In this document: positions 1 through 64,000 of the stretch, piece by piece
Layout: each line of letters starts with the position of its first letter
How positions within the stretch are numbered: the stretch's first letter is position 1
Source: Micromonospora chokoriensis
GTDB taxonomy: Bacteria; Actinomycetota; Actinomycetes; Mycobacteriales; Micromonosporaceae
NCBI RefSeq assembly: GCF_900091505.1
Contig: NZ_LT607409.1
Span: 558,001-622,000 of the forward strand
Length of the DNA stretch: 64,000 nucleotides
Reading direction: 5' to 3'
Made by a program: the position numbers and the translations under genes
Notes under the pieces: generated by a model
Database searches by the model: none
What the model saw: only the letters and a program-made list of their open reading frames with translations
What the model was told of the DNA's origin: nothing

Positions 1-213
1 AAGAAGGTGATCATTCGCGGCAGCTTCTCCACCCACGTCACCTGCACCCCGGGCAGCCCGACCCCCTGGACGGCCGCAGCCGTCCCGGGCGGCACCACCC
101 CGTTCGCCAAGGGTCTAGCCGAGGCCGTCACCCAGGCCCGCGGCTACGACACCGAATACAACGAGTACGTCACCGTGAACAACACCACGACGGTGAAGCT
201 CACCCGGTCCTGA
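1..213 (+). CDS. C-terminal end of an unidentified protein (5' partial)
   Basis: The reading frame is open from the first base and ends in TGA at 211-213, leaving 70 residues of a protein that begins left of the window. The fragment has no motif that I recognise. It is rich in Thr, Gly and small residues, with one Cys, and ends in a Val/Thr-rich stretch that resembles an extracellular beta-strand edge, but this is only an impression. A GTG at 7 is inside the frame and is not needed as a start. A 13-bp hairpin 8 bases after the stop marks the end of this transcript, so the gene is unlikely to be part of the downstream peptide cluster. Confidence 0.6.
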   Translation, partial: KKVIIRGSFSTHVTCTPGSPTPWTAAAVPGGTTPFAKGLAEAVTQARGYDTEYNEYVTVNNTTTVKLTRS

Positions 214-221
214 CCCGTCAA

Positions 222-255
222 CGCCTGGCGGCCGGCAGGAGTCGGCCGCCAGGCG
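222..255 (+). terminator. Hairpin terminator after the left-edge gene
   Basis: Arms 222-234 and 243-255 pair perfectly over 13 bp (CGCCTGGCGGCCG on the left) around an 8-base loop. It begins 8 bases after the stop codon at 213. There is no T-run, as is common for actinomycete terminators. The rest of the gap to 492 shows no gene that I can support. Confidence 0.65.
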
Positions 256-492
256 CCACGGTCACCGGATACCGCGGCGGCGGCCCTCTGAGTCCCCCGC
301 ATCGATGGAGCGGTGGTTACCTGCTGCCGGCTGGTGCAGGGGCGGCGAAACACAGTGGTCACGCGCAGCGGACTGAACTGGACGCTGGTTGGACGCGCCC
401 GGCCGGTGCGGCTCCGTCGGCCGGCCCAGACCTCGAGCCGGTCATCCGGTCCGTTCGCGCGATGGGCGGTTTCTGATCTACGGTCCACTTCC

Positions 493-3400
493 ATGGTGGT
501 GAGCGGTACGCAGGTCAGTCTGCTGGGCCCGGTCGGACTGACCGTGGCAGGACGGCGGGTCGAGTTGACCGGCAGGCAGCAGGCATTGCTCGGCGCACTG
601 GTGCTGGAGGCCAATCACGTCGTGTCCGCACAACGGATCACCGACCGGATCTGGGGAGATGATCCGCCCATCTCCGCCGCCGCCAGGGTACGAGCCCTGG
701 TGGCGGAGCTCCGTCGGGCCTGCGGGCCGCAGGGTGCGACGTTGATCGAGACCAGAAGCCCGGGTTACCTGCTGCGGGTAGGTGACGGCCAGGTGGACGC
801 GGCGTTGTTCGTCGAACGGGTGGAGTCGGCCCGCCGCGCGGCGTTCGAAGGTCGTCCGGTGGAGGCCATCGCGGACTACGATGCGGCGTTGACCCTGTGG
901 CGGGGTGCGCCGCTGGCCGGACTGCGAGGGCCGCACGTCGAGGCCGAAGCGGTACGGCTCACGGAACACCGGACGGCGGCCCTGGAGGGACGCGCCGAGG
1001 CCATGCTGGCACTGGGTCGGCTGCACGAGGCGGTGGCCGAGCTGACCCGGCTAGTCGCGGAGGACCCGCTCCGGGAGAGATCCCAACGGCTGCTGATGCT
1101 CGCGTTGCATTCGGGAGGCCGGGCGGCCGAGGCGTTGAAGGTGTACCGCGACTTCCGTACCCGCCTGATCGCGGAGCTCGGGTTGGAGCCCACCGAGGAG
1201 CTGCGGAGTCTGCACCAACGCGTGCTGGCGGGCACGCTGGAACCGGCCGGTCCGCTCCCGCCGGAATCGGCGAGGATTCCTCGGCAGTTGCCCGCCGACA
1301 TCGGACGGTTCGTCGGCCGGGAGGCGGAGCTGAAGCAGCTCGACTGGTTGGCCGCGGGGGCGGAGCGGATCGTGCTGGTGGTCGGTCCCGCCGGCGTAGG
1401 GAAGACCGCCCTGGCGGTGCGCTGGGCTCACCGGGCCGCCGACGACTTCCCCGACGGCCAACTGTTCCTCGGCATGCGCGGCTTCGACCCGGGGCAACGG
1501 ATGTCCCCCAACGAGGCACTGCCACTGCTGCTCCAGGCCCTCGGGCAGGCCCCCCGGGACATCCCGGCGGACCTTCAGGCCCAGGTGGCGCTCTACCGGT
1601 CACTGCTCGCGGACCGACGCGTCCTGTTGGTGCTCGACAACGTCGCGACCGCGGAGCAGATCCGGCCGATCCTGCCCGGTGGTGCCGGCTGCCTGGTCGT
1701 GGTGACCAGCCGGGACCGCCTCGGCGGCCTGGTGGCGCGAGAGGGAGCGAGCCGGCTCGGCGTGGCGGCGCTCGAGCCGCAGGAGGCGCAGGCACTGCTC
1801 GCACACGGGGCCGGCACCGACCGACTGCGGGCGGAGCCGGAGGCCGCGGCGCGGCTGGCAGCACAGTGCGGTCACATGCCGTTGGCCCTATCGATCGCCG
1901 GGGCGCGGCTGGCCGAGCAGCGTCACCACACGGTCGGCGACTACGTCGCGGAGCTGGCCGACCGGGGCAGGCTGGCCCGGCTCCGGGTCGACGGCGACGA
2001 ACACACAGCGGTCCGGTCCACACTGGATCTGTCCTACCGGGCCCTGCCCGCGCCGGCCCGCCGGATGTTCCGGCTGATGTCGCTGGCTCCGAGCGGCGGC
2101 CTGTCCAGCGCCTCGGCGGCGGCGCTGGCCGGGGTGGACCGAGGCGAGGCGGAGGAGTTGTTGGACAGCGTCGCCCGGGTGCACCTGGTGACCGAGGTCG
2201 GCGTCAACCGGTTCGCCGCCCACGACCTGCTGCTCGAGTACGCCGCGGAGCGGGTCGCCGAGGAGGACTCCCCGACCGAGCGGCGACACGCCGTACGGCG
2301 ACTGATGGCGTACTACCTCTACTCGGCTGTGGAAACGGCACGAGCGGGCGGCTTCTATCTGATCTCGTCCCCGCCGGACACGATCCCGCCCCACGTCACG
2401 CCGGAGTCCTTTCGGGACAGGTCCCATGCGCTGGCCTGGCTCGACGAGACGTGGGAGGAGATCACTGCCGCGGTACACCTCTCGGCCGACCTCGACTCCA
2501 GGCCGGTGGCCTGCCTGCTGGTGATCGCGCTTCAGGACTACCTCCACCACTTCCGGCCCCTGGCCGAGTCGGTGCGGATGGCGACCATCGGGTTGGCGGC
2601 GGCCCGACGCGCCGGCGACCTGGGCGGCCAGGCCGCGATGAGACTGTCGCTCGGCCACGCCAACTGGCGGATGACCAGGCTGGTCGCGGGCCGGGCGGAG
2701 TACGAACGGGCCCTGGCGCTCGCCCGCCGGGCCAACTGGCGGCGAGGCGAGGCCGACGCGCTGCGCGGCATCGGCGTCACCCTGAAGCAGCTGGGCAGGC
2801 CACGGCAGGCTCTGGCCCGGTACCGCAGGTCGATCCGGATCGACAATGCGTTGGACAACGCACGAGGTGAGTCGTCGGGGCTGAACAACCTCGCCTCGGC
2901 CTATCTCGCCCTCGGCCGACTCGGCCCGGCCCAGCGATGCCTCACCGCCTCCCTTCCGTTGGCCGAACGGATCGGAGACCTGAACATGCAGTCGATCGTC
3001 CTGGTGAACCTCGGGCTGGTCCGGCAGGAACGGGGACACCTCGCGGCGGCGTTGCACTGGCTGGAGCGCTCCCTGGCTGTCGCCCGGGGCGCCGGTCTGC
3101 CCTACGGCGAGGCGATCAGCTTCGAGGCTGTCGGTCGGGTGCACAACGACGCGGGCCGCTGGTCGCTGGCGGCCGACGCACACGGCGCGGCGCTACGCGG
3201 CGCCTGCCAGGCGGAGAACCTCAACTGCCAGGTCGATGCGCTGATCGGACTCGCAGAGTCGGCGACGGGAGAGGGTCGGATCGAGGCCGCGCTGGGGCGG
3301 CTGGCGGCCGCCGTCACCATCACCGACCGCACCGGCCACCACGCCGGTCGGGTCGAGTCGCTGCTCGGGCTGGCCCGGGTGACTCTGGCCGGCGGTCAGC

Positions 3401-3732
3401 CGGGCCAGGCGCGCGAACACGCGACCGAGGCGCTCGGCCTCGCCGCTCAGGGCAGCCCGCTGGTGTTGGGCAAGGCGTACGCGACCCTGGGTGCTGCTCT
3501 CGTGGCACTGGGCGAGGGGCCCGCGGCCGTCGCCGCGTGCCGACACGCCCTGCGGGTCTTCCGACGGACCGGGCAGTCGCTCGGGTACGCCAACGCGCTG
3601 GTCCCGCTCGGGCGGGCGTACCACCTCACCGGTGCCGAGCGGGCCGCCCGCTCGGCGTGGGGCCGGGCGCACCGACACTTCGTCGAACTCGACATTCCAC
3701 GTCAGGCGGAGACCGCCGCGCTGCTCGGCTGA
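493..3732 (+). CDS. AfsR-like SARP regulator with NB-ARC and TPR domains
   Basis: A 1079-residue transcriptional activator of the AfsR class. The N-terminal winged-helix DNA-binding domain (about residues 10-95) and bacterial transcriptional activator domain (about 100-245) are the SARP module. They are followed by an NB-ARC/STAND ATPase with Walker A GPAGVGKT at 298-305 and Walker B VLLVLDN at 377-383, then TPR repeats (about 690-1070). In this family nucleotide state and the TPR region control DNA binding. The ATG at 493 is chosen because SARP homology starts directly after it; the frame is open upstream from 313, but that extension is Arg-rich and domain-free. No strong ribosome binding site precedes 493; GTG at 496 or 499 is possible. 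Its position next to a RiPP cluster and a second SARP suggests pathway-specific control. Confidence 0.85.
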   Translation: MVVSGTQVSLLGPVGLTVAGRRVELTGRQQALLGALVLEANHVVSAQRITDRIWGDDPPISAAARVRALVAELRRACGPQGATLIETRSPGYLLRVGDGQVDAALFVERVESARRAAFEGRPVEAIADYDAALTLWRGAPLAGLRGPHVEAEAVRLTEHRTAALEGRAEAMLALGRLHEAVAELTRLVAEDPLRERSQRLLMLALHSGGRAAEALKVYRDFRTRLIAELGLEPTEELRSLHQRVLAGTLEPAGPLPPESARIPRQLPADIGRFVGREAELKQLDWLAAGAERIVLVVGPAGVGKTALAVRWAHRAADDFPDGQLFLGMRGFDPGQRMSPNEALPLLLQALGQAPRDIPADLQAQVALYRSLLADRRVLLVLDNVATAEQIRPILPGGAGCLVVVTSRDRLGGLVAREGASRLGVAALEPQEAQALLAHGAGTDRLRAEPEAAARLAAQCGHMPLALSIAGARLAEQRHHTVGDYVAELADRGRLARLRVDGDEHTAVRSTLDLSYRALPAPARRMFRLMSLAPSGGLSSASAAALAGVDRGEAEELLDSVARVHLVTEVGVNRFAAHDLLLEYAAERVAEEDSPTERRHAVRRLMAYYLYSAVETARAGGFYLISSPPDTIPPHVTPESFRDRSHALAWLDETWEEITAAVHLSADLDSRPVACLLVIALQDYLHHFRPLAESVRMATIGLAAARRAGDLGGQAAMRLSLGHANWRMTRLVAGRAEYERALALARRANWRRGEADALRGIGVTLKQLGRPRQALARYRRSIRIDNALDNARGESSGLNNLASAYLALGRLGPAQRCLTASLPLAERIGDLNMQSIVLVNLGLVRQERGHLAAALHWLERSLAVARGAGLPYGEAISFEAVGRVHNDAGRWSLAADAHGAALRGACQAENLNCQVDALIGLAESATGEGRIEAALGRLAAAVTITDRTGHHAGRVESLLGLARVTLAGGQPGQAREHATEALGLAAQGSPLVLGKAYATLGAALVALGEGPAAVAACRHALRVFRRTGQSLGYANALVPLGRAYHLTGAERAARSAWGRAHRHFVELDIPRQAETAALLG

Positions 3733-3854
3733 CACGAGAATCGGGCGTCCTGTCGAGGACTGCTGACAGCGCCATGCGCGATCGGAGCGGAGATCATGCG
3801 GCCGGGTGCGACGTTGTGCCCTGGCACGTTCGCATCTCGTCGCGAGGAGCAGAG

Positions 3855-4610
3855 GTGGATTTCCAGCTGTTGGGCGCGGTCTCAGTTGTCAGCGGGGGCA
3901 GGCAGGTCCGTCCGTCCTCCGGTCGGGTCCGGAGCCTGCTCGCCTCCGTGGCCTGGCAGCCGCGCGAGTTCGTGCCCGACGAGCGGCTGATCTCGCGGAT
4001 CTGGGGCGAGGACATGCCCGTCGACCCGAGAGACGCGCTCTACACCTGCGCCAAGCGGTTGCGGCGTACCCTCGCGGAGGCCGGTGGGGCCGGGCGCGAA
4101 GTGGTGCGGTTGCGGGGCGGCTATCTGCTGGACGTGGATCCCGAGCGGATCGACCTGCACCGGTTCCGACAACTGGTCCGGCAGGCGCGGCTGGCCGTCG
4201 ACGACAACGCCGCCGCCTGCCTCTACGACCGCGCCCTGCGGTTGCCCGCCGGGGCTCCCCTGGCCGACGTGGACTCCCCGTGGGCGGACGGGGCCCGCGC
4301 GGCACTGTGTCGGGAGCAGTTGTCGGCCCGGACGGCCGCAGCTGCCGCCTGGCTGGCGGCGGGGCGGCACGCGGAGCTGGTGCCGGACCTGGTACATCTG
4401 GCCGAGGAGCATCCGCTGGACGAGGCGATCACGGGATTGCTGATGGAGGCGCTGCACCGGTGCGGTCACCAGGCCGAGGCGCTGGAACGCTATGCCGGCA
4501 TCCGCGCCCGACTGGTGGAGCAGCTCGGCGACGAGCCGGGACCGGCCCTGCGGCAGACGCACCAGCGACTGCTCCGGCGCAACCCGGGGTTGTCCCGAGC
4601 CGTGCCCTGA
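3855..4610 (+). CDS. Small SARP-family transcriptional regulator
   Basis: A 251-residue stand-alone SARP: winged-helix DNA-binding domain at about residues 1-90 (FQLLGAVSV start and SRIWGEDMP), then a bacterial transcriptional activator domain to the end. It lacks the ATPase and TPR regions of its 1079-residue neighbour, so it is a true small SARP of the kind that activates antibiotic clusters by binding heptamer direct repeats at promoters. The GTG start at 3855 is favoured because GAGGAG (3844-3849) lies 5 bases upstream and SARP homology starts there; an in-frame ATG at 3774 would add 27 non-homologous residues. It converges on the YcaO gene at 4727. Candidate target: the divergent promoter at 6035-6197. 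Confidence 0.85.
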   Translation: MDFQLLGAVSVVSGGRQVRPSSGRVRSLLASVAWQPREFVPDERLISRIWGEDMPVDPRDALYTCAKRLRRTLAEAGGAGREVVRLRGGYLLDVDPERIDLHRFRQLVRQARLAVDDNAAACLYDRALRLPAGAPLADVDSPWADGARAALCREQLSARTAAAAAWLAAGRHAELVPDLVHLAEEHPLDEAITGLLMEALHRCGHQAEALERYAGIRARLVEQLGDEPGPALRQTHQRLLRRNPGLSRAVP

Positions 4611-4703
4611 CCCGTTGCTTCGCACCACTTCGTCGCGGTATCCGAGGGAGCCGTCGTTCGGAGATCGTCCGGTCGGGGCACCGGCTGCGGCCGGGCGGAC
4701 TGA

Positions 4704-4746
4704 GCCATCGGTTGCGGCCCGGCCAGCTAGGCCATCGGTTGCGGCC
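4704..4746 (+). repeat. 16-bp direct repeat overlapping the YcaO 3' end
   Basis: GCCATCGGTTGCGGCC occurs at 4704-4719 and again at 4731-4746. The second copy is the minus-strand coding sequence for the last residues (PQPMA) of the YcaO protein. The first lies just beyond its stop and would encode the same PQPMA, so the 3' end of the gene has been locally duplicated. Confidence 0.7.
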
Positions 4747-6034
4747 ACGGGTTCAGTTTCGCCGGGGGCAGGACACGATAGCCCATCCGAGCCGGTGCCT
4801 CGTACAGCCTCGGATGTGCGGTGAACCGGATCAGGTGCTCGACGCTCATCGGCTGGAGGTCCGGGACGACGACGTTCACCGCGGTGAGCCCGACGTCGGC
4901 CAGTTCCCGGGTGGTGCGGTCGACGACGACCGGCCGCATCCCGGCCCCGGCGAGCCGGCCGACGACGTCGGCCAGCGCCTCGGACGGGTCTGCGGGCAGG
5001 GACGGCCGAGCCGTGGACGTGCGGCGATCCGCACCCTCCAGGAGGAAGTCGAACGCGTGCGCGTGTTCCGTACGGCCCATGTAACGGGTGGTGTCTCCCA
5101 CGGCCCGCAGCCGCGCCAGCGTCACCGGCTCCGCCGTCGGATCCACGAAGTGGATGAACTGCGGGACACCCAGCGCCTCCAGGAGTGCCTTGTGCGCGGC
5201 CCCGGTCAGATCCCGGGCGGAGCTGGCGCCGACCACCCGGTGCGCCCGCGGGTCGTACTCGGCGGCGACGACGCAGTAGACCGTCGGCACGCCCAGGTCG
5301 GAGGTGGCGTCGAAGAGGTGGACCTCCTTGAACCGGTCACGGCACCAGCCGACCAGTCGGCGCAGCCGTTCGTCAAGGCAGCCGGGGTCCACCGGCGGCA
5401 GAGCGAGCCGCTGGAGCCAGACGACAGCGTTGGCGTCCCGCTCGACGACCTCGAACAGCCCCCGGACGACGGCTTCCACCGGGTCGGTGTGAACCGCGAA
5501 GCCCGTGGACATCCGGCAGCTGAAGTGCTCCGCCGTCACGGTCTCGGTGAGTCCGTAACAGGCCAGCACAGCCGGTACCCAGACCGGCTCGCCGGTGACC
5601 AGGTCGAGCCCGGACGTCCAACGGATCGCCGCTCGGGGATCGAAGGGGACGATCGGGCAGTCCGGATGCGCGTACTCGGCTTCCGTGCACCGCGGGTACC
5701 GCTCCGGTTCCAGGCACTCGTCGCCCAGTTCCTCGGCAGTCGCCCAGATCCGTTCCTCGGCGAGGACGTCGCGACCCGCGTACCGTTCGGCGACCTCGGC
5801 GACGGCGACGAACCGCGCGAGACCCGGGTCGTCCCACGCCTGGCCGGAGCCGACGAGATTCTCCTGGTGACCGAGCCGGCGGACCGGACCGGGTGCACCC
5901 GCCTCCGACTTCCAGTAGCAGAAGTCGGCGGGCAGGCCCGGGGTGGCCAGCGCCCCGACTCGGGAGACCAGCCCATAGGGCGAGACCAGGCCGTCGAGCG
6001 ATGTCAGGTCCCTCGGTCGATCCCGGTGACGCAC
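4727..6034 (-). CDS. YcaO-type cyclodehydratase (copy 1, divergent)
   Basis: A 435-residue YcaO protein. YcaO enzymes use ATP to activate peptide backbone amides, giving azolines from Cys/Ser/Thr, or thioamides or amidines with other partners. The ATP/Mg-binding acidic motifs are visible: AEVAERY near residue 80 and FEVVERDANAVVW near 200. The C-terminus PWPQPMA keeps the PxPxP signature of azoline-forming YcaOs. The GTG start at 6034 (VRHRDRPRDL) has GGAGAGGGG about 7 bases upstream; a longer frame to 6220 is Arg-rich and without homology. It is divergent from the precursor operon and clearly paralogous to the plus-strand YcaO at 6415-7701 (shared tail DRTTRELADVGLTAV). Having two YcaOs suggests either a heteromeric enzyme or two distinct backbone modifications. 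Confidence 0.9.
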   Translation of the reverse strand: MRHRDRPRDLTSLDGLVSPYGLVSRVGALATPGLPADFCYWKSEAGAPGPVRRLGHQENLVGSGQAWDDPGLARFVAVAEVAERYAGRDVLAEERIWATAEELGDECLEPERYPRCTEAEYAHPDCPIVPFDPRAAIRWTSGLDLVTGEPVWVPAVLACYGLTETVTAEHFSCRMSTGFAVHTDPVEAVVRGLFEVVERDANAVVWLQRLALPPVDPGCLDERLRRLVGWCRDRFKEVHLFDATSDLGVPTVYCVVAAEYDPRAHRVVGASSARDLTGAAHKALLEALGVPQFIHFVDPTAEPVTLARLRAVGDTTRYMGRTEHAHAFDFLLEGADRRTSTARPSLPADPSEALADVVGRLAGAGMRPVVVDRTTRELADVGLTAVNVVVPDLQPMSVEHLIRFTAHPRLYEAPARMGYRVLPPAKLNPWPQPMA

Positions 6035-6197
6035 GTCCAGTCCCCTCTCCGGCCCCGCCCGCTCACGTTCGTCGGGCCCACAGCCTGGCAGTGCCTCCGG
6101 TCCGCGCCCGGTCACCGGACGACCGGTCGCCGACCGCCCGGCGACGGACGGTGCCGACAGGGTGGTCCACGCCCATTTCCACCGGAAGGAGAACGAG
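6035..6197. promoter_or_regulatory. Divergent promoter region with CCGGTC repeats
   Basis: This 163-base gap separates the minus-strand YcaO from the precursor gene and must hold promoters for both directions. CCGGTC occurs at 6097-6102, 6108-6113 and 6123-6128. The first two are 11 bp apart, the pitch of a heptamer plus 4-bp spacer typical of SARP operators; the third is 15 bp further on and does not fit that pitch. No convincing -35/-10 pair is visible, which is usual for SARP-activated promoters. Assignment as a SARP site is inference. Confidence 0.35.
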
Positions 6198-6335
6198 ATG
6201 GCGGCTGAAGACAGCACCACGGACCTCGACCTCGACGTCGAGGACTACGAGGAGTACGGCACGTTCGGCGAGGTGCCGATGTGCGGCGTGACGCAGAGCT
6301 CGAACGTCCAGTGCAACTACCCGATGTGCGCCTGA
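6198..6335 (+). CDS. RiPP precursor peptide (45 aa, three Cys)
   Basis: The ATG at 6198 follows GGAAGGAG (6184-6191) at 6 bases, an excellent ribosome binding site. The peptide has an acidic leader (residues 4-25, including DLDLDVEDYEEYG), typical of leaders bound by PqqD-like recognition domains, and a C-terminal core MCGVTQSSNVQCNYPMCA (28-45). The core has Cys29, Cys39 and Cys44, Thr32 and Ser34/Ser35, all possible sites for azol(in)e formation, and two PMC motifs (27-29 and 42-44) that could be a repeated modification site. It is the first gene of an operon with YcaO, E1-like, dehydrogenase, exporter and MNIO genes. The leader/core boundary is not obvious: cleavage near Gly24-Glu25 is a guess. 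I do not recognise the core as any known product. Confidence 0.85.
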   Translation: MAAEDSTTDLDLDVEDYEEYGTFGEVPMCGVTQSSNVQCNYPMCA

Positions 6336-6369
6336 GCCACCGGCGCGGGTAGTTCGACGAAGTACGACC

Positions 6370-6404
6370 GCCCGCCCGTCGTGCCGCGAGCACGGCGGGC
6401 GGGC
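6370..6404 (+). terminator. Intra-operon hairpin (attenuator or mRNA stabiliser)
   Basis: Left arm 6370-6384 and right arm 6390-6404 pair over 15 bp with a single G.U wobble and a 5-base loop (CGCGA). It lies 34 bases after the precursor stop and ends 2 bases before GGGGAGG, the ribosome binding site of the next gene. No T-run follows, so it probably attenuates or protects rather than fully terminates. Such a hairpin is a known way to make more precursor than enzyme. Confidence 0.65.
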
Positions 6405-6414
6405 CCGGGGAGGC

Positions 6415-7701
6415 ATGGTGAATCCGGAGTCTCTCGACGAACTGGTGTCCCCCTACGGCGTGGTGTCGGCCGTCTCCGACGCACGGCCGTCACGGATCTG
6501 CGACCGGCTCTACTCGTGCGGGGCCGAGGTGGGCACGCCGGGTCCGGCGAACACCCGTCGCCGTACCGGCCGGCTGGGCGGTGGTGGGCGGAGCTGGGCC
6601 GACCCGCGACTGGCCCGGTTCGTCGCCATCGCCGAGGGTGCCGAGCGATACGCGATGGCGCTGGCCCCGCACCGCCGGGAGATTCTGCGGGCGACCGCCG
6701 ACGAGCTGGCCGGCGAGTGTCTCGAACCCTTCCGCTATCCGCGCTGCTCGGCACGGGAACTGGCCACCCCCGGCTGCCCGGTCCGCCCGTTCGACCCGGC
6801 CGCGCCGATCAGGTGGGTCACCGGACTCGACCTGTACAGTGCCGCGCCGGTCCGGGTACCGGCGGTGATGGCCTGCCGGGACCTGGCCCCGATCGACGAC
6901 GCGGAACGCTTCGTACACCGACTCTCCACCGGCCACGCGGTGCACACCGATCCGGTGGAGGCGGTCGTCCGCGGCGCTCTGGAGGTGATCGAACGGGACG
7001 CCGTCGCCATCCTCTGGTTGCAACGGCTGTCCCTGCCCACAATTGCTCCGGGCGAGTTGGCCGAGTCGACGCTCCACCTTGTCGACTGCTGCCGACGCCG
7101 TTTCATCGACGTACGCCTGCTCGACGCGACGACCGACCTCGGCGTTCCGACCGTCTACTGCCTGTTGAGCGCCGTGCACGACCCGCGACTGCGGAACTGG
7201 ACGGCGGCGAGCACCGGTCGGACCCTGTCGGGTGCGGCGGCCAAGGCTGTGGAGGAGGCGGTCGCCCTTACCGGACTGCTGAACGAGGGCGCCAGCCCGC
7301 CGGGCGGTCCCGTGGGATCCGTGGCGGTGCACGACGGTGCCCGGTTCATGGGGGCACCGGAGCGGGCGGACGCATTCGACTTCCTGCTGACCGATGCCGT
7401 CGCGCCGCCGTCCCCCCGACGCCCGGAACTGCCGGCCGATCCGGACCTGGCCCTCGCGGCGCTGGTCGAGCGGCTGGCCGCCGCCGGAGCCCGGCCCGTC
7501 GTGGTCGACCGGACCACGCGGGAACTGGCTGACGTGGGGCTGACCGCGGTGCACGTCGTCATCCCCGACCTCCAGCCGCTGAGCCTCCACCCGCTGGCCC
7601 AGTTCACCGCACATCCACGGCTGTCCGAGGCACCTGCCCGGATGGGTTACCGGGTGCTGCCCGAAGAGGAGCTGAATCCATGGCCACAGCCGTTCGCCTA
7701 A
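6415..7701 (+). CDS. YcaO-type cyclodehydratase (copy 2)
   Basis: A 428-residue YcaO protein, second gene of the operon. Motifs match the divergent copy: AEGAERY near residue 78, LEVIERDAVAILW near 195, and a C-terminus PWPQPFA carrying PxPxP. The ATG at 6415 is only 1 base from GGGGAGG (6407-6413); GTG at 6418 is 4 bases away and may be the true start. The 3' end overlaps the E1-like gene by 22 bases, implying translational coupling and probably a stoichiometric complex. The two YcaOs share their frame of conserved blocks but differ widely between them, so the duplication is not recent. It may be the catalytic subunit for azoline formation on the Cys residues of the precursor. Confidence 0.9.
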   Translation: MVNPESLDELVSPYGVVSAVSDARPSRICDRLYSCGAEVGTPGPANTRRRTGRLGGGGRSWADPRLARFVAIAEGAERYAMALAPHRREILRATADELAGECLEPFRYPRCSARELATPGCPVRPFDPAAPIRWVTGLDLYSAAPVRVPAVMACRDLAPIDDAERFVHRLSTGHAVHTDPVEAVVRGALEVIERDAVAILWLQRLSLPTIAPGELAESTLHLVDCCRRRFIDVRLLDATTDLGVPTVYCLLSAVHDPRLRNWTAASTGRTLSGAAAKAVEEAVALTGLLNEGASPPGGPVGSVAVHDGARFMGAPERADAFDFLLTDAVAPPSPRRPELPADPDLALAALVERLAAAGARPVVVDRTTRELADVGLTAVHVVIPDLQPLSLHPLAQFTAHPRLSEAPARMGYRVLPEEELNPWPQPFA

Positions 7702-8339
7702 CCACCCCGGCCGCGATCGTCCCGGCTCAGACGGCCCTGCTCGGCATCGGTCCGTTCGGCCGCCGGGTCACCGGGCTACTGGCCCGGATGACGGACGGTA
7801 CGGAGGTTCCGCCCGACGACGCCCCGGAGACCGTGTTCGCCGGTACGCCGAGCGCGCTGGTGGTGGCCCTGTGGCGCCCGTCGCCCGCGTTGTGCGACCG
7901 GATCGACGAACGCGCCCACGCGACCGGTGTCCCCTGGCTGCCGGTCGTGCTGGAGCCCTCGCACCTGCGGATCGGACCGCTGGTGGTGCCGGGAGCCGGG
8001 CCGTGTCACGGCTGTTTCGAGGAACGCCGGGCCCAACACGATCCGCACTGGCCGGCGTCCGCGGCCTTGTACGCGGCCTACGACCGGAACCCGGCCTGCG
8101 GGCCGGCCGGGTTCCTACCGCAGCACGCGCGGACCGCGGCCGGGTTGGCTCTCCGCGTCCTGGCCCGCCCCGACGCGACGGCCGGTCGGGTGATCTCCGT
8201 ATCGCTGCGCGGGGTCTCCGTTCGGCAGGACCCGGTGCTCGCCTGCCACGGCTGCTCCCGCTGCGGGCGGCCGTTGCCCGAACGCGATCTACGTACCCTG
8301 CTGCGCCTGAAGAAGAGGGAGGACGCCGGTGTCCGATGA
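7680..8339 (+). CDS. Short E1/ThiF-like zinc protein (TOMM partner)
   Basis: A 219-residue protein with a Rossmann-type GIGPFG near residues 22-27 and two CxxC pairs, Cys109/Cys112 (PCHGC) and Cys189/Cys192 (ACHGC, followed by Cys195). This is the cysteine pattern of the structural zinc site in the E1-like (ocin-ThiF-like) proteins that present leader peptides to YcaO enzymes. It is much shorter than the E1-like region of the next protein and has no obvious PqqD-like recognition domain, so it may be a scaffold half of a split E1 partner. It overlaps the upstream YcaO by 22 bases and the downstream gene by 11 bases. Confidence 0.75.
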   Translation: MATAVRLTTPAAIVPAQTALLGIGPFGRRVTGLLARMTDGTEVPPDDAPETVFAGTPSALVVALWRPSPALCDRIDERAHATGVPWLPVVLEPSHLRIGPLVVPGAGPCHGCFEERRAQHDPHWPASAALYAAYDRNPACGPAGFLPQHARTAAGLALRVLARPDATAGRVISVSLRGVSVRQDPVLACHGCSRCGRPLPERDLRTLLRLKKREDAGVR

Positions 8340-10002
8340 CGTCCGAGTACGGCTGTGCCGTGGTCTCGCGGTGGTGCCGACCGAGGAGTCCCTCGTCGTG
8401 CAGGGCTCGGGGCCGCGCCACGTGTTCCGGGGTCGGGCCGCCGGCACGCTGCTGCCGCGACTTCTTCCCCTTCTCGACGGCTTCCGGGACCGGCAGGAGA
8501 TCGCCGCCGAGCTGGGCCTGCCGCCGGAGCGCCTGGACCGGCCACTGGCCCTGCTCGACCAACGTGGACTGCTGGAATCCGCCGCGCCACCCCGCCGGGG
8601 TGGGGCCCCCGAGCACGTCGTCGACTACCACTCACGCAGCCTCGACGGCAACGGCGGCCATCCGGGCACCGGTGCCCTGCTCGACGCGCTCGCGGTGGTC
8701 GCCGTGCACGTCGTCGGGCCGGCCGAGGTGGCCAGGGCGGTCGCCGCGGACCTGCGTGAGTGCGGCGTGGGCGAGGTTTCCTGCGGGCCACTCACCGAAA
8801 CCGGTGTCGAGGCCCTCTCCGGAGCCGAGCGGTCCCTGGTGGTGGTGGTCGAGGAGAGCCGGGACCCGTCGGCGGTCGAGCGGGTGGCCGGACTGTGTGC
8901 GCCACACGCCGTGCCCGTACTCCGGGTTGCCGCCGATCGCACCCATCTCGAGATCGGGCCGTGCTTCGTCCCCGGTCTCACCGCCTGCCCCGGATGCCTG
9001 CGCCGTGGCCGGGTCGAGGCGGGCTGGCCGGGTGCGGAGACCTCCGAGGCCACAGCCGGGAAGGCGGCCGGTATCGCTGATGCCACGGCCGGGGAGACGC
9101 TCGCCGGGCTGGCCGCGACCGAGGTGCTGGGCATCGTCTCCGGGGCGTCCCTGCGGGCTCCGACAACGGTGACGAGGATCGACCTCGACGCCTGGGACAC
9201 CGGCCAGCACGTCGTCGTGCCGTACCCGGACTGCCCGTGCGACGACGCCGGCGGCGACGGGCCGCAGCCGGATCTGGTGGACATCGGCCTCTGGATGACC
9301 GAGCGGGTGTTACCCGCCGCCCTGCGGGCCGGCCCCCCGTCGCGGGCCGTCCGGCGGAAGTGGCGGGAGCTGGCGGACGAACGTCCGGTCCACCACGCCC
9401 ACCCCCGGCGCGGGCTGGCGACAGAACGGTTGCCGCTGCCGGGGACGTTCGGCGACGGCGTGCGCCGGACCGCACCCGGAAGCCTGCACCAGCCACTGGT
9501 CGCCGACCTGCTCGCCCGGGTGGCGGGCCGACGGCGGGGCGAGGCCGACGGCCCGTCGCAGCGCTGGGTGCCGTCCGGCGGGCAGCTCGGGTCGGTGGAA
9601 CTCCACCTCGTCACCGAGACCGGCGTCGCCGACCTACCCGGAACGATCTTCCGCTACGACGATGTGAACCACGCGCTGATCGCTCTGCGCGCCGACGCCG
9701 TGCCGCTGGCCGACGCGCTGGCCGGCACCGACCTTCCCGCCGACCGTCTCGACGCCGCGCTGGTGTTCACCGCCGCGCACGACCGGGTGGCGGGAAAGTA
9801 CCAGGACTTCGCGTACCGGCTCACCCACCTGGACGCGGGCTGCGCCGTCACCCAGCTCGCCGCCGTCGCCAGCGCGCACGGGCTCCGCACGGAGTTCGCG
9901 ACCCGCTGGGACGAGAGCCTGGCCGAGCTGCTCGACCTGCAACCGACCGGCCGGTACGTGACCGTGGTAGCCGGCCTACACCGAGGTGAGACATGCCACT
10001 GA
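8329..10002 (+). CDS. Fused leader-binding/E1-like and SagB-type dehydrogenase
   Basis: A 557-residue fusion. Residues about 5-90 look like a PqqD-type winged-helix recognition element. Residues 95-310 are an E1-like region with a zinc site: Cys220/Cys223 (CPGC) and Cys302/Cys304 (CPC). The C-terminal part (about 340-555) resembles SagB-type FMN dehydrogenases, with PSGGQLGSVELHLV, a downstream FRYDDVNHAL, and KYQDFAYRLTHLDAG. SagB-type enzymes oxidise azolines to azoles. The GTG start at 8329 has GAGGGAGG just upstream. Joining leader binding and oxidation in one chain would keep the peptide bound through cyclisation and aromatisation. It overlaps the next gene by 10 bases. Whether the dehydrogenase part keeps FMN is uncertain, since a second nitroreductase-fold protein follows. 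Confidence 0.8.
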   Translation: MSDDVRVRLCRGLAVVPTEESLVVQGSGPRHVFRGRAAGTLLPRLLPLLDGFRDRQEIAAELGLPPERLDRPLALLDQRGLLESAAPPRRGGAPEHVVDYHSRSLDGNGGHPGTGALLDALAVVAVHVVGPAEVARAVAADLRECGVGEVSCGPLTETGVEALSGAERSLVVVVEESRDPSAVERVAGLCAPHAVPVLRVAADRTHLEIGPCFVPGLTACPGCLRRGRVEAGWPGAETSEATAGKAAGIADATAGETLAGLAATEVLGIVSGASLRAPTTVTRIDLDAWDTGQHVVVPYPDCPCDDAGGDGPQPDLVDIGLWMTERVLPAALRAGPPSRAVRRKWRELADERPVHHAHPRRGLATERLPLPGTFGDGVRRTAPGSLHQPLVADLLARVAGRRRGEADGPSQRWVPSGGQLGSVELHLVTETGVADLPGTIFRYDDVNHALIALRADAVPLADALAGTDLPADRLDAALVFTAAHDRVAGKYQDFAYRLTHLDAGCAVTQLAAVASAHGLRTEFATRWDESLAELLDLQPTGRYVTVVAGLHRGETCH

Positions 10003-10655
10003 TCCCCGTGGACGTACCAGCCGAGGCGCTGGCGGACCTGGTACGCCGTCGTGCCCCGTTCCCCCGCGTCATCGAAGGGTACGCGCCGGACGACGGGGCG
10101 GCCGAGCCCGTGACCGACGGCGTACCACTTGCGGCGGTCCTCGAAGGCCGTAGGTCGGTGCGGGAGTTCACGGAGACGCCGGTGGCCGAGGCGACGCTGC
10201 GCGCGGTGCTGCACCGGGCGACCCGGGCTCAGCGTGACCAGTGGCCGGTCGACCGGCACCCGGACCCGGGCCTGCGGTTGCTGCTGGCGGTCCGTCGCGC
10301 CGACGGTCCGGGTCGGGGCCTGTTCACCCCGACTCCCGCCGGCGACCTTCTCCCGCTCGGCGTTCCGGACTGGCTCGACGATCTGGCGGACGTCTACGCC
10401 GACGCGCCGGTGTTCGCGCTCGTCTGCGGCGACCCGGCGGGGGTGGGGCGGGAGGCCGCCGGAGGCCTGCTGGTCCGGATCGGCGCGCTCGGCTACGCCA
10501 TCTGGCTGGCCGCGCGCACCCACGGTCTGGAGTGCGCGGTGTTCGGCGCCGGCCACTACCTGGTGCGGCGGGAGGCGGCCAGGCTCCGCCCGGGGGCGCG
10601 GCATCTGTTCACCGTCGCGCTCGGACACCCAGCCCCGTCGACCGCGGTCGGCTGA
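9993..10655 (+). CDS. Nitroreductase-fold oxidoreductase
   Basis: A 220-residue protein of the FMN-dependent nitroreductase superfamily. RRSVREFT at residues 53-60 is the classic phosphate-binding start of the fold, and the C-terminal half (GGLLVRIGALGYAIWLAARTHGL, given here as residues about 151-173) matches the dimer helix and FMN-contact region. Overlap with the preceding gene (ATG at 9993, stop at 10000-10002) and the 4-base gap to the exporter place it within the operon. Since the preceding fusion already carries a SagB-like domain, the two may form a heterodimer or oxidise different rings. Confidence 0.8.
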   Translation: MPLIPVDVPAEALADLVRRRAPFPRVIEGYAPDDGAAEPVTDGVPLAAVLEGRRSVREFTETPVAEATLRAVLHRATRAQRDQWPVDRHPDPGLRLLLAVRRADGPGRGLFTPTPAGDLLPLGVPDWLDDLADVYADAPVFALVCGDPAGVGREAAGGLLVRIGALGYAIWLAARTHGLECAVFGAGHYLVRREAARLRPGARHLFTVALGHPAPSTAVG

Positions 10656-10659
10656 CGAG

Positions 10660-12540
10660 ATGGCAGCGTCGACCGCACACCGGTCCACCGCCGCTCCGTC
10701 CGACGGTCGGTCCCCCGAGGAGGCCGGGCTGTCCGGGCGGGCGCCGGTGGAGGTCACGACCTGGCTCGTGCTGCGCCGCGTGGCCATGCGCTACCGGCCC
10801 TACCGCTGGCACACCGTCGGCTCGGGGCTGCTGGTCCTGATCACGGTCGGGATGAGCACCGCGGCGCCGCTGCTGCTCCAGCGGATCATCGACGACGCCC
10901 TGCCCCGGCACGACACCACACTGCTCGCGGTGCTGTGCGGCCTGATGATGGCCCTCGGTCTGGTCGGCAGCCTCCTCGGCGTAGCCGAGACCGCGCTTAC
11001 CAACTGGACCGGCCAGCGCGTGGCGGCGCGGCTGCGCGTCGACGTCTACGACCGCGCCAGAGCACAGCCGCTGCGGTTCTACAGCGAGCAGGGCCAGGCA
11101 CAGATCCAGGCCCGCCTGGTCAGCGACATCGACGGCATCGACCGCTTCCTCACCAGCACGGTCCACCAGGCGCTGTCTGCGCTCACCGCACTGGTCGCGG
11201 TCGGGATCGCAATGATCATCCTGAGTTGGCCGCTGGCCCTCGTCTCACTGGCCCTTACCGCGCTGCTCAGCCTCTTCAACAACCGCTTCGCCCGGCGGCG
11301 GCGCCTGCTGTTCCGGCAGCGACAGCGGCTGCTGACCACAGTTCTGCGGTACGTCTCGGAGGACCTGTCCCTTTCCGGGGTGCTACTCGGCCGCACCCTG
11401 CGTCGCACCCGGACCCAACGCGACCGCTTCGTGGAGGTCGCCGAGGACATCCGGGACGTGACGTTCCGGCAGCGCATCGCGGGCATGTCGGCGTACACGG
11501 TCATCGGGGTCTCGTTCGCCTGTGTGCCGCCGCTGATCTTCTGGGCCTACGGCACGTTCACCCCAACGGTGTCGGTCGGCGCCGTGGTGGTGCTGGTCAT
11601 GCTTCAGACCAGACTGTCCCAGCCGATCCAGAGCCTGTTGCGGCTCAGCGGGGGTGTCCAGGCGTCCGTCGTGATGTTCGAGCGGGTCTTGGAGTACCTC
11701 GACATGGATGCCCCGGAGCGGGATGTCGCGCCGGTCCGGCGCACACCGGCCGGGCCGGCGGAGGTGCGGCTGCGCGGTGTCTCCTGCCGCTACCCGGGGT
11801 CACCGGCCCCCGCCCTCGCCGGAGTGGATCTGGACTTCCCCGCCGGGTCGGTGACCGTCGTCACCGGCCACACCGGTTCGGGCAAGAGCACCCTGGGACT
11901 CGTCCTGGCCGGCCTGCTCTCCCCGGACACCGGTACCGTCCGCGTCGACGGTGGCTCCGCCCTCCCTCGTGCGGCGGCCACCCTGATCCCGCAGCACACC
12001 GCGCTGTTGCACGGCACGATCCGGGACAACCTGCTGTTCGCCCGGGACGGCGTCTCCCAGGCAGAGCTGGACCGGGTACTCGACACGGTCCGGTTGGGTT
12101 CGCTGATCACCGCGTCGCGGCACGGCTGGGACACCTCGATCGGCGAGAACGGGCTACAACTCTCCGGCGGGGAGCGGCAGCGCCTGGGCATCGCACGGGC
12201 CCTGCTGGCCGACTGCCGGCTGCTCGTCGTCGACGAGGCGACCAGCGCCCTCGACCAGCACACCGCCGACCGCGTCACCGAGGCGCTGCGGGAGCACTGC
12301 CGGGACAAGACCCTGGTCCTCATCGCCCACCGCCTGCCCCGGCTGGAACCACAGGACCGGGTGATCGTGCTGGACCGGGGACGGGTCGCCGAGCATGGCA
12401 CGCACGGGCTGCTCAGCCGGGCCGGCGGCGCCTACGCCAGCCTGCTCGCGGCACAACCGGTGGCCCGGCCGGCCCGCCGTGAACCACCCCACCCCGAACC
12501 GCCCCGTCGTGCACCGGAACTGCCGTTGCGGACGACCTGA
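10660..12540 (+). CDS. ABC exporter (fused membrane and ATPase domains)
   Basis: A 626-residue type-I ABC half-exporter. The membrane domain covers about residues 40-340 with six hydrophobic segments (for example around 48-68, 165-205 and 285-320). The ATPase domain has Walker A GHTGSGKST at 403-411, signature LSGGE at 501-505 and Walker B with Asp525/Glu526. There is no N-terminal C39 peptidase domain, so it does not itself cleave the leader. The Pro/Arg-rich tail after about residue 600 is not conserved in the family. The ATG at 10660 starts 4 bases after the preceding stop. Its likely role is export of the finished peptide at the cytoplasmic membrane, which may also give self-protection. 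Confidence 0.9.
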   Translation: MAASTAHRSTAAPSDGRSPEEAGLSGRAPVEVTTWLVLRRVAMRYRPYRWHTVGSGLLVLITVGMSTAAPLLLQRIIDDALPRHDTTLLAVLCGLMMALGLVGSLLGVAETALTNWTGQRVAARLRVDVYDRARAQPLRFYSEQGQAQIQARLVSDIDGIDRFLTSTVHQALSALTALVAVGIAMIILSWPLALVSLALTALLSLFNNRFARRRRLLFRQRQRLLTTVLRYVSEDLSLSGVLLGRTLRRTRTQRDRFVEVAEDIRDVTFRQRIAGMSAYTVIGVSFACVPPLIFWAYGTFTPTVSVGAVVVLVMLQTRLSQPIQSLLRLSGGVQASVVMFERVLEYLDMDAPERDVAPVRRTPAGPAEVRLRGVSCRYPGSPAPALAGVDLDFPAGSVTVVTGHTGSGKSTLGLVLAGLLSPDTGTVRVDGGSALPRAAATLIPQHTALLHGTIRDNLLFARDGVSQAELDRVLDTVRLGSLITASRHGWDTSIGENGLQLSGGERQRLGIARALLADCRLLVVDEATSALDQHTADRVTEALREHCRDKTLVLIAHRLPRLEPQDRVIVLDRGRVAEHGTHGLLSRAGGAYASLLAAQPVARPARREPPHPEPPRRAPELPLRTT

Positions 12541-12569
12541 GCGACCCGTACCGAACGCGAGGAGACGCC

Positions 12570-13424
12570 ATGTCCAGTACCACCATCTCCGCCCCGCCCG
12601 ACCTGGGCGTCGGGCTCGGCTATCGCGAGGAGCTGCACGACGGGATCCTCGCCCACCCGGCCGCGATCGACTGGCTGGAAATCGTCACGGACCGCTATCT
12701 GGTGGATCCGGCGCAGAACAAGCTGCTGCGCGCTCTCCGGGACCGTTTCGTCGTGGTCGCCCACGGCCTGGAGATGTCGATCGGCTCGGACACCCCGGTG
12801 GATCCGGACTACCTGGATGCCGTCGCGGCGGTGGCGGACGCCGTCGACGCACCCTGGGTCAGCGACCACCTCTGCTTCACCCGGGAGGACGGCGTCGAGC
12901 TGCACAACCTGACGCCGGTGCTCCGCACGGAAGAGAAGGTCAGGACGATAGCCGCGAACGCGCAGCGGGTGCAGGACCGGCTGGGGCGGCCGTTCCTGCT
13001 GGAGAACATCAGCTACTACCTCGACCTGCCGGGCGGCATGACGGAGGCCGAGTTCATCACCGCCGTCCTCGACCGCTGCGACTGCGGCCTGCTGCTCGAC
13101 CTGAACAACGTCGTGGTCAACGCGACCAACCACGGGTTCGACCCCTACGACTTCCTCGACGCGCTGCCGCTCGACCGTGTCGTCCAGGTGCACCTGGCGG
13201 GCAACCTGGGCCAGGGTGGCGTACCACTCGTCGACGGCCACGACGCCCCGGTGGGAGAGGACGTGTTCGCACTGCTCGAACACCTGGAGAGCCGCCAGCA
13301 CATCCGGGCCACCATGATCGAACGGGACGGTCACTTCCCCGACGACTTCACCGAACTGATCGACGAGCTGGACCGGGTCCGTGCCACCCTCACGGCGGGC
13401 AGCGTCTCCCGCGGTGCCCGATGA
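12570..13424 (+). CDS. DUF692 multinuclear non-heme iron oxidase (MNIO)
   Basis: A 284-residue TIM-barrel protein of the DUF692 family, which includes MbnB (methanobactin) and TglH. Metal-ligand motifs are in order: AHGLEMSIGS, SDHLCF, LENISYY, LLDLNNVVVNATNHG, VQVHLAGN, GHDAPV and MIERDGHFPD. The His/Glu/Asp/Asn ligands that I can identify are present; the residue after HLAG is Asn where many relatives have His. MNIOs use two or three irons and O2 to rearrange Cys and other side chains in RiPP precursors. The ATG at 12570 has GAGGAGA 6 to 12 bases upstream. Its stop overlaps the next gene as ATGA. Presence with YcaO genes in one operon predicts a doubly modified peptide. Confidence 0.9.
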   Translation: MSSTTISAPPDLGVGLGYREELHDGILAHPAAIDWLEIVTDRYLVDPAQNKLLRALRDRFVVVAHGLEMSIGSDTPVDPDYLDAVAAVADAVDAPWVSDHLCFTREDGVELHNLTPVLRTEEKVRTIAANAQRVQDRLGRPFLLENISYYLDLPGGMTEAEFITAVLDRCDCGLLLDLNNVVVNATNHGFDPYDFLDALPLDRVVQVHLAGNLGQGGVPLVDGHDAPVGEDVFALLEHLESRQHIRATMIERDGHFPDDFTELIDELDRVRATLTAGSVSRGAR

Positions 13425-14233
13425 GCACGGAGTACGCCTTTCCCGCTGGCGGGCAGGCGCTGCTGGCCAGGCTCCTGATCGACGGGTCGCTCGCCGAGGA
13501 GTTGCACGCCGACCCCGACAGGTTCGCCCGACGACACGGCACCGACCCCGAGCTGGCCCGGCGACTGGCCGCCGTGCCACTGCCCGGCCTTCGGCTCACC
13601 GCCTCGATCACCAGCCGCAAACGCAAGGCGAGGTTCACCGCCGCCTTTCCCGGCAGCGCCGCCCTGCTCCGCGACACCGCCGCGGAGGAGACCGTGCTGC
13701 GCCCCGTACTGGGACGTCGGTCGTTGAGCCGGCCCGAGGACAGCCTGGCGGTCGGGAGCGAGCTCGCCGCCGCCGTTGCCACGCTGCCCAGCACCGCCCG
13801 GATCCGGCTGCTCCGCGAGATGGTGGCGTTCGAAACCCTCTGGTACGAGGCACGGGTCGGCACCGGTGGGGTGGAACCGCCACCCGGCCCGCCCGCGCTG
13901 CGGCCGGGCGTCCTGCTCGCAACGTTCGATCGCCCGATCGCAGAGATCCAACGGAGCGTCGTCGCCGGACGGGCGGCCGACAGCCTGCCGAGCGGCACCA
14001 CCCACTACCTGCTGCACGCCACGAGCCGTTCCGGCCTGGTGCGGACGTACCGGCTGCCGTCGAGGCTGGCGGACCTGCTCGCCGCCTGCGACGGCGTTCG
14101 GACGACCCGTGCGGTCGCGCACCGGGCCGGACTGGACATCGAAACCGCCGAACGCGGCCTACACGGCATGGTCGCCAAGGGTTTCCTGGGCGGACTGGAC
14201 GTCCGTGGCACCGGAAATGGGCTGGCTGGATAA
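13421..14233 (+). CDS. MNIO partner protein
   Basis: A 270-residue protein coupled to the MNIO by a 4-base ATGA overlap. The N-terminal third (LLARLLIDGSLAEELHADPD at about 11-30, then a basic SITSRKRKARFTAAFP stretch) resembles partner proteins encoded beside DUF692 genes in actinobacteria. The last about 80 residues look like a winged helix (DLLAACDGVRTTRAVAHRAG), a plausible leader-binding element. By analogy with MbnC and TglI it should form a complex with the MNIO and deliver the precursor. I see no catalytic motif. It is the last gene of the operon. Confidence 0.7.
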   Translation: MSTEYAFPAGGQALLARLLIDGSLAEELHADPDRFARRHGTDPELARRLAAVPLPGLRLTASITSRKRKARFTAAFPGSAALLRDTAAEETVLRPVLGRRSLSRPEDSLAVGSELAAAVATLPSTARIRLLREMVAFETLWYEARVGTGGVEPPPGPPALRPGVLLATFDRPIAEIQRSVVAGRAADSLPSGTTHYLLHATSRSGLVRTYRLPSRLADLLAACDGVRTTRAVAHRAGLDIETAERGLHGMVAKGFLGGLDVRGTGNGLAG

Positions 14234-14243
14234 GACGAAGTTG

Positions 14244-14258
14244 CCGGGGTTTCCCCGG
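14244..14258 (+). terminator. Weak hairpin after the RiPP operon
   Basis: CCGGGG (14244-14249), loop TTT, CCCCGG (14253-14258) forms a 6-bp GC stem 10 bases after the last stop, followed by CACCTTT. It is short for a terminator; the stronger hairpin at 14398-14433 could also stop the operon. Confidence 0.35.
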
Positions 14259-14397
14259 GCACCTTTGCTGACAACGGGTGACGACCGAGCGATCCCGGCT
14301 CAGGGCAACATCCCTCGTCTACCCGGCCCGGAAGACCGCGATCGCGGAGAGCTGCCGCGCCCAGGCGTTTTCGGGGGATGAACTCATCGACAAAATT

Positions 14398-14433
14398 AAG
14401 GCCCTGACCGACACTCTCCCTGGTCAGGGCCTT
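14398..14433 (-). terminator. tRNA terminator, possibly bidirectional
   Basis: AAGGCCCTGACC at 14398-14409 pairs perfectly (12 bp) with 14422-14433. Read on the minus strand, the stem is followed by TAATTTTGT, a T-rich tail, and starts 6 bases after the tRNA 3' end. Read on the plus strand it could also stop the RiPP operon. Confidence 0.8.
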
Positions 14434-14439
14434 GCGAAG

Positions 14440-14513
14440 TGGAGCTGAGGGGATTTGAACCCCTGACCCCCTCGATGCGAACGAGGTGCGCTACCAGTCT
14501 GCGCCACAGCCCC
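14440..14513 (-). tRNA. tRNA-Ala (anticodon CGC)
   Basis: The minus strand folds as a 74-nt cloverleaf: acceptor GGGGCTG paired with CAGCTCC including the G3.U70 pair that identifies alanine tRNAs, anticodon stem CCTCG/CGAGG with loop TTCGCAT (anticodon CGC, codon GCG), and a T arm with GGTTCAAATCC. The 3' CCA is not encoded. The tRNA 3' end faces the RiPP cluster, so an integration site here is conceivable, but I see no integrase or duplicated tRNA end. Confidence 0.95.
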
Positions 14514-14633
14514 CCACCGGCGAACCGGCTTCGGTCCCACCCGGCTTACACCGGGCGGGCCGGCGCCAAGGCTAACAGGTCGCCCGCCCCCACCGCGAAT
14601 CCGCCCCCGGTGCGGCGTCGCACCCCGCCCGGA

Positions 14634-14708
14634 GATCCACTCGGGTTGCCGAAAATCGGGGCATCCGGGACGCCCCGACACCCCGACTTCCCGAAACCCG
14701 AGTCGATC
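14634..14708. repeat. Long imperfect palindrome (GATCGACTCGGGTT family), copy 1
   Basis: The left arm starts GATCCACTCGGGTT and the right arm ends AACCCGAGTCGATC; inside, CGGGGC and GCCCCG pair again, giving a stem spanning most of 75 bases with a few mismatches. The same arm sequence recurs as a palindrome at 22636-22712. It lies in the 365-base gene-free stretch 14514-14878, which otherwise holds a tandem repeat and the tRNA upstream region. Confidence 0.65.
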
Positions 14709-14710
14709 AA

Positions 14711-14872
14711 CCCCCCGACGGGCCGCGAGCGGCCCCCGACACCCGCGAGCGCCCCCGACGGGCCGCGAGCGGCCCCCGACACCCGCGAGCGCCCCCGACG
14801 GGCCGCGAGCGCCCCCGACGGGCCGCGAGCGCCCCCGACGGGCCGCGAGCGCCGCCGACAGGCCGCCGACGC
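14711..14872. repeat. 20-bp tandem repeat array (about 8 units)
   Basis: Units of exactly 20 bp, alternating between GGCCGCGAGCGGCCCCCGAC and a variant with ACCCGCGAGCGCCCCCGACG, run from about 14711 to 14872, ending in a degenerate copy. There are no unique spacers, so it is not a CRISPR array. It sits just downstream of the minus-strand sepX gene (ends 14879) and could vary in copy number. Confidence 0.85.
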
Positions 14873-14878
14873 CGTCTG

Positions 14879-15655
14879 TCAGGCGCCCCGGCCGGCCTCG
14901 TAGGGGCGGCCGCGCAGCCCACCCGACCGGCGGTACGAGACCGACCCGCCGTTGACCGCCGCCGGCAGGTCGCCGGGTCGGTCGAGGCCCATCGCGGCGC
15001 GGCGTACCCCCTCGCGTTGGGCGGCGAGGCGGCGCTGCGCCTCACGGCGGGCCGCTGCCCGGCGGGCCTGCTCCCGGCGCACCTCGGCCTGCCGGTCGGC
15101 GAGCCAGGCGGCTTCCCGGGCCCGGGCGCGGCGACGGCGGCGGCCGGCCAGGGCCCGGCGGCGGAGGTGGACGACGTACACGGCCAGGAGCAGGAAGGTG
15201 ACCGCGAAGCTGACCCAGAAGCCGGGGCTGACGAACACCACGCCGATCAGCTCGACGACGTTGAGGAGCAGCAGGGCGGCGAGCACCCGACGCCGCCGGT
15301 ACACGGCGGGGGTGTGCTGCCGTTGGGGCGGCGGGCGGCGGCGCGACTTCTTCGGCGCGGGCGGTACGGCGCGTAGCCGGCCGGAGCGGCGGGCGACCGG
15401 CGGCGCGGAGACCGGCGCGGCCAGCGTTCCCGTAGCCGCGTCCTCACTGAGAGTGACCACCAGTGAGCGCGGGGGGTGGACGGGTCGCCGTCCCGGCACA
15501 GTGCGACGCCGCCGGCGGCGCTGGAGCACCCGCGCCGTCGACTGCGCCCGCTCCGCCACCAACCGCTCGGTGGCGTCGTACCGGCGAACCAGCGCCGGGG
15601 CCAGGGCGAGCAGGCCGGCGGCGGCGAGGACGGCGAGGAGCACCGAGGTCGGCAC
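14879..15655 (-). CDS. sepX: SepX/GlpR-type divisome membrane protein
   Basis: A 258-residue membrane protein with an N-terminal transmembrane helix (about residues 3-20), a basic linker, a central pair of hydrophobic segments (about 128-162) and a very Arg/Ala-rich coiled-coil C-terminus. This layout, and location three genes from galU beside a MoeA-like gene, fits the actinobacterial protein called SepX in Streptomyces and GlpR in Corynebacterium, the membrane receptor of the gephyrin-like divisome protein Glp. The GTG at 15655 (VPTSVLLAVLAA) is favoured because GGGAGGGG lies just upstream; GTG at 15673 would put that site inside the gene. It is last in a minus-strand run with the acetyltransferase, Glp and GalU. 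The identification rests on context and topology. Confidence 0.7.
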   Translation of the reverse strand: MPTSVLLAVLAAAGLLALAPALVRRYDATERLVAERAQSTARVLQRRRRRRTVPGRRPVHPPRSLVVTLSEDAATGTLAAPVSAPPVARRSGRLRAVPPAPKKSRRRPPPQRQHTPAVYRRRRVLAALLLLNVVELIGVVFVSPGFWVSFAVTFLLLAVYVVHLRRRALAGRRRRRARAREAAWLADRQAEVRREQARRAAARREAQRRLAAQREGVRRAAMGLDRPGDLPAAVNGGSVSYRRSGGLRGRPYEAGRGA

Positions 15656-15838
15656 CCTCACCCCTCCCGTCACCGAATTCGAAGCAACCGCTCTCCGACC
15701 GCAGGATCTTCCACAGATCCCGCCCGCGTACGTGGATCGTCCGGCCGGTGAGCGCTTGCCGCAGCTTGCAGTTACTTGAGGTTACGGCGAGTCGACCGGG
15801 TTGCCACCGCGCCGCGCCGATCCCGTCCGTGGGACGGC

Positions 15839-16489
15839 TCACCGCGCGTCGGCGCGTACCCGATGCCAGCGGGCCAGCAGGCCACCCTCGGCGGCGATCT
15901 CCTCGCTCGTCATCGCGTATCCGATGTGGTCCCGCCAAGCGCCGTCGATGTGCATGTAGCGCACGTGGTACGACTCCTCGCGGAAGCCGAGTTTCTCCAC
16001 CACCCGCCGCGACGGCCGGTTCTCCGGCCGGATGTTGACCTCCACGCGGTGCAGCCCGCCCGGACCGAACGCGTGGTCCACGGCGAGCGCGAGCGCCGTG
16101 GGGATCACGCCTCGCCCGGCGACCCGAGCGTCCACCCAGTACCCGACGTAACCGGAGCAGAGGGCCCGCCGCACGATGCTGCCCACGTTGATGTGACCGA
16201 CCAACCGGTCCCGGTCGGCCTCACGTAGGCAGACAGCGAACGGCATGCTCTCGCCCTCGCGGGCCGAACGCCGCTGGTCACGGTGCACCCAACGGAACGC
16301 GGCCGGCGAGTTCATGTCGTCCCAGGCGCCGGGCAACGACGACTCCCAGGGTGCCAGCCAGGCCCGGTTGGCCCGCCGGATCTCCGACCACGCCGCGGCG
16401 TCGGTGCGCCGGTACGGCCGCAGCAACACCGGCCCGTCCGCCAACTCCACCGGCCAGCCCGGTGCCCGCGGGGGTCCGAAGAGACTCAC
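15839..16489 (-). CDS. GNAT N-acetyltransferase, RimJ/RimL type
   Basis: A 216-residue acetyl-CoA-dependent acetyltransferase. Visible family features are RPYRRTDAAAW near residue 24, VGYWVDARVAGRGVIPTAL (acetyl-CoA-binding RxxGxG/A loop, about 125-143), VNIRPENRPSRRVVEKLGF (about 155-173) and a C-terminal HIDGAWRDH. RimJ-like enzymes acetylate N-termini of ribosomal or other proteins. The GTG at 16489 has GGGAGA 8 bases upstream; GTG at 16495 is an alternative. The gene is conserved between sepX and the moeA-like glp, so its substrate could be a cell-division protein, but this is inference. In the 127 bases upstream an 18-bp sequence (CCACCGCGGCGACCCGAC) is repeated in tandem at 16533-16568. 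Confidence 0.85.
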   Translation of the reverse strand: MSLFGPPRAPGWPVELADGPVLLRPYRRTDAAAWSEIRRANRAWLAPWESSLPGAWDDMNSPAAFRWVHRDQRRSAREGESMPFAVCLREADRDRLVGHINVGSIVRRALCSGYVGYWVDARVAGRGVIPTALALAVDHAFGPGGLHRVEVNIRPENRPSRRVVEKLGFREESYHVRYMHIDGAWRDHIGYAMTSEEIAAEGGLLARWHRVRADAR

Positions 16490-16616
16490 CCGCACAGTCT
16501 CCCGTGCGGGACCGTGTCGCGCGCAAGTGGACCCACCGCGGCGACCCGACCCACCGCGGCGACCCGACGGCCGCGTGACTCCCCGGCGGATCCCCTGCGG
16601 CCCGACCGGGAGATCG

Positions 16617-17930
16617 TCACCGGCGACGGTCCAGTAGTAGAACGTCCACGGTGGATCCGGCGGCGGCCGTGGTGACCCGCTCGCCGAGCACGAGCAGCCC
16701 GTTCGCCTCGGCCAGCCCGGAGAGGGTGAACGGCCCACCACGCAGCGGCTGGACCGTGTACCCGCCGCCCCGGCGTTCGGCGACGTGCGCCGGCCGGAAC
16801 TCACGCAGCCCGGCCGGCGACGACACTGTCTCCAGCAGGTGCGCCCGCACACTGGGTCGGAACACCGGCTCGGCGCCGGCGAGCAGTTGGATGGCGGGGC
16901 GGGCCAACACCTCGAAGCCGATCAACGCGGCGCCGGGGTCGCCGGGCAGGCACACCACCGGCACCTCCTCGGCGCCGACAGTGCCGAACCCGAGCGCGGT
17001 GCCGGGATAGAGCGCCACGTCGGTGAACGTGACCGGCCCGGCCCGGCCGCCCTCGCGGCGCGACAGGATCCGGCGCACCATGTCGCCGGGGCCGGTGCCG
17101 GTGCCACCGGTGGTGATGATCAGGTCGGCGCGCAGGGTCTGGTCCTCCAGCAGCCCGCGCAGCCCTTCCGGGTCGTCGTCGCAGATCCCCACCCGGTACG
17201 CCAGGGCGCCCACCTCGGCGGCGGCGGCGGTCAACGCGTGCGAGTTGGCGTCCACCACCTGCCCCGGCTGACTCCCCCGGCCCACGTCGACGAGTTCGTC
17301 GCCGGTGGCCACGATGACCACCCGGGGGCTGGGTCGGACGACCACGTGCCCGATGCCGGTGGCGGCGAACACCGCGACCAGCGCCGGGGAGACGTACGTG
17401 CCGGCGCGGGCGAGCAGGGTGCCGGCGGGCAGTTCCTCACCGGCGCGGCGTACCCCGTACCCCCGCTTGGGGGTGCGGAAGATCTCCACGGCGGCCATGC
17501 CCTGGTCGGTCCACTCCACCGGAACGACCACGTCCGCGGCGACCGGCAGCGGCGCCCCGGCGGCCACCGAGAAGCACGAACCCGGGGTGAGCCGGACCGG
17601 CCGCCAGCTCGCGGCGCCCAGATCGCCCACCACGTTGAGCCGGATCGACCGCCCACCGCGGATGCCGGAGGGGGCCGGGACGTAGCTCGGGCCCCGACCC
17701 CCTCCGGAGATGTCCTCCCAGCGGGCCGCGTAACCGTCCACGGCCGCCTGGTCGAAGGCCGGGAAGGCGTGCGGCGCGACGACGTCCTCGGCGAGGACGT
17801 TGCCGTGCGCCTGGGTGAGGTCGAGGTCGAGTGGCGGCAGCGCGCGTAACCTGCGCAGCACGCTGCCCAGGTAGTCGGCGAGCGGCGTCAACTCGTTCGC
17901 GGCCGCCTCGGCGTCGGCCGTCGCGGTCAT
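16617..17930 (-). CDS. glp: MoeA/gephyrin-like protein, probable divisome factor Glp
   Basis: A 437-residue MoeA-fold protein: domain I/II at the N-terminus (AVDGYA at about 64-69), the MPT-binding domain at about 185-330, and a C-terminal domain IV. In molybdenum-inserting MoeA the loop after TTGG usually reads VSVGxxD; here it is TTGGTGTGPGD, so the catalytic loop is altered. No other molybdenum cofactor gene is nearby. Together with the SepX/GlpR-like gene this fits Glp, the gephyrin-like protein that binds FtsZ in Corynebacterium. The ATG at 17930 overlaps galU by 4 bases. A conventional MoeA role cannot be excluded. Confidence 0.8.
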   Translation of the reverse strand: MTATADAEAAANELTPLADYLGSVLRRLRALPPLDLDLTQAHGNVLAEDVVAPHAFPAFDQAAVDGYAARWEDISGGGRGPSYVPAPSGIRGGRSIRLNVVGDLGAASWRPVRLTPGSCFSVAAGAPLPVAADVVVPVEWTDQGMAAVEIFRTPKRGYGVRRAGEELPAGTLLARAGTYVSPALVAVFAATGIGHVVVRPSPRVVIVATGDELVDVGRGSQPGQVVDANSHALTAAAAEVGALAYRVGICDDDPEGLRGLLEDQTLRADLIITTGGTGTGPGDMVRRILSRREGGRAGPVTFTDVALYPGTALGFGTVGAEEVPVVCLPGDPGAALIGFEVLARPAIQLLAGAEPVFRPSVRAHLLETVSSPAGLREFRPAHVAERRGGGYTVQPLRGGPFTLSGLAEANGLLVLGERVTTAAAGSTVDVLLLDRRR

Positions 17931-18889
17931 GTACCAGATCCGCCTGCCGCGTCGGCCTTGACGAAGTCGGCCAGCCAGGATCGGAACTCGCCACCCAGGT
18001 CGTCGCGCTCGGCGGCGATCTGCACCACCGTCTGGAGGTAGCCCAGCGGCATGCCGGTGTCGTAGCGGGTGCCCCGGTAGACGATCGCGTGCACCGGGGT
18101 GCCCTCGGTACGCAGCAACTCCATCGCGTCGGTCAACTGGATCTCGCCGCCGCTGCCCGGCTTGGTCCGCCGGATCGCCTCGAAGATCTTGCCGGGCAGC
18201 ACGTAGCGGCCGAGCACCGCGAGGTTGCTCGGCGCGTCCTCCGGCTGCGGCTTCTCCACCATCCCGGTCACCTTGACGACCTCGCCGATGTCGGTCAGCT
18301 CGGACTCGACGGGTTCGACGGAGGCGATCCCGTACCGCTTCGTCTCGGCCGGGTCGACCTCGAAGAAGGCGAGCACCACACCGCCGGTGCGGGCCTGCAG
18401 CTCCAGCATCGCCGGCAGCAGAGGCTCCGACGGTTTGACGAACTCGTCACCGAGCAGCACCGCGAAGGGCTGGTCACCGACGTGCGACTCGGCGTACCCG
18501 ACGGCGTGGCCGAGCCCGAGCTGCTCGGGCTGCCGCACCGTGTAGATCTCGGCCAGCTCGCTGGGCCCCCGCACGGCGGCCAGCCGCTCGGCGTCGCCCT
18601 TCTCCTCCAGCCTGGTCTCCAGGTCGGGGCGACGGTCGAAGTGGTCCACCATCGACGTCTTACCCCGACCGGTGATCAGCAACACGTCGCCGATGCCGGC
18701 CTGGGTGGCCTCCTCGACGATGTACTGCAGAACCGGCCGATCCACCACCGGCAGCAGTTCCTTGGGCACCGCCTTCGTGGCCGGCAGGAACCGGGTGGCC
18801 AGTCCGGCGGCCGGGATGACGGCCTTGACCGCCAGGGGACGGCCGGTTGCGGCGGCCGCCGATGAGGGGTTCGCTGAGTGCTCCGACAT
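17927..18889 (-). CDS. galU: UTP-glucose-1-phosphate uridylyltransferase
   Basis: A 320-residue GalU that makes UDP-glucose from UTP and glucose-1-phosphate. The nucleotide-binding GLATRFLPATKAVPKELLP signature is at about residues 29-47, followed by VVDRPVLQYIVEEA and GQEE-like sugar-site residues further on (LGHAVGYAESHVGD, GEIQLTDAM). The first about 18 residues are a non-conserved Ser/Ala-rich extension. It overlaps glp by 4 bases and starts 9 bases after the GGDEF gene stop, so the minus-strand block from 21274 down to 14879 may be one transcription unit supplying cell-envelope precursor and division proteins. Confidence 0.93.
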   Translation of the reverse strand: MSEHSANPSSAAAATGRPLAVKAVIPAAGLATRFLPATKAVPKELLPVVDRPVLQYIVEEATQAGIGDVLLITGRGKTSMVDHFDRRPDLETRLEEKGDAERLAAVRGPSELAEIYTVRQPEQLGLGHAVGYAESHVGDQPFAVLLGDEFVKPSEPLLPAMLELQARTGGVVLAFFEVDPAETKRYGIASVEPVESELTDIGEVVKVTGMVEKPQPEDAPSNLAVLGRYVLPGKIFEAIRRTKPGSGGEIQLTDAMELLRTEGTPVHAIVYRGTRYDTGMPLGYLQTVVQIAAERDDLGGEFRSWLADFVKADAAGGSGT

Positions 18890-18898
18890 GCCGCGAGA

Positions 18899-21274
18899 CT
18901 ATCGGCCACGGCTCTGCCGCGGCGGGTGTGGCCCAGAAGACGCGCCGCCACCCGACCCCGGCCGCGCGGCGTCCGGGCCGGCTCCCGCGCTGTCCGGTGG
19001 GTCGTCGGCCGGGTCCGGCCCGGCGTGCGTCGCACCGGCCGGCGACGATTCGGGTACGCACACCGCCGACTCCGACCGGGCGGAGCCGCCCGGCTCCCGG
19101 CTGACCTGCACGTGCTGGCCGGCACGCGGCAGCCCGTCGCTCGGTGTCGCCGCCCCGGCGAGCACCGGTAGCTCCCGGGTCACCACGTCCGGGCGTACCT
19201 CGGCCACCCGGTAGGTGTCGCGGCCGGCCGCCTTTGCGGCGTAGAGCGCGTCGTCGGCGGCCTCCAGCACCTCGCGTCCGGTGCTGCCGTTGTCCGGATA
19301 GACGGCGATGCCCACCGACACGGTCACCACGACCGGTCCGGCGTCCGCCTCGACGGCGATCGGGGTCTCGCGCACCACGGCGCCGAGTCGCTCGGCCACG
19401 ATCGCCGCGCCCCGCGCGTCGGTCTCCGGCAGCAGCAGGACGAACTCCTCGCCACCCTGCCGGAACGCCAGATCGACCTCGCGGATCTCACCGCGTACCC
19501 GCCTGGCGAACTCGGCCAGCACGGTGTCCCCCGCCGCGTGCCCGTACGTGTCGTTGACGTCCTTGAACCGGTCGAGGTCGAGCGCGAGGATGCTCAGCAT
19601 CCGCCCGAACCGGCTGGCCCGTTCCACCTCCCGGCGGATCGACTCGCGCAGGTAGCGGTAGTTCCACAGCCCGGTGAGCGGGTCGGTGAGCGAGAGCCGT
19701 TGCGCCTCCTCGTGCACCCGGACGTTGTCCACGGCCACCGCCGCGTGACCGGCGAAGGTGCGCAGGGTGACCAGGTCGTCGTCGTCGAACTCGTCGGCGC
19801 CCAGCCGGTCGTAGAGGGCCAGCACCCCGAGTGCCGCCGCCGCGTTGGTGTCGTCGGTCGGCGTCGAGGGCGCGGCGGGAGTCGCTGCGGCACCGCCCGG
19901 GGCGGCGAACGGGACTGCGACATAGGTACGGCAGCGCGGCTCACCCGACGGGGCCTCAGCCGGCTCCATCCGCCCCCGCTGTGGTTCGCCGGTGGCGGCG
20001 ACAGCCCCGACCACGCCGACGCCCACCGGCACCCGAAGCGTCGACGGCCCGTCCGGGTCGTCCTCGGGCCACCGCCCGTCCAACCCCTCGGTGCACTGTG
20101 CGACGAGCACCCCGCCCGTCTCCACCAGCAACACGGCGCCGGCGCGGGCGCCGGTGGCTCCGATGGCACTGTGCAGGATCACCCGCAGGATGCGTTGCAG
20201 GTCGTGCGTGCTGGCCAGGGTGTCACCGAGCACCCCGAGGTGCCCGCGGAGCTGGTCCCGGTTGCTGGTCAACGCCGCGACGTAGGAGCCGGTCTCCCTG
20301 GTCATCCGGTTGAACGCGGCGGCCAGCCGGCCCAGCTCGTCGCGGCTGCGGACCGGCACCCGGGCGGTCAGGTCGCCCTGGGCCACCCGGTCGACCGCGC
20401 CGGCCAACTCGACCAGCGGCCGGGTGGTGACCCGGGCCAACCGCCAGGCGCTCAGGACGGCGAGGAGCGCGGCCAGGACGACCACACCCGCGAGCGTGGC
20501 GTGCAGCCCGGGCGGCAGTTCGCTGGGCACGGAGAGCACCAGGGGCAGCGGCTGCGCGTCGGACGGCCCGATCCTCCGCACGTACCGACCGTCGGTGGTT
20601 TCGGTGACCCGCTCACCGTCGACGGTGCTGGCGGCGGCCAGGACCGCGTCACGTACCTCGCGGGACTCGGTCGTGTGGGTGACCCGCGCGGCGCTCGCGC
20701 CGCTGTCGAGCAGGGTGACCGCCACTCCGGTCACCGCCGCCAGTCGGGCCACGAAGGCCGGGTCGACCAGGTGCGCGGCGGTCACCGTGCCCAGCAATGT
20801 TCCGGAGCGGTCGCGGAGGTCGACCTGGGCGGCCAGCGCACGGACCGGGCGGACCGGGCCGGCGGTCTCGCCGTTGGTCGGGCCCGTCGTTCCGCCCTCG
20901 GCCGGGCCGGCGGTCTCGCCGTTGGTCGGGCCGGAGCAGTCCCGCCAGGGGGCCGTCGGCGCGCCGGGCGACACGTAGCTGACATTGCCGGTCACGTCGG
21001 TGATCAGTACAGCGGCGGCCAGGCCACGGCCGACCAGCTGGGCCGCCGCGACGGCCGGATCGGCGGTGAGGGCCACCGCGTCGGCGGTGGCCCGCAACTG
21101 CTGGCAGAGCGCGTCGACGGAGGTACGCACGGCGGACGCCGCCACCGCCAGCCGTTCGGTGGAGCGGCTACGGTCCACGGCCGCGACCGTCGAGGCGACG
21201 AAGAGCGTGCCGAGCAGGACCGGCCCGAGCACCACCACGAGGAAGGCTGCCGTCAACCGCCCGCGTAGCGTCAC
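18899..21274 (-). CDS. Membrane GGDEF diguanylate cyclase with HAMP and GAF
   Basis: A 791-residue sensor: an N-terminal transmembrane helix (about 7-33), an extracytoplasmic sensor region, a second helix (about 258-280), HAMP (about 281-335), GAF (about 355-530), GGDEF domain (about 540-705) and a long Pro/Ser/Gly tail. The active site reads GGEEF at 607-611 and the inhibitory site RxxD is intact at 598-601, so it should make c-di-GMP with product feedback. The sensor region has an internal GPTNGETAGP repeat (about 115-140), a low-complexity insertion. It starts divergently from the formyl-THF cyclo-ligase, 85 bases apart, and is followed closely by galU. Confidence 0.9.
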   Translation of the reverse strand: MTLRGRLTAAFLVVVLGPVLLGTLFVASTVAAVDRSRSTERLAVAASAVRTSVDALCQQLRATADAVALTADPAVAAAQLVGRGLAAAVLITDVTGNVSYVSPGAPTAPWRDCSGPTNGETAGPAEGGTTGPTNGETAGPVRPVRALAAQVDLRDRSGTLLGTVTAAHLVDPAFVARLAAVTGVAVTLLDSGASAARVTHTTESREVRDAVLAAASTVDGERVTETTDGRYVRRIGPSDAQPLPLVLSVPSELPPGLHATLAGVVVLAALLAVLSAWRLARVTTRPLVELAGAVDRVAQGDLTARVPVRSRDELGRLAAAFNRMTRETGSYVAALTSNRDQLRGHLGVLGDTLASTHDLQRILRVILHSAIGATGARAGAVLLVETGGVLVAQCTEGLDGRWPEDDPDGPSTLRVPVGVGVVGAVAATGEPQRGRMEPAEAPSGEPRCRTYVAVPFAAPGGAAATPAAPSTPTDDTNAAAALGVLALYDRLGADEFDDDDLVTLRTFAGHAAVAVDNVRVHEEAQRLSLTDPLTGLWNYRYLRESIRREVERASRFGRMLSILALDLDRFKDVNDTYGHAAGDTVLAEFARRVRGEIREVDLAFRQGGEEFVLLLPETDARGAAIVAERLGAVVRETPIAVEADAGPVVVTVSVGIAVYPDNGSTGREVLEAADDALYAAKAAGRDTYRVAEVRPDVVTRELPVLAGAATPSDGLPRAGQHVQVSREPGGSARSESAVCVPESSPAGATHAGPDPADDPPDSAGAGPDAARPGSGGGASSGPHPPRQSRGR

Positions 21275-21359
21275 TCGGTCCCCCCGGAAGTTCCGCCTCC
21301 GTTGCTTGCGATGCTGACACAGAGCAACCGTGGGAGAGGCGTTGCGTCAGGAGTGTTGC

Positions 21360-22037
21360 GTGCCGGAATTTTCTGATGAAGCGGAAGTGACGCGTGCGGC
21401 GAAGCGGGACACCCGCGTGGAACTGCTCGCCCGCCGCCGCTCGCTGCCCGAACCCACCCGGGCCGCCGCCGCCGGGCGCGTGCAGGCTGAACTGGTCACA
21501 CTGGTACGCCGACTGCGCCCGCGCAGGATGACGGCGTACGTGCCGATCGGCTCCGAACCGGGCGGCGCAGACCTGCCGGAGGTGCTGCGGGCGGCGTTGC
21601 CGGCCGACGCCGAGTTGCTGCTGCCGGTGCTCCTCGCCGACCTCGACCTGGACTGGTCGGCGTATACCGGGCCGGCGGACGTGATCGTCGCCGGTCGGGG
21701 TATCCGTGAGCCGACGGGTGTCCGCCTCGGGGTGGACGCCGTCGCGGACGCGGAGCTGGTGGTCGTACCGGCCCTCGCGGTCGATCAGCACGGTCGGCGG
21801 CTCGGGCGGGGCGGCGGCTCCTACGACCGGGCCCTCGCCCGGGTGCCCGAGGCGACACTGACAGTGGTGCCTCTGCACGACGGCGAGCTGGTCGACGCCC
21901 TTCCGGCGGAGCCGCACGACCGGCTCGTCCGCGCGGTCGTCACCCCCGCCGACGGGGTGCGTACGCTTGACGGCGGCCCGGGTGCGGCGCACGGTGTCGC
22001 GCCCCACACGTCCGCTGGACGAACCCGGGGCGAATGA
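21360..22037 (+). CDS. 5-formyltetrahydrofolate cyclo-ligase
   Basis: A 225-residue enzyme that converts 5-formyl-THF to 5,10-methenyl-THF using ATP. Family features are AAKRDTRVELLARRRSLP near the start, YVPIGSEPG (about 60-68) and the C-terminal LGRGGGSYDRALA nucleotide-binding loop (about 145-157). The GTG at 21360 is chosen because AGGAG (21349-21353) precedes it by 6 bases; a GTG at 21330 would add 10 residues that include the Cys-Cys pair and put this site inside the gene. The C-terminal about 30 residues beyond TPADGVRT are non-conserved. It is transcribed toward the FmdB-family gene. Confidence 0.9.
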   Translation: MPEFSDEAEVTRAAKRDTRVELLARRRSLPEPTRAAAAGRVQAELVTLVRRLRPRRMTAYVPIGSEPGGADLPEVLRAALPADAELLLPVLLADLDLDWSAYTGPADVIVAGRGIREPTGVRLGVDAVADAELVVVPALAVDQHGRRLGRGGGSYDRALARVPEATLTVVPLHDGELVDALPAEPHDRLVRAVVTPADGVRTLDGGPGAAHGVAPHTSAGRTRGE

Positions 22038-22044
22038 CGCACCA

Positions 22045-22071
22045 TTGGCACTCGAATACGTCGAGTGCCAA
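22045..22071 (+). terminator. Perfect hairpin between cyclo-ligase and FmdB genes
   Basis: TTGGCACTCGA (22045-22055) and TCGAGTGCCAA (22061-22071) form an 11-bp perfect stem with loop ATACG, 7 bases after the cyclo-ligase stop and 19 bases before the next ribosome binding site. No T-run follows. It may be a terminator or a processing/regulatory hairpin in the 5' leader of the FmdB gene. Confidence 0.5.
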
Positions 22072-22099
22072 CTGGCCGAGCCCAGATCCGGAGGAGAAC

Positions 22100-22510
22100 G
22101 TGCCCACGTACCAGTACGCCTGCACCACGTGCGGTCACCAGCTCGAGGCGGTGCAGTCCTTCTCTGACGAGCCGCTGACCGAGTGCCCGGCGTGTCAGGG
22201 GCGGCTGCGCAAGGTCTTCAACTCGGTCGGCATCGTCTTCAAGGGGTCGGGCTTCTACCGCACCGACTCGCGGGCGTCCGGCTCCGAGACGACGGCCGGC
22301 GGCACGGCCGGCAAGCCGGCGAAGTCCGAGTCGTCGTCCGGCGACAAGTCCGGGTCTTCCTCGTCCTCGTCGTCCGGTTCCTCGTCCGGGTCGTCCTCGT
22401 CCTCGGGGTCGTCGGCGGGCGGATCGTCCTCCAGCGGGTCGTCCTCGGGTGGGTCGTCCTCGGGTGGGTCCAGCGGCGGCAAGGCCCCGGCGGCCAGCTC
22501 CGCCTCCTGA
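22100..22510 (+). CDS. FmdB-family zinc ribbon protein with Ser/Gly tail
   Basis: A 136-residue protein. Residues 1-50 are the FmdB/CxxC_CxxC_SSSS zinc ribbon (MPTYQYACTTCGHQLE, then CPACQGRLRKVF) with four Cys for one zinc, and the conserved GSGFYRTD follows. Residues 65-125 are almost only Ser and Gly (SSSGSSSGSSSSS-type repeats), an unusually long disordered tail. The GTG at 22100 has GGAGGAG at 22090-22096. The function of the family is unsettled; it is often described as a putative regulatory protein. Confidence 0.9.
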   Translation: MPTYQYACTTCGHQLEAVQSFSDEPLTECPACQGRLRKVFNSVGIVFKGSGFYRTDSRASGSETTAGGTAGKPAKSESSSGDKSGSSSSSSSGSSSGSSSSSGSSAGGSSSSGSSSGGSSSGGSSGGKAPAASSAS

Positions 22511-22635
22511 CGCCCGCACGGCACCGGGGGGATCGATCCCCGGCGGCCGTCGGTCCCCGGCCTGATCACCGCCGACCCGTAGCCGACCCCTCGCCGACCC
22601 GGCTTGATCCGGACGGATTCCTCGCCCACCCGGCT

Positions 22636-22712
22636 TGATCGACTCGGGTTCGCGGAAGCCGGCCTGTCCTGGCCACCCGGACAGCCCGACGTCCGTGACG
22701 TCGAGTCGATCA
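22636..22712. repeat. Palindromic element (GATCGACTCGGGTT family), copy 2
   Basis: TGATCGACTCG at 22636-22646 pairs with CGAGTCGATCA at 22702-22712; inside, CTGTCC and GGACAG pair. The arm GATCGACTCGGGTT matches the right arm of the palindrome at 14634-14708. A shorter CCGGCTTGATC is repeated at 22600-22610. These lie in the 364-base gap 22511-22874, which has no gene that I can support. Confidence 0.55.
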
Positions 22713-22750
22713 CGGCTGCGGCCGTAGCACATCCGGCCGACCGGCAGGCG

Positions 22751-22778
22751 TTGTCCACAGGCCCGCCGGTTATCCACA
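22751..22778 (+). promoter_or_regulatory. Two DnaA-box-like sites
   Basis: TTGTCCACA (22751-22759) and TTATCCACA (22770-22778) lie in the same orientation 19 bp apart, each matching the actinobacterial DnaA box TTRTCCACA. They sit about 97 bases upstream of the SAF-domain gene. There are too few for an origin; they may titrate DnaA or regulate the gene, or be chance. Confidence 0.45.
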
Positions 22779-22874
22779 GGTGGCTGCCGACGGTCGGCGA
22801 ACCACGGCTGGAACGGCCTAGCCTGCCGCCGAGGGTGTCGCTGCGACGTCCTCGGACGGGAGGCGGCAGAGGCG

Positions 22875-23525
22875 ATGGGTGACCCAGACTCCGTGCGGGC
22901 GCTGCGTCCCCTGCCTCGGCTCACGATGCCCGGCGGGCGCAGCCTGCTCCGGGCCGTGCTGGTCGCCGCGCTGCTCGGCCTCGCCGCCGCCGTCCTGCAC
23001 GCCCCGCCCGGTTGCCCGCCGAGCGCCTCGTCCTCACCTGGTGCGGCAGGGCCAGCCGGCACCACCGGCCAGCTCGACGAAGGCGGCTCACCTGGCACCA
23101 CCGGCCAGCTCGACGGAGGCGGCTCACCCGGTCCCGACGCCCGCGAGACCGGCGGGCCACCATCAGCCGACCCTACCGCGGGAGGCAGCACAGCCGCCGG
23201 CCCTACCGGGGCAGGCAGCGGCGACGGCTCAATCAGACCGGTGCCGCTGCCCAGCGGCGCTGTCGGGGTGCCGATCCGGCTGGCCGAACCGGCCGCGCTG
23301 GCGGTGGCCCGTCCCGGCACCCGGGTCGATCTGCTCGCCGCGACACCCGACCGGGCCGGCACCGAGGCTGCGCTGCTCGCACAGGCAGCTCTCGTCCTGG
23401 ACGTCCTGGGTGCCGACGCGACCGACGGGTCCACCGCGCTCTACCTGGCCCTTCGCCCGGACCAGGCACAACGTGCCGTCGGGCTCCCCGAAGGCACCCG
23501 GTTCGCCGTCGTCGTCCGCGGCTGA
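22875..23525 (+). CDS. SAF-domain (CpaB/RcpC-like) membrane protein
   Basis: A 216-residue protein with one N-terminal transmembrane helix (about 24-42), a Gly/Pro/Ser-rich linker carrying a near-perfect repeat of GTTGQLD-GGSPG (about 62-87), and a C-terminal SAF domain (about 125-216: VPIRLAEPAALAVARPGTRVDLLAA). SAF domains in CpaB/RcpC proteins belong to Flp/Tad pilus assembly and may bind peptidoglycan. No pilus genes are nearby, and isolated genes of this form are common in actinobacteria. The ATG at 22875 has GGAGG (22859-22863) about 11 bases upstream. Confidence 0.75.
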   Translation: MGDPDSVRALRPLPRLTMPGGRSLLRAVLVAALLGLAAAVLHAPPGCPPSASSSPGAAGPAGTTGQLDEGGSPGTTGQLDGGGSPGPDARETGGPPSADPTAGGSTAAGPTGAGSGDGSIRPVPLPSGAVGVPIRLAEPAALAVARPGTRVDLLAATPDRAGTEAALLAQAALVLDVLGADATDGSTALYLALRPDQAQRAVGLPEGTRFAVVVRG

Positions 23526-23550
23526 GCAGCCACCGCCTCGCGGTCGGGGG

Positions 23551-23733
23551 TCAGTCCCAGTGTGGGGGGCGTTCGGCGAGCAGCCAGTCGTCGTTGCCGC
23601 CGGACCGCTCGCCCCAACCACGGTCGGTGTCGTCGGAGGTCTGCTCGGGCAGCACCACGAAGTCGTCGCTCAGGTCGACGGTCCGGTCATCGTCGCCGCG
23701 TACGCCCTGCTCGGCGGGTTCCTCGGTGCTCAC
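23551..23733 (-). CDS. Small acidic conserved protein ending PPHWD
   Basis: A 60-residue, strongly acidic protein (STEEPAEQGVRGDDDRTVDL at the N-terminus, DDWLLAERPPHWD at the C-terminus). The GTG at 23733 is chosen because the sequence upstream in frame (ARLRCPVALVLPV) is unlike the rest and the acidic protein starts here. I recall actinobacterial proteins of this length with the same terminal motif, but know no function. It converges on the SAF-domain gene. Confidence 0.6.
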   Translation of the reverse strand: MSTEEPAEQGVRGDDDRTVDLSDDFVVLPEQTSDDTDRGWGERSGGNDDWLLAERPPHWD

Positions 23734-23887
23734 GACCGGCAAGACTAGCGCAACCGGGCACCTCAACCGCGCCACCGCGGGTCGGTCCCCGGGTCGCGTT
23801 TCGGCACGGTCGCGGGAGACTCCGCCGACGGTGCCGCGTCGGCAAGAGGCGACCGGGCAGTCGCCCGCGTTGGTAGCGTCGGACGGC

Positions 23888-24211
23888 GTGACGACCCCCA
23901 GCGGCGGCAGCGTTCCGGACGACTACTGGCGACGGCCCGACGCGGCGGCGGCGAGTGGGCCTCCCGCCGCCCCCACGGCCACACCCGCGAGCGGGTACGC
24001 CGGCCCGCCCCCGAGCGTGCCGCCGCCGACGGGTTGGCGTCCCCCCGTACACCTGCAGCCGGCACCACCTCGGCAGTTGCCGCCGCAGGACATGGCCGGC
24101 CTGGACGCGGCCGAGCAGCGCTCGCAGCGGGTCACCTACGGTTTCGGCGCGGCGGCGGGAGTGGTGCTGGTGTTCCTGCTCTGTCTGCTCTGTTCGCGGA
24201 TCGTCTTCTGA
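23888..24211 (+). CDS. Proline-rich protein with a C-terminal membrane anchor
   Basis: A 107-residue protein from a GTG at 23888. The N-terminal two-thirds are Pro/Ala-rich and probably disordered. The only structured part is the C-terminal hydrophobic helix (about 84-105, GAAAGVVLVFLLCLLCSRIVF), which makes it a tail-anchored or single-pass protein. There is no recognised domain. It converges with the DUF2231 gene, 17 bases apart. Confidence 0.55.
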   Translation: MTTPSGGSVPDDYWRRPDAAAASGPPAAPTATPASGYAGPPPSVPPPTGWRPPVHLQPAPPRQLPPQDMAGLDAAEQRSQRVTYGFGAAAGVVLVFLLCLLCSRIVF

Positions 24212-24228
24212 CGTTAGGGCCGAGCAGG

Positions 24229-24711
24229 TCAGAGGGTGGTGCCCCAGACCGCCTCGGCACCGGTGTGACCGGTCAGGTAGACGTAGACCAGTGCGGCGAT
24301 GGACAGCGCCACCGTCGCCACCGCCAGCACCGGGGTCACCAGCCCCGGCAACTGCGGCACCCGGGGGTGCCCACTGGTCACCACGAGCAGCAGGATGGCC
24401 ACGATCCCGAGCGGCACCACGATGCGGAACAGGATGTCGCCGTAGCGGGAGTGCTCGAAGATCTGGTCGAGGATCGGTCCCTGGAAGCCCCGGGCGACCA
24501 GCGCGTCGGTGAACACCTCACCCGACTTGACGGCCACGAAGGCGGTCACCGGCGCGACCACGGCGAGGAGACCCACGGCCCAGTCCAGCCGGTGTCGCCA
24601 CCGGGGCAGACCCACGTACGCGATGGCCAGCGCCGCCAGCAGCGGTACGAACACGACGACCGCGTGAACCACCAGGACGTGCACCGGTAGGCCCAGGATC
24701 TCCTCGAACAT
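24229..24711 (-). CDS. DUF2231 membrane protein
   Basis: A 160-residue protein with four predicted transmembrane helices (about 12-32, 42-62, 95-115, 127-147) and the family's early LPVHVLVVHAVVVFVPL. The paired His residues in the first helices (PVHVLVVH) suggest metal or heme ligands. The function is unknown. The ATG at 24711 is supported by GGAGG 5 bases upstream. It is divergent from the fur gene, with 203 bases between. Confidence 0.85.
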   Translation of the reverse strand: MFEEILGLPVHVLVVHAVVVFVPLLAALAIAYVGLPRWRHRLDWAVGLLAVVAPVTAFVAVKSGEVFTDALVARGFQGPILDQIFEHSRYGDILFRIVVPLGIVAILLLVVTSGHPRVPQLPGLVTPVLAVATVALSIAALVYVYLTGHTGAEAVWGTTL

Positions 24712-24905
24712 CGAACCCTCCAGGTGGATCACGGTCAGGGGGTGGTCAGCGTACGGTCCGCCGGTCGTCCCCAGGCTTCCGACCGGACACACGCGTAACC
24801 CAACGATCGGGTTCACCCACTCGGGCGCCATCCCGATCTTCCCGGGGCTGTGTCGGTGGCCACCCCGACCCGGCGACGGTTGTCGATGCTGGTCGCGCGT
24901 GCTGT

Positions 24906-24917
24906 CATTGGCCAATG
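24906..24917. promoter_or_regulatory. 12-bp palindrome at the fur start codon
   Basis: CATTGGCCAATG is a perfect palindrome whose last three bases are the fur ATG. Position over the translation start would suit an autoregulatory operator. It does not match a Fur box that I know. Confidence 0.3.
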
Positions 24918-25343
24918 TCCGGTGCCGAGGAGCTGCTGCGATCGAAGGGTCTGCGGGTCACGCGGCCCCGCCTCGCGGTGCTCGACGTGCTCGGCGGTGG
25001 CGGCCACCTGGAGGTCGACGAGATCGCCCGGCAGGTACGTGAACGCCTCGACTCGGTCTCCACGCAGGCGGTCTACGACGTGCTGGGCGCGCTGTCCCGG
25101 GCCGGACTGTCCCGCCGGATCGAACCGGCCGGAGGTCCCGCCCGCTACGAGGCGCGGGTCGGCGACAACCACCACCACGTGGTCTGCCGGGGCTGCGGCG
25201 AGATCGCCGACATCGACTGCGCGGTGGGCAGTGCGCCGTGCCTGGAGCCGAACGTGACGCACGGCTTCGAGGTGGACGAGGCGGAGGTGACCTTCTGGGG
25301 TCTCTGCCCGGACTGCCGGGCCCGCCGCTCCACCGACGTCTGA
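24915..25343 (+). CDS. Fur-family metal-responsive repressor
   Basis: A 142-residue Fur/FurA-like regulator. Winged helix at about residues 10-80 (RVTRPRLAVLDVL, STQAVYDVLGAL as recognition helix), then the dimerisation and metal domain with HHH at 86-88 and CxxC pairs Cys91/Cys94 and Cys131/Cys134 for the structural zinc. These fit FurA/PerR-type regulators of iron and peroxide response. There is no katG next to it, which is the usual partner of FurA in actinobacteria; the downstream gene is a DUF2236 protein. The ATG at 24915 lies within a palindrome. Confidence 0.9.
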   Translation: MSGAEELLRSKGLRVTRPRLAVLDVLGGGGHLEVDEIARQVRERLDSVSTQAVYDVLGALSRAGLSRRIEPAGGPARYEARVGDNHHHVVCRGCGEIADIDCAVGSAPCLEPNVTHGFEVDEAEVTFWGLCPDCRARRSTDV

Positions 25344-25402
25344 TCCGACGGCAGCCCCGGACGCGTCCGGCGAGGCCGGGCGGACCGTGGCACTCTTGGG
25401 CG

Positions 25403-26266
25403 GTGGACTCCGATGACCTCGGCCTCTTCGGTCCGGGTTCGGTCACGTGGAAGGTGCACGAGGAGCCGATCCTGATCGTCGCCGGCCTGCGCTCGCTCTA
25501 CCTGCAGGCGTTGCATCCCCGCGCGATGGCCGGGGTCGCGCAGAACAGCAACTACCGCACGGACGCCTGGGGCCGTCTGGTCCGCACCGCCACCTACGTG
25601 GCGACCACCGTCTACGGGACCACCGCGGAGGCGGAGGCGGCCGGCGCGCGGCTGCGCCGACTGCACGACCGGCTGCGGGCCACCGACCCGGCGACCGGAG
25701 AGTCGTTCCGGATCGACGAACCGGACCTGCTGCGCTGGGTGCACGTCACCGAGGTCGAGTCGTTCCTCGACACGGCCCGCCGGGCCGGGCTGCCGCTGAC
25801 CGACGACGAGGTGGACGGCTACTACACGGAGCAACGCCGGTCCGCCGCTCTGGTCGGCCTGGACCCGGCCACCGTGCCCGGCACCGCGAACGAGGTCGCG
25901 GAGTACTACCGCGCCGTACGGCCGGAGCTGCGGATGACCCGTGCGGCTGCCGAGACGGCGGTCTTCCTGACCGCTCCGCCGGTGCCGTGGAAGCTCAGCC
26001 TGCCGGCCCGGTTGGGCCTCACCCTCGGCCCGCCGCGCTGGGCGTACCTGGGGATCGCCGGCACCGCCTTCGGACTGCTGCCGGCGTGGGCGCGCCGGAT
26101 GTACGGCGGACTCGGTCTGCCCACCACGTCACTGTCGGCGGATCTGACGGTGCGGGCCCTGCGGCTGGGGTTCGCCGCCGTGCCCCGTCGTTACCTGGAG
26201 GGGCCGTTGATACAGGCCGCCAAGGAGCGGGCCGCGCGCCACGCCGCGACCTCGCTGGCCGGCTGA
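25403..26266 (+). CDS. DUF2236 (MpaB-like oxygenase family) protein
   Basis: A 287-residue protein of the DUF2236/MpaB family, whose best-known member is the heme b latex-clearing oxygenase. Conserved features are the N-terminal GSVTWKVHEEP, LYLQALHPRAMAGV (about 39-52; His is the likely heme ligand), RTATYVATTVYGT, WVHVTEVESF and YYTEQRRSA. The GTG at 25403 is chosen since homology begins a few residues later. It follows fur in the same direction, 59 bases on, and may be under its control. Confidence 0.85.
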   Translation: MDSDDLGLFGPGSVTWKVHEEPILIVAGLRSLYLQALHPRAMAGVAQNSNYRTDAWGRLVRTATYVATTVYGTTAEAEAAGARLRRLHDRLRATDPATGESFRIDEPDLLRWVHVTEVESFLDTARRAGLPLTDDEVDGYYTEQRRSAALVGLDPATVPGTANEVAEYYRAVRPELRMTRAAAETAVFLTAPPVPWKLSLPARLGLTLGPPRWAYLGIAGTAFGLLPAWARRMYGGLGLPTTSLSADLTVRALRLGFAAVPRRYLEGPLIQAAKERAARHAATSLAG

Positions 26267-26287
26267 CCCGACTGCCCGCGCGGCAGG

Positions 26288-27208
26288 TCAGCCGTCGGCG
26301 TGCCGCTCCACGGCTGCCCACGGTTCCTTGCCCGGCACCTGCGCCCCCGTCGGGCAGTGTCTGCGAAAGTCGCACCAGCCACAGCGCGGGCTGGGCGCCA
26401 CCGGGAAGGCCTCGTCCGCGTCGGCCCCGTCGGCGACCGCCCGTTCGGCGGCCATGATGTCGCGGGCCGTCTCCTCCGCACGGGTCAACTGTCGGGCCAG
26501 CGACTCGACGGTGTGGTCGTGGCCGGCGACCGTGCCGGTGGGCAGGTGGTGCAGCTCCACTCGGCGGCACGGTCGGCGGAACACCCGCTCGGCCGCGTAC
26601 GCGTAGAGCGCCAACGCCTGCGAACCTCGCGCGTCGTCAGCGTCCAATTCGCTGCGACCGGTCTTGTAGTCGACGATGACCAGCTCCGGCCCCTCCGGAC
26701 CGGGCCGCGAGTCGATCCGGTCGGCCCGGCCGTTGAACGCCAGCACGGCGGTCTTGACCGCCACCACCCGCTCCACGCCGAGCGGGTCGGCGTCGGCCTC
26801 CAGCGTCTCGACGTACGCCTCGAGCCAGCCCAACGCCCGCCGGTAGGCGGATCGCTCCTGCTCGTCGTCGCGGTAGCCCTCGCGGACCCAGGTGCCCTTG
26901 AGGAGGGTGGCCAACGCCTCGGGGCGACGCCGGTCGGCGGGCAGCGCGTACCAGTTCTTCAGGGCGGTGTGCACGCTGGCGCCGAGCGAGTTGTGCGCCC
27001 ACGGCGGACCCTTGGGCGGCGCCGGCCGGTCGACGTACGAGTAACGGTAGCGGCGCGGGCAGTCGGCGAACGTGCCGAGTTTGCTCGGTGTGCAGACGAA
27101 CAGGCGCTCCGGCATGCCCTCGAAGCCGAGTTGCTCGGCACCGCCGTCGCGTTGTCGGGGGGCCCGGCCACCGGCCGCCGGCCGTCCCGCTGATGAGGAT
27201 CTCCGCAC
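26288..27208 (-). CDS. RecB-family nuclease with Fe-S cysteine cluster
   Basis: A 306-residue PD-(D/E)xK nuclease of the Cas4/RecB-like type. Visible are the first Cys with TPSKLGTFADCPRRYRYSYV (about 39-58), the acidic residue in GRADRID (about 160), the catalytic VIVDYKTG (about 175-182), a QxxxLYAYA motif and a C-terminal CGWCDFRRHC cluster, which would give four Cys for a 4Fe-4S centre. No CRISPR or helicase gene is adjacent, so it is a free-standing actinobacterial nuclease, probably in DNA repair. The GTG start at 27208 is uncertain; ATG at 27115 (MPERLFVCTPS) would give a 275-residue core. Confidence 0.85.
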   Translation of the reverse strand: MRRSSSAGRPAAGGRAPRQRDGGAEQLGFEGMPERLFVCTPSKLGTFADCPRRYRYSYVDRPAPPKGPPWAHNSLGASVHTALKNWYALPADRRRPEALATLLKGTWVREGYRDDEQERSAYRRALGWLEAYVETLEADADPLGVERVVAVKTAVLAFNGRADRIDSRPGPEGPELVIVDYKTGRSELDADDARGSQALALYAYAAERVFRRPCRRVELHHLPTGTVAGHDHTVESLARQLTRAEETARDIMAAERAVADGADADEAFPVAPSPRCGWCDFRRHCPTGAQVPGKEPWAAVERHADG

Positions 27209-27251
27209 CCTGCGATCCTGCCATCCACCTCCGACAGCGTGGGTGTGCCGG

Positions 27252-27866
27252 TCAGGTCATGTTCACGTAGTGCGTGACGAAGGCGAACACGGCGTCGGCG
27301 ATGAGCTGCACGGCGATCGCGGCCAGCAGCAGACCGGCGATCCTGGTCAGCACCTCGATGCCGCCGGGCCGCAGGATCTTCACGATGCCGCCGGAGAAGC
27401 GCAGGACGATCCAGACGGCGACCATCACGGCGAGGATCGCCACGGCGATGGCGGTGTAGTCGCCCAGGCCGTCGGCCTGCTGGACGAAGAGCATGGTGGC
27501 CACGATGGCCCCCGGGCCGGCCAGCAGCGGGGTGCCCAGCGGCACCAGGGCGATGTTCGAGGTGGCGTCCGCGCTGGGGCCGTCGGTCTTGCCGGTGAGC
27601 AACTCCAGGGCGACGAGTACGAGCAGCAGCCCACCGGCCGCCTGCAACGCCGGCAGGTCCACGTGCAGGTAGTCCAGCAGGGTCTGACCCGCCACCGCGA
27701 AGATCACGATCACGCCCAACGCCAACGCGACGGCCTGCCAGGCCGCCCGGTTGCGGTCCCGCGCGGGGAGCGGACCGGTCAACGCCAGGAAGATCGGCAT
27801 CATGCCCGGGGGGTCAGTGATCACCAGCAGGGTCACGAAAACCTCGCCGAACAGCTTCAGATCCAC
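27252..27866 (-). CDS. MarC-family inner membrane protein
   Basis: A 204-residue protein with six hydrophobic segments. The family signatures VITDPPGMMPIFLALT (about 16-31) and PLGTPLLAGPGAIVATML (about 109-126) are present. The family was named from the E. coli mar region, but its transport function is unproven. It starts with GTG at 27866. Confidence 0.9.
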   Translation of the reverse strand: MDLKLFGEVFVTLLVITDPPGMMPIFLALTGPLPARDRNRAAWQAVALALGVIVIFAVAGQTLLDYLHVDLPALQAAGGLLLVLVALELLTGKTDGPSADATSNIALVPLGTPLLAGPGAIVATMLFVQQADGLGDYTAIAVAILAVMVAVWIVLRFSGGIVKILRPGGIEVLTRIAGLLLAAIAVQLIADAVFAFVTHYVNMT

Positions 27867-27906
27867 GTGATCAACCTAGCCGCGCCGAATTCCGCCGAAA
27901 CGCGGA

Positions 27907-28776
27907 TCAGCCGGAAGCGACCTCGATCACCCCTTCGGCGACGATCCGCTCGTACGCCTCGACGTCCGTGGTGAACGCACCGAGCTGCACGGTCTTGTGC
28001 GTGCCGTGGAAATCCGAGGAGCCCGTGACGAGCAGGCCCAGGTCGGCGGCGAGCGCCCGGACGTGCGCACGCTCGGCGGGGCTGTGGTCCTCGTGGTCGG
28101 CCTCGAGCCCGGCCAGTCCGGCGGCGGCCAGCTCGGTGATCAACTCGTCGGGCACCACGCGGCCACGGCGGGTGGCCCGGGGATGGGCGAAGACCGGCAC
28201 ACCGCCGGCCGCTCGCACCAGCCGGACCGCCTGGAACACGTCGATGTCGTCCTTGGGTAGCCGGTACCGTTCGCCCAGCCAGTCCGCGCCGAACGCCTCC
28301 CGGGTGCTGCCGACCAGGCCGGCCCGGATCAGCGCCTGTGCGATGTGCGGCCGGCCCACGGTCCCTCCGTCCGCACCGGTCAGGATCTCCGGCCAGCTCA
28401 CGTCGATGCCGTCGGCGCGCAACAGCGCGACGATCCGTTCACCGCGATCCAGCCGGGCGGCCCGCACCCGGGCCAGCTCGGCCACCAGTTCGGGGTGGTC
28501 CGGGTCGAACAGGTACGCCAGCAGGTGCAGCGGCACCGCGGGTTCGGTGCCGGACCAGCGACAGGAGAGTTCCGCACCGCGGATCAGGCGCAGCCCCGGC
28601 GGCAACGCGTCGACGGCCGCCGCCCAGCCGGCGGTGGTGTCATGGTCGGTGATCGCCACCACGTCCAGCCCTGCCGTGTCGGCGGCCCGGACCAGCTCGA
28701 CCGGTGTCAACGTGCCGTCGCTGGCCGTCGAGTGGGTGTGCAGGTCGATCCGCGGGGCACCGGTACGCGAGGTCAC
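27907..28776 (-). CDS. PHP-domain phosphoesterase (TrpH/YciV-like)
   Basis: A 289-residue metal-dependent hydrolase. The four PHP motifs are visible: DLHTHSTASDG (11-21), ITDHDT (about 41-46), RGAELSC (about 67) and a late HPRATRRG / SSDFHG set. Bacterial TrpH/YciV proteins are 5'-3' exoribonucleases/3',5'-bisphosphate phosphatases. The GTG start is at 28776. It is the third of three minus-strand genes ending near 26.3 kb, separated from MarC by 40 bases. Confidence 0.9.
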   Translation of the reverse strand: MTSRTGAPRIDLHTHSTASDGTLTPVELVRAADTAGLDVVAITDHDTTAGWAAAVDALPPGLRLIRGAELSCRWSGTEPAVPLHLLAYLFDPDHPELVAELARVRAARLDRGERIVALLRADGIDVSWPEILTGADGGTVGRPHIAQALIRAGLVGSTREAFGADWLGERYRLPKDDIDVFQAVRLVRAAGGVPVFAHPRATRRGRVVPDELITELAAAGLAGLEADHEDHSPAERAHVRALAADLGLLVTGSSDFHGTHKTVQLGAFTTDVEAYERIVAEGVIEVASG

Positions 28777-28838
28777 CTCATGACGCTATCGAGCAAGCAC
28801 CGAGCCCGACTCACGGAGGCCGTTTCGACCGGGGTGGA

Positions 28839-30101
28839 TCAGAAGCTGCTGACCAGGACGGGCCGGTCCCCGGCTGGCACGTCGGGCACCGGCTCGGGCA
28901 CCGCCGGTTTCCCGGCCCGCACCCGGCCGACGTCGACCCGGACCAGGTCACCACCGCCGTCGAGGTAAACGGCCTGGGTGTCGTTGCTCCAGACGATCGT
29001 GCCGGACATCGGCGGCCCGGCCGGAACGGCGGTCGGCGCGGGCCCGAGTCGTCGCAGGTCGACCAGGAGCGCCTGGCTGGTCTTGCCCACCCGTCCGTTC
29101 ACCAGCAGCCACCGCCCGTCGGTGGAGACCCCGCCCACGCCGTCCTGGGTCAGGTCCGCACCACAGCTGGACTCGACGGGCTGCAGGTGGCGCTTCGGGT
29201 CGAGGACGGCCAGGCAGGTGCCGCCGGGGTCGGTCGCGACGGTCTGGCCGACCAGCCGCCCGTCGGGCAGTTCTCCGTAGACGTCGAGGGTCTGCCGGTC
29301 GACGGCTGCGGGCATCTGCCCGCCGCCCGGCCGCCAGAGGGTGTGACCGGCACTCGTGGGGTCGAGCCGGACCAGCACGCTGTCACCGACGAACCGGGTG
29401 GGCTCCGCGGCTGCCGGCACCGGGGTGCGTGCCGCGCCGATGAGCTGGGTGCCGACCACCCCCGCCACGAGCAGGTCGCCCCCGTCGCGCCAGGCGACCT
29501 GGCGGCTGTCCGGTGCCAGGACGATCGAGCCTGCCCCGGCGAGCAGCACCTGCACCAGCCCGTCGTCCTGCACCACCCAGAGGGTGCGGCCGGCGGTGGT
29601 CGGCGTGCTGACCACCAACCAACCGCCTCCGCCGGGCAGGAGTTGGGCACTTTCGGCCGGCCCGATGTCGCGCAGCACCAGCCGCTGCCCGTCGGGGTTG
29701 ACCAGCGTCTCGCTCACGAGCAGGGAGGTCGACGTCCCGGCCGAGGGTTCGCCACCTGGAACGCTGGCCGTGGGGACCGGCCGGTTGGACCGGTCCGGGT
29801 CCCCGATCACCACGATGGGCGTAGCGTCCCGCCCGGTTCCCGCACCGAGTTGGACCATGCCGGCGCCCAGCAGCACGGTGACGGCTGTCGCGAGTGCGAG
29901 CCCGACCCCGGTGCGCCGCCGCCGGATCCGGTTCGCACGTCGAATCGCCTGGCCGGCGGGGTCGGCGCGCAGCGGGCGGGCAAGGGTCACATGGTGCGAG
30001 AGGCTCTCCCGCACCGCACCTTCCAGCTCGTCAGGCCGCACCTCGTATGAACGCTTCGACCCGGCCGTCAGGTTGTCGGGTCGGCCTGGCAATCCGCTCA
30101 C
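28839..30101 (-). CDS. Membrane-anchored propeller-like partner of sigma factor (copy 1)
   Basis: A 420-residue protein: a cytoplasmic N-terminus of about 65 residues with basic RANRIRRRRTG just before a transmembrane helix (about 66-85), then an extracytoplasmic domain of repeated short strands (LLVSETLVNPDG, LWVVQDDGLV, SIVLAPDSRQVAWRDG) suggesting a beta-propeller. It overlaps the upstream sigma-factor gene by 4 bases. Position and topology suggest an anti-sigma factor or signal receptor, but no canonical zinc anti-sigma motif is visible. A paralogous arrangement is at 51584-53487. Confidence 0.65.
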   Translation of the reverse strand: MSGLPGRPDNLTAGSKRSYEVRPDELEGAVRESLSHHVTLARPLRADPAGQAIRRANRIRRRRTGVGLALATAVTVLLGAGMVQLGAGTGRDATPIVVIGDPDRSNRPVPTASVPGGEPSAGTSTSLLVSETLVNPDGQRLVLRDIGPAESAQLLPGGGGWLVVSTPTTAGRTLWVVQDDGLVQVLLAGAGSIVLAPDSRQVAWRDGGDLLVAGVVGTQLIGAARTPVPAAAEPTRFVGDSVLVRLDPTSAGHTLWRPGGGQMPAAVDRQTLDVYGELPDGRLVGQTVATDPGGTCLAVLDPKRHLQPVESSCGADLTQDGVGGVSTDGRWLLVNGRVGKTSQALLVDLRRLGPAPTAVPAGPPMSGTIVWSNDTQAVYLDGGGDLVRVDVGRVRAGKPAVPEPVPDVPAGDRPVLVSSF

Positions 30102-30841
30102 TGCTGCTCCCCGGAGCCCGTGCCGACGGGCACGGCCGCCGGGGCGGTGGGCAACACGACCTGCGGGACGACCGGACGCGGTGTGGCCGGGCGGGGCGCG
30201 GCCCTACCGGCTGTCTGCCGGGGTCGCGGCGGTGCGGCGGCGCCGGTGGCCGGGAGTTGCCCGTTCGGGGCGCCCGAGGCGGTCGGGCGGACGACACCGG
30301 GCGCGGCCGGCCGACCGGCCGTACCGGGCGCGGCGGGAAGCTCCGCCGCGTCGGCTCCCATCCGCCGGCGCAGCGTGGCGAGGGCTCGGGACGTCTGACT
30401 CTTCACCGTGCCCGGTGAGATGTCCAGCATCGCGGCGGTCTGCGCCTCCGACATGTCCTCGTAGTAGCGCAGCACCAGCACCGCCCGTTGCCGGTTGGGC
30501 AACTGCCTCAGGTACCGCCAGAGCAGGTCACGATCGAGCTGCTGCTCGATCTCGTCGACTCCGGCCCGTTCCGGCAGCACCTCGGTCGGGCGTTCACCGT
30601 GCCAGCGCCGCCGCCACCAGCTCGTGGATGTGTTGACCATCACACGGCGGGCGTACGGTTCGACGGCCTCGATCCCGCCGAGCCGCTTCCACGCCAGGTA
30701 GGTCTTCGTCAGCGCTGTCTGGAGCAGATCCTCGGCCGTGGCCCAGTCGCCGGTGAGCAGATAAGCGGTGCGCAGGAGCGCGGCGGAGCGTGCCGCGACG
30801 AACTCGCGGAACTGCTCCTCCAACGAGTCCCTGCTCGTCAC
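30098..30841 (-). CDS. SigE-family ECF RNA polymerase sigma factor (copy 1)
   Basis: A 247-residue sigma factor: region 2 at about residues 10-80 (LLRTAYLLTGDWATAEDLLQTALTK), region 4 at about 115-165 (LPNRQRAVLVLRYYEDMSEAQTAAML, then SPGTVKSQTSRALATLR), followed by an unusual 80-residue Pro/Ala-rich tail. The GTG at 30841 is supported by GGAGG 6 bases upstream. It overlaps the membrane partner gene by 4 bases. The long tail distinguishes it from the 174-residue paralogue at 52963-53487. Confidence 0.9.
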   Translation of the reverse strand: MTSRDSLEEQFREFVAARSAALLRTAYLLTGDWATAEDLLQTALTKTYLAWKRLGGIEAVEPYARRVMVNTSTSWWRRRWHGERPTEVLPERAGVDEIEQQLDRDLLWRYLRQLPNRQRAVLVLRYYEDMSEAQTAAMLDISPGTVKSQTSRALATLRRRMGADAAELPAAPGTAGRPAAPGVVRPTASGAPNGQLPATGAAAPPRPRQTAGRAAPRPATPRPVVPQVVLPTAPAAVPVGTGSGEQQ

Positions 30842-30944
30842 CGCACACCTCCAGACCACAGCCGTCCTGGAAGAGTGCCACGTCAGAGGCGTTCCGGTCC
30901 ATGACGGAAGGTGCGCACTTACTCCGATGTTCGGTCGAAAAGCT

Positions 30945-31820
30945 TCACGCCCCGTCGTCGGCCTTGGCTTCGTCGGCCTCCTTGCCGAGCCGCGCCTCGA
31001 CTGCCTGCGGCTCGTACATCTCCTCGACGACGCGCAGGTAGAGCTCGTTCGGGTTGGGCAGGTTCTTGATCTCCCGGAGGGCCTGCTCCTGGCCGGCGGA
31101 CTCCAGCACGAAGGTCCCGTAGTTGAGCGCCCGCCCGGTCGGGGTCTGTTCGTACTTCATGTCGGTGACCCGGACCAGCGGCATCATGGCCACCTTGCGG
31201 GTGACGATGCCGTTGACCACCATGACCCGCTTGTTGGTCAGGATGAAACGGTCATACCACCAGTCCGCGACCTTCCACGCCACCCAGCCCATCACGGCGA
31301 ACCAGAGCAGCACGGCGATGGTGGTCAACGCGCCGACGTCCTGCCCGGCGAGGAAGCCGGAGAGGTAGCCGAGCACGAAGGTCGCCGCGATGCCGATCAA
31401 CAGCGGGTTGGTGAGGTGGATCCAGTGCCGCTTCCACTCACCCCGGTAGCGCTCGGTGGGGAAGAGGTAGCGAGCCACCAGCGAGCTGGGCTCGTCCTCC
31501 AGAGGCAGCACCCGACGAGGTGTCGAGCCGGTCGCGTCGGCGCGCAACCCGGCCAGCTCGTCCTCGGAGATCTGAGGCGGCTGGTAGCTCGCCTCCGGAT
31601 CACGGATCCACCCTCGACCGGAGCGACCCTGGCCGGCATAGCCGGGCCCGTCGCCGTAGCCGACGTCGTCCGAAAGGGACGGACCGTCGGAGAGACCGGG
31701 ACCGGCCCCGTAGCCCGGGCCGTCATCAGGCCCGATCCGCGGGATCGGCTCGGTGTCGCGCTCGCGGCGCTCCCGGTCGGGGTCGTCCGGGTCGAAGGGT
31801 GGACCGGAGGGGCTGCCCAT
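30945..31820 (-). CDS. bPH_2 domain membrane protein
   Basis: A 291-residue protein with an acidic Gly/Asp-rich N-terminus (about 1-105), two transmembrane helices (about 136-180) and a bacterial PH domain after them (WWYDRFILTNKRVMVVNGIVTRKVAMMPL, about 186-214). Such PH-domain membrane proteins (YdbT/YdbS-like) have unknown roles. The ATG at 31820 follows the stop of a 52-residue gene by 6 bases, suggesting translational coupling, as no good ribosome binding site is seen. Confidence 0.85.
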   Translation of the reverse strand: MGSPSGPPFDPDDPDRERRERDTEPIPRIGPDDGPGYGAGPGLSDGPSLSDDVGYGDGPGYAGQGRSGRGWIRDPEASYQPPQISEDELAGLRADATGSTPRRVLPLEDEPSSLVARYLFPTERYRGEWKRHWIHLTNPLLIGIAATFVLGYLSGFLAGQDVGALTTIAVLLWFAVMGWVAWKVADWWYDRFILTNKRVMVVNGIVTRKVAMMPLVRVTDMKYEQTPTGRALNYGTFVLESAGQEQALREIKNLPNPNELYLRVVEEMYEPQAVEARLGKEADEAKADDGA

Positions 31821-31826
31821 CGGCGG

Positions 31827-31985
31827 CTAGGCGACGAGACTGGTGAAGAAGTCGCCGAACCCCTGCGCAATATCCATGATCCCGCCGCCGAGCGACTTGA
31901 ACACGTCAGCCGCCGAGTTTGGCCGGTAGGCGACGAAGAAGATCAAGAATGCGATTCCGGCCCAGGTGAGGACCTTCTTGACCAT
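31827..31985 (-). CDS. 52-residue membrane protein upstream of the bPH gene
   Basis: An ATG at 31985 (CAT on the plus strand) opens a 53-codon frame ending TAG at 31827. The product begins MVKKVLTWAGIAFLIFFVAY, a single transmembrane helix, and ends GGGIMDIAQGFGDFFTSLVA, an amphipathic helix. AGAGGATGG precedes the start. Reading-frame quality, the start signal and the 6-base gap to the bPH gene support it as real. The function is unknown; by context it may be a subunit of the bPH membrane protein. Confidence 0.75.
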   Translation of the reverse strand: MVKKVLTWAGIAFLIFFVAYRPNSAADVFKSLGGGIMDIAQGFGDFFTSLVA

Positions 31986-32089
31986 GGCGGGCCATCCTCT
32001 CGCGCGGCGCCGGGTCCCATTACCGCAGCGGCACCCAGAGTATCAGTGTGGTGTCGTACAGTGAATATCTGCGTCCGTTCTCCGTCAAA

Positions 32090-32115
32090 CCGGGAGACTT
32101 GTCAAGGTCTCCCGG
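32090..32115 (-). terminator. Hairpin at the end of the DUF6758-like gene
   Basis: CCGGGAGAC (32090-32098) pairs with GTCTCCCGG (32107-32115), a 9-bp stem with an 8-base loop overlapping the stop codon of the minus-strand gene. On the minus strand it is followed by TTTGACGG. The gap 31986-32101 should also hold the promoter of the 52-residue gene. Confidence 0.5.
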
Positions 32116-32791
32116 GTAAGTACGGGGACGGTGCGCCGTACACGAGCTCGGGCGGAGTCCACTCGGTCAGGTCGTGCAGCACGACGTCTTCCGCGAGCAG
32201 GTGACCCGCACTCGCCGGCCAGGCTATCGCATGGAGCCACATTCCCCGAGCTTCGCCCGCGTACGCGCTTCGATCCGTCGGAGAATTCACCAACCACAGT
32301 GGAGTGGGATGCCCGGCGACCCTGATCTTCGCCTGCCCGACGTGGTCGGGATGACCCGGCCCCGGGTCGGTCAACGCGTCGACCAGCTCCGGACCCGGGT
32401 CCGGTCCGGCCAGTCCGGCGAGGCGGGTGCCCAGGCCGACGCCCGGCTCCTCGGCCACGAAGACCAGGTCCGCCGGACCACCACCGAGGGGCGCCGGGCC
32501 CGCGCAGGCCACCGCTGTCGCGCGCACTCCCGTCCGGTCGTCCCCGGCGTACGCCACGCCGGTGAGCGTCCAGCCGGTCGGCAGCGGCCACGGGCACCAG
32601 AGCGGCGTGACCGGCGGATCCGCGGTCGCGGTGATCCGCTCCACCACGCTCGCCACGATGTCCGCTCCGATGTGCTCGGGCACGTGCAGCGGCGGCACCG
32701 GGCCGCAGCGCACGCATCTCGAGTCGGTGTGCATCAGATCCGGCGCCCGTACCGGGCCCCCGCATCTCGGACAACTCACCGCGACACTCAC
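32102..32791 (-). CDS. Zinc-ribbon protein, DUF6758-like
   Basis: A 229-residue protein starting with a Cys4 zinc ribbon (SCPRCGGPVRAP, then DSRCVRCGPVPPL). The rest has WCPWPLPTGWTLTGVAYAGD and PADLVFVAEEPGVGLGTRLAG, which I associate with a conserved actinobacterial family of unknown function. The GTG start at 32791 has GGTGGGG just upstream; the frame upstream of it is non-homologous. It follows the SpoU-type methyltransferase gene by 68 bases. Confidence 0.75.
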   Translation of the reverse strand: MSVAVSCPRCGGPVRAPDLMHTDSRCVRCGPVPPLHVPEHIGADIVASVVERITATADPPVTPLWCPWPLPTGWTLTGVAYAGDDRTGVRATAVACAGPAPLGGGPADLVFVAEEPGVGLGTRLAGLAGPDPGPELVDALTDPGPGHPDHVGQAKIRVAGHPTPLWLVNSPTDRSAYAGEARGMWLHAIAWPASAGHLLAEDVVLHDLTEWTPPELVYGAPSPYLPGRP

Positions 32792-32859
32792 ATCCCCACC
32801 GTCACCCCGTACCGCCGGCACGTCAAGCGGGAACGTCCAATTCGGCGTCCGGGCGCGGA

Positions 32860-33489
32860 TCAGTCCGGCGGCGGGCCGGCGTGGGCGCGGATCCAGGCGT
32901 GCATCGCGATACCGCTGGCCACACCCGCGTTGATAGACCTCGTCGAGCCGTACTGGGCGATGGAGTAGAGCTGGGCGCACGCCGCTCGGGCCGGCGCGGA
33001 GAGCCCGGGGCCCTCCTGACCGAACAGCAGCACGCAGTCCCGGGGAAGGGTGCCGGTCTCCAGCGGACGCGAACCGGGCAGGTTGTCGATGCCGAACACC
33101 GGCAGCCGGCGCTCGTCCGCCCAGGCCACGAACTCCTCGATCGTCTCGTGGTGGCGCACGTGCTGGTACCGATCGGTGACCATCGCGCCACGCCGGTTCC
33201 ACCGACGCCGGCCGACGATGTGCACCTCGGCGGCGTTGAACGCGTTGGCGTTGCGGACCACGGTGCCGATGTTGAAGTCGTGCTGCCAGTTCTCGATGGC
33301 GACGTGGAAACCGTGCCGGTGCCGGTCCAGGTCCGCGACGATCGCCTCGTGCCGCCAGTAGCGGTAGCGGTCGACGACGTTGCGCCGGTCCCCCTCGGCC
33401 AGCAACTGCCTGTCGTAACGCGGGTCGTCCGGCAGGTCCCCCGGCCAGGGGCCCACACCCACCTCAAGCTGGTCTTCGGTCACGGTCAT
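32860..33489 (-). CDS. SpoU/TrmH-family RNA 2'-O-methyltransferase
   Basis: A 209-residue SPOUT methyltransferase acting on rRNA or tRNA. The three SPOUT motifs are clear: NIGTVVRNANAFNAAEVHIVG (starting near residue 73), VLLFGQEGPGLS (about 154-165) and IAQYGSTRSINAGVASGIAM (from about 176), the last forming the S-adenosylmethionine knot. The ATG start is at 33489. The RNA target cannot be told from sequence. Confidence 0.92.
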   Translation of the reverse strand: MTVTEDQLEVGVGPWPGDLPDDPRYDRQLLAEGDRRNVVDRYRYWRHEAIVADLDRHRHGFHVAIENWQHDFNIGTVVRNANAFNAAEVHIVGRRRWNRRGAMVTDRYQHVRHHETIEEFVAWADERRLPVFGIDNLPGSRPLETGTLPRDCVLLFGQEGPGLSAPARAACAQLYSIAQYGSTRSINAGVASGIAMHAWIRAHAGPPPD

Positions 33490-33535
33490 CAGAGGGTACG
33501 GACCACGGCGGCACCCGCTGCGGCGGCCCGCCGGG

Positions 33536-34051
33536 TCACCGCAGCCCAAGGGCGGCGCCGAGCCGGTCCAGGAAGCGCCGGTCCGCCGGGGTCGCCAGGT
33601 GGTCCACCCGACGTTCGCCGGGGCTGGGCACCGCGCGGCACACCCGGGCCGCGACCGACTGCACCCACTGGCGGTACGCGGCCGAGTCGGCGGGGTCGGC
33701 GTGCCGACCCAGCACCCGGTGCGCCGCCCGGCAGGCGGCCAACAGGTCCACCAGGTCGGTGAGCTGCTCGGTGGCCTGCGGGGTGCCGTCGTGCCGGGCG
33801 TAGATCGCGGCGACCACCGCGCGAACGAGATCACTGTCGAAGGCACGGCCGGCGGCCACGGCGTCCAGGCCGGCGAGACCGGCCATGACCCCTCGCTCGA
33901 CGCGGCCGGGGCCGGAGGCGGCAGCCGCCACGAGGACCCGGCCGGGCAGGCTGGTGAGCAGGTCCCACTCGGCGGCGGAGTAGGCAGCAGTGGTCGACGG
34001 TGCGGCTCGACGGCCGGCAGAGGGCGGCTCTCCGGCGACGGAGTGGCTCAT
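33536..34051 (-). CDS. Conserved hypothetical protein
   Basis: A 171-residue, mostly helical protein with no motif that I recognise (SAAEWDLLTSLPGRVLVAAA near 25-44, ERGVMAGLAGLDAVAAGRAF near 52-71). Good ribosome binding site: GGAGG 5 bases before the ATG at 34051. The hydrophobic patches are too short and polar for membrane helices. It sits between the SpoU methyltransferase and MaoC genes on the same strand. Confidence 0.65.
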   Translation of the reverse strand: MSHSVAGEPPSAGRRAAPSTTAAYSAAEWDLLTSLPGRVLVAAAASGPGRVERGVMAGLAGLDAVAAGRAFDSDLVRAVVAAIYARHDGTPQATEQLTDLVDLLAACRAAHRVLGRHADPADSAAYRQWVQSVAARVCRAVPSPGERRVDHLATPADRRFLDRLGAALGLR

Positions 34052-34155
34052 CGGAACCTCCGGGCGTCAGCATATGCCCCGCGTACGGGAGCGGGGCCTC
34101 TTCCAGCGCAAACGCGCTGCGGCGGGAAGGGGCCCGCGGTCCGTCGGCGGTCAGG

Positions 34156-34671
34156 TCACAGCGGCTCGGGGAAGCTGGGCCGCTCGGGGTCCACCCCGTC
34201 GGGGACGGCGGCGGCCGCGTACTCCCGTTTGGGGACCATGACCTTGCGCCGGAAGACGCAGACCATGGTGCCGTCCTGGTTGTAGCCGCGGGTCTCCACC
34301 GACACCACGCCCCGGTCGGGCTTGGAGCCGGACTCACGCTTGTCGAGCACGGTGGTCTCGCCGTAGATGGTGTCGCCGTGGAAGGTCGGCGCGACGTGCC
34401 GCAGCGACTCGACCTCCAGGTTGGCGATGGCCTTCCCGCTCACGTCGGGCACCGACATGCCGAGCAGCAGGGAGTAGATGTAGTTGCCGACCACGACGTT
34501 GCGCTTGAACTGACTGGCCGTCTCGGCGTAGTGCGCGTCCATGTGCAGCGGGTGGTGGTTCATGGTGAGCAGGCAGAAGAGGTGGTCGTCGTACTCGGTG
34601 ACGGTCTTGCCCGGCCAGTGCCGGTAGACCGCGCCGACCTCGAACTCCTCGTAGTAGCGGCCGAACTGCAT
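34156..34671 (-). CDS. MaoC-family hydratase (mesaconyl-CoA hydratase-like)
   Basis: A 171-residue single hot-dog-fold hydratase: FEVGAVYRHWPGKTVTEYDDHLFCLLTMNHHPLHMD (from about residue 10) holds the MaoC catalytic Asp/His region. Its best functional guess comes from Streptomyces, where a MaoC protein of this type sits with a CitE-like lyase and an acyl-CoA dehydrogenase in the ethylmalonyl-CoA (ccr/meaA) gene group. Both of those partners are in this window, at 49414 and 45883, but not adjacent. The ATG at 34671 follows AAGGGG. Confidence 0.8.
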   Translation of the reverse strand: MQFGRYYEEFEVGAVYRHWPGKTVTEYDDHLFCLLTMNHHPLHMDAHYAETASQFKRNVVVGNYIYSLLLGMSVPDVSGKAIANLEVESLRHVAPTFHGDTIYGETTVLDKRESGSKPDRGVVSVETRGYNQDGTMVCVFRRKVMVPKREYAAAAVPDGVDPERPSFPEPL

Positions 34672-34714
34672 CCTGGTCCCCTTCGACGGGCGGCGATGGA
34701 GTTCGGCACAGCAT

Positions 34715-34734
34715 GCCTTACCGAAGGTTAAGGC
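34715..34734. promoter_or_regulatory. Dyad upstream of the MaoC gene
   Basis: GCCTTACCGAAGGTTAAGGC is a near-perfect inverted repeat (GCCTTA/TAAGGC around CCGAAGGT) 43 bases upstream of the MaoC start. The size and position suit a repressor operator, for example a TetR-type regulator. No regulator gene is adjacent. Confidence 0.35.
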
Positions 34735-35219
34735 GACTGGCGGGGCGCGTCGGCGGTGGAAAAGTCACACCGGTCACTGGCACCCGGGGGGAGACGCAAT
34801 GAGCGGCGGGGCCCTCCCCGGCACCCGCCGCCCACGCTCTGATGCCGAGAAGTCTGCCCTACGGCGGCGTAGGTTCAACAGAGATCGGCGTCACATTTAT
34901 CTTTTTGTAACACTACTCTCGGTGACGATGCGGAGGTTGATCAGCGATCTCCGCAGGCCGGATACCTCCTTGTCACGGCCCAAGTTACCGATTCGTAGAG
35001 CTCAATCGGGTGGATCTCCCTGGAAACGCTCCCATTACCGCAGGTCACGCAAGTGCGTCATGCATTTGCGTTCCGCAGGACGGGGATAAACAGACGCGGA
35101 TCGATGGTCCCCGACCCCCGGCCGGGCCTGGCACGTTTCGTGACCCACACCCCGGGAATTCGATACGGTCAGCCCGGGTTCTACGGGTCGTAGACAAACC
35201 GCGGTGATCGGAGAGTGCA
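34735..35219. other. Long gene-poor, relatively AT-rich region before thioredoxin
   Basis: Of the 548 gene-free bases 34672-35219, positions 34880-35095 are clearly richer in A+T than the surroundings (for example ATTTATCTTTTTGTAACAC at 34894-34912). A 96-codon frame from ATG 34799, behind GGGGGGAGA, is open, but its codons beyond the first 25 lack the G/C third-position bias of real genes here. The region probably holds the trxA promoter and 5' leader or a non-coding RNA; I recognise no riboswitch. Confidence 0.5.
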
Positions 35220-35582
35220 ATGGCAACCGTTGAGCTGACCTCGGCGAACTTCGACGAGGTGACCGGCAACGACGGCATCGTCCTGGTCGACTTCTGGGCC
35301 GACTGGTGTGGTCCGTGCAAGCGGTTCGCCCCGGTCTACGAGCGCTCCTCGGAGAAGCACCAGAACATCGTGTTCGGCAAGGTCGACACCGAGGCCCAGC
35401 AGGAGTTGGGCGCCAAGTTCGACATCCGGTCGATCCCCACGATCATGGCCATCCGCGACGGCGTCATCGTCTTCGCCCAGCCGGGTGCCCTCCCCGAGTC
35501 GGCGCTGGAGAACCTGATCGAGCAGGTCGAGGCCCTCGACATGGACGACGTCCGCAAGCAGTTGGCCGAGCACAACCACTGA
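35220..35582 (+). CDS. trxA: Thioredoxin
   Basis: A 120-residue thioredoxin with active site WCGPC (about 30-34) after VLVDFWAD, and the cis-Pro in RSIPTIMAI (about 72-80). It reduces protein disulfides in the cytoplasm. GGAGAG lies about 5 bases before the ATG. A strong terminator follows at 35601. The long AT-rich leader upstream suggests regulated expression. A thioredoxin-reductase gene is not in the window; a DCC-family redox protein lies 1.5 kb downstream. Confidence 0.95.
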   Translation: MATVELTSANFDEVTGNDGIVLVDFWADWCGPCKRFAPVYERSSEKHQNIVFGKVDTEAQQELGAKFDIRSIPTIMAIRDGVIVFAQPGALPESALENLIEQVEALDMDDVRKQLAEHNH

Positions 35583-35600
35583 GTCGTCCGAACGACACGA

Positions 35601-35629
35601 AAGGCCGGGCCCGGTGCGGGCCCGGCCTT
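35601..35629 (+). terminator. Strong terminator after trxA
   Basis: AAGGCCGGGCCCG (35601-35613), loop GTG, and CGGGCCCGGCCTT (35617-35629) form a perfect 13-bp stem, 18 bases after the trxA stop. Confidence 0.9.
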
Positions 35630-35733
35630 CGTCGTACTCCCAAAGGCATTTGCATGATCACCTACCCGGCCAGGCCGGACTGACCGTCGGTGGGACCCGG
35701 CACGGCCGGTACATCCCGTATCGTCACGACCCG

Positions 35734-36174
35734 ATGGAGACCCTGACCACCCGCGGGCGCGTGACCCGGCTCGGCGCGACCGCACTCGGCCTCGCCCTGC
35801 TCCTGGGCGGCACCTTCTGGGGCAGCGACGACGACTTCCCGTTCGGCCCGTTCCGGATGTACTCCACCTCGAACCCGCCGAACGCGCCCGCCCCCGACAC
35901 CCGCGTCGAGGGGGTGAACAGCGCCGGGACGGTGATCGACCTCGACCAGGACGCGACCGGCATCCGTCGCGCCGAGATCGAGGGTCAGCAATCCCGGTAC
36001 GCCGCCGACCCGACGCTGCTCACCGAGGTCGCCGACGCGTACGCCGAACGCCACCCGGACGTTCCCGCGCTGGTCGAGGTCCGCATCGTCATCCGCTGGC
36101 ACGGTATCCGCGCCGGCCGACCGACCGGGCAGTACACCGACCAGACCGTCGTCAGCTGGCAGGCGACCCGATGA
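35734..36174 (+). CDS. Secreted or anchored protein of the HTTM/DCC locus
   Basis: A 146-residue protein with a hydrophobic N-terminal helix (about 16-30, ATALGLALLLGGTFWG), either a signal peptide or an anchor, followed by a soluble domain (FPFGPFRMYSTSNPPN, then an acidic mixed region). It shares an ATGA overlap with the HTTM-like gene downstream. I do not recognise a domain, but FGPFRMYS is a motif I associate with genes beside HTTM proteins. It is likely a partner of the membrane enzyme. Confidence 0.65.
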   Translation: METLTTRGRVTRLGATALGLALLLGGTFWGSDDDFPFGPFRMYSTSNPPNAPAPDTRVEGVNSAGTVIDLDQDATGIRRAEIEGQQSRYAADPTLLTEVADAYAERHPDVPALVEVRIVIRWHGIRAGRPTGQYTDQTVVSWQATR

Positions 36175-37100
36175 CCCGCTGGCTGACCGAGGCCGTCCCC
36201 CGGGGTCGGGTGGCCGCGTTCCGGACCCTGATCTACCTCTTCGTCGCCGCCGACCTGGTGATCTTCACCCCCTGGGTACGCACCCGGGTCAGCGTGCCCG
36301 GCGACCTCTACCAGCCGCTGCTGATCGGTCGCCTGCTCCCCCTGCCGACGCCGACCGAGACGCTGGTGACGGTGATCTTCTGGGCGTTGCTGGCGCTGGC
36401 CCTCCTCGCCGCGACCGGACGAGCCCCCCGCCTGCTCGGCTGGGCGGTCTGCGCGCTCTACCTGGAGTGGATGATCATCGCGATGAGCTACGGAAAGGTC
36501 GACCACGACCGGTTCGGGCTGCTCGTCGCGCTGGCCGTGCTCCCCACCGCGGGTCGGGCCCGGCACGGCGACACCACCCGCACCGAGGCCGGTGGCTGGG
36601 CTCTGCGAGTCACCCAGATCGCGGTGATCTGCACGTACTTCCTGGCCGCCTTCGCCAAGCTGCGCTTCGGCGGCCTGGACTGGCTCACCGGCTCGGTGCT
36701 GGCCCGCGCGATCATCCGGCGCGGCACCGACCTGGCCGACCTCATCGCCCAGGTGCCGTACCTGCTCATCGCCGCCCAGTTCGGCATCGTGGCGTTCGAG
36801 CTGCTCAGCCCGGTGGTCTTCTTCCTGCCACCCCGTTGGCGACACGCCATGGTCGGCTTCTTCTACTCGTTCCACGTGGTCACGATCGCGACCATCACGA
36901 TCTCGTTCGCGCCGCACCTGGCCGCGATGACGAGCTTCCTGCCGCTGGAACGGGTCCGCCCGCTGGTCTGGACCCGCCGGCTCCTGGGTCGCGGCCCCGC
37001 CGCGACCCCGCCACCGGATCAGACCCGGGTGGGCGCGAACGCGGAGTCGCCACCGCTCGGCGATCAGGCCTCGGTGGTCGGGCGGCCCGCCGGGCCGTAG
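36171..37100 (+). CDS. HTTM-like (gamma-carboxylase-type) membrane protein
   Basis: A 309-residue polytopic membrane protein with about six to eight helices, resembling HTTM-domain proteins related to vitamin K-dependent gamma-glutamyl carboxylase (YLEWMIIAMSYGKVDHDRFGLLVAL, FLAAFAKLRFGGLDWLTGSVL). It is translationally coupled to the preceding gene and its 3' end overlaps the convergent DCC-family gene by 37 bases. HTTM and DCC proteins are frequent neighbours, suggesting a membrane redox or modification system. Confidence 0.8.
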   Translation: MTRWLTEAVPRGRVAAFRTLIYLFVAADLVIFTPWVRTRVSVPGDLYQPLLIGRLLPLPTPTETLVTVIFWALLALALLAATGRAPRLLGWAVCALYLEWMIIAMSYGKVDHDRFGLLVALAVLPTAGRARHGDTTRTEAGGWALRVTQIAVICTYFLAAFAKLRFGGLDWLTGSVLARAIIRRGTDLADLIAQVPYLLIAAQFGIVAFELLSPVVFFLPPRWRHAMVGFFYSFHVVTIATITISFAPHLAAMTSFLPLERVRPLVWTRRLLGRGPAATPPPDQTRVGANAESPPLGDQASVVGRPAGP

Positions 37101-37483
37101 AGCCGCTCGCGGGCTTCCTGTGGCAGGGAACAGGCCGCCGTGCCACCGGGCAGGCGGTGCCGGTTGCGTGCCACCCAGCGGTACACCGGCCAGGCCGCGA
37201 CGCGCACCGGCGGGAACCGCAGACCCGCACCGGCCATCCGCCAGATCGGCCCGCTGCCGGCCAGCAGCTTCGCGATGGCATCCGGGCCGGCGGCGCGGAC
37301 GCCGTCCGCACCGACCCACTGCACGGCCTCCTCGCACTCGGCCACGGTGAGGCCGAGCGCGTCCAGGTCGGCGAACTGCCAGGGCACCACCCGCGCGCCG
37401 GTCGGGATGCGGCGGGCAATGAAATCCGCGCACTGCGTGCAGAACGCGCAGTCCCCGTCGTAGACGAAGGTCGACGTCTCCAT
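37064..37483 (-). CDS. DCC-family thiol-disulfide oxidoreductase (DUF393)
   Basis: A 139-residue protein with the family's N-terminal VYDGDCAFCTQCADF (about 7-21), whose CxxC lies at 12-15, plus a W-Q-F-ADL strand and GADGVRAAGPDAIAKLL. DCC proteins resemble thioredoxins and are found next to HTTM membrane proteins, as here. The ATG start is at 37483. It is divergent from the radical SAM gene, with 92 bases between. Confidence 0.88.
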   Translation of the reverse strand: METSTFVYDGDCAFCTQCADFIARRIPTGARVVPWQFADLDALGLTVAECEEAVQWVGADGVRAAGPDAIAKLLAGSGPIWRMAGAGLRFPPVRVAAWPVYRWVARNRHRLPGGTAACSLPQEARERLYGPAGRPTTEA

Positions 37484-37575
37484 GGGTCCATCCTCCCCTC
37501 ACCGACCACCCGAACACCCACCGGTGTACGGCGGGTCACTTGCGCCCTGCTCGTACACGTGTTCGAATAGTGCCC

Positions 37576-38622
37576 ATGCGCTGGGACAACCTCACCGCTC
37601 CCCCGGTCGAGGGAGACCCCGAGCGGGCAGCGCCAGCGACGCCACCCCTGCCGCTGGCGCTGCCCGGCGCCGTCGCCCGCACCTTCGACACCCCCGAGTT
37701 CGCCGGGATGACCTTCTACGAGGTGCAGGCCAAGTCCATCCTCAACCGGGTGCCCGGGCAGTCCCGCGTGCCCTTCGAGTGGACGATCAACCCGTACCGG
37801 GGATGCAGTCATGCTTGTGTTTACTGTTTCGCGAGAAATACTCACACTTACCTCGACCTCGATGCCGGTGCGGACTTCGACCGGAAGGTGATCGTCAAGG
37901 TCAACGCCGGTGAGCTGGTGCGGCGGGAGCTTGCCGCGCCGAAGTGGCGGGGCGCGCACGTGGCGATGGGCACCAATGTCGACTGCTACCAGCGGGCCGA
38001 GGGCCGTTACCGGCTGATGCCGCAGATCATCAGCGCGCTCCGGGACTTCGCCAACCCGTTCTCGATCCTGACCAAGGGCACGCTGATCCTGCGCGACCTA
38101 CCGCTGCTGCGTCAGGCCGCCGAGGTCACCAGCGTGGGCATCTCGTTCTCGGTCGGGTTCGTCGACGAACAGCTCTGGCGGTCCGTCGAGCCGGGCACAC
38201 CGCACCCGCGCCGCCGACTGGACGCGGTGCGGGCACTCACCGACGCCGGCTTCTCCGTCGGAGTGCTGATGGCCCCGATCCTGCCCGGCCTCAGCGACGA
38301 CGACGCGTCGATCGACGCCACCGTGTCGGCGATCGCGGCGGCCGGGGCGACCAGCGTGACAGCGCTGCCCCTGCACCTGCGCCCCGGCGCACGGGAGTGG
38401 TACGCGCCCTGGCTCGCCCGGGAGCATCCACACCTGGTCCCCCGCTACCGCGAGCTGTACCGGGCCGGTGCGTACGCGCCGCAGGCGTACCAGCGGGAGG
38501 TGACCGCACGGGTCCGGATCGCCGCCCGGCGGCACGGGATGCACCGCGGCGAACGCGGCGACAACCGCAACCTGCCCGAACCACCGCCACCGTCGGCAGC
38601 CGAGCAACTGACCCTGCTGTAG
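37576..38622 (+). CDS. Rv2578c-type radical SAM protein
   Basis: A 348-residue radical SAM enzyme. The 4Fe-4S motif is CSHACVYC (CxxxCxxC; about residues 77-84) in the context NPYRGCSHACVYCFARNTHTY. It is followed by GTNVDCYQRAEGRYRLM and SILTKGTLILRDL. Family members (including M. tuberculosis Rv2578c) resemble spore photoproduct lyase but the substrate is unknown. The ATG at 37576 (MRWDNL) is favoured. The codons for the iron-sulfur motif (37804-37850) are strikingly AT-rich relative to the rest of the gene. Confidence 0.88.
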   Translation: MRWDNLTAPPVEGDPERAAPATPPLPLALPGAVARTFDTPEFAGMTFYEVQAKSILNRVPGQSRVPFEWTINPYRGCSHACVYCFARNTHTYLDLDAGADFDRKVIVKVNAGELVRRELAAPKWRGAHVAMGTNVDCYQRAEGRYRLMPQIISALRDFANPFSILTKGTLILRDLPLLRQAAEVTSVGISFSVGFVDEQLWRSVEPGTPHPRRRLDAVRALTDAGFSVGVLMAPILPGLSDDDASIDATVSAIAAAGATSVTALPLHLRPGAREWYAPWLAREHPHLVPRYRELYRAGAYAPQAYQREVTARVRIAARRHGMHRGERGDNRNLPEPPPPSAAEQLTLL

Positions 38623-38836
38623 TCGGACTCAAACTGCCGCCAGTGGCCAGGTTTGCTGGGCGCCACATCCTCGCTCCATCGTCGCTGCGCGGGCGAACGT
38701 GATCGAGGATGGAGTCGCCGATCACTGGAGCGGCTAGCTCCGCCAAGGATGGCAATCTGAACGGGCCGTTCAGTCACGGATCAGCGAGCATGGACGGTCC
38801 CACCATAGTCGACGCGAGAAGCTTGGCCGTCCATGC

Positions 38837-38877
38837 ACACACCAAGGGCGGAGGCCTAGCCTCCGCCCTTGGTGTGT
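38837..38877. terminator. 19-bp perfect hairpin between radical SAM and immunity genes
   Basis: Positions 38837-38855 pair without mismatch with 38859-38877 around the loop CTA. It lies 6 bases beyond the stop of the minus-strand immunity gene and about 210 bases beyond the radical SAM stop, so it can terminate transcription from both sides. The 261-base gap otherwise has no gene. Confidence 0.9.
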
Positions 38878-38883
38878 CAACAT

Positions 38884-39153
38884 TCATTCGTCCAACTGTC
38901 GCCCATTCTCGTCCACGTTTAATTGGATGAGTAGGCGCTTTCGGGCAGCAGCCACTCTCTCTTCGTAGTCAGGATGAAAGATTTCCACCAGTGCGCCTTC
39001 GATACTTCCGCCAATTCTGTAGAGCGGCATCCAGAGTGCGGGATCTTCGAGCTTTGCTTTGCTCCGCTGCAGCCGCCAAATCCAGTCAGACATGACCAAC
39101 GCTTCATCGGTGGTCATCCGAATCTCGATCGTCGGTTCGCCTGGGTCGGTCAC
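38884..39153 (-). CDS. Probable immunity protein for the adjacent toxin
   Basis: An 89-residue acidic, helical protein (MTTDEALVMSDWIWRLQRSK, then FHPDYEERVAAARKRLL). The GTG at 39153 has AAGGAG 6 bases upstream. It starts 21 bases after the toxin stop on the same strand, exactly where an immunity gene should be, and the size is close to the 87-residue colicin D immunity protein, though I see no clear sequence similarity. Its function is inferred from position. Confidence 0.7.
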   Translation of the reverse strand: MTDPGEPTIEIRMTTDEALVMSDWIWRLQRSKAKLEDPALWMPLYRIGGSIEGALVEIFHPDYEERVAAARKRLLIQLNVDENGRQLDE

Positions 39154-39174
39154 TGCCCACTCCTTGCCGTGTTG

Positions 39175-42100
39175 TCACAAGACACCGTCTCGCATCAGAT
39201 AAAGGAACTGGTCCGAGTCAATTGGCGACTTCCAGCCCGCAAGATACATTCCCCTTTCAGCGCCCTGCGTCCCCATTGATACATGCAGACCAGTTGAGGG
39301 ATCCACATAGTGGATGCACGGCTTGCCGCGGAACGTGCCGGGGAAGGATATGGTACCCGGGGCCTTGACGAATTCCTTGATAACCGACAAGAAACGCTGG
39401 CCGTTCAGGTTGTTGAAGTTCGCGTCGATGCCGAAGTCGAACGCGTGCATCTTGCCGGTCTGCGGGTTGCGAGACATGTAGTGGTGACGCAGGTCATTAA
39501 GGTCCATCCAGAATCGAGGGCAGGCACCCGAGTTGTGCACCAGGACCGGCGTCGACCCGGCGAGGACGTAGAAGGTCTGCTGGACAGCGACGGTCAGGTT
39601 GTAAACCCTGGTTTCTTCGGCACGCCGGCTGACACCGACGATTCCTACCCGGGAACCATCGTTCGAGAGCAGTCGCTTGTCAGATCCAAGGCCACCGGCG
39701 TTCGCCCAGAAACTCGAGTCGGGCAAATAGAACGGGTGGTTGTCCGTCGCGGAAATTTCTGCAGCGGCACCGCCTCGAGCCCCGTCCGTGTCGACCTTGA
39801 CATCGACGAGTTGCTTGAGCCCACTGCCGACAATCACACCGGTGACCGGGTAGTCGCCCGTGAGGCCGGTCGCCGGATTGGTTGCGACCACTCGCTCACC
39901 GACCGCCACGTCCTTGATGGCCTTGCTCCGACCACCCGGGAGGAGCACCTTCGTGGACCCGATGAAGCTGTTACTGTCCGTGACGCAACCGTTGAGCCGC
40001 TCGGCGATCCGGCTGAGAGCCGACTGCTCGGATCTCTGCTGGACCAGACTTTTTTCCAACTGCGACAGCGCCCTCAGGCGCTTCACGGTATCGAACGGAG
40101 TCTTGAGGAACTGGTCAATCCATTCAGCCGGGCTGCCTGGCGCGCCCATGTAGTAACTCTCGATCCCCAACGCGAAGATGCCGCAGATGCCGCTGCACGC
40201 GAACTGCAGGCCCACGTTCGCCGTACCAAGCACTGCGGTGAACAAATCCACCCACGGCTTGGCGAACTGCCACGCTACACCGAGCTCGAAGTCGCCGTCG
40301 AGCACGGTGCTTAGACATGTGCGATACGCGTCGCTGGTGGTGCTTCTGAAGACAAATTTGCACTGGTCAGCGTTCCAGTAGAGCTTTTTTACCAGTTCCT
40401 CTTCGGTTGCGAGCACGTTACGGGAGCAGGTCATCCACTCGTCGGTGAGCCCAAGGTTGCGGTAGCCCTCGCATTCGAACAGCTTCCGAGCATTTTCCCG
40501 GCTCTGGCTCTCCTGGCTCTTTTTGATCTGATCCTCGGCAGCCTTGCGCATCTGCTCAATGCGTTCATTGAAGGCAGTCGCGGCCCGCTTGGCCGCGTCG
40601 AGGGCAGTTTCCCCGTCCTGACGCGCCTCTAGCGCCTGCTCGTACGCGTAACGAGCCGACCGGTAGGCATCGCTCGCGTACTTGTTGGCGGCCCGGAAGG
40701 ACGACTGGGCCGAGGCGGCAGCACGCGTAGCCCGGTCGGCCGAGTTGCGCGCGCTGGCGGCAGCATCTCTGGCCGTCTTTGCCGAGGTAGCCGCTTTCCT
40801 GGCGCTGGTTTCCGCGGCCTGAGCTGAGGCAGCAGCCTGCCCCGCGTGCACCGCCGCAGCGTTCGCCGCGGCGTTCGCCTGCTGGGCGTACTCTTCTGCC
40901 TCAGCGGCATGCCCCCAGGCACGAGCCGCCTCCTCCTGTGCCTTGAGCGCCTGTTCGGTGGCCTTCTTGGCCGCCGCCTGGGCGTGCTCGAGGAGAGCAA
41001 GGACCTCGTTCTCGTGCACGGCCGCGTCGAAGTCCCGCTCAGCCGCGGTGTACTGGTCCGAGTTGAGGAATTCCTTTAGGAACGCTGGAGGACCCTCGAG
41101 TGCGATCTCGGCGGCGGCCCGCACCTCTGGGCCGCTTTCCGGGCTAGCCAAGACCTGATTGACCTTGAGGCGCTCGTCGATCGCCGCAGCCGTGTGTTGG
41201 CCCACATCAAGAAAGCCTCGCAGTGCCTGCGGATCGGCGGAGTCCAACGCCGCCTCCGCCGCCTTGATCAGCTGCGTACTGTTGCTTTGCTTGGCGGCGG
41301 CCAGGATCTGGTTGACCGCCAGGCGGTCCTCAAGTTCTCGACCGGGATAGTTGCGAGTCTGAAGCAATTGCGACACTGCGGCGTCCGAGCTGGCGAGCGC
41401 GGCCTCGGCCGCTTGGACCAACGCTGGGGTGCCCACCGCCATCATGTCGGAGAGCGTTTCCCGGTTGTCCTGAGCCGCAGCGGCCGGAATACCTGTACGG
41501 ACGAACTCGATCACCTCGGTGTCGGTACCCCCCAGCGCCTCCTGCGCGGCGGCGCTGGTCCAGGCGCTGTCTGCCTGTCCCAGCCGGAGAGCAACTTTCC
41601 GGGCGGCGGCAGCCGCCACCACCGGATCAGTCGTAGGCGAGGCAGCGAGGGCGATCAGCTGGTTTGTCTCGGCCCCACGTTTCTCGGCTTGTTCATCGTT
41701 CCACTCGGCCTGACGATCGAATTCCTCTTGCGCGACAAGTGCAGCCCGGGCAACATCTTTACCCTGGTCGGTCGCCACTGCGATCCGCTCGACGTCGACG
41801 GCACGAGCAGCGTCGTAAACCTCCTTGGCCTTGACGGCGGCGTCGACCGCAGTCTGCGCGGCGGCGCTGGCCGCGTTTGCATGCAAGGTGGCGAGACGAG
41901 CGGCCTCCGCACCCTCGCGAGCGTGGTCCGCGGCATCGTTCGCGGCCCTCGCGGCGGCCTCGGCGTCCTCAGCAGCACGATTTGCGGCGTCTCGGGCTGC
42001 ATAGGCCGCTCTGGCGGCTGTCGCGGCGTACGCGGTAGCAGCACGGGCTGCGCGCCCAGCGCGATCGGCGTTGGCGCGCGCCGTCGCTGCTGCCTTGCTG

Positions 42101-43401
42101 GCAGCTGACGCGTCGGCGCCGGCGGCACTGGCATGGCCGGCTGCGGCCTTCGCAGCGTCAGCTGCCAGGGCGGCGTTGTTTCCCGCCGACAGAGCAGCCT
42201 TGACGGCGTCTCCGGCACGTAGTGCCGCGTCTGCGGCCTTAGCAGCTGCGACCGCAATGTCCTTTGCCGCAATCGAAGCGTTACTGGCCGCCAGTGCCGC
42301 AGCCTTTGCTTCCCCGGCCTTCGTGCGATCGCGGGCGGCGGCAGAAGCCGATCGATATGCCCGCGCTGAGGACTGCTGCGCCAATGTTGCGGCGGAGGCC
42401 GCGCGAGCTGCAGCCGACGAAGCCTTCCGAGCCGCCGAACTGGCGGCTGCGGAGGCACCGATTGCCTCGCGGGCGGACTTCGCAGCATTCGTCGCGGCGG
42501 TTGCTGCCTGTTTGGCGGCTGCCGCGGCGGCAGCGGCGTTACCCGCAGCCCGCTGACCAGCCTCCCTTGCTGCCTCGGCGTCCCTGCGCGCCGCGTCCGC
42601 CGCCCGTGCAGCTCGATCCGCCTGCTCTGTGGCAGCCTCGGTCTCCCGGGTCGCCTCCTCGCTGGCAGCGACTGCGGCTTTGGTGAGGTCAGTAATCGCG
42701 GTCAGCTCCTGGTCACGAGCTGCTGCAGTCGCCCAGCCCGAGCTCAAAAACTGGATGAGCGCCTCAGTGGTGTCGGCGTCGAGCGCACGCGTCGCGGCCT
42801 CACGGACCCGAGGTCCTCCGGCGTTCATGATCTGGTTCACCTTGAGACGCAGATCAGATTCATACGGTGCCTGCCAACCGGAGGCGAGAAATGCGTCAAT
42901 CGCTGTAGAGCTGTCGGCGTCCAGAGCGGCCTGAGCCGCTTGGCGAAGCTTCGTGCCGCCGCCAGCCATCATCTGATTAACCCGAACGCGTTGGTCGGTG
43001 TCTGCGGCCTGCTGCCAGCCTGACGAGAGGAAAGTCGAGATGGCTCCCGGAGCCTCCGAGTCCAGAGCGGCCGTCGCAACGGTGCGCAGGGCGGAGCCGC
43101 CGGCTGCCATCATCTGATTGACGGCAAGTCGGTCGTCCACCGTCTGACGGTCTTGCCACTCCGCCGCGAGGAAGGCGCGTACCTGCTCGTCTGTACCGAG
43201 CAGTGCCTGCTCGGCGGCGGCACGCACCTGCTCACCGCCCGTTAGCCAGGCGGTGACCACCTGCCCGCGCTCCACCGTTGCCGGGACCGGCTCTTCGGCC
43301 TCCGCTGGCGACGAGCCCGCGAAGATCGGCAGTATGATCACAGCGAGCATGGTCGGCAACGCTCGTTTTACCCCGTGTGGTCTGCCCAACGAGAACCTCA
43401 A
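39175..43401 (-). CDS. Secreted polymorphic toxin: ALF repeats, HINT, colicin-D-like end
   Basis: A 1408-residue protein from a TTG at 43401 (GGGGAGG 7 bases upstream). A signal peptide (about 1-36) is followed by ALF-type repeats at 45-235 (pattern DRLAVNQMMAAGG ... ALDSE ... FLSSGW), an Ala-rich coiled helical region (235-580), more ALF repeats (580-790), a second Ala-rich helix (790-960) and a helical core. A HINT autoprotease starts at Cys1139 (CVTDSNSFIGSTKVLL) and ends VLVHN at 1286-1290. The last 118 residues are the toxin. Their end (GKPCIHYVDPSTGLHVSM, then AGWKSPIDSDQFLYLMRDG) resembles the colicin D tRNase family. The HINT domain should release the toxin by self-cleavage. An immunity gene follows. 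Confidence 0.82.
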   Translation of the reverse strand: MRFSLGRPHGVKRALPTMLAVIILPIFAGSSPAEAEEPVPATVERGQVVTAWLTGGEQVRAAAEQALLGTDEQVRAFLAAEWQDRQTVDDRLAVNQMMAAGGSALRTVATAALDSEAPGAISTFLSSGWQQAADTDQRVRVNQMMAGGGTKLRQAAQAALDADSSTAIDAFLASGWQAPYESDLRLKVNQIMNAGGPRVREAATRALDADTTEALIQFLSSGWATAAARDQELTAITDLTKAAVAASEEATRETEAATEQADRAARAADAARRDAEAAREAGQRAAGNAAAAAAAAKQAATAATNAAKSAREAIGASAAASSAARKASSAAARAASAATLAQQSSARAYRSASAAARDRTKAGEAKAAALAASNASIAAKDIAVAAAKAADAALRAGDAVKAALSAGNNAALAADAAKAAAGHASAAGADASAASKAAATARANADRAGRAARAATAYAATAARAAYAARDAANRAAEDAEAAARAANDAADHAREGAEAARLATLHANAASAAAQTAVDAAVKAKEVYDAARAVDVERIAVATDQGKDVARAALVAQEEFDRQAEWNDEQAEKRGAETNQLIALAASPTTDPVVAAAAARKVALRLGQADSAWTSAAAQEALGGTDTEVIEFVRTGIPAAAAQDNRETLSDMMAVGTPALVQAAEAALASSDAAVSQLLQTRNYPGRELEDRLAVNQILAAAKQSNSTQLIKAAEAALDSADPQALRGFLDVGQHTAAAIDERLKVNQVLASPESGPEVRAAAEIALEGPPAFLKEFLNSDQYTAAERDFDAAVHENEVLALLEHAQAAAKKATEQALKAQEEAARAWGHAAEAEEYAQQANAAANAAAVHAGQAAASAQAAETSARKAATSAKTARDAAASARNSADRATRAAASAQSSFRAANKYASDAYRSARYAYEQALEARQDGETALDAAKRAATAFNERIEQMRKAAEDQIKKSQESQSRENARKLFECEGYRNLGLTDEWMTCSRNVLATEEELVKKLYWNADQCKFVFRSTTSDAYRTCLSTVLDGDFELGVAWQFAKPWVDLFTAVLGTANVGLQFACSGICGIFALGIESYYMGAPGSPAEWIDQFLKTPFDTVKRLRALSQLEKSLVQQRSEQSALSRIAERLNGCVTDSNSFIGSTKVLLPGGRSKAIKDVAVGERVVATNPATGLTGDYPVTGVIVGSGLKQLVDVKVDTDGARGGAAAEISATDNHPFYLPDSSFWANAGGLGSDKRLLSNDGSRVGIVGVSRRAEETRVYNLTVAVQQTFYVLAGSTPVLVHNSGACPRFWMDLNDLRHHYMSRNPQTGKMHAFDFGIDANFNNLNGQRFLSVIKEFVKAPGTISFPGTFRGKPCIHYVDPSTGLHVSMGTQGAERGMYLAGWKSPIDSDQFLYLMRDGVL

Positions 43402-43552
43402 GATCCAACCTCCCCGTTAAAAAGCTGAACATCGGCCTTGCTATCAACGGACCGCAGATTCAGGTGCTGCTGCGGCCCGGCTGTACGGAGTGAGCGTCTT
43501 TCGCCCGATCAAGGTGTACGTAGTCGGCTATCCAATTCATAGGCAGCACTGG

Positions 43553-43588
43553 AAGAGGTACCTGATCGCTGAACGTCAGGTACCTCTT
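43553..43588 (-). terminator. Hairpin between secreted protein and toxin genes
   Basis: AAGAGGTACCTGA (43553-43565) pairs perfectly with TCAGGTACCTCTT (43576-43588), 13 bp, 10-base loop. It lies 108 bases after the stop of the secreted protein and 150 bases before the toxin start, so it probably ends the first transcript; the remaining 43402-43552 should hold the toxin promoter. Confidence 0.7.
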
Positions 43589-43696
43589 TCAGTGCGTAAC
43601 CGGGTGTCGCCGTTCCATCGCCGCAGCGGCGTCGCGAAGGACCCCACGGGGGCGGACCCGAGACACATCATCGGAGGTCTCGGGAAAGCGCTTTCG

Positions 43697-44263
43697 TCAG
43701 CCGGTGACTTTAAGCTCCAGCAGCGTCGTCGGATCGTTCTCCGGATTGATGCCTTCGCCAACCTGGGTGAAGCCGTCTGGATCGCACTGCACCGGCGGAA
43801 GTACGCCCTCCGAGGTTGCCACGGTCGCGGTCACCTCGTGACCCGCGCCGCTAGTCAACCCGTCGCCGCGGATCTCGTACACCGTCGGCAGCTCCAGCTT
43901 GAGGTACCCAGTATTGGCGAGAATCTTGAAGCAGAACACGCGGGAGCTGGCCGGACCGATGGGATCTGTCGTACGGACCCTCAGCAGTCCGATGTCACCA
44001 GTTGGCGGCGTTGAACAAGCGACAAGAATGATGTGACCATCGCCGGAGATCAGAGTGATCCCTTGCTCGGCTTTGATTGCAGCCGCGCCGGGGTAGGCGA
44101 AGTCCTCGACGATCGATCCGCCGTTCGTGTCAGTCGGCACATCTTCGGCTGCCGCCCCCGCGACAGCAGCCGCTGTCCCGACAAGACCAACGGCCACGAC
44201 TGCCGAGGCGCTGACGAGACTCATAACGGTAGCTCTGGACTTTTTACGCAACGTGAACCTCAT
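43697..44263 (-). CDS. Small secreted protein of the toxin island
   Basis: A 188-residue protein with a signal peptide (basic MRFTLRKKSR, hydrophobic helix about 14-38, Ala-rich cleavage region). The mature part is a predicted beta-rich domain with two Cys that could bridge (VACSTPPTG and VFCFKI, with a third in VQCDPDG). I know no domain. The ATG at 44263 is used because the frame upstream is not signal-like. It lies upstream of the toxin on the same strand; similar small secreted proteins accompany ALF-repeat toxins, so it may aid export or receptor binding. Confidence 0.65.
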   Translation of the reverse strand: MRFTLRKKSRATVMSLVSASAVVAVGLVGTAAAVAGAAAEDVPTDTNGGSIVEDFAYPGAAAIKAEQGITLISGDGHIILVACSTPPTGDIGLLRVRTTDPIGPASSRVFCFKILANTGYLKLELPTVYEIRGDGLTSGAGHEVTATVATSEGVLPPVQCDPDGFTQVGEGINPENDPTTLLELKVTG

Positions 44264-44525
44264 CTTCGTTCTCGCGGTCGCGACAAGAAGCCATAGGCAA
44301 CAGTCGACACTGAGCTTGAGGTCACCAGTCAGCAAGCTATGACCTCGCAGTTCTGGACGCCCGCTGCCCAGGCGTCAGCCCCGGACCGAAACTGGAGGGC
44401 TAGACATCGACCACTATAGGCCTGTGACCGAGGCCTGTGGGGCCCGCCTGAGCACCATCTGGCGCGCTGGAACCCAATCCCTTCCAGACAGCCCTCACCC
44501 GCATCGCGGGCATGACCTTTTGTGA

Positions 44526-45307
44526 GGGTCTGTCAAACTAACGGTGTAACTCAGGTTGTTGACGGCGACTTGCGGCGTGCGCACAGGCGACCTTCGAAGG
44601 CGATTCGAAGGCGTTCAAGGCTGGTTTCCAGCACATGGTCCACTGCCGGCGGCCCTGCCCGGTCGGGCCGAGCTCGTCACGGCGAGATAGACGCACTTGA
44701 GCGCGGGGCCCTCGCCGGGGAAGTGGCCGCCGGTGGCGTCGGGTAGGCCCTTGAGCCCGTCGCAGACCACCATCCACGCGTCCTGAACTCCGCGGTTCTT
44801 GAGCTCGGTGAGGACCTGCAGCCAGAACTTCGCGCCCTCGCCGCCGTCGGCGGCCCACAAGCCGAGGATGCCCCGGGCGCCCTCGACCGTGACGGCCAGG
44901 GCCAGGCCAATGGGGCCGGGTTGGCGACCTTCCCGTCGCGCGGATCTTCACGTGCACCGTGTCCAGGAGGATCACCGGACAGCCCGCACGCCATCGCGGG
45001 AGTGCCCGCCGTTCCTGCCCGCCGGATCGCCCTTGTCATAACCCAGATGATCAGTGATATCACCCTCCAGGGCTGACTCCAGGACTCGCTTCGTGAGCTC
45101 CCGCAGCCGCCCACCATCGCCGGTCAGTTGCAGACCCGCTGCACGGGCCTGCTCCACCAGTCGGGCGACCAGCTCAGCGTCCACACCCTCCGCCGGTTGT
45201 CCCGGCGCCTCCTTAGCCACTGCGGCAGTATCCACGGCAACCATCGATCCATCAGACATCAGACACGGCTCCTTGATCAGGGGTTTCACCGTTCGTCTTA
45301 CAGTCCC
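44526..45307 (-). mobile_element. Internally deleted IS256-family element with both inverted repeats
   Basis: The ends are 24-bp terminal inverted repeats, 44526-44549 (GGGTCTGTCAAACTAACGGT...) and the complement of 45284-45307, matching at 19 of 24 positions. The 782-bp interior holds IS256 transposase fragments (N-terminal segment near 44972-45289, a middle DDE-region segment near 44615-44935, and a C-terminal scrap). An intact element is about 1.3-1.4 kb. The first 8 flanking bases on each side (TTTTGTGA, GAATTGCA) do not match, so no target duplication survives. Confidence 0.85.
44550..45283 (-). pseudogene. Broken IS256 transposase
   Basis: Segments recognisable as IS256-type transposase are out of frame with each other. 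The N-terminal part ends LESALEGDITDHLGYDKGDP-AGRNGGHSRDG, then jumps to the catalytic-region text VILLDTVHVKIRDGKVAN, missing more than 100 residues, including the first catalytic Asp. Then GILGLWAADGGEGAKFWLQVLTELKNRG and VVCDGLKGLPDA are in other frames, and the C-terminal scrap QWTMCWKPALNAF is shifted again. At least two deletions and several frameshifts make it non-functional; transposition would need a transposase from elsewhere. Confidence 0.9.
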
Positions 45308-45357
45308 GAATTGCAGGTGAGGATGTTCCGCGAGAGCACAGACGCTAAGGTTCGCGG

Positions 45358-45765
45358 GTGCGTACCGCTCAGCAGATCCTCGCCGACTCCGCCGTGATCG
45401 CCGTCGTGGGTGCCTCCCGCGACCCGTTGAAGGCCGCGCACTCAGTGCCGTTGCAGATGCAGCGGTACGGCTGGCGCATCATCCCGGTCAACCCCACTGT
45501 CGACGAGCTGTTCGGGGAACGGGCGTACCCGACGCTGGCCGACATCCCGCACCCGGTCGACCTGGTGGACGTGTTCCGGCCGGCAGCCGACGCCGTGCAG
45601 GTGGTCCGGGACGCAGCGGCGATCGGCGCACCGGCGGTCTGGCTGCAACTGGGCATCGTCTCGGCCGAGGCGCGGAGGATCGCCGAGGAGGCCGGCATGG
45701 AGTACGTCGAGGACCGCTGCCTCATCGTCGAACGTGCCGCCGGCGACCTGACCCGCTTCGCCTGA
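45358..45765 (+). CDS. CoA-binding domain protein (YccU-like)
   Basis: A 135-residue Rossmann-fold protein of the CoA_binding_2 family: AVIAVVGASRDPLKAAHSVP (about 12-31), IIPVNPTVDELFGERAYP (about 41-58) and GAPAVWLQLGIVS (about 89-101). The family binds CoA derivatives; its function is unknown. It starts with GTG at 45358, close to the right end of the IS remnant (45307). Confidence 0.9.
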   Translation: MRTAQQILADSAVIAVVGASRDPLKAAHSVPLQMQRYGWRIIPVNPTVDELFGERAYPTLADIPHPVDLVDVFRPAADAVQVVRDAAAIGAPAVWLQLGIVSAEARRIAEEAGMEYVEDRCLIVERAAGDLTRFA

Positions 45766-45782
45766 CCAAGCCCCTGCCCTAC

Positions 45783-45869
45783 CCCGTCGATCATGGAGTT
45801 GTGGTGCCGGACTTGCGGTCATAGGCACTTTTGTCACCCACCAGAACTCCTTGATCGACGAGGCAGGGC
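45783..45869. repeat. Interspersed palindrome (CGTCGATCATGGAGTT type)
   Basis: Left arm (starting CGTCGATCATGGAGTTGTGG at 45785) and right arm (ending CTCCTTGATCGACG at 45860) are complementary at 20 of 22 positions around a 30-base centre. It lies between convergent genes (stop at 45765, stop at 45883). I recall GTCGATCA-GGAGTT palindromes of this kind scattered through Micromonosporaceae genomes; this is memory and not a search. Confidence 0.65.
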
Positions 45870-45882
45870 GACGGGCGGGCGG

Positions 45883-47079
45883 TCAGAGCTTGTATTCCTT
45901 CAGGAGGCCGCGGGAGATGATGGTCTTCTGGATCTCCGAGGTGCCCTCGCCGATGAGCAGGAACGGGGCCTCCCGCATCAGCCGCTCGATCTCGTACTCC
46001 TTGGAGTAGCCGTAGCCGCCGTGGATGCGGAACGCTTCCTGGACGACCTCGGCGCAGTATTCCGAGGCGAGCAGCTTGGCCATCCCGGCCTCGACGTCGT
46101 TGCGCTGGCCGGCGTCCTTGAGGCGGGCGGCGTTGACCATGAGGGCGTGCGCCGCCTCGATCTTCGTGCCCATCTCGGCGAGCTTGAAGGCGATGGCCTG
46201 GTGCTTGGCGAGGGGCTGGCCGAAGGTCTTGCGCTGCTGGGCGTACCCGACCGCCAACTCGAAGGCGCGGATGGAGATGCCGCAGGCGCGGGCGGCCACG
46301 TTGACCCGGCCCACCTCGATGCCGTCCATCATCTGGTAGAAGCCCCGGCCCACCTGGTCGGCACCGCCGAGGATCGCGGAGTCGGGCACTGTCACCCCGT
46401 CGAGGACCATCTCGGTGGTCTCGACGCCCTTGTAACCCATCTTTTCGATCTTGCCGGGGATGGTGAGGCCGGGGGCGGTCTCGCCGAAGCCCGGCTCCTT
46501 CTCCAGCAGGAAGGTGCTCATGTTGCCGTACACCGAGTCGGCACCGGTGTCGGTCTTGACCAGGGTGGCCACCACCGAGGAGTACGCACCGTTGGTCAGC
46601 CACATCTTCTGCCCGTTGAGCACGTAGTGCTCGCCGTCGCGGACGGCCCGGGACTTGATGGCGGAGACGTCGGAGCCGGTCTCCGGTTCGGACATCGAGA
46701 ACGCTCCGCGGACCTCGCCGGTGGCCATCTTCGGCAGGAGGCGGGCCTTCTGCTCGGCGGAGCCGTGCTGGGAGATCAGGTACGCCACGATGAAGTGGGT
46801 GTTGACGATGCCGGAGATCGACATCCAGCCCCGGGACAGCTGCTCCACCACCAGCGCGTAGGTGAGCAGCGATTCGCCCAGACCGCCGTACTCCTCGTCG
46901 ATGGTGAGGCCGAACAACCCCATCTCGCGCATGCCGTCGAGGATGTCGGTGGGGTACTCGTCGGCGTGCTCCAGCCGCTGCGCGTGCGGGATGATCTCCT
47001 TGTCGGCGAAGTCCCGAACGGTCTCCAGGATCGACCGTTGCACATCGGTCAGGCCGGGCGTCTGGGCGAGTCGGGCCAT
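45883..47079 (-). CDS. Acyl-CoA dehydrogenase
   Basis: A 398-residue flavoprotein of the acyl-CoA dehydrogenase family. Features include FSMSEPETGSDVSAIKSRAV (FAD/substrate region, about 124-143), WLTNGAYSSVVATLV, QQRKTFGQPLAKHQAIAFKLAEM and the C-terminal IHGGYGYSKEYEIERLMRE with GEGTSEIQKTIISR. In Streptomyces a very similar enzyme belongs to the ccr/meaA ethylmalonyl-CoA group, where the methylsuccinyl-CoA dehydrogenase step is needed. The ATG at 47079 has GGAGG 5 bases upstream. The substrate is not certain. Confidence 0.9.
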   Translation of the reverse strand: MARLAQTPGLTDVQRSILETVRDFADKEIIPHAQRLEHADEYPTDILDGMREMGLFGLTIDEEYGGLGESLLTYALVVEQLSRGWMSISGIVNTHFIVAYLISQHGSAEQKARLLPKMATGEVRGAFSMSEPETGSDVSAIKSRAVRDGEHYVLNGQKMWLTNGAYSSVVATLVKTDTGADSVYGNMSTFLLEKEPGFGETAPGLTIPGKIEKMGYKGVETTEMVLDGVTVPDSAILGGADQVGRGFYQMMDGIEVGRVNVAARACGISIRAFELAVGYAQQRKTFGQPLAKHQAIAFKLAEMGTKIEAAHALMVNAARLKDAGQRNDVEAGMAKLLASEYCAEVVQEAFRIHGGYGYSKEYEIERLMREAPFLLIGEGTSEIQKTIISRGLLKEYKL

Positions 47080-47256
47080 CTCAGCCTCCGGGGATCCGCG
47101 CACTACTCATGGGTAACTGAACGCTGGGTAAGTATCGACCTCGGGGGCCGACGAGGCCAAGGTGACCAGTACACACAACCGCTGTGAAAAGGTTCACCGC
47201 TGCGGGTAGCGTCCGGCAAGAGGGGCTTTTCCGGCACCGGCAGGAGGAGTGCAGCA

Positions 47257-47783
47257 GTGAGCTACCCGCCGCCGTCGGGACCACCAGGGGATGAGCCGCC
47301 ACCGTCGCCCTACGAGCCACCACGGGACCAGTCACCGTACGCGCCGCCACCACCCGGCCAGCCACCGTCGGACCAGCCGGCGTTCGAGCTACCGGCGGAA
47401 CGCTCACCGTACGGGCCACCGGCGGACGACCCGTCGCCGTACGCGCACCAGGGCCCGCAGCAGTCACCGCACTGGAGCCAGCAGCCGCCGTACCCTCCGC
47501 AGGGCCCCTACGGTCAGTACGGCCCCCACCCGGCGGGCCGGGCCGGGGCACCAACGTCCTCGCGATCCTGTCGCTGGTGTTCGCGTTCGTGTTCCCGCCG
47601 GCCGGCGCCGTCCTCGGGCACATTGCCAGGCGGCAGATCCGCACCAGCGGTGAGGACGGCGACCAGCTCGCCACCTGGGGCCTGATCCTCGGTTACGTCT
47701 TCACCGGGCTCACGGTGCTGGCCTGCTGCGGCTGGTTGGCGCTCGTCGCGCTGGGCAACACCGGCGACGGCGGACGCTACTGA
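47257..47783 (+). pseudogene. DUF4190-type protein with a single-base frameshift
   Basis: A GTG at 47257 (AGGAGGAG upstream) starts a Pro-rich segment typical of DUF4190 proteins (SYPPPSGPPGDEPPPSPYEP). At about 47545 the frame must shift: one extra G in GGCCGGGGCACC would join it to the downstream frame ending at 47783 (TNVLAILSLVFAFVFPP, then GHIARRQIRTSGEDGDQLA and two membrane helices). The intact relative at 48822-49340 shows the expected fusion. The shift may be a sequencing error in a G/C run, a real pseudogene or slippage. Confidence 0.75.
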
Positions 47784-47799
47784 CCGTGGGCCGCCCGGG

Positions 47800-48555
47800 T
47801 CAGCGGAACCGGGCCTCGCGGACGCTGTTGCCGCCGTCCACCACCAGCATCTGACCCGTGATGTACGAGGCAGCCGGCGAGCAGAGGAAGCTGATTGCCG
47901 CGGCGACCTCGTCCGGGGTGCCCGGTCGACCCACCGGAGTGCCCAACCCCTGCTTGATCTCGGCCATGGTGGACGCAGCGGTGTAGATCGTGCCCGGCGC
48001 GACCGCGTTCACCGTCACCCCGTCGGCGATCATCTCCATGGCCAACGCCCGGGTCAGCCCGACGACCCCTGCCTTCGCCGCCGCGTACGCGGCCTCGGTG
48101 GGCAGGGCGTTGACCGGACCGGCCGTGGCCGCGAGGTTGACGATCCGACCCCAGCCCCGCTCGGCCATGCCCCCGATGAACGCGCGGCTGCACAGGAACG
48201 CCGTGGACAAATTGCGGTCGATCTCGCCGCGCCACTCGTCGTAGGTCAACTGGGCGACCGGCCGCAGCACTCCCTGGCTCGCCCGGCTGGCCAGGCCGGC
48301 GTTGTTGACCAGCACCTCGACGTCGCCCAACTGCTCGGCGACCGCGTCGGCGAGCGCACCGACCTCGGACTCGTCGGTCAGGTCCGCGACGAAACCGGTC
48401 ACCCCCAGCTCACCGGCCCGCTCGTGGATGCGTCGGGTGGTGGAGACGATGGCCACGCGGGCGCCCAGGTCGGCGAGACGGCGGGCGGTGGCGTACCCGA
48501 TGCCGTCCGGGCTGCCCGCCCCGGTCACCAGGGCGACCCGGCCGTCGAGCCGCAT
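47800..48555 (-). CDS. SDR-family oxidoreductase (FabG-like)
   Basis: A 251-residue classical short-chain dehydrogenase: TGxxxGIG-type nucleotide site [18 protein letters not shown] (about 9-26), NNAG (about 87-90), catalytic Tyr/Lys in [16 protein letters not shown] and the C-terminal [11 protein letters not shown]. Starting at ATG 48555 is conservative; an in-frame ATG at 48705 would add a 50-residue Arg-rich extension that has no counterpart in the family. Its substrate is unknown. Confidence 0.85.
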
Positions 48556-48821
48556 GGTCACCGGATCGCCGAGTGCGACCGGCTCGTCGGGGCCGGAACT
48601 CCCCGTCGGCGTGGCCACCCGGGCTCGTCGGGCGACGCCGGGGCGGCTGACGTCCCGTCTGGGTCGGCTGCCGGAACGGTCCGCGGCGCGCGCGTCGAAT
48701 GCCATGCCAGGATCCTGCCCGCTACGACCGGCCCGAGCAACGCGGCACCCGGTAGCGGGGGCGTCAGGTTTGGGCGGTGCTGGCTACCCTGATGCCGCAC
48801 CCGACCTGACGGAGAGTTCGA

Positions 48822-49340
48822 ATGACCAACCCCCCGCCCGACGGCTGGAGCGACCCCACGTGGTCGGCGCAGCCGTCGAGCCCCGCACCGGACCCGACCC
48901 TGGTGGCCGGTCAGCCGGTACCCACCCAGCCCGGCCCCGCCCACCCGTACGCGCCCGTGGATCCGTACACGCCGGGCGACCCGTACGCGGGTGCCAAGGT
49001 GCAGCCGGTGGCGGCGTACGGCCCGCCCGGCTACCCGCCGCCGCACCCCGGTTACGGCTACCCGCCGCAGCCGAAGACCAACGGCCTGGCCATCGCCTCG
49101 CTGGTGCTGGCCCTGGTCGGCGTCACCACCTGCGGCGTCACCGCGCCGATCGGGGCGATCCTCGGCCACGTGGCACAGAAGCAGATCCGGGCCAGCGGCG
49201 AGGGCGGTGAGGGAATGGCGAAGGCCGGCATCATCGTCGGCTGGATCATCACCGCGCTGATGGTGCTGGGCATCGCCTTCTACGTCGCCGCGATCATCTT
49301 CGCGGTCACCACGGGCGACAGCGGCAGCAGCAGCTACTGA
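48822..49340 (+). CDS. DUF4190 membrane protein
   Basis: A 172-residue protein with a Pro/Tyr-rich cytoplasmic N-terminus (about 1-85: PPGYPPPHPGYGYPPQP) and two transmembrane helices (about 90-115, 130-165) separated by GHVAQKQIRASGEGGEGMAKAG. This is the intact form of the frameshifted copy at 47257. The family's function is unknown. Confidence 0.85.
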   Translation: MTNPPPDGWSDPTWSAQPSSPAPDPTLVAGQPVPTQPGPAHPYAPVDPYTPGDPYAGAKVQPVAAYGPPGYPPPHPGYGYPPQPKTNGLAIASLVLALVGVTTCGVTAPIGAILGHVAQKQIRASGEGGEGMAKAGIIVGWIITALMVLGIAFYVAAIIFAVTTGDSGSSSY

Positions 49341-49413
49341 GGGCGGCGGCCGGGTCGGCGTACCACCCGGGCCGGGTCGACGGCCGGTGGCTGTCGGTCC
49401 GGCCCGGCGCGCG

Positions 49414-50370
49414 TCACTCCGCCGGTGGGGTGAACGACGAGGTACGGCTCATGCCGGCGGCCCGACCCTTCGCGGAGATGACGAGGGCCATCTTGCGGGA
49501 CGCCTCGTCGATCATCTCGTCGCCGAGCATCACCGCGCCCAGCCTGCCACCGGCCTCGGAGGTGTAGTGCTCGTACGCGTCGAGGATCAACTCGGCGTGG
49601 TCGTAGTCGGCCTGCGCCGGCTGGTACACCTCGTTGGCGGCGTCGATCTGGCCCGGGTGCAGCACCCACTTGCCGTCGAAGCCCAGCGCCGCGGAACGCC
49701 TGGCCACCTCGCGGAACGCGTCCACGTCCCGGATCTGCAGGAACGGGCCGTCGATGGCCTGCTTGTCGTGCATCCGCGCCGCCATCAGGATCCGCATCAG
49801 GATGTAGTGGTACGGGTCGCCCGGGTAGTCCGGGATCAGGCCGCCGACCACCAGCGACCTCATGTTGATCGACGCCATGAAGTCGGCCGGGCCGAAGATG
49901 ATCGTCTCCACGCGCGGCGAGGCGGCGGCGATCGCGTCCACGTTGACCAGTCCGGCGGCGTTCTCGATCTGCGCCTCGATGCCGATCCGACCGACCTCCA
50001 GGCCGATCGTCTTCTCGATCTGGGTGAGCGTCAGGTCCAGCCACTGCACCTGGGCGGCGGTCTGCACCTTCGGCAGCATGACGCAGTCCAGGTTCGCGCC
50101 GGCCCCCTCGACCACCTCGATGACGTCCCGGTAGGTCCACGGGGTGGTCAGGTCGTTGACCCGGACCACCCGGGTCTTGCCGGCCCAGTCACCCTCGTTG
50201 AGGGCGGCCACGATGTTCTTACGCGCGTCCGGCTTGGCCAGCGGGGCGACGGCGTCCTCCAGGTCGAGGAAGACCTGGTCGGCCGGGAGACCCTGGGCCT
50301 TGCCCAGCATCTTGACGCTGGAACCCGGGACGGCGAGGCAGGACCTGCGGGGGCGACCGACGACGGCCAT
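49414..50370 (-). CDS. CitE-like CoA ester lyase (malyl/methylmalyl-CoA type)
   Basis: A 318-residue HpcH/HpaI-type lyase: RRSCLAVPGSSVKML start, LDLEDAVAP (Mg2+ site, about 39-47), GIEAQIENAAGLVN (about 144-157) and a long conserved block EASRKMALVISAKGRAAGM at the end. It closely resembles the Streptomyces lyase encoded with ccr, meaA and MaoC, which fits L-malyl-CoA/beta-methylmalyl-CoA lyase in the ethylmalonyl-CoA pathway. The ATG at 50370 is supported by AAGGAG about 7 bases upstream. Confidence 0.9.
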   Translation of the reverse strand: MAVVGRPRRSCLAVPGSSVKMLGKAQGLPADQVFLDLEDAVAPLAKPDARKNIVAALNEGDWAGKTRVVRVNDLTTPWTYRDVIEVVEGAGANLDCVMLPKVQTAAQVQWLDLTLTQIEKTIGLEVGRIGIEAQIENAAGLVNVDAIAAASPRVETIIFGPADFMASINMRSLVVGGLIPDYPGDPYHYILMRILMAARMHDKQAIDGPFLQIRDVDAFREVARRSAALGFDGKWVLHPGQIDAANEVYQPAQADYDHAELILDAYEHYTSEAGGRLGAVMLGDEMIDEASRKMALVISAKGRAAGMSRTSSFTPPAE

Positions 50371-50477
50371 GGATGCGCTCCTTCCAGCGTCCGGCGGGCA
50401 TGCCGACGCCACCTGACGACAGATCCGAGACCTTAACGATCCCAAAGGGCGTTGTGACGCCACGGTAACCTCGCGCC

Positions 50478-51323
50478 ATGACCGGGGTGAATGGACCTGT
50501 GGAAGATCTCACTGGGCGTCGGCTGGTGGTGGTGACCGGGGCCAGCTCCGGCATCGGGCTGGCGGCCGCCGTGGGGCTGGCCTGCCGAGGTGACCAGGTG
50601 GTGCTGGTCGGACGGGACCCGGCGCGACTCCAGGCCGCAGCGGAACGGGTACGCGAGAACTCCGGCGAGCGTCCGGAGTTGTTCCGGGCCGACTTCGCGA
50701 TCCTCGACGACGTACGCCGGCTCGCCGAGCAGCTACGGACGACGTACGACCGGATCGACGTCCTCGCCAACAACGCCGGGGCTATCGCGTTGCAACCGCT
50801 GCGCACCGTCGACGGCTTCGAGATGTCCATCCAGGCCAACCACCTGGCTCCGTTCCTGCTGACCAATCTGCTCGCCGACCGGGTGAAGCGGGTCGTGGTG
50901 ACCGCCTCCGGCGCTCACCGCTTCGGCGCGTTGGACCCGGACGACCTGAACGCGCCACTGCGCGGATACCGGCCGACGGGCGCGTACGGCACCAGCAAAC
51001 AGGCGAACATCCTGTTCACCGTCGAGGCGGCCCGGCGCTGGCCGGGGATGTCCGTGTACAGCTTCCACCCCGGGGTGGTGCGTACCCGGTTCGGCAACGA
51101 CAGCAGGTTGGTGGCGATCGGTATGCGGTTCATGCCGTTCCGCAGCCCGGAGAAGGGCGCCGAGACCCTGGTGTGGTTGGCCAACCAGGATCGTTCCCGG
51201 CTGGTCGACGGGGGCTACTACGTCGACCGTCGACTGCGTCGGCCGTACCGGAAGGCCGTGAACCCGCACCTCGCGGCCCGGCTCTGGGAGGCCAGCGCCA
51301 AGGCGGTGGGCATCGATGACTAG
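50478..51323 (+). CDS. SDR-family NAD(P)-dependent oxidoreductase
   Basis: A 281-residue SDR: VTGASSGIG (about 19-27), NNAG, the Tyr-xxx-Lys in YGTSKQANI, and a YSFHPGVVRTRFG loop like retinol-dehydrogenase/WW-domain oxidoreductase relatives. The stop overlaps the start of the next small gene. Its substrate is unknown. Confidence 0.88.
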   Translation: MTGVNGPVEDLTGRRLVVVTGASSGIGLAAAVGLACRGDQVVLVGRDPARLQAAAERVRENSGERPELFRADFAILDDVRRLAEQLRTTYDRIDVLANNAGAIALQPLRTVDGFEMSIQANHLAPFLLTNLLADRVKRVVVTASGAHRFGALDPDDLNAPLRGYRPTGAYGTSKQANILFTVEAARRWPGMSVYSFHPGVVRTRFGNDSRLVAIGMRFMPFRSPEKGAETLVWLANQDRSRLVDGGYYVDRRLRRPYRKAVNPHLAARLWEASAKAVGIDD

Positions 51324-51648
51324 CGCCGTCGGGCTGGCCCTCGTCGCGATCGTGGACTTCGCCGCCAGTGCCGAGACGGCCGGACAGCGTTACGAGGACG
51401 CCGTGCTGGCCCTGCTCGAACGACACGGCGGTCACCTCGACCGGCGGTTGCACGGCACCGACGGCCGGGCCGAGGTGCACGTGATCCGCTTCGACTCCCG
51501 GGCCGGGTACGAGTCGTTCCTCGCCGACCCGGACCGGGCGGCCCTGCGGAGCGCGCTCGGTGCGGCCGCCCCGACCACCCGGGTCATCGAGGTGCACGAG
51601 CCCGTCGCCGGTCACGCCGGCGGCGCAGCCCCGACAGCACAGGCATAG
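51316..51648 (+). CDS. Dimeric alpha-beta barrel protein (DUF1330-like)
   Basis: A 110-residue protein fitting the ferredoxin-like dimeric barrel (LVAIVDFAAS start, ALLERHGGHLDRRLHGTDG, VIRFDSRAGYESFLADPDR). DUF1330/monooxygenase-type proteins share this pattern. The ATG at 51316 overlaps the preceding SDR stop; the 3' end overlaps the convergent membrane-protein gene by 65 bases. Confidence 0.7.
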   Translation: MTSAVGLALVAIVDFAASAETAGQRYEDAVLALLERHGGHLDRRLHGTDGRAEVHVIRFDSRAGYESFLADPDRAALRSALGAAAPTTRVIEVHEPVAGHAGGAAPTAQA

Positions 51649-52966
51649 CGACCAGGACCGCCAGGACGAACCCCGCCGCGAGCGCCCAGAACGGCGGCGG
51701 CCCGTAGTGGGGGCGGCCGGACTCGCGTACCGCCCCGCTGATCGCGAGGTCGGCGGCGACCGACAGGTCGGTGATGCCCTCCGGGGTCCGGAAGAGCACG
51801 TCCGGCGCTGTCGCGCCCCGACGGAGCACCACGAGTTCCACCGCCTCCGTGCCGACCTCGTGATACGGCCCCCACGCGATGTCGTGCTCCTCCGGGAGGT
51901 CCTCCGCCTCCGGCCCCGGCACGCCGACCAACGCGACCGCCTCGTCCACCGAGCGCCAACCGAGCAGTTGCACGAACGAGCGGGAGCGCAACGGCGGGAA
52001 CGCCGCGCCGGCCAAGGAGGCGCCGTCGACAGTGGACCGCGTGGCCAGTGTCCAGGTGCGCCGGTAGGACGGCACCGGGCAGTCGGTGCAGGTGGACCGG
52101 TCCAGGACCGCCACCGACCGGCCGTCCGGCAACCAGGAGCCGGCACCGGCGAGCCGCCCGCCGGCCAGCGGCAGCTTCCGGTACGGCGCGGCGAGCCGAT
52201 CCGCCCCCGCGTCGCCCACCCGGATCAGCCAGACCTCGTCGCGGACCTGGAGGGCCAGGTCACCGCCGTCCGGCGACAGCGCGGCAGTGCGCCCCGGCGG
52301 GATCCAGCCGGTGCCGACAGGCACCCGCAGCACGTCCGTCCCAAGATCCCGGTCGTAGACCCCGACGGACGGGGTGGAGTAGGTGTTCGGGGACGTGAAC
52401 GTGGTGTCGGGGTCGGCGTAGACCAGGCGTTTCCCGTTCGGCGCGAAGGCGAGCGGGTAGCCGTCCGGACGGCCCGGGACCGTCTCGCCGGACGTCAGGT
52501 CGATGAGGGAACCGCCCATCCAGGCGTACCGGCCGTCCGGGGAGAGCAACGCCTCGAAACCCGCGACGGCCGGGTCGCCGTCCAGTACCCGGTAGCGGTC
52601 GTCGTCCGCCGCCACCACACCCATCCGGGTCTCGAACCAGTTGGTGCGCACCGCGGGACCACCGAAGAGCATCGCCGCCATGCCAGGCGCCGAGTGCCCC
52701 ACCGAGGCGGTCCGCAGCGGCGGATCGACGAGCTTGGTCGGGAGGCCGGGGGTGTCGTGACGCGGGCCGGCCGGCAGCGACAGGGCCACCGGGTGCAGCG
52801 CGTACCCGGCGCCGAGGAGGAGGACCAGGACGGCGAGCGCGCCGGCGACGGCGGCCCGGCGACGACGGTGCCGGGTCCGCGCCGCGTCGAAGAGCCCGTC
52901 CGGTACGCGCGCGGGCGGCACGTCGGCGGCGAGGCGGCGCAGAGCCTCGGAGAGTCGGGCGGTCAC
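51584..52966 (-). CDS. Membrane-anchored propeller-like partner of sigma factor (copy 2)
   Basis: A 460-residue protein with a basic N-terminus (RTRHRRRRAA), a transmembrane helix (about 38-56), an extracytoplasmic domain with repeated beta-propeller-like blades (LLSPDGRYAWMGG, LAFAPNGKRLVYAD, ALSPDGGDLALQV, SWLPDGRSVAVLD) and a second helix near the C-terminus (about 428-447) with a basic tail. It overlaps the upstream sigma-factor gene by 4 bases, like copy 1. It probably controls that sigma factor. Confidence 0.68.
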   Translation of the reverse strand: MTARLSEALRRLAADVPPARVPDGLFDAARTRHRRRRAAVAGALAVLVLLLGAGYALHPVALSLPAGPRHDTPGLPTKLVDPPLRTASVGHSAPGMAAMLFGGPAVRTNWFETRMGVVAADDDRYRVLDGDPAVAGFEALLSPDGRYAWMGGSLIDLTSGETVPGRPDGYPLAFAPNGKRLVYADPDTTFTSPNTYSTPSVGVYDRDLGTDVLRVPVGTGWIPPGRTAALSPDGGDLALQVRDEVWLIRVGDAGADRLAAPYRKLPLAGGRLAGAGSWLPDGRSVAVLDRSTCTDCPVPSYRRTWTLATRSTVDGASLAGAAFPPLRSRSFVQLLGWRSVDEAVALVGVPGPEAEDLPEEHDIAWGPYHEVGTEAVELVVLRRGATAPDVLFRTPEGITDLSVAADLAISGAVRESGRPHYGPPPFWALAAGFVLAVLVAMPVLSGLRRRRDRRRARAPR

Positions 52967-53487
52967 CGGGTCACCTCCTGCGGGTCACGGCCGACGAGTT
53001 CGGACAACTCGGGGGCCAGGACGCGGAGCCGGCCGAGGGCGTGCCGGGTCTGACTCTTCACGGTGCCCACCCGGCAGCCGAGCAGTTCCGCCGTCTCGGT
53101 CTCGGTGCGGTCCTCGTAGTAGCGCAACACGAGGACCGCGCGCTGCCGCGCGGTCAGCCGGGCCAACGCCGTCCACAACACCAACCGGACCTCGGCGTCG
53201 TCACCCGGGTCGGGGCGTTCCGGCACCACGCCGTCCAGCCGCTCCGGTGGCCGGGCCCGCCGCCGGCGCCACCAACTGGCCGCCTGGGTGCACAGCACCC
53301 GACGCAGGTAGGCGCGCGGGTCCGCGACCCGCTCCCACCGCACGGCGACCCGGGCCAGTGCCACCTGGACCAGGTCCTCGGCATGGTGCCGGTCACCGGT
53401 CAACAGGTACGCGAGCCGGGTCAGCCCGGCGGTCTCGGCCCGGACGAAGTCGGCGAAGCTGTCCCGGGTGCGGTCCTCAGTCGTCAA
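52963..53487 (-). CDS. SigE-family ECF RNA polymerase sigma factor (copy 2)
   Basis: A 174-residue sigma factor: region 2 TRLAYLLTGDRHHAEDLVQVALARV, then WWRRRRARPPERL, and region 4 LTARQRAVLVLRYYEDRTETETAELL plus GTVKSQTRHALGRLR. The start is placed at TTG 53487 because GAGGAGG lies 8 bases upstream and the length then equals the family norm; a GTG further upstream (near 53541-53544) is possible. It overlaps the membrane partner by 4 bases. Confidence 0.85.
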   Translation of the reverse strand: MTTEDRTRDSFADFVRAETAGLTRLAYLLTGDRHHAEDLVQVALARVAVRWERVADPRAYLRRVLCTQAASWWRRRRARPPERLDGVVPERPDPGDDAEVRLVLWTALARLTARQRAVLVLRYYEDRTETETAELLGCRVGTVKSQTRHALGRLRVLAPELSELVGRDPQEVTR

Positions 53488-53569
53488 CGGATCGCCCTCC
53501 TCACCGGGATAGACGCGCGGCGGGCCCGTCTCGGAGGGAACCACCACCCGAATTCCTCGTGTCGTGCGA

Positions 53570-54514
53570 TCAGTCGTCGAGCGGGGTCGGGTCGGTCGGC
53601 AGCGCGGTGGGTGCGGCGCGACGGCCACCGAGCACCACCACCGCCACACCGGCCAGCAGCAAGGCCATCCCCAGCAGCGCGTACGGGCGGGGAACCTGCC
53701 CCAGCCAGGCCCACCCGAGCAGCGCCGCGCCGGGCGCCTCCAGCAGGATCAGCACGCTCACCGTGGTCGCCGGGATCTTCTGCAGGGCATAGTTGAACAT
53801 CGAGTGCCCGAGCAGTTGGGCGCCGACCACCAGGGCCAGGATGGCCAGCCAGGTGCGCCCGTCGAACCCGGTCAGCCGTACGCCACCGGCCAGGCACATG
53901 GCCAGCAGGATCAGCGCGCAGATCCCGTAGCAGATGGTGGTGTACGTGGTGGTGCTGATGCTGGTCCGGGCCCGTTCGCCGAAGGCGGTGTAGACGGCGG
54001 CGAACATGGCACCGGCCAGCGCCAGCACGTCGCCGAGGACGGCCCGGCCGGACACCCCCACGTCCACGCCGGTGGCGACCGCCGCCCCGCCGACCGCCAC
54101 GGCGATGCCGATCCACACGATCCGGGGCAGTCGACGTCCCTGGGCGCGGGCGATCAGCCCCTGCCATACCGGCTGGGTGGCCACCAACGCGGTGGACGTG
54201 GCGACGGTGGTGAGCTGGGCGCTCGGCACCCAGGTGGCGAAGTGACCGGCCAGCGCCACCCCGGACAGGACGCAGAACAGCCCCTCCCGCCGGCCCACTC
54301 CGGTAGCCAGCCGACGGAACTCGGCACGGCGTCGGGCCAGCGAGAACGGGCCCAGTACGGCGACCGCCAGCAGGTTGCGCCAGAACGCGATGGCCAGCGC
54401 GGGCGCGGCGGCGTACGCGATCAGCGGCGCGGACGACGACACCGCGACCACGGCCAGGCCGACCGCGCCGGTGGTCAGCGGATCCAGTGACGGCCGGTGT
54501 GAAGGTGGGGGCAC
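53570..54514 (-). CDS. EamA/DMT-family transporter
   Basis: A 314-residue membrane protein with ten predicted helices in two EamA repeats (first about 20-150, second about 165-300), with the family's IAFWRNLLA, ALVATQPVW and LLEAPGAALLGWAWLGQ motifs. EamA proteins export amino acids, nucleosides or similar metabolites. It starts at ATG 54514, 106 bases divergent from the HAD gene. Confidence 0.88.
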   Translation of the reverse strand: MPPPSHRPSLDPLTTGAVGLAVVAVSSSAPLIAYAAAPALAIAFWRNLLAVAVLGPFSLARRRAEFRRLATGVGRREGLFCVLSGVALAGHFATWVPSAQLTTVATSTALVATQPVWQGLIARAQGRRLPRIVWIGIAVAVGGAAVATGVDVGVSGRAVLGDVLALAGAMFAAVYTAFGERARTSISTTTYTTICYGICALILLAMCLAGGVRLTGFDGRTWLAILALVVGAQLLGHSMFNYALQKIPATTVSVLILLEAPGAALLGWAWLGQVPRPYALLGMALLLAGVAVVVLGGRRAAPTALPTDPTPLDD

Positions 54515-54620
54515 GGGACGTAATCCTCACACGTATGACGGACAGCACGGAGGGTCATCGCTCCGTTACGATCACGCGCGTCCGCGCCGGCGATCCGCTA
54601 CCGCCCGGAGGCGCTCCCCC

Positions 54621-55340
54621 ATGCCCACCTACCAGGCGGTGCTGTTCGACTTCTTCGGCACCCTGACCCACTCGGTGCAGCGCGGTGTCGCGCACGCCAG
54701 CACGGCCGAGCTGCTCGGCTGTCACGCCGACACGTTGACCGAGGTGTTGGACCGCACCTACTACGAACGGGCCACCGGCCTGCTCGGCAACGCGGAGGCG
54801 ACCCTTCGCTGGGTGTGCGCCCAGGCCGGCGTACACCCCACTGACCATGCGGTACGGGCGGCCGTGGCGTCGCGACACCGGGCGGTTCGCGCGGACACCT
54901 GGCTCCGGGCCGACGCCGTGCCGGTGCTCGCGGCCCTGCGCCAGCGTGGCCTGCGCACCGGCGTGATCAGCGACTGTACGCACGAACTGCCGGCCTTCCT
55001 GCCGCAGCTCGCCGTCGCCCCCCTGCTCGACGTGCGGGTCTTCTCGGTGCAGGTCGGACGGTGCAAACCGGATCCGGCGCTCTACCTGACCGCCTGCCAG
55101 CGACTCGGGCTGACGCCCGGCGACTGCCTGTACGTCGGCGACGGTGGCAGCCAGGAGTTGACCGGCGCCGAGCGGGCCGGGATGACGGCCGTCCGCCTCG
55201 CCGCCCCGGACCTGTCCACGCACATGGTGTTCAACGCCGACCTGGACTGGCGTGGGCCGACGCTCGCCACCCTGGGCGAGGTGCTGGCCCTCGTCGACAG
55301 CGACGCCGAGGTGGTGGGGGTCGGCGGTCGGGCGGGTTGA
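54621..55340 (+). CDS. HAD-superfamily hydrolase
   Basis: A 239-residue hydrolase with motif I DFFGTLTHS (about 10-18; the second Asp is replaced by Gly-Thr region as in many HADs: DxxGT), motif II ISDCTHE (about 117-123), the Lys of motif III in GRCKPDP and motif IV YVGDGGSQEL. It is similar to phosphoglycolate-phosphatase-like proteins. The ATG at 54621 is chosen for homology. Confidence 0.88.
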   Translation: MPTYQAVLFDFFGTLTHSVQRGVAHASTAELLGCHADTLTEVLDRTYYERATGLLGNAEATLRWVCAQAGVHPTDHAVRAAVASRHRAVRADTWLRADAVPVLAALRQRGLRTGVISDCTHELPAFLPQLAVAPLLDVRVFSVQVGRCKPDPALYLTACQRLGLTPGDCLYVGDGGSQELTGAERAGMTAVRLAAPDLSTHMVFNADLDWRGPTLATLGEVLALVDSDAEVVGVGGRAG

Positions 55341-55348
55341 CGAGCCGA

Positions 55349-55858
55349 TCAGCGACGACGGACCCGGTGCAGGCGGAACGGCTTGCGCGTGGCCCGGACC
55401 GCCGGGGTGGCCCGGGGTGGCTCGGCCTGCGCGTCGGCCGGCAGCTCCGTGCCGGCCAGCGGCGTTCCCGCCGGGGCGAGTCGGTTCACCGCGCACCCCT
55501 CGGCAGCCCAGCGGGCCACCAGGTCGGCGGTCGGCCCGGCCGCGTTGAGGCGCTTCGCCGCCACCAGCGGCGCGATGGTGTCCCACTCCTCGGTGCCCGG
55601 CCGCACCTGGCTCACCCTCGCCGGCCACGTGACGATCCGACCACCGTGATCGCCACGCAGGGAGACCTGCGCCTCGGTCGCGTCGGACAGACCCGGCGCC
55701 GCCTGCTCGCCCGGCCCGCTGACCACCAGGAGCGCGCCCTCGAGAGGGGCGCACCAGAGCGCGAGAGCCGGCCCGCCCGACACGCTCACCCAGGCCACCG
55801 CGGCCTTCTTCATCGCCTCGTCGACCAGCGGCGTCGACCCCTGCGTGTCGTCAGTCAC
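55349..55858 (-). CDS. Conserved hypothetical protein
   Basis: A 169-residue protein of mixed alpha/beta character (AVAWVSVSGGPALALWCAP, LLVVSGPGEQAAPGL, GGRIVTWPARVSQVRPG), with a basic C-terminus (RATRKPFRLHRVRRR). It recalls flavin-reductase/pyridoxamine-oxidase-like folds only loosely. The GTG at 55858 has GGAGG about 8 bases upstream. No function is assigned. Confidence 0.6.
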   Translation of the reverse strand: MTDDTQGSTPLVDEAMKKAAVAWVSVSGGPALALWCAPLEGALLVVSGPGEQAAPGLSDATEAQVSLRGDHGGRIVTWPARVSQVRPGTEEWDTIAPLVAAKRLNAAGPTADLVARWAAEGCAVNRLAPAGTPLAGTELPADAQAEPPRATPAVRATRKPFRLHRVRRR

Positions 55859-55888
55859 CCTCGCATCCTCCCGCATCGGCGTCCGGGC

Positions 55889-56758
55889 TCAACCGACGAA
55901 CGGCGGGACGGCGATCTCACCCCGGGCCACCGGCATGACCTGACCGGCGACCGTCGCGCCGACCGCCACACCGTTCGCCGCGGTGACCGTGCAGGCCAGG
56001 GCCGACGGTCGGTTCATCTCCACACCCTGACGGACCGCGTAACGGGACAGCCCATCGCCCGGCAGCAGGCCTGTCGCCACCAGCCACACACCCAGGCCGA
56101 GCGCCGCCGAGCCGGTCGCCGGGTCCTCCGGAATGCCGATGCCCGGCACGAAGACCCGGGCGTGCGCGGTTTGCGTCGCGCCGTCCCAGGAGAAGACGCT
56201 GACGTGCGAAACCCCGTACCGCTGCGCCGCGGCCGCGTTCACCGTGGCGCGGGCCACCGACTCCGGACGCACCGGCAGGTACGGGAACTCCAACCCACAG
56301 CCGGCGACGCGGGGCGCCGGGCCGACGTGGTCGTCCGCGGTCAGCCCGGCGATCTCCAGCAACGGCTCCGGATCCAGCTCCGGCCCGAGGGTCGGTGTGC
56401 CACCGGTCAACGTCGCACCGGAGGGGGTCACCTCGATCGGCAGCACCCCGGCGTGGCACTCCTGGGTGACCGACCCCACACCGAACATGCCCCGCCGGCT
56501 CGCGGTGACCGCCGCTCCGACACTCGGGTGCCCGGCGAACGGCAACTCCTCCACCGGAGTGAAGATTCGGGCCCGGTAGGTGACGCCGACCTGGGTCGGA
56601 GGCAGCACGAACACCGTCTCGGAGAGGTTGAACTCCAACGCGAGTGCCTGCATCTGCTCGGTGGCCAGCCCTTCCGCGCCGAACACCACGGCCAGCGGGT
56701 TGCCGGCGAAGGGGCGGTCGGTGAAGACGTCCACGATCTCGTAGGCCAAGGTCGACAT
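55889..56758 (-). CDS. PhzF-family isomerase-like protein
   Basis: A 289-residue PhzF-like protein: N-terminal YEIVDVFTDRPFAGNPLAVV (about 6-25), the conserved LSETVFVLPP (about 45-54) with the catalytic Glu, EELPFAGHPSVGAA and the C-terminal domain repeat with EDPATGSAALGLGVWL. PhzF in phenazine synthesis isomerises DHHA, but most family members are of unknown substrate, and no phenazine genes are nearby. It starts at ATG 56758. Confidence 0.92.
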   Translation of the reverse strand: MSTLAYEIVDVFTDRPFAGNPLAVVFGAEGLATEQMQALALEFNLSETVFVLPPTQVGVTYRARIFTPVEELPFAGHPSVGAAVTASRRGMFGVGSVTQECHAGVLPIEVTPSGATLTGGTPTLGPELDPEPLLEIAGLTADDHVGPAPRVAGCGLEFPYLPVRPESVARATVNAAAAQRYGVSHVSVFSWDGATQTAHARVFVPGIGIPEDPATGSAALGLGVWLVATGLLPGDGLSRYAVRQGVEMNRPSALACTVTAANGVAVGATVAGQVMPVARGEIAVPPFVG

Positions 56759-56785
56759 GTTGATAAACACTAGGCGCTTAGGCTG

Positions 56786-58081
56786 GTGCCCGTGAGCACG
56801 CCGACCCGGGTCTACATCGCCCGTCTCGCCGGAGTCGCCGTCTTCGATCCGAACGGTGACCAGGTGGGCCGGGTGCGTGACGCCGTGGCGCGGCTCCGGG
56901 CGACGAAGCGACCGCCGGAGGTGGTGGGCCTGGTCGCCGAGATGCCGATGCGTCGTCGGATCTTCCTGTCCATCAACCGGATCACCTCCATCGACGCCGA
57001 CGCCGTCGTGCTCGGCTCCGGCACCCTCAACCTCCGCCGGTTCGAGAAGCGCCCGAGCGAGCTGCTGGTGCTCCAGGAACTGCTGGACCGGCGGGTGCAA
57101 CTCGACCCCGGCGGCCAGCCCGGCGCGGTCGTGGACGTCGCCATGGAGTGTTCCCGGGGCGGCGAGTGGTCACTGACCCGGGTCGCCGTCCGCGAGCACA
57201 CCGGTCGACTCAGCCGCCGCGGTCACCTGCACCAGGTCGAGTGGGACCGGGTGCGCGGGCTCAGCGGCATCGCCGACAACCGGGGTACGGCGAACCTGCT
57301 CGCCGTCCTGGAGGACATGCGCCCCGCCGACCTGGCCAACGCCTTGCAGGACCTGCCCGACACGCGACGCAACGAGGTAGCGGCGGCGCTGGACGACGAG
57401 CGGCTGGCCGACGTGCTCAGCGAGCTACCGGAGCACGACCAGGTGGAGATCCTCGCCGCCCTCGACCGGGAACGGGCCGCCGACGTCCTGGAGGAGATGG
57501 ACCCGGACGACGCCGCGGACCTGCTGAACGAACTGCCCCCACCGGAACAGGACGTCCTGCTCGACCTGATGGAACCGGACGAGGCCGACCCGGTGCGTCA
57601 ACTGCTGAAGTACACGCCGGGCACGGCGGGCAGCGTGATGACCTCGGAGCCGGTCATCCTGCCGCCGGACGCCACCGTCGCCGAGGCGCTGGCCCGGATC
57701 CGGGAGCCGCAGCTCTCCCCCGCCGTCGCCGCGCAGGTCTTCGTAACCCGGGCACCGCAGAACACACCGACCGGCCGCTACCTGGGCATGGTGCACTTCC
57801 AGGCGCTGCTGCGCGAACCACCCGCCGACCTGCTCGGCAAGGTGGTGGTCAACGACATCGATCCGCTGCGCCCCACCACACCACTGCCGGAGATCACCCG
57901 TCGGATGGCCACCTACGACCTGGTCGCCATGCCGGTGATCGACCGGAACAACCGGCTGGTCGGCGCCGTGACGGTGGACGACGTGCTGGACCACTCGCTA
58001 CCCCGGGACTGGCGGGACCGGGACGCCCTGCCCGCCCCGGGGTCCACCACCGACGCCGTGTTGGATGGCGCGGATGGCTGA
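56786..58081 (+). CDS. MgtE_N and CBS-domain protein
   Basis: A 431-residue soluble protein: an N-terminal PRC-barrel-like part (VYIARLAGVAVFDPNGDQVG), MgtE_N superhelix (about 160-275: LEDMRPADLANALQDL, LDDERLADVLSELPEHDQ, MDPDDAADLLNELP), and two CBS domains (about 285-420, TPGTAGSVMTSEPVILPP, MVHFQALL, VAMPVIDRNNRLVGAVTVDDVL). It has the regulatory part of MgtE Mg2+ channels but no membrane domain. GTG at 56786 or 56792 may be the start. It overlaps the next gene and is near mrp in conserved actinobacterial order (Rv1232c-like). Confidence 0.9.
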   Translation: MPVSTPTRVYIARLAGVAVFDPNGDQVGRVRDAVARLRATKRPPEVVGLVAEMPMRRRIFLSINRITSIDADAVVLGSGTLNLRRFEKRPSELLVLQELLDRRVQLDPGGQPGAVVDVAMECSRGGEWSLTRVAVREHTGRLSRRGHLHQVEWDRVRGLSGIADNRGTANLLAVLEDMRPADLANALQDLPDTRRNEVAAALDDERLADVLSELPEHDQVEILAALDRERAADVLEEMDPDDAADLLNELPPPEQDVLLDLMEPDEADPVRQLLKYTPGTAGSVMTSEPVILPPDATVAEALARIREPQLSPAVAAQVFVTRAPQNTPTGRYLGMVHFQALLREPPADLLGKVVVNDIDPLRPTTPLPEITRRMATYDLVAMPVIDRNNRLVGAVTVDDVLDHSLPRDWRDRDALPAPGSTTDAVLDGADG

Positions 58082-58706
58082 GCAGCGGCGGACCGAACGG
58101 CTGGACCAGCCCCGCGAGCCCCGGGGCATCAAGCTGCCCCGCTTCGACGCCGAAGCGTTCGGCAGGTGGTCGGAGGGCATCGCCCGGGGCATGGGGACCG
58201 CGAACTTCATCGTCGTCATGACGGTGGTGATCACGATCTGGTTCCTCTGGAACACGTTGGCCCCGCCGAACCTGCGCTTCGACCCGTACACGTTCACGTT
58301 CTTGACCCTGGTGTTGTCGTTGCAGGCCAGCTACGCCGCGCCACTGATCCTGTTGGCCCAGAACCGGCAGGCCGACCGGGACCGGTTGGCAGCGGAGGAG
58401 GACCGGCGGCGAGCCACCGCGCAGAAGGCGGACACCGAGTACCTGGCTCGGGAGATCGCCGCGCTGCGCATCGCGTTAGGCGAGGTGGCGACCCGCGACT
58501 TCCTCCGCTCCGAGCTGGCCCGGCTGGCAGAGGAACTGGACGAGGTGGGGCAGCGCCGGCAGCGGCTGGAGCGCCGCCAACAGGAGCGGCGTGGGCAGCG
58601 GCCGACCGACGGGATCAGCCTGGACGAACCCCGCGACGACCTGGACGGCGACTTCGCCCACGACGCCCGTCCGGACGGCACCGGGCCCCGCCGGTCGGAG
58701 GGCTGA
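58074..58706 (+). CDS. DUF1003 membrane protein
   Basis: A 210-residue protein with two transmembrane helices (about 45-65, 75-100) and the DUF1003 pattern (IVVMTVVITIWFLWN, FDPYTFTFLTLVLSLQASYAAPLILLAQNRQADRDR), then a helical charged C-terminus (coiled-coil-like). The ATG at 58074 overlaps the upstream stop by 8 bases. It resembles Rv1231c in position. The function is unknown. Confidence 0.88.
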   Translation: MAEQRRTERLDQPREPRGIKLPRFDAEAFGRWSEGIARGMGTANFIVVMTVVITIWFLWNTLAPPNLRFDPYTFTFLTLVLSLQASYAAPLILLAQNRQADRDRLAAEEDRRRATAQKADTEYLAREIAALRIALGEVATRDFLRSELARLAEELDEVGQRRQRLERRQQERRGQRPTDGISLDEPRDDLDGDFAHDARPDGTGPRRSEG

Positions 58707-58782
58707 CCGCCGGGCCATCGATTGGCTCACACCGCACCGGGCAGCGGCGGCAGGGGATGCCCCGCGACGTAGCATTGCGGGC

Positions 58783-59931
58783 ATGTCAGCACCCGTGAGC
58801 ACCGTCGAGGACGCGATCCAGGCCGCCCTGGCCACCGTCAACGACCCGGAGATCCGCCGGCCCATCACCGAGCTGGGCATGGTCCGCTCCGCCACGATCG
58901 CTGCCAGCGGCGTCGTACGCGTCGAGCTGCTGCTCACCGTCGCCGGATGCCCGCTCAAGGACAAGCTGCGCACGGACATCACCGCCGCCGTCGCCGCAGT
59001 GCCCGGCGTCACCGGCGTGGAGATCGACTTCGGGGTGATGACCCCGGAGCAGCGGCAGTCGTTGCAGTCCCAGCTGCGTGGCGGCGGCGCCACCGAGGAG
59101 CCGGTCATCCCGTTCGCCCAGCCCGGCTCGCGTACCCGGGTGTACGCGGTGGCCAGCGGCAAGGGTGGCGTCGGCAAGTCCAGCGTGACCGTCAACCTGG
59201 CAGCGGCGCTCGCCGCGCGCGGGCTCTCCGTCGGCGTGGTCGACGCCGACATCTACGGCCACTCGGTGCCCCGCATGCTCGGCGCGGACGGCCGTCCCAC
59301 CCGCGTGGAAGACATGATCATGCCGCCGCAGTCGCACGGCGTGAAGGTCATCTCGATCGGCATGTTCACCGCCGGCAACGCCGCAGTGGTGTGGCGTGGT
59401 CCGATGCTGCACCGGGCGTTGCAGCAGTTCCTGGCCGACGTCTACTGGGGCGACCTGGACGTGCTCCTGCTGGACCTCCCCCCGGGCACGGGCGACGTGG
59501 CGATCTCGCTGGCCCAGTTGCTGCCCAACTCGGAGATCCTGGTGGTCACCACCCCGCAGGCCGCCGCCGCCGAGGTGGCGGAGCGGGCCGGTGCGATCGC
59601 CCTGCAGACCCACCAGCGCGTGGTCGGCGTCATCGAGAACATGTCCTGGCTGGAGCTGCCGGACGGCTCCCGGATGGAGATCTTCGGGGCCGGCGGTGGC
59701 ACGGCCGTCGCCGAGTCGCTGAGCCGGACCATCGGTGCCCAGGTGCCGCTGCTCGGGCAGATCCCGCTGGACACCCGGGTCCGCGAGGCCGGCGACGCGG
59801 GCAACCCGATCGTGCTGGCCGAGCCGGAGTCCCCGGCCGCGCAGGCGCTCGGCACGATCGCCGACCGGCTCGCGGTACGCCGTGAGTCGCTGCTCGGCAA
59901 GCCGCTCGGCCTCAAGCCCGCCGGCCGCTGA
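58783..59931 (+). CDS. mrp: Mrp/ApbC Fe-S cluster carrier ATPase
   Basis: A 382-residue protein: a DUF59 N-terminal domain (about 5-90, with TVNDPEIRRPITELGM) and a P-loop Mrp/NBP35 domain with GKGGVGKSS at 126-134, LDLPPGTGDVA and VVTTPQAAAAEVA. Mrp carries or inserts iron-sulfur clusters. The usual C-terminal CxxC is not visible; the MSWLE segment here lacks the Cys of E. coli Mrp. The ATG is at 58783. A terminator follows. Confidence 0.93.
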   Translation: MSAPVSTVEDAIQAALATVNDPEIRRPITELGMVRSATIAASGVVRVELLLTVAGCPLKDKLRTDITAAVAAVPGVTGVEIDFGVMTPEQRQSLQSQLRGGGATEEPVIPFAQPGSRTRVYAVASGKGGVGKSSVTVNLAAALAARGLSVGVVDADIYGHSVPRMLGADGRPTRVEDMIMPPQSHGVKVISIGMFTAGNAAVVWRGPMLHRALQQFLADVYWGDLDVLLLDLPPGTGDVAISLAQLLPNSEILVVTTPQAAAAEVAERAGAIALQTHQRVVGVIENMSWLELPDGSRMEIFGAGGGTAVAESLSRTIGAQVPLLGQIPLDTRVREAGDAGNPIVLAEPESPAAQALGTIADRLAVRRESLLGKPLGLKPAGR

Positions 59932-59947
59932 CCTCCGGCACCCCGCC

Positions 59948-59974
59948 AGCCCGTCGGCCACCGGCCGGCGGGCT
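59948..59974 (+). terminator. Terminator after mrp
   Basis: AGCCCGTCGGCC (59948-59959), loop ACC, GGCCGGCGGGCT (59963-59974) form a 12-bp stem with one G.U pair, 16 bases after the mrp stop, followed by GAGCCGTCTCTTGTG. Confidence 0.8.
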
Positions 59975-59984
59975 GAGCCGTCTC

Positions 59985-60165
59985 TTGTGCGTGGCCCCGG
60001 GACCGTCTTTGTACGCGGCCCTCGGACCGTCTTTGTGCGCGGCCACCCTCGGGTCGTCCTTGTGCGCGGCACCTTGGACCGTCGCCAGGCCCTCGCGTCG
60101 CCAGGCCACCGGAACGCCAGGCCGCCGAAACGCCAGGCCGCCGAAACGCCAGGCCGCCGGAGTGA
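59985..60165. repeat. Degenerate short tandem repeats in the mrp-tatB gap
   Basis: At 59985-60080 a roughly 27- to 31-base unit (CGTCTTTGTGCGCGGCC type) repeats about three times with variation. At 60113-60160 a 16-bp unit (AACGCCAGGCCGCCGA) repeats three times. The 708-base gap 59932-60639 contains no gene that I can support. Confidence 0.7.
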
Positions 60166-60244
60166 CTGACTCGACCTTCAGGGTGTCGCGCGGCCCGCCG
60201 CTCCGGTTGGCACGCCGACTTGCCGGGCCCGGAGTCAACCCGGA

Positions 60245-60295
60245 GCAATCTTGGACAGTTTCCGTTCGCCGGTGACGGTAACTGTCCAAGATTGC
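60245..60295. repeat. Long inverted repeat in the mrp-tatB gap
   Basis: GCAATCTTGGACAGTT (60245-60260) and its perfect complement at 60280-60295 form a 16-bp stem extended by one A-T outside and, after one mismatch, by CCGT/ACGG inside. It is nearly symmetrical between the convergent mrp and tatB genes, so it may be a bidirectional terminator, or a dispersed repeat. Confidence 0.8.
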
Positions 60296-60380
60296 TTCGT
60301 GAAGCCGAGTTGATCACGGTAGGACCGAGGCCGAACGGCACGGCGGGCCGCACCGGGGCCGCGCGGCGAGGCAAGACGGG

Positions 60381-60520
60381 GCGCGGCGCAGCGCGGCACA
60401 ACAGAACGGGCGCGGCGCAGCGCGGCACAACAGAACGGGCGCGGCGCAGCGCGGCACGACAGCACGGGCGCGGCGCAGCGCGGCACAACAGAACGGGCGG
60501 GGCGCCGCGCGGCAGAACGG
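60381..60520. repeat. 29-bp tandem repeat array
   Basis: A 29-bp unit (GCGCGGCGCAGCGCGGCACA then ACAGAACGG) starts at 60381, 60410, 60439 and 60468, with a degenerate fifth copy from 60497. There are no unique spacers. It lies about 120 bases beyond the tatB stop. Confidence 0.85.
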
Positions 60521-60639
60521 GCGCGGCGCGGCGCAGCAAGACGGGGTGCGGGGTGGCTGCCGGGTCTGCGTGGACCTGTCGTGTGCCGTGGCGGGACGGG
60601 CGATGCGGCAGGAGGGACGGGGTGGTACGGCGGGGTCGG

Positions 60640-61062
60640 TCAGGTGGCGTCGTCGTAGCTGGCGCGGGGGGCCGGCGCCGACGGGCTGCTGGTGGCCGTG
60701 CTGGACCGGGAACCGCCCGAACGCAGGTCCGCGGCGTTGGCCACGTCCTTCAGGTCGTCGTGCACGGTGCTGACGTCGGCACGGAGGTTGTCGTAGACGC
60801 CCTGCAACGGCTTGCGGATCGCCGCCTCGTCCTCCTCGCTGAGGAGGTGCTTGCGGATGAACGCCTTCGGGTGCAGGTCCTCCAACTGGATGTCGGTGCC
60901 CAGCTCGCGGCTCAGGTCGCCGGTGGCGTTGCGGGCCATGTTGCGCAGGTTGCGCACCAACCGCAGACCGTCGGTGATGACCGCGGGCAGCCGGTCGCCG
61001 AAGATCAGCAGCGCCAGGAGCAGCAGCGCTCCGATCTCCCACCAGTTCAGGTTGTCGAGCAT
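60640..61062 (-). CDS. tatB: Twin-arginine translocase subunit TatB
   Basis: A 140-residue TatB: a short N-terminal helix with NWWEIGALLLLALLIFGDRLP (about 6-26), an amphipathic helix (LRLVRNLRNMARNATG), then a charged region and a Ser-rich tail. It forms with TatC the receptor for folded Tat substrates. The ATG is at 61062. It lies just after the HtrA gene, as in other actinobacteria. Confidence 0.92.
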   Translation of the reverse strand: MLDNLNWWEIGALLLLALLIFGDRLPAVITDGLRLVRNLRNMARNATGDLSRELGTDIQLEDLHPKAFIRKHLLSEEDEAAIRKPLQGVYDNLRADVSTVHDDLKDVANAADLRSGGSRSSTATSSPSAPAPRASYDDAT

Positions 61063-61138
61063 CCCGTTGGCCCCCTCTCGGCGTCAGCAGCAAGACTACG
61101 CACGTCGGGCGGCCGTCGGGCAAGGGGTGAGCCGCTGT

Positions 61139-62668
61139 TCACTTGGCGTCCGCGGCGAGTCTCACCGACGTGTTCTGTCGGGCTGAGCCTCGCCGGAACT
61201 CGACGGTCACCACCGAGCCCGGCGCGTACTTGCGTACCAGGGCGGTCAGGTCGGTCGGCTCGGTCATCGGGCGCCCATTGATCTTGAGGATCACGTCGCC
61301 GACCTTCAACCCGGCGCCGTCCGCCGGGCCGGAGGGTTCCACCTCCGCCAGGCGTAGGCCGCCCCCGGCAACTCCGGCCGGGCCGTCCACCCGGGCGCCG
61401 ATCACCGTACGCCGGGCCTTGCCGGTGCCGATGATGTCCTGGGTCACCCGCTTGGCCTGGTTGATTGGAATGGCGAAGGCGAGACCGATGTTGCCCGCCT
61501 CCTGCCCCTCGGCCACCAGGGACTTGATGGTGGAGTTCACTCCGACCACCCGCCCGGCACCGTCGACCAACGGGCCACCGGAGTTGCCGTGGTTGACCGC
61601 GGCGTCGGTCTGGATGGCCGCGTAGTAGCGCACCGGCCCGCCCGGCTCGCCCGCCTGCATCGTCCGGTCCAGGGCACTGACGATGCCGGCGGTGACCGTG
61701 TTGGCCAGCGACAACGGGGAACCCATGGCGAGCACCGGGTCGCCGACGGCCAACGCGTCCGAATCCCCGAACTCCACCGCGCGCAGCCCGGGACGACTCA
61801 CCTTGATCACGGCGATGTCCGATTCCGGGTCCTGCCCGACGATGGTCGCCGGCGCGCTGCTGCCGTCGTTGAAGACCACCGAGGCCTTGCCGGTGCCGCC
61901 GGCCACCACGTGGTCGTTGGTGATCACATGGCCGTCGGCGGTGGCGATGAAGCCGGAGCCCTCGCTGGTCCCGCCGAGACTGCTGACCCGGACGGTGACA
62001 ACGCTGGGCAGGACACGTTCGGCGACACCGGCCAGGGACTCCGGTTTGCGCTGGGCCAGCGCCGGCGGGTCTACCGGCGCACCGCCCAGGACCGCACCAC
62101 CAGCACCGCCGCGAACCGCGAACGCGTAGCCCAGCGCGCCACCCAGGGTGCCGGCCAGAAGGGCGGTGATCACGGGAATGAGCAGCAGGTGACGCAGCGT
62201 CGGTCGGCCCGGCGCATCCGGATCGGTGACCGCCTCGGGTTCGATGCCGGCCACCACCGCCCCGGGCACCACCACCGCGGTCGGCGCGGCCGGGTCCCTC
62301 CACGGGTCGGCGAGCGCGTCCGACCACCAGGGCGACGCCCCGGCCGGGCCGGGCACCCCGCCCGCTGTCGGTGCCGGCCAACCCGACGCCGACCCGGCAC
62401 TGGGCACGCCGCCCGGCGGATGACCCGGTGCCGGCCAACCCGACGCCGACCCGGCATTGGGCACGCCGCCCGGCGGATGACCCGGTGCCGGCCAACCCGA
62501 CGACGGCGCACCGACCACCGGCGGGTGCCCCGGCGCCGGCCCGCCCGGCGGCACGGTGGACGCGTTGCCCGCCTCCGGCGTGGTCGGCGGCCCGGCCGGA
62601 GAGTTCCCCGCCCCGGGCGGTCGCGCCGGAGTCTCACCGCCCCGGCGCCAGTCCCAGCCGTCGGTCAC
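61139..62668 (-). CDS. HtrA/DegP-like trypsin-PDZ membrane protease
   Basis: A 509-residue serine protease. A Pro/Gly-rich cytoplasmic N-terminus (with a 19-residue repeat, GWPAPGHPPGGVP-AGSAS) precedes a transmembrane helix (about 165-190). The protease domain (about 215-395) has catalytic His in TNDHVV, Asp in ESDIAVIKV and Ser in GNSGGPLVDG. A PDZ domain follows (about 405-500, GLKVGDVILKINGRPMTEPTDL). The GTG at 62668 has GGGAGG 7 bases upstream. In mycobacteria this htrA follows sigE and rseA; here those genes are absent. Confidence 0.92.
   Translation of the reverse strand: MTDGWDWRRGGETPARPPGAGNSPAGPPTTPEAGNASTVPPGGPAPGHPPVVGAPSSGWPAPGHPPGGVPNAGSASGWPAPGHPPGGVPSAGSASGWPAPTAGGVPGPAGASPWWSDALADPWRDPAAPTAVVVPGAVVAGIEPEAVTDPDAPGRPTLRHLLLIPVITALLAGTLGGALGYAFAVRGGAGGAVLGGAPVDPPALAQRKPESLAGVAERVLPSVVTVRVSSLGGTSEGSGFIATADGHVITNDHVVAGGTGKASVVFNDGSSAPATIVGQDPESDIAVIKVSRPGLRAVEFGDSDALAVGDPVLAMGSPLSLANTVTAGIVSALDRTMQAGEPGGPVRYYAAIQTDAAVNHGNSGGPLVDGAGRVVGVNSTIKSLVAEGQEAGNIGLAFAIPINQAKRVTQDIIGTGKARRTVIGARVDGPAGVAGGGLRLAEVEPSGPADGAGLKVGDVILKINGRPMTEPTDLTALVRKYAPGSVVTVEFRRGSARQNTSVRLAADAK
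62371..62502. repeat. 57-bp tandem repeat inside the protease gene
   Basis: GTGCCGGCCAACCCGACG begins at 62371, 62428 and 62485; the 57-bp unit is in frame and encodes the 19-residue Pro/Gly-rich repeat of the protease N-terminus. Two full copies and one partial copy are present. Confidence 0.85.
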
Positions 62669-62856
62669 GTCGGTGCCTCCCAGTCCGTCCCCGGATCCCG
62701 CGCCGCGTCGCCCGGCCACGGGCCGGTTCGGTCGCGGCTGACGGGATACCGCCTCCAGGATTGCACGGATGTACGCGGTGGAGTCACCGGTTGCCCCGGC
62801 GATCGCGACAGGCGGAGGCGCGGCTGCGCTCCACGACGGTCGCCTCTACGCTCAGA

Positions 62857-63552
62857 GTGCCAACCCGCCCCCGCACCACGCACCGCCCCCGGAGGTGCCC
62901 CATCGCCACGGTCGCCGGTTCCGGCAGTTCGACGGCCCAGGCTCAGCAGTTCGCCGAGTCGTACGTCACGGAGGACCTCGTTCTGCGCACCGCCCGCAGC
63001 CTGGCTCGGGAGGTGGGCCTCGATGCGGTCACCCCCGGTGCGGGCGCGGCACTGCGGCTGCTGGCGGCCGCCGGCAACGCGCGCGCCGTGGTCGAGATCG
63101 GCACCGGCACGGGGGTGAGCGGGGTCTGGTTGCTGCGCGGCATGCGCGCGGACGGGGTGCTCACCACCATCGACGTGGAGGTGGAGCACCAGCGGATCGC
63201 CCGGCGGATCTTCGCCGAGGCGGGCTTCGCCGCGGGCCGCACGCGCATCATCACCGGTCGCGCGCTCGACGTGCTGCCCCGGCTCGCCGACGGTGCGTAC
63301 GACCTGGTGTTCGTGGACGCGGAGGCGACCGGCTTCCACGCCTGTGTGGAGGCGGCGTTGCGGCTGCTGAGGCCGGGTGGCGTGCTCGCGCTCAACGGTG
63401 TGCTCGCCGGCGGCCGGATCGGTGACCCGGCCGCTCGGGACGCGGAGACGGTGACGGTCCGCGAGACCATCAAGGCGGTCCGGGAGTCGGAGCACTGGAT
63501 TCCCGCGCTGCTTCCGGTCGGGCACGGGCTGCTCGCCGCCGTGAAGTGCTGA
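62857..63552 (+). CDS. SAM-dependent O-methyltransferase (class I)
   Basis: A 231-residue methyltransferase of the COMT-like class: VVEIGTGTGVSGVWLLRGM (motif I, about 79-97), LTTIDVEVEHQRIAR (about 103-117), LVFVDAEATGFHACVEAAL (about 152-170) and GGVLALNGVLAGGRI. It resembles mycobacterial Rv1220c, which neighbours sigE/htrA. The GTG at 62857 is the clearest in-frame start; GGAGGTG at 62891-62897 sits before an in-frame ATC at 62902, so the true start may be downstream. The acceptor is unknown. Confidence 0.85.
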   Translation: MPTRPRTTHRPRRCPIATVAGSGSSTAQAQQFAESYVTEDLVLRTARSLAREVGLDAVTPGAGAALRLLAAAGNARAVVEIGTGTGVSGVWLLRGMRADGVLTTIDVEVEHQRIARRIFAEAGFAAGRTRIITGRALDVLPRLADGAYDLVFVDAEATGFHACVEAALRLLRPGGVLALNGVLAGGRIGDPAARDAETVTVRETIKAVRESEHWIPALLPVGHGLLAAVKC

Positions 63553-63564
63553 GCGCCGGCCTGG

Positions 63565-64000
63565 TCAGTCGACGCTGGCCAGCCAGCGCAGCAGCCACCG
63601 GACGCCCCAGCCGGTCGCGCCTCGGCTGACCTCGGCCTGGTCGCCGTCGGCCCAGGACGGGGCCGACATGTCCAGGTGCAGCCACCGGTCCCGTAGTTCG
63701 CCGGTGAACTCGCGCAGGTAGAGCGCTGCCAGCACCGAACCGGCACCCTGCGCCGGGGCGCTGTAGAGGTCGGCGATCTCGCTGCCCAGGTATTCCACGT
63801 AGTCGTTGTGCAGGGGCATCCGCCACGCCGACTCACCGGCGGCCTCGGCGGCGGCCAGCACGTCCGCGGCCAGTTGGTCGTTCTCGCTGTACAGCGCGCC
63901 GGTGCGCTTGCCCAGGGCCACGGCGTTGGCGCCGGTGAGCGTGGCGAGGTCGAGCAGCAGGTCCGGCTTGAGCTGCTGCACCGCGTACGCCAGCGCGTCG
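63565..64000 (-). CDS. pepA: Leucyl aminopeptidase (M17), C-terminal part
   Basis: The C-terminal 145 residues of a gene that continues beyond the right edge (the frame is open to 64000). The M17 signature is visible: DALAYAVQQLKPDLLLDLATLTGA, with the DLATLTGA motif and the downstream RMPLHNDYVEYLGSEIADLYS, then a C-terminal WLHLDMSAPSWADGDQ with the family's HLD/AG region. This zinc or manganese enzyme removes N-terminal Leu and other residues. It lies 12 bases from the methyltransferase stop. Confidence 0.9.
   Translation of the reverse strand, partial: DALAYAVQQLKPDLLLDLATLTGANAVALGKRTGALYSENDQLAADVLAAAEAAGESAWRMPLHNDYVEYLGSEIADLYSAPAQGAGSVLAALYLREFTGELRDRWLHLDMSAPSWADGDQAEVSRGATGWGVRWLLRWLASVD

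Follow-up and report, generated by a model that had tools for sequence, protein, structure and literature searches.

A conserved actinobacterial RiPP cluster in which azol(in)e-forming enzymes and an MNIO-partner pair are predicted to modify one 45-residue precursor

We analyzed a 64,000-nt stretch of Micromonospora chokoriensis DNA (the window) and found that it carries what is probably a conserved actinobacterial RiPP cluster, in which azol(in)e-forming enzymes and an MNIO with its partner are both predicted to modify one 45-residue precursor. Genome searches and tblastn identified core genes of this cluster in seven other loci, with identities of 43-93% for the E1-SagB protein and 58-96% for the MNIO. 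Since the same genes recur in these loci, the cluster is beyond chance, and its gene content is kept over four genera. An earlier note had predicted a doubly modified peptide. This is the best reading and is partly supported, because the content is conserved, the two machines co-descend, each has a leader-binding-type domain (in E1-SagB for the azole machine and in the partner for the MNIO) and one plausible precursor was found. The hybrid reading draws on gene content and synteny, on co-descent, and on conserved catalytic-type residues and predicted folds. The features are:

496..3732, plus strand: SARP1, a regulator of the SARP family carrying NB-ARC and TPR regions (PF03704 BTAD, 142.5 bits; PF00486; PF00931; TPR)
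3855..4610, plus strand: SARP2, a small SARP-family regulator, AfsR-like (NF053617, 130 bits, below the cut-off of 1430 set for the full-length family)
4727..6034, minus strand: YcaO-A, SagD-type cyclodehydratase (TIGR03604, 279.5 bits; C-terminus NPWPQPMA)
6198..6335, plus strand: precursor peptide, 45 aa, MAAEDSTTDLDLDVEDYEEYGTFGEVPMCGVTQSSNVQCNYPMCA, from ORF reading; the sole candidate of its kind
6336..6414, plus strand: 15-bp hairpin in the precursor/YcaO-B intergenic region (predicted fold, -46.9 kcal/mol)
6415..7701, plus strand: YcaO-B, SagD-type cyclodehydratase (TIGR03604, 249.2 bits; C-terminus NPWPQPFA)
7680..8339, plus strand: first E1-like protein (TIGR03882, 53.2 bits, cut-off 36.9; CHGC and CHGCSRC motifs)
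8329..10002, plus strand: E1-SagB, an RRE/E1-like/SagB-type dehydrogenase fusion (TIGR03882, 51.4 bits; PF00881, 25.9 bits, cut-off 23.5)
9993..10655, plus strand: NR, the second nitroreductase-fold protein (PF00881, 30.7 bits), with RRSVREF and without the Lys-Tyr pair
10660..12540, plus strand: ABC exporter with membrane and ATPase domains (PF00664, PF00005)
12570..13424, plus strand: MNIO (DUF692) enzyme (PF05114, 284.2 bits, cut-off 25)
13421..14233, plus strand: MNIO partner, with a helical N-terminal domain and a C-terminal RRE-type winged helix

Family matches bore out the gene set described earlier, with its short Cys-containing precursor, two YcaO proteins (both with the PxPxP ends listed above), ABC exporter and DUF692 MNIO with partner; the adjoining SARP pair was also as described. 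The proposed compact operon held for the side running from precursor to partner, while YcaO-A is divergent on the minus strand, and its start, previously put at 6220, is likelier to be an inferred start codon at 6034 or 6115. Two E1-like proteins and two dehydrogenases had been counted; these are three proteins rather than four, one E1-like domain being fused to SagB. SARP1 had long tblastn matches (46-96%) in L024, L025, L044 and L045, and six of the eight MNIO-containing loci had a match to SARP-type genes nearby, the exceptions being L047 and L048. No near match was found in plasmid and phage records at megablast sensitivity, no direct repeat of at least 12 nt of the tRNA turned up on the left side, and no integrase was seen among the listed ORFs, as judged by reading.

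The SagD-type YcaO and RRE-bearing E1-like components of an azol(in)e RiPP machine were present. Both YcaO proteins scored above the 219.25-bit cut-off of the SagD-family profile TIGR03604, and their PDB relatives were LynD and TruD in each case. An E1-like leader-binding protein with an RRE is provided by the E1-SagB fusion; no RRE was recognized in the first E1-like protein. The SagB domain of the fusion exceeded the PF00881 cut-off and, at 68.3 bits, fell below the 78.4-bit cut-off of TIGR03605. In alignments, the KY pair occurred in 21 of 24 E1-SagB rows, where a search for the RSxR pattern gave no match. The NR proteins were aligned from the 16 loci where tblastn revealed one; 15 of these 16 rows carried Arg-x-(Ser/Ala)-x-Arg, and none carried KY. 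These patterns suggest that the dehydrogenase is split and that E1-SagB and NR probably form a heterodimer with one common FMN site, which would be an unusual arrangement of a common enzyme.

Judged from their tree, YcaO-A and YcaO-B are paralogues that parted long ago, since the A clade grouped with the lone YcaO of L044 (100/99) and left B outside. This old split favors an alternative in which one of them performs another reaction, forming a thioamide or a macroamidine as in bottromycin, for which two YcaO enzymes are used, and so yields a more complex product. We consider this unlikely. Both proteins exceed the SagD azoline family cut-off, and no TfuA match was found among the Pfam and NCBIfam matches of the cluster's proteins (for the ABC protein, among the best 25 of 190 NCBIfam matches). 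The co-occurrence that the earlier note suggested searching for was found in part: MNIO and azole genes lie together in eight loci, but YcaO-A and YcaO-B co-occur in only three of these, and a single YcaO appeared in the fetched stretch of the other five, which again argues against this alternative.

The MNIO had eight residues (H65, H100, E145, N180, H208, D222, H224 and E251) that were invariant in all eight rows and lined up with identical residues in 3BWW, TglH (8HCI) and MbnB (7DZ9); these are the candidate metal-binding residues. The predicted model of the partner matched TglI. Thus the window holds both an MNIO domain with conserved candidate metal-site residues and a partner of the TglI/PME type, as in MNIO-modified RiPPs. 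The RRE of the partner was similar to that of E1-SagB (hhalign E 6e-5, probability 65). With the starts we chose, the MNIO and partner frames overlapped by 4 nt in 8/8 loci; these starts are GTG in L044, L046, L047 and L048, and in L046 a further GTG follows the MNIO stop by 3 nt. The pair had been assigned to a Cys-oxidation route; enzyme and partner stood, and Cys is a likely target here, although MNIOs also modify residues other than Cys, such as Asp and Asn, as stated in the available parts of PMC11002830 and PMC12636437.

We then compared the distribution and descent of the two machines. Among 44 distinct loci found via E1-SagB after de-duplication, 8 had the MNIO-partner pair, and 36 had azole genes with no tblastn match to an MNIO in the fetched ~15-22 kb, an absence to be read with the fact that the L129 and L133 stretches start near a contig end. 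The order NR-ABC-MNIO-partner was seen in six of the eight loci; L024 has no ABC gene, and L044 carries its MNIO pair upstream of the azole genes. On the E1-SagB tree (24 rows), MNIO presence required 2 changes, versus 6.9 in shuffles. The MNIO tree shared with it the starred branches joining the window with L024, the window with L024 and L025, and L047 with L048; L044 came next at 87/90, and all azole-cluster MNIOs fell on one side of a branch (81/95). Their identity to the window's MNIO was 96%, 86% and 58-65%, while other listed Micromonospora MNIOs reached at most 52%. By these trees, MNIO and azole machinery have largely descended together. The Micromonospora MNIOs of L071-L076 (45-52%) were not counted as members because no YcaO match was found within the fetched 20 kb. 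The E1-SagB and YcaO trees covered 24 of 27 distinct loci (L035, L037 and L039 were left out), and the 17 loci found later are in no tree. Genome searches scored 3 or 4 candidates per genome in nearly all cases, so the counts are lower bounds, and members can be missed because the contig scan used two peptide patterns only. In a phylum sample of 396 genomes, at least 2 gave a match at 1e-40, one being the window's own; a partner search added Micromonospora sp. WMMD967 and Streptomyces coelicoflavus, which are outside the counts.

These data bear on whether the MNIO-partner pair could act on a peptide encoded elsewhere, making the cluster two neighboring pathways. The same genome has a second MNIO far off (G000:C1:3.33 Mb), so other MNIO substrates may exist, and the MNIO pair of L044 is outside the azole operon. 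We nevertheless find this arrangement very unlikely given the tight operon with overlapping frames, the same position of the pair in 6/8 loci, the co-descent with azole genes, the resemblance of the partner RRE to the azole RRE, and the ORF scan of positions 1-16500, which gave no other candidate precursor of the type sought. Least probable is a vestigial MNIO beside an ordinary linear azole peptide: the 36 of 44 loci without an MNIO in the fetched stretch would fit it, but every one of the eight MNIOs keeps all eight candidate metal-site residues, and in L024 and L025 the MNIO is conserved at least as well as the YcaOs (96% and 85-86% versus 96% and 81-84%).

The precursor, with Cys29, Cys39 and Cys44, was the only ORF with a Shine-Dalgarno-like site and at least two Cys among 93 ORF/start combinations of 20-120 aa, mostly outside named genes, in positions 1-16500. 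Its calculated monoisotopic mass is 4926.98 Da, or 4795.94 Da once Met is removed. Orthologues were found in L024 (89%) and L025 (57%). An acidic LDLD/LELE-type leader was common to most precursors of the MNIO-containing relatives, and the eight clusters had diverse cores with 3 to 6 Cys. Relatives' precursors were sought around YcaO only, with Shine-Dalgarno plus Cys or acidic-residue filters, under which many MNIO-less loci gave no candidate. We considered two core motifs as MNIO-linked. The CG dipeptide occurred in 7/8 MNIO-containing precursors, yet also in MNIO-less L028, L049, L050, L117 and L122, and a penultimate Cys in 6/8, yet also in MNIO-less L028, L049, L117 and L122; neither was confined to, or separated, the MNIO-containing group. 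The same hairpin stem downstream of the precursor was predicted in L024 and L025 (z -2.2, -1.3 and -4.0 over the three loci), and it could possibly be an attenuator.

In the doubly modified reading, the SARP proteins would activate the cluster, and the acidic LDLD leader would be bound by the RRE of E1-SagB. YcaO-A and YcaO-B would use ATP to convert Cys, and perhaps Ser34/35, to azolines with help from the E1-like proteins, and the SagB domain and NR would oxidize these to azoles. The partner's own RRE would bring the MNIO to the same leader, where it would then likely oxidize a remaining core residue, most probably Cys. A protease encoded elsewhere would cut off the leader, and the ABC protein, with no peptidase domain among its Pfam matches, would export the product. 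This product could serve as a metal chelator or as an antibiotic. A bolder proposal, which we put forward tentatively, is a new RiPP class in which thiazoles made by YcaO and a Cys heterocycle made by the MNIO (e.g., 5-thiooxazole) sit on one peptide, possibly a mixed-ring metal chelator or antibiotic, with two leader-reading domains on one leader, YcaO paralogues dividing the sites and a dehydrogenase in two unlike subunits that each hold half of the active-site motifs. If the prediction is true, two routes able to compete for the same Cys (thiazole versus MNIO products) are joined on one short peptide, and the cluster would therefore reveal what determines the choice of sites and the order of steps. 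The eight clusters form a compact test set, with MNIO-less sister clusters as natural controls; Streptomyces sedi alone carries two of the MNIO-containing clusters, and Micromonospora luteifusca is a further host.

Literature searches turned up no characterized or isolated product with this enzyme set, in agreement with the earlier note. Pearlins use a peptide aminoacyl-tRNA ligase, which had no counterpart among this cluster's family matches, and the pearlin enzymes TglH-TglI (8HI7) showed 11% identity over the aligned part. The MNIO's nearest family scores were 252.2 bits for BufB and 226.8 bits for HvfB, each below its equivalog cut-off (310 and 360, respectively). Like the captophorins and bufferins, which the accessible text of PMC12668002 and PMC12452194 describes as 5-thiooxazole metallophores, the cluster is predicted to have a partner with a helical domain and RRE, and a Cys-containing substrate. 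For 5-thiooxazole, PMC12668002 reports a mass loss of 4 Da. Unlike them, it has an azole machine, its partner is without the DUF2063 signature, which makes it type 2 in the nomenclature of that part of PMC12452194, and its precursor has neither an EGKCG motif nor, judged by reading, a Sec signal peptide. As in linear azole peptides such as goadsporin, a cyclodehydratase and an FMN dehydrogenase would act on a short precursor with a leader; there a later enzyme seems to require azoles first (PMC5303826, seen in excerpt). In contrast to goadsporin, we found an MNIO with partner, the E1/SagB fusion, a second YcaO and a second nitroreductase protein, and no LanB-type dehydratase of the goadsporin or thiopeptide kind matched among the scanned proteins. 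The pairing of YcaO with MNIO does have a precedent in the std cluster of Streptomyces thermodiastaticus, where a YcaO-TfuA thioamide pair accompanies an MNIO (PMC13174530, a preprint of May 2026, in its available portion). That portion assigns to std YcaO-TfuA thioamidation, a carbamoyltransferase-protease and an SNKEWQE core; here the precursor core differs, no TfuA partner was among the listed Pfam and NCBIfam matches, and the E1, SagB and SagD-type YcaO set points to azoles formed on a Cys core. According to the same portion, the std MNIO hydroxylates homocitrulline and leaves unmodified peptide unchanged, acting after other steps. What the present cluster is predicted to share with std is a single precursor serving both a YcaO enzyme and an MNIO with an RRE-bearing partner.

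We predict that the cluster is a hybrid of the azole and MNIO (DUF692-family enzyme) kinds of RiPP. The source genome is a single contig of 6.9 Mb, of which the window covers 558001-622000; the cluster has the following features.

Features of the cluster in the window
496-3732 and 3855-4610, two SARP-type regulators, left end of the cluster
4727-6034, minus strand, YcaO-A, a SagD-type cyclodehydratase
6198-14233, plus strand, tight operon
6336-6414, predicted 15-bp hairpin in the gap between the precursor and YcaO-B genes
14439-14513, tRNA-Ala gene with its 3' end at 14439, abutted by the insertion carrying the cluster (416-14439)

The operon encodes, in order, the precursor, a second cyclodehydratase (YcaO-B), an E1-like protein, an RRE/E1-like/dehydrogenase fusion (E1-SagB), a second nitroreductase-fold protein (NR), an ABC exporter, the MNIO and its partner. 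Neighboring genes overlap or lie at most 29 nt apart, except for the 79-nt gap between precursor and YcaO-B; the hairpin there was predicted to fold in the window and in the related loci L024 and L025, and it may set a high precursor-to-enzyme ratio. ARAGORN called a tRNA-Arg at 5792-5881, inside YcaO-A and on the same strand, which is probably a false call.

With the E1-SagB protein as the hook for locus searches, a relative was found at E 1e-20 in at least 21 of 300 genomes of the window's family. For the genus of G524, taken as Streptomyces because the loci of S. sedi and S. zhaozhouensis fall within it, at least 19 of 392 genomes had one at 1e-25. A two-peptide-pattern scan of 84,980 species, one genome each, gave 7 loci. 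Once duplicates were removed via shared 60-mers, 44 distinct loci remained (the window, L024-L043, L044, L046-L050 and L117-L133). MNIO and partner were present in eight; in the other 36 an MNIO match was absent from the stretch fetched. Besides the window, the MNIO-containing loci are L024 (genome G120, same genus as Plantactinospora mayteni; 92-96% protein identity, no ABC gene), L025 (the window's own genus), L026 (identical with L045; P. mayteni), L044 and L047 (separate clusters, both from S. sedi), L048 (S. zhaozhouensis) and L046 (Nonomuraea typhae). The two S. sedi azole clusters are diverged and have unlike precursors. A single YcaO was shown in five of the eight.

The azole machinery and the MNIO pair appear largely to share descent. 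MNIO presence required 2 changes on the E1-SagB tree (24 rows) versus a shuffled mean of 6.9. L027 and L050, both lacking the MNIO, were placed among MNIO-containing loci on this tree, but weakly supported and on long branches; the MNIO may therefore have been lost, or gained a second time. The MNIO tree had the same starred branches (the window with L024, then L025; L047 with L048), and L044 was the next to join (support 87/90). Among 21 MNIOs, including those of other Micromonospora sites, the eight from azole clusters formed one side of a branch (81/95, unstarred), and with the starts chosen the MNIO and partner frames overlapped by 4 nt in all eight loci. Since the YcaO-A clade grouped with the single YcaO of L044 (100/99) and YcaO-B stood apart, the two YcaO proteins are not a recent duplication.

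A Lys-Tyr pair was present in 21 of 24 aligned E1-SagB proteins (exceptions: L040, Arg-Tyr; L042, Ser-Phe; L043, Ala-Phe) and in none of 16 aligned NR proteins. Conversely, Arg-x-(Ser/Ala)-x-Arg occurred in 15 of the 16 NR proteins, the last Arg being His in L030, and no Arg-Ser-x-Arg-type pattern was seen in the part searched of the 24 E1-SagB proteins. From McbC and nitroreductases, we take the Lys-Tyr pair to be catalytic and the Arg motif to bind FMN. The simplest reading is that E1-SagB and NR likely form one heterodimeric dehydrogenase; no published report of such an enzyme was found in the literature searched, some of it available in part. NR is also present in loci without the MNIO and therefore belongs with the azole part.

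Apart from the ABC gene, the segment 416-14238 was common to the window and L024 at ~95% DNA identity, with no DNA match beyond it in the stretches compared. The exporter gene is missing at L024 8234-8312, leaving window 10630 to 12525 without a counterpart. Same-genus relatives had colinear flanks and no cluster; in genome G237 the left-flank match stopped at about -2300 and restarted at 14439, with ~1.3 kb between. Together with the tRNA-Ala junction, these observations point to horizontal arrival of the cluster beside a tRNA gene. No att repeat of at least 12 nt was seen at the insertion, nor, on reading the ORFs listed, an integrase.

This cluster's MNIO was found in 2 of 160 genomes of the window's genus; some MNIO match (E 1e-20) occurred in 147 of the 160, mostly as a single copy, with about 39-45% identity among the matches listed. 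L077 has an MNIO of putative housekeeping type at 9929-10714 (minus strand). Other Micromonospora MNIOs (L071-L073), 49-52% identical, adjoin a methyltransferase, identified by Pfam in L071 and L072; by reading, their neighbors look like metal or siderophore-type transporters, with an apparent P-type metal ATPase near the MNIO of L072, and these are possible metallophore clusters. A third Micromonospora kind (L074-L076, 45-47%) has, by reading, a glycosyltransferase, an asparagine-synthase-like protein and two apparent ABC exporters as neighbors.

The precursor, MAAEDSTTDLDLDVEDYEEYGTFGEVPMCGVTQSSNVQCNYPMCA, matched no protein family, has clear orthologues in relatives and was the sole candidate of its kind within 1-16500. 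Cys29, Ser34, Ser35, Cys39 and Cys44 were common to the window, L024 and L025; at the T32 site L024 has Ala and L025 has Ser, so Thr is dispensable there. All eight precursors from MNIO-containing loci had at least three Cys; those found in loci without the MNIO were Cys-rich too, and no motif told the two sets apart among the precursors compared. The window MNIO scored nearest to the BufB/HvfB families, yet under their cut-offs; these families form thiooxazoles (PMC12668002). This score and the Cys counts favor Cys as the MNIO target. Leader binding would be followed by ATP-dependent YcaO cyclization and then by two oxidations, the first by the proposed split dehydrogenase and the second by the MNIO; the leader would be removed, presumably by a protease from outside the cluster, before export. 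The MNIO is put last by analogy with the Streptomyces thermodiastaticus std pathway (YcaO-TfuA and MNIO), where the MNIO acts only after prior modification (PMC13174530), and with goadsporin, where azoles are seemingly required by a later enzyme (PMC5303826).

The S. thermodiastaticus pathway was the sole one combining YcaO and MNIO in the literature searched, which took in subscription papers only partly, so other reports are possible; in the available part of the MNIO survey PMC12452194, YcaO occurred in the reference list only. By the membership tests applied, our cluster differs from the S. thermodiastaticus pathway, from the captophorins (5-thiooxazole metallophores) and from the goadsporin-like linear azole peptides.
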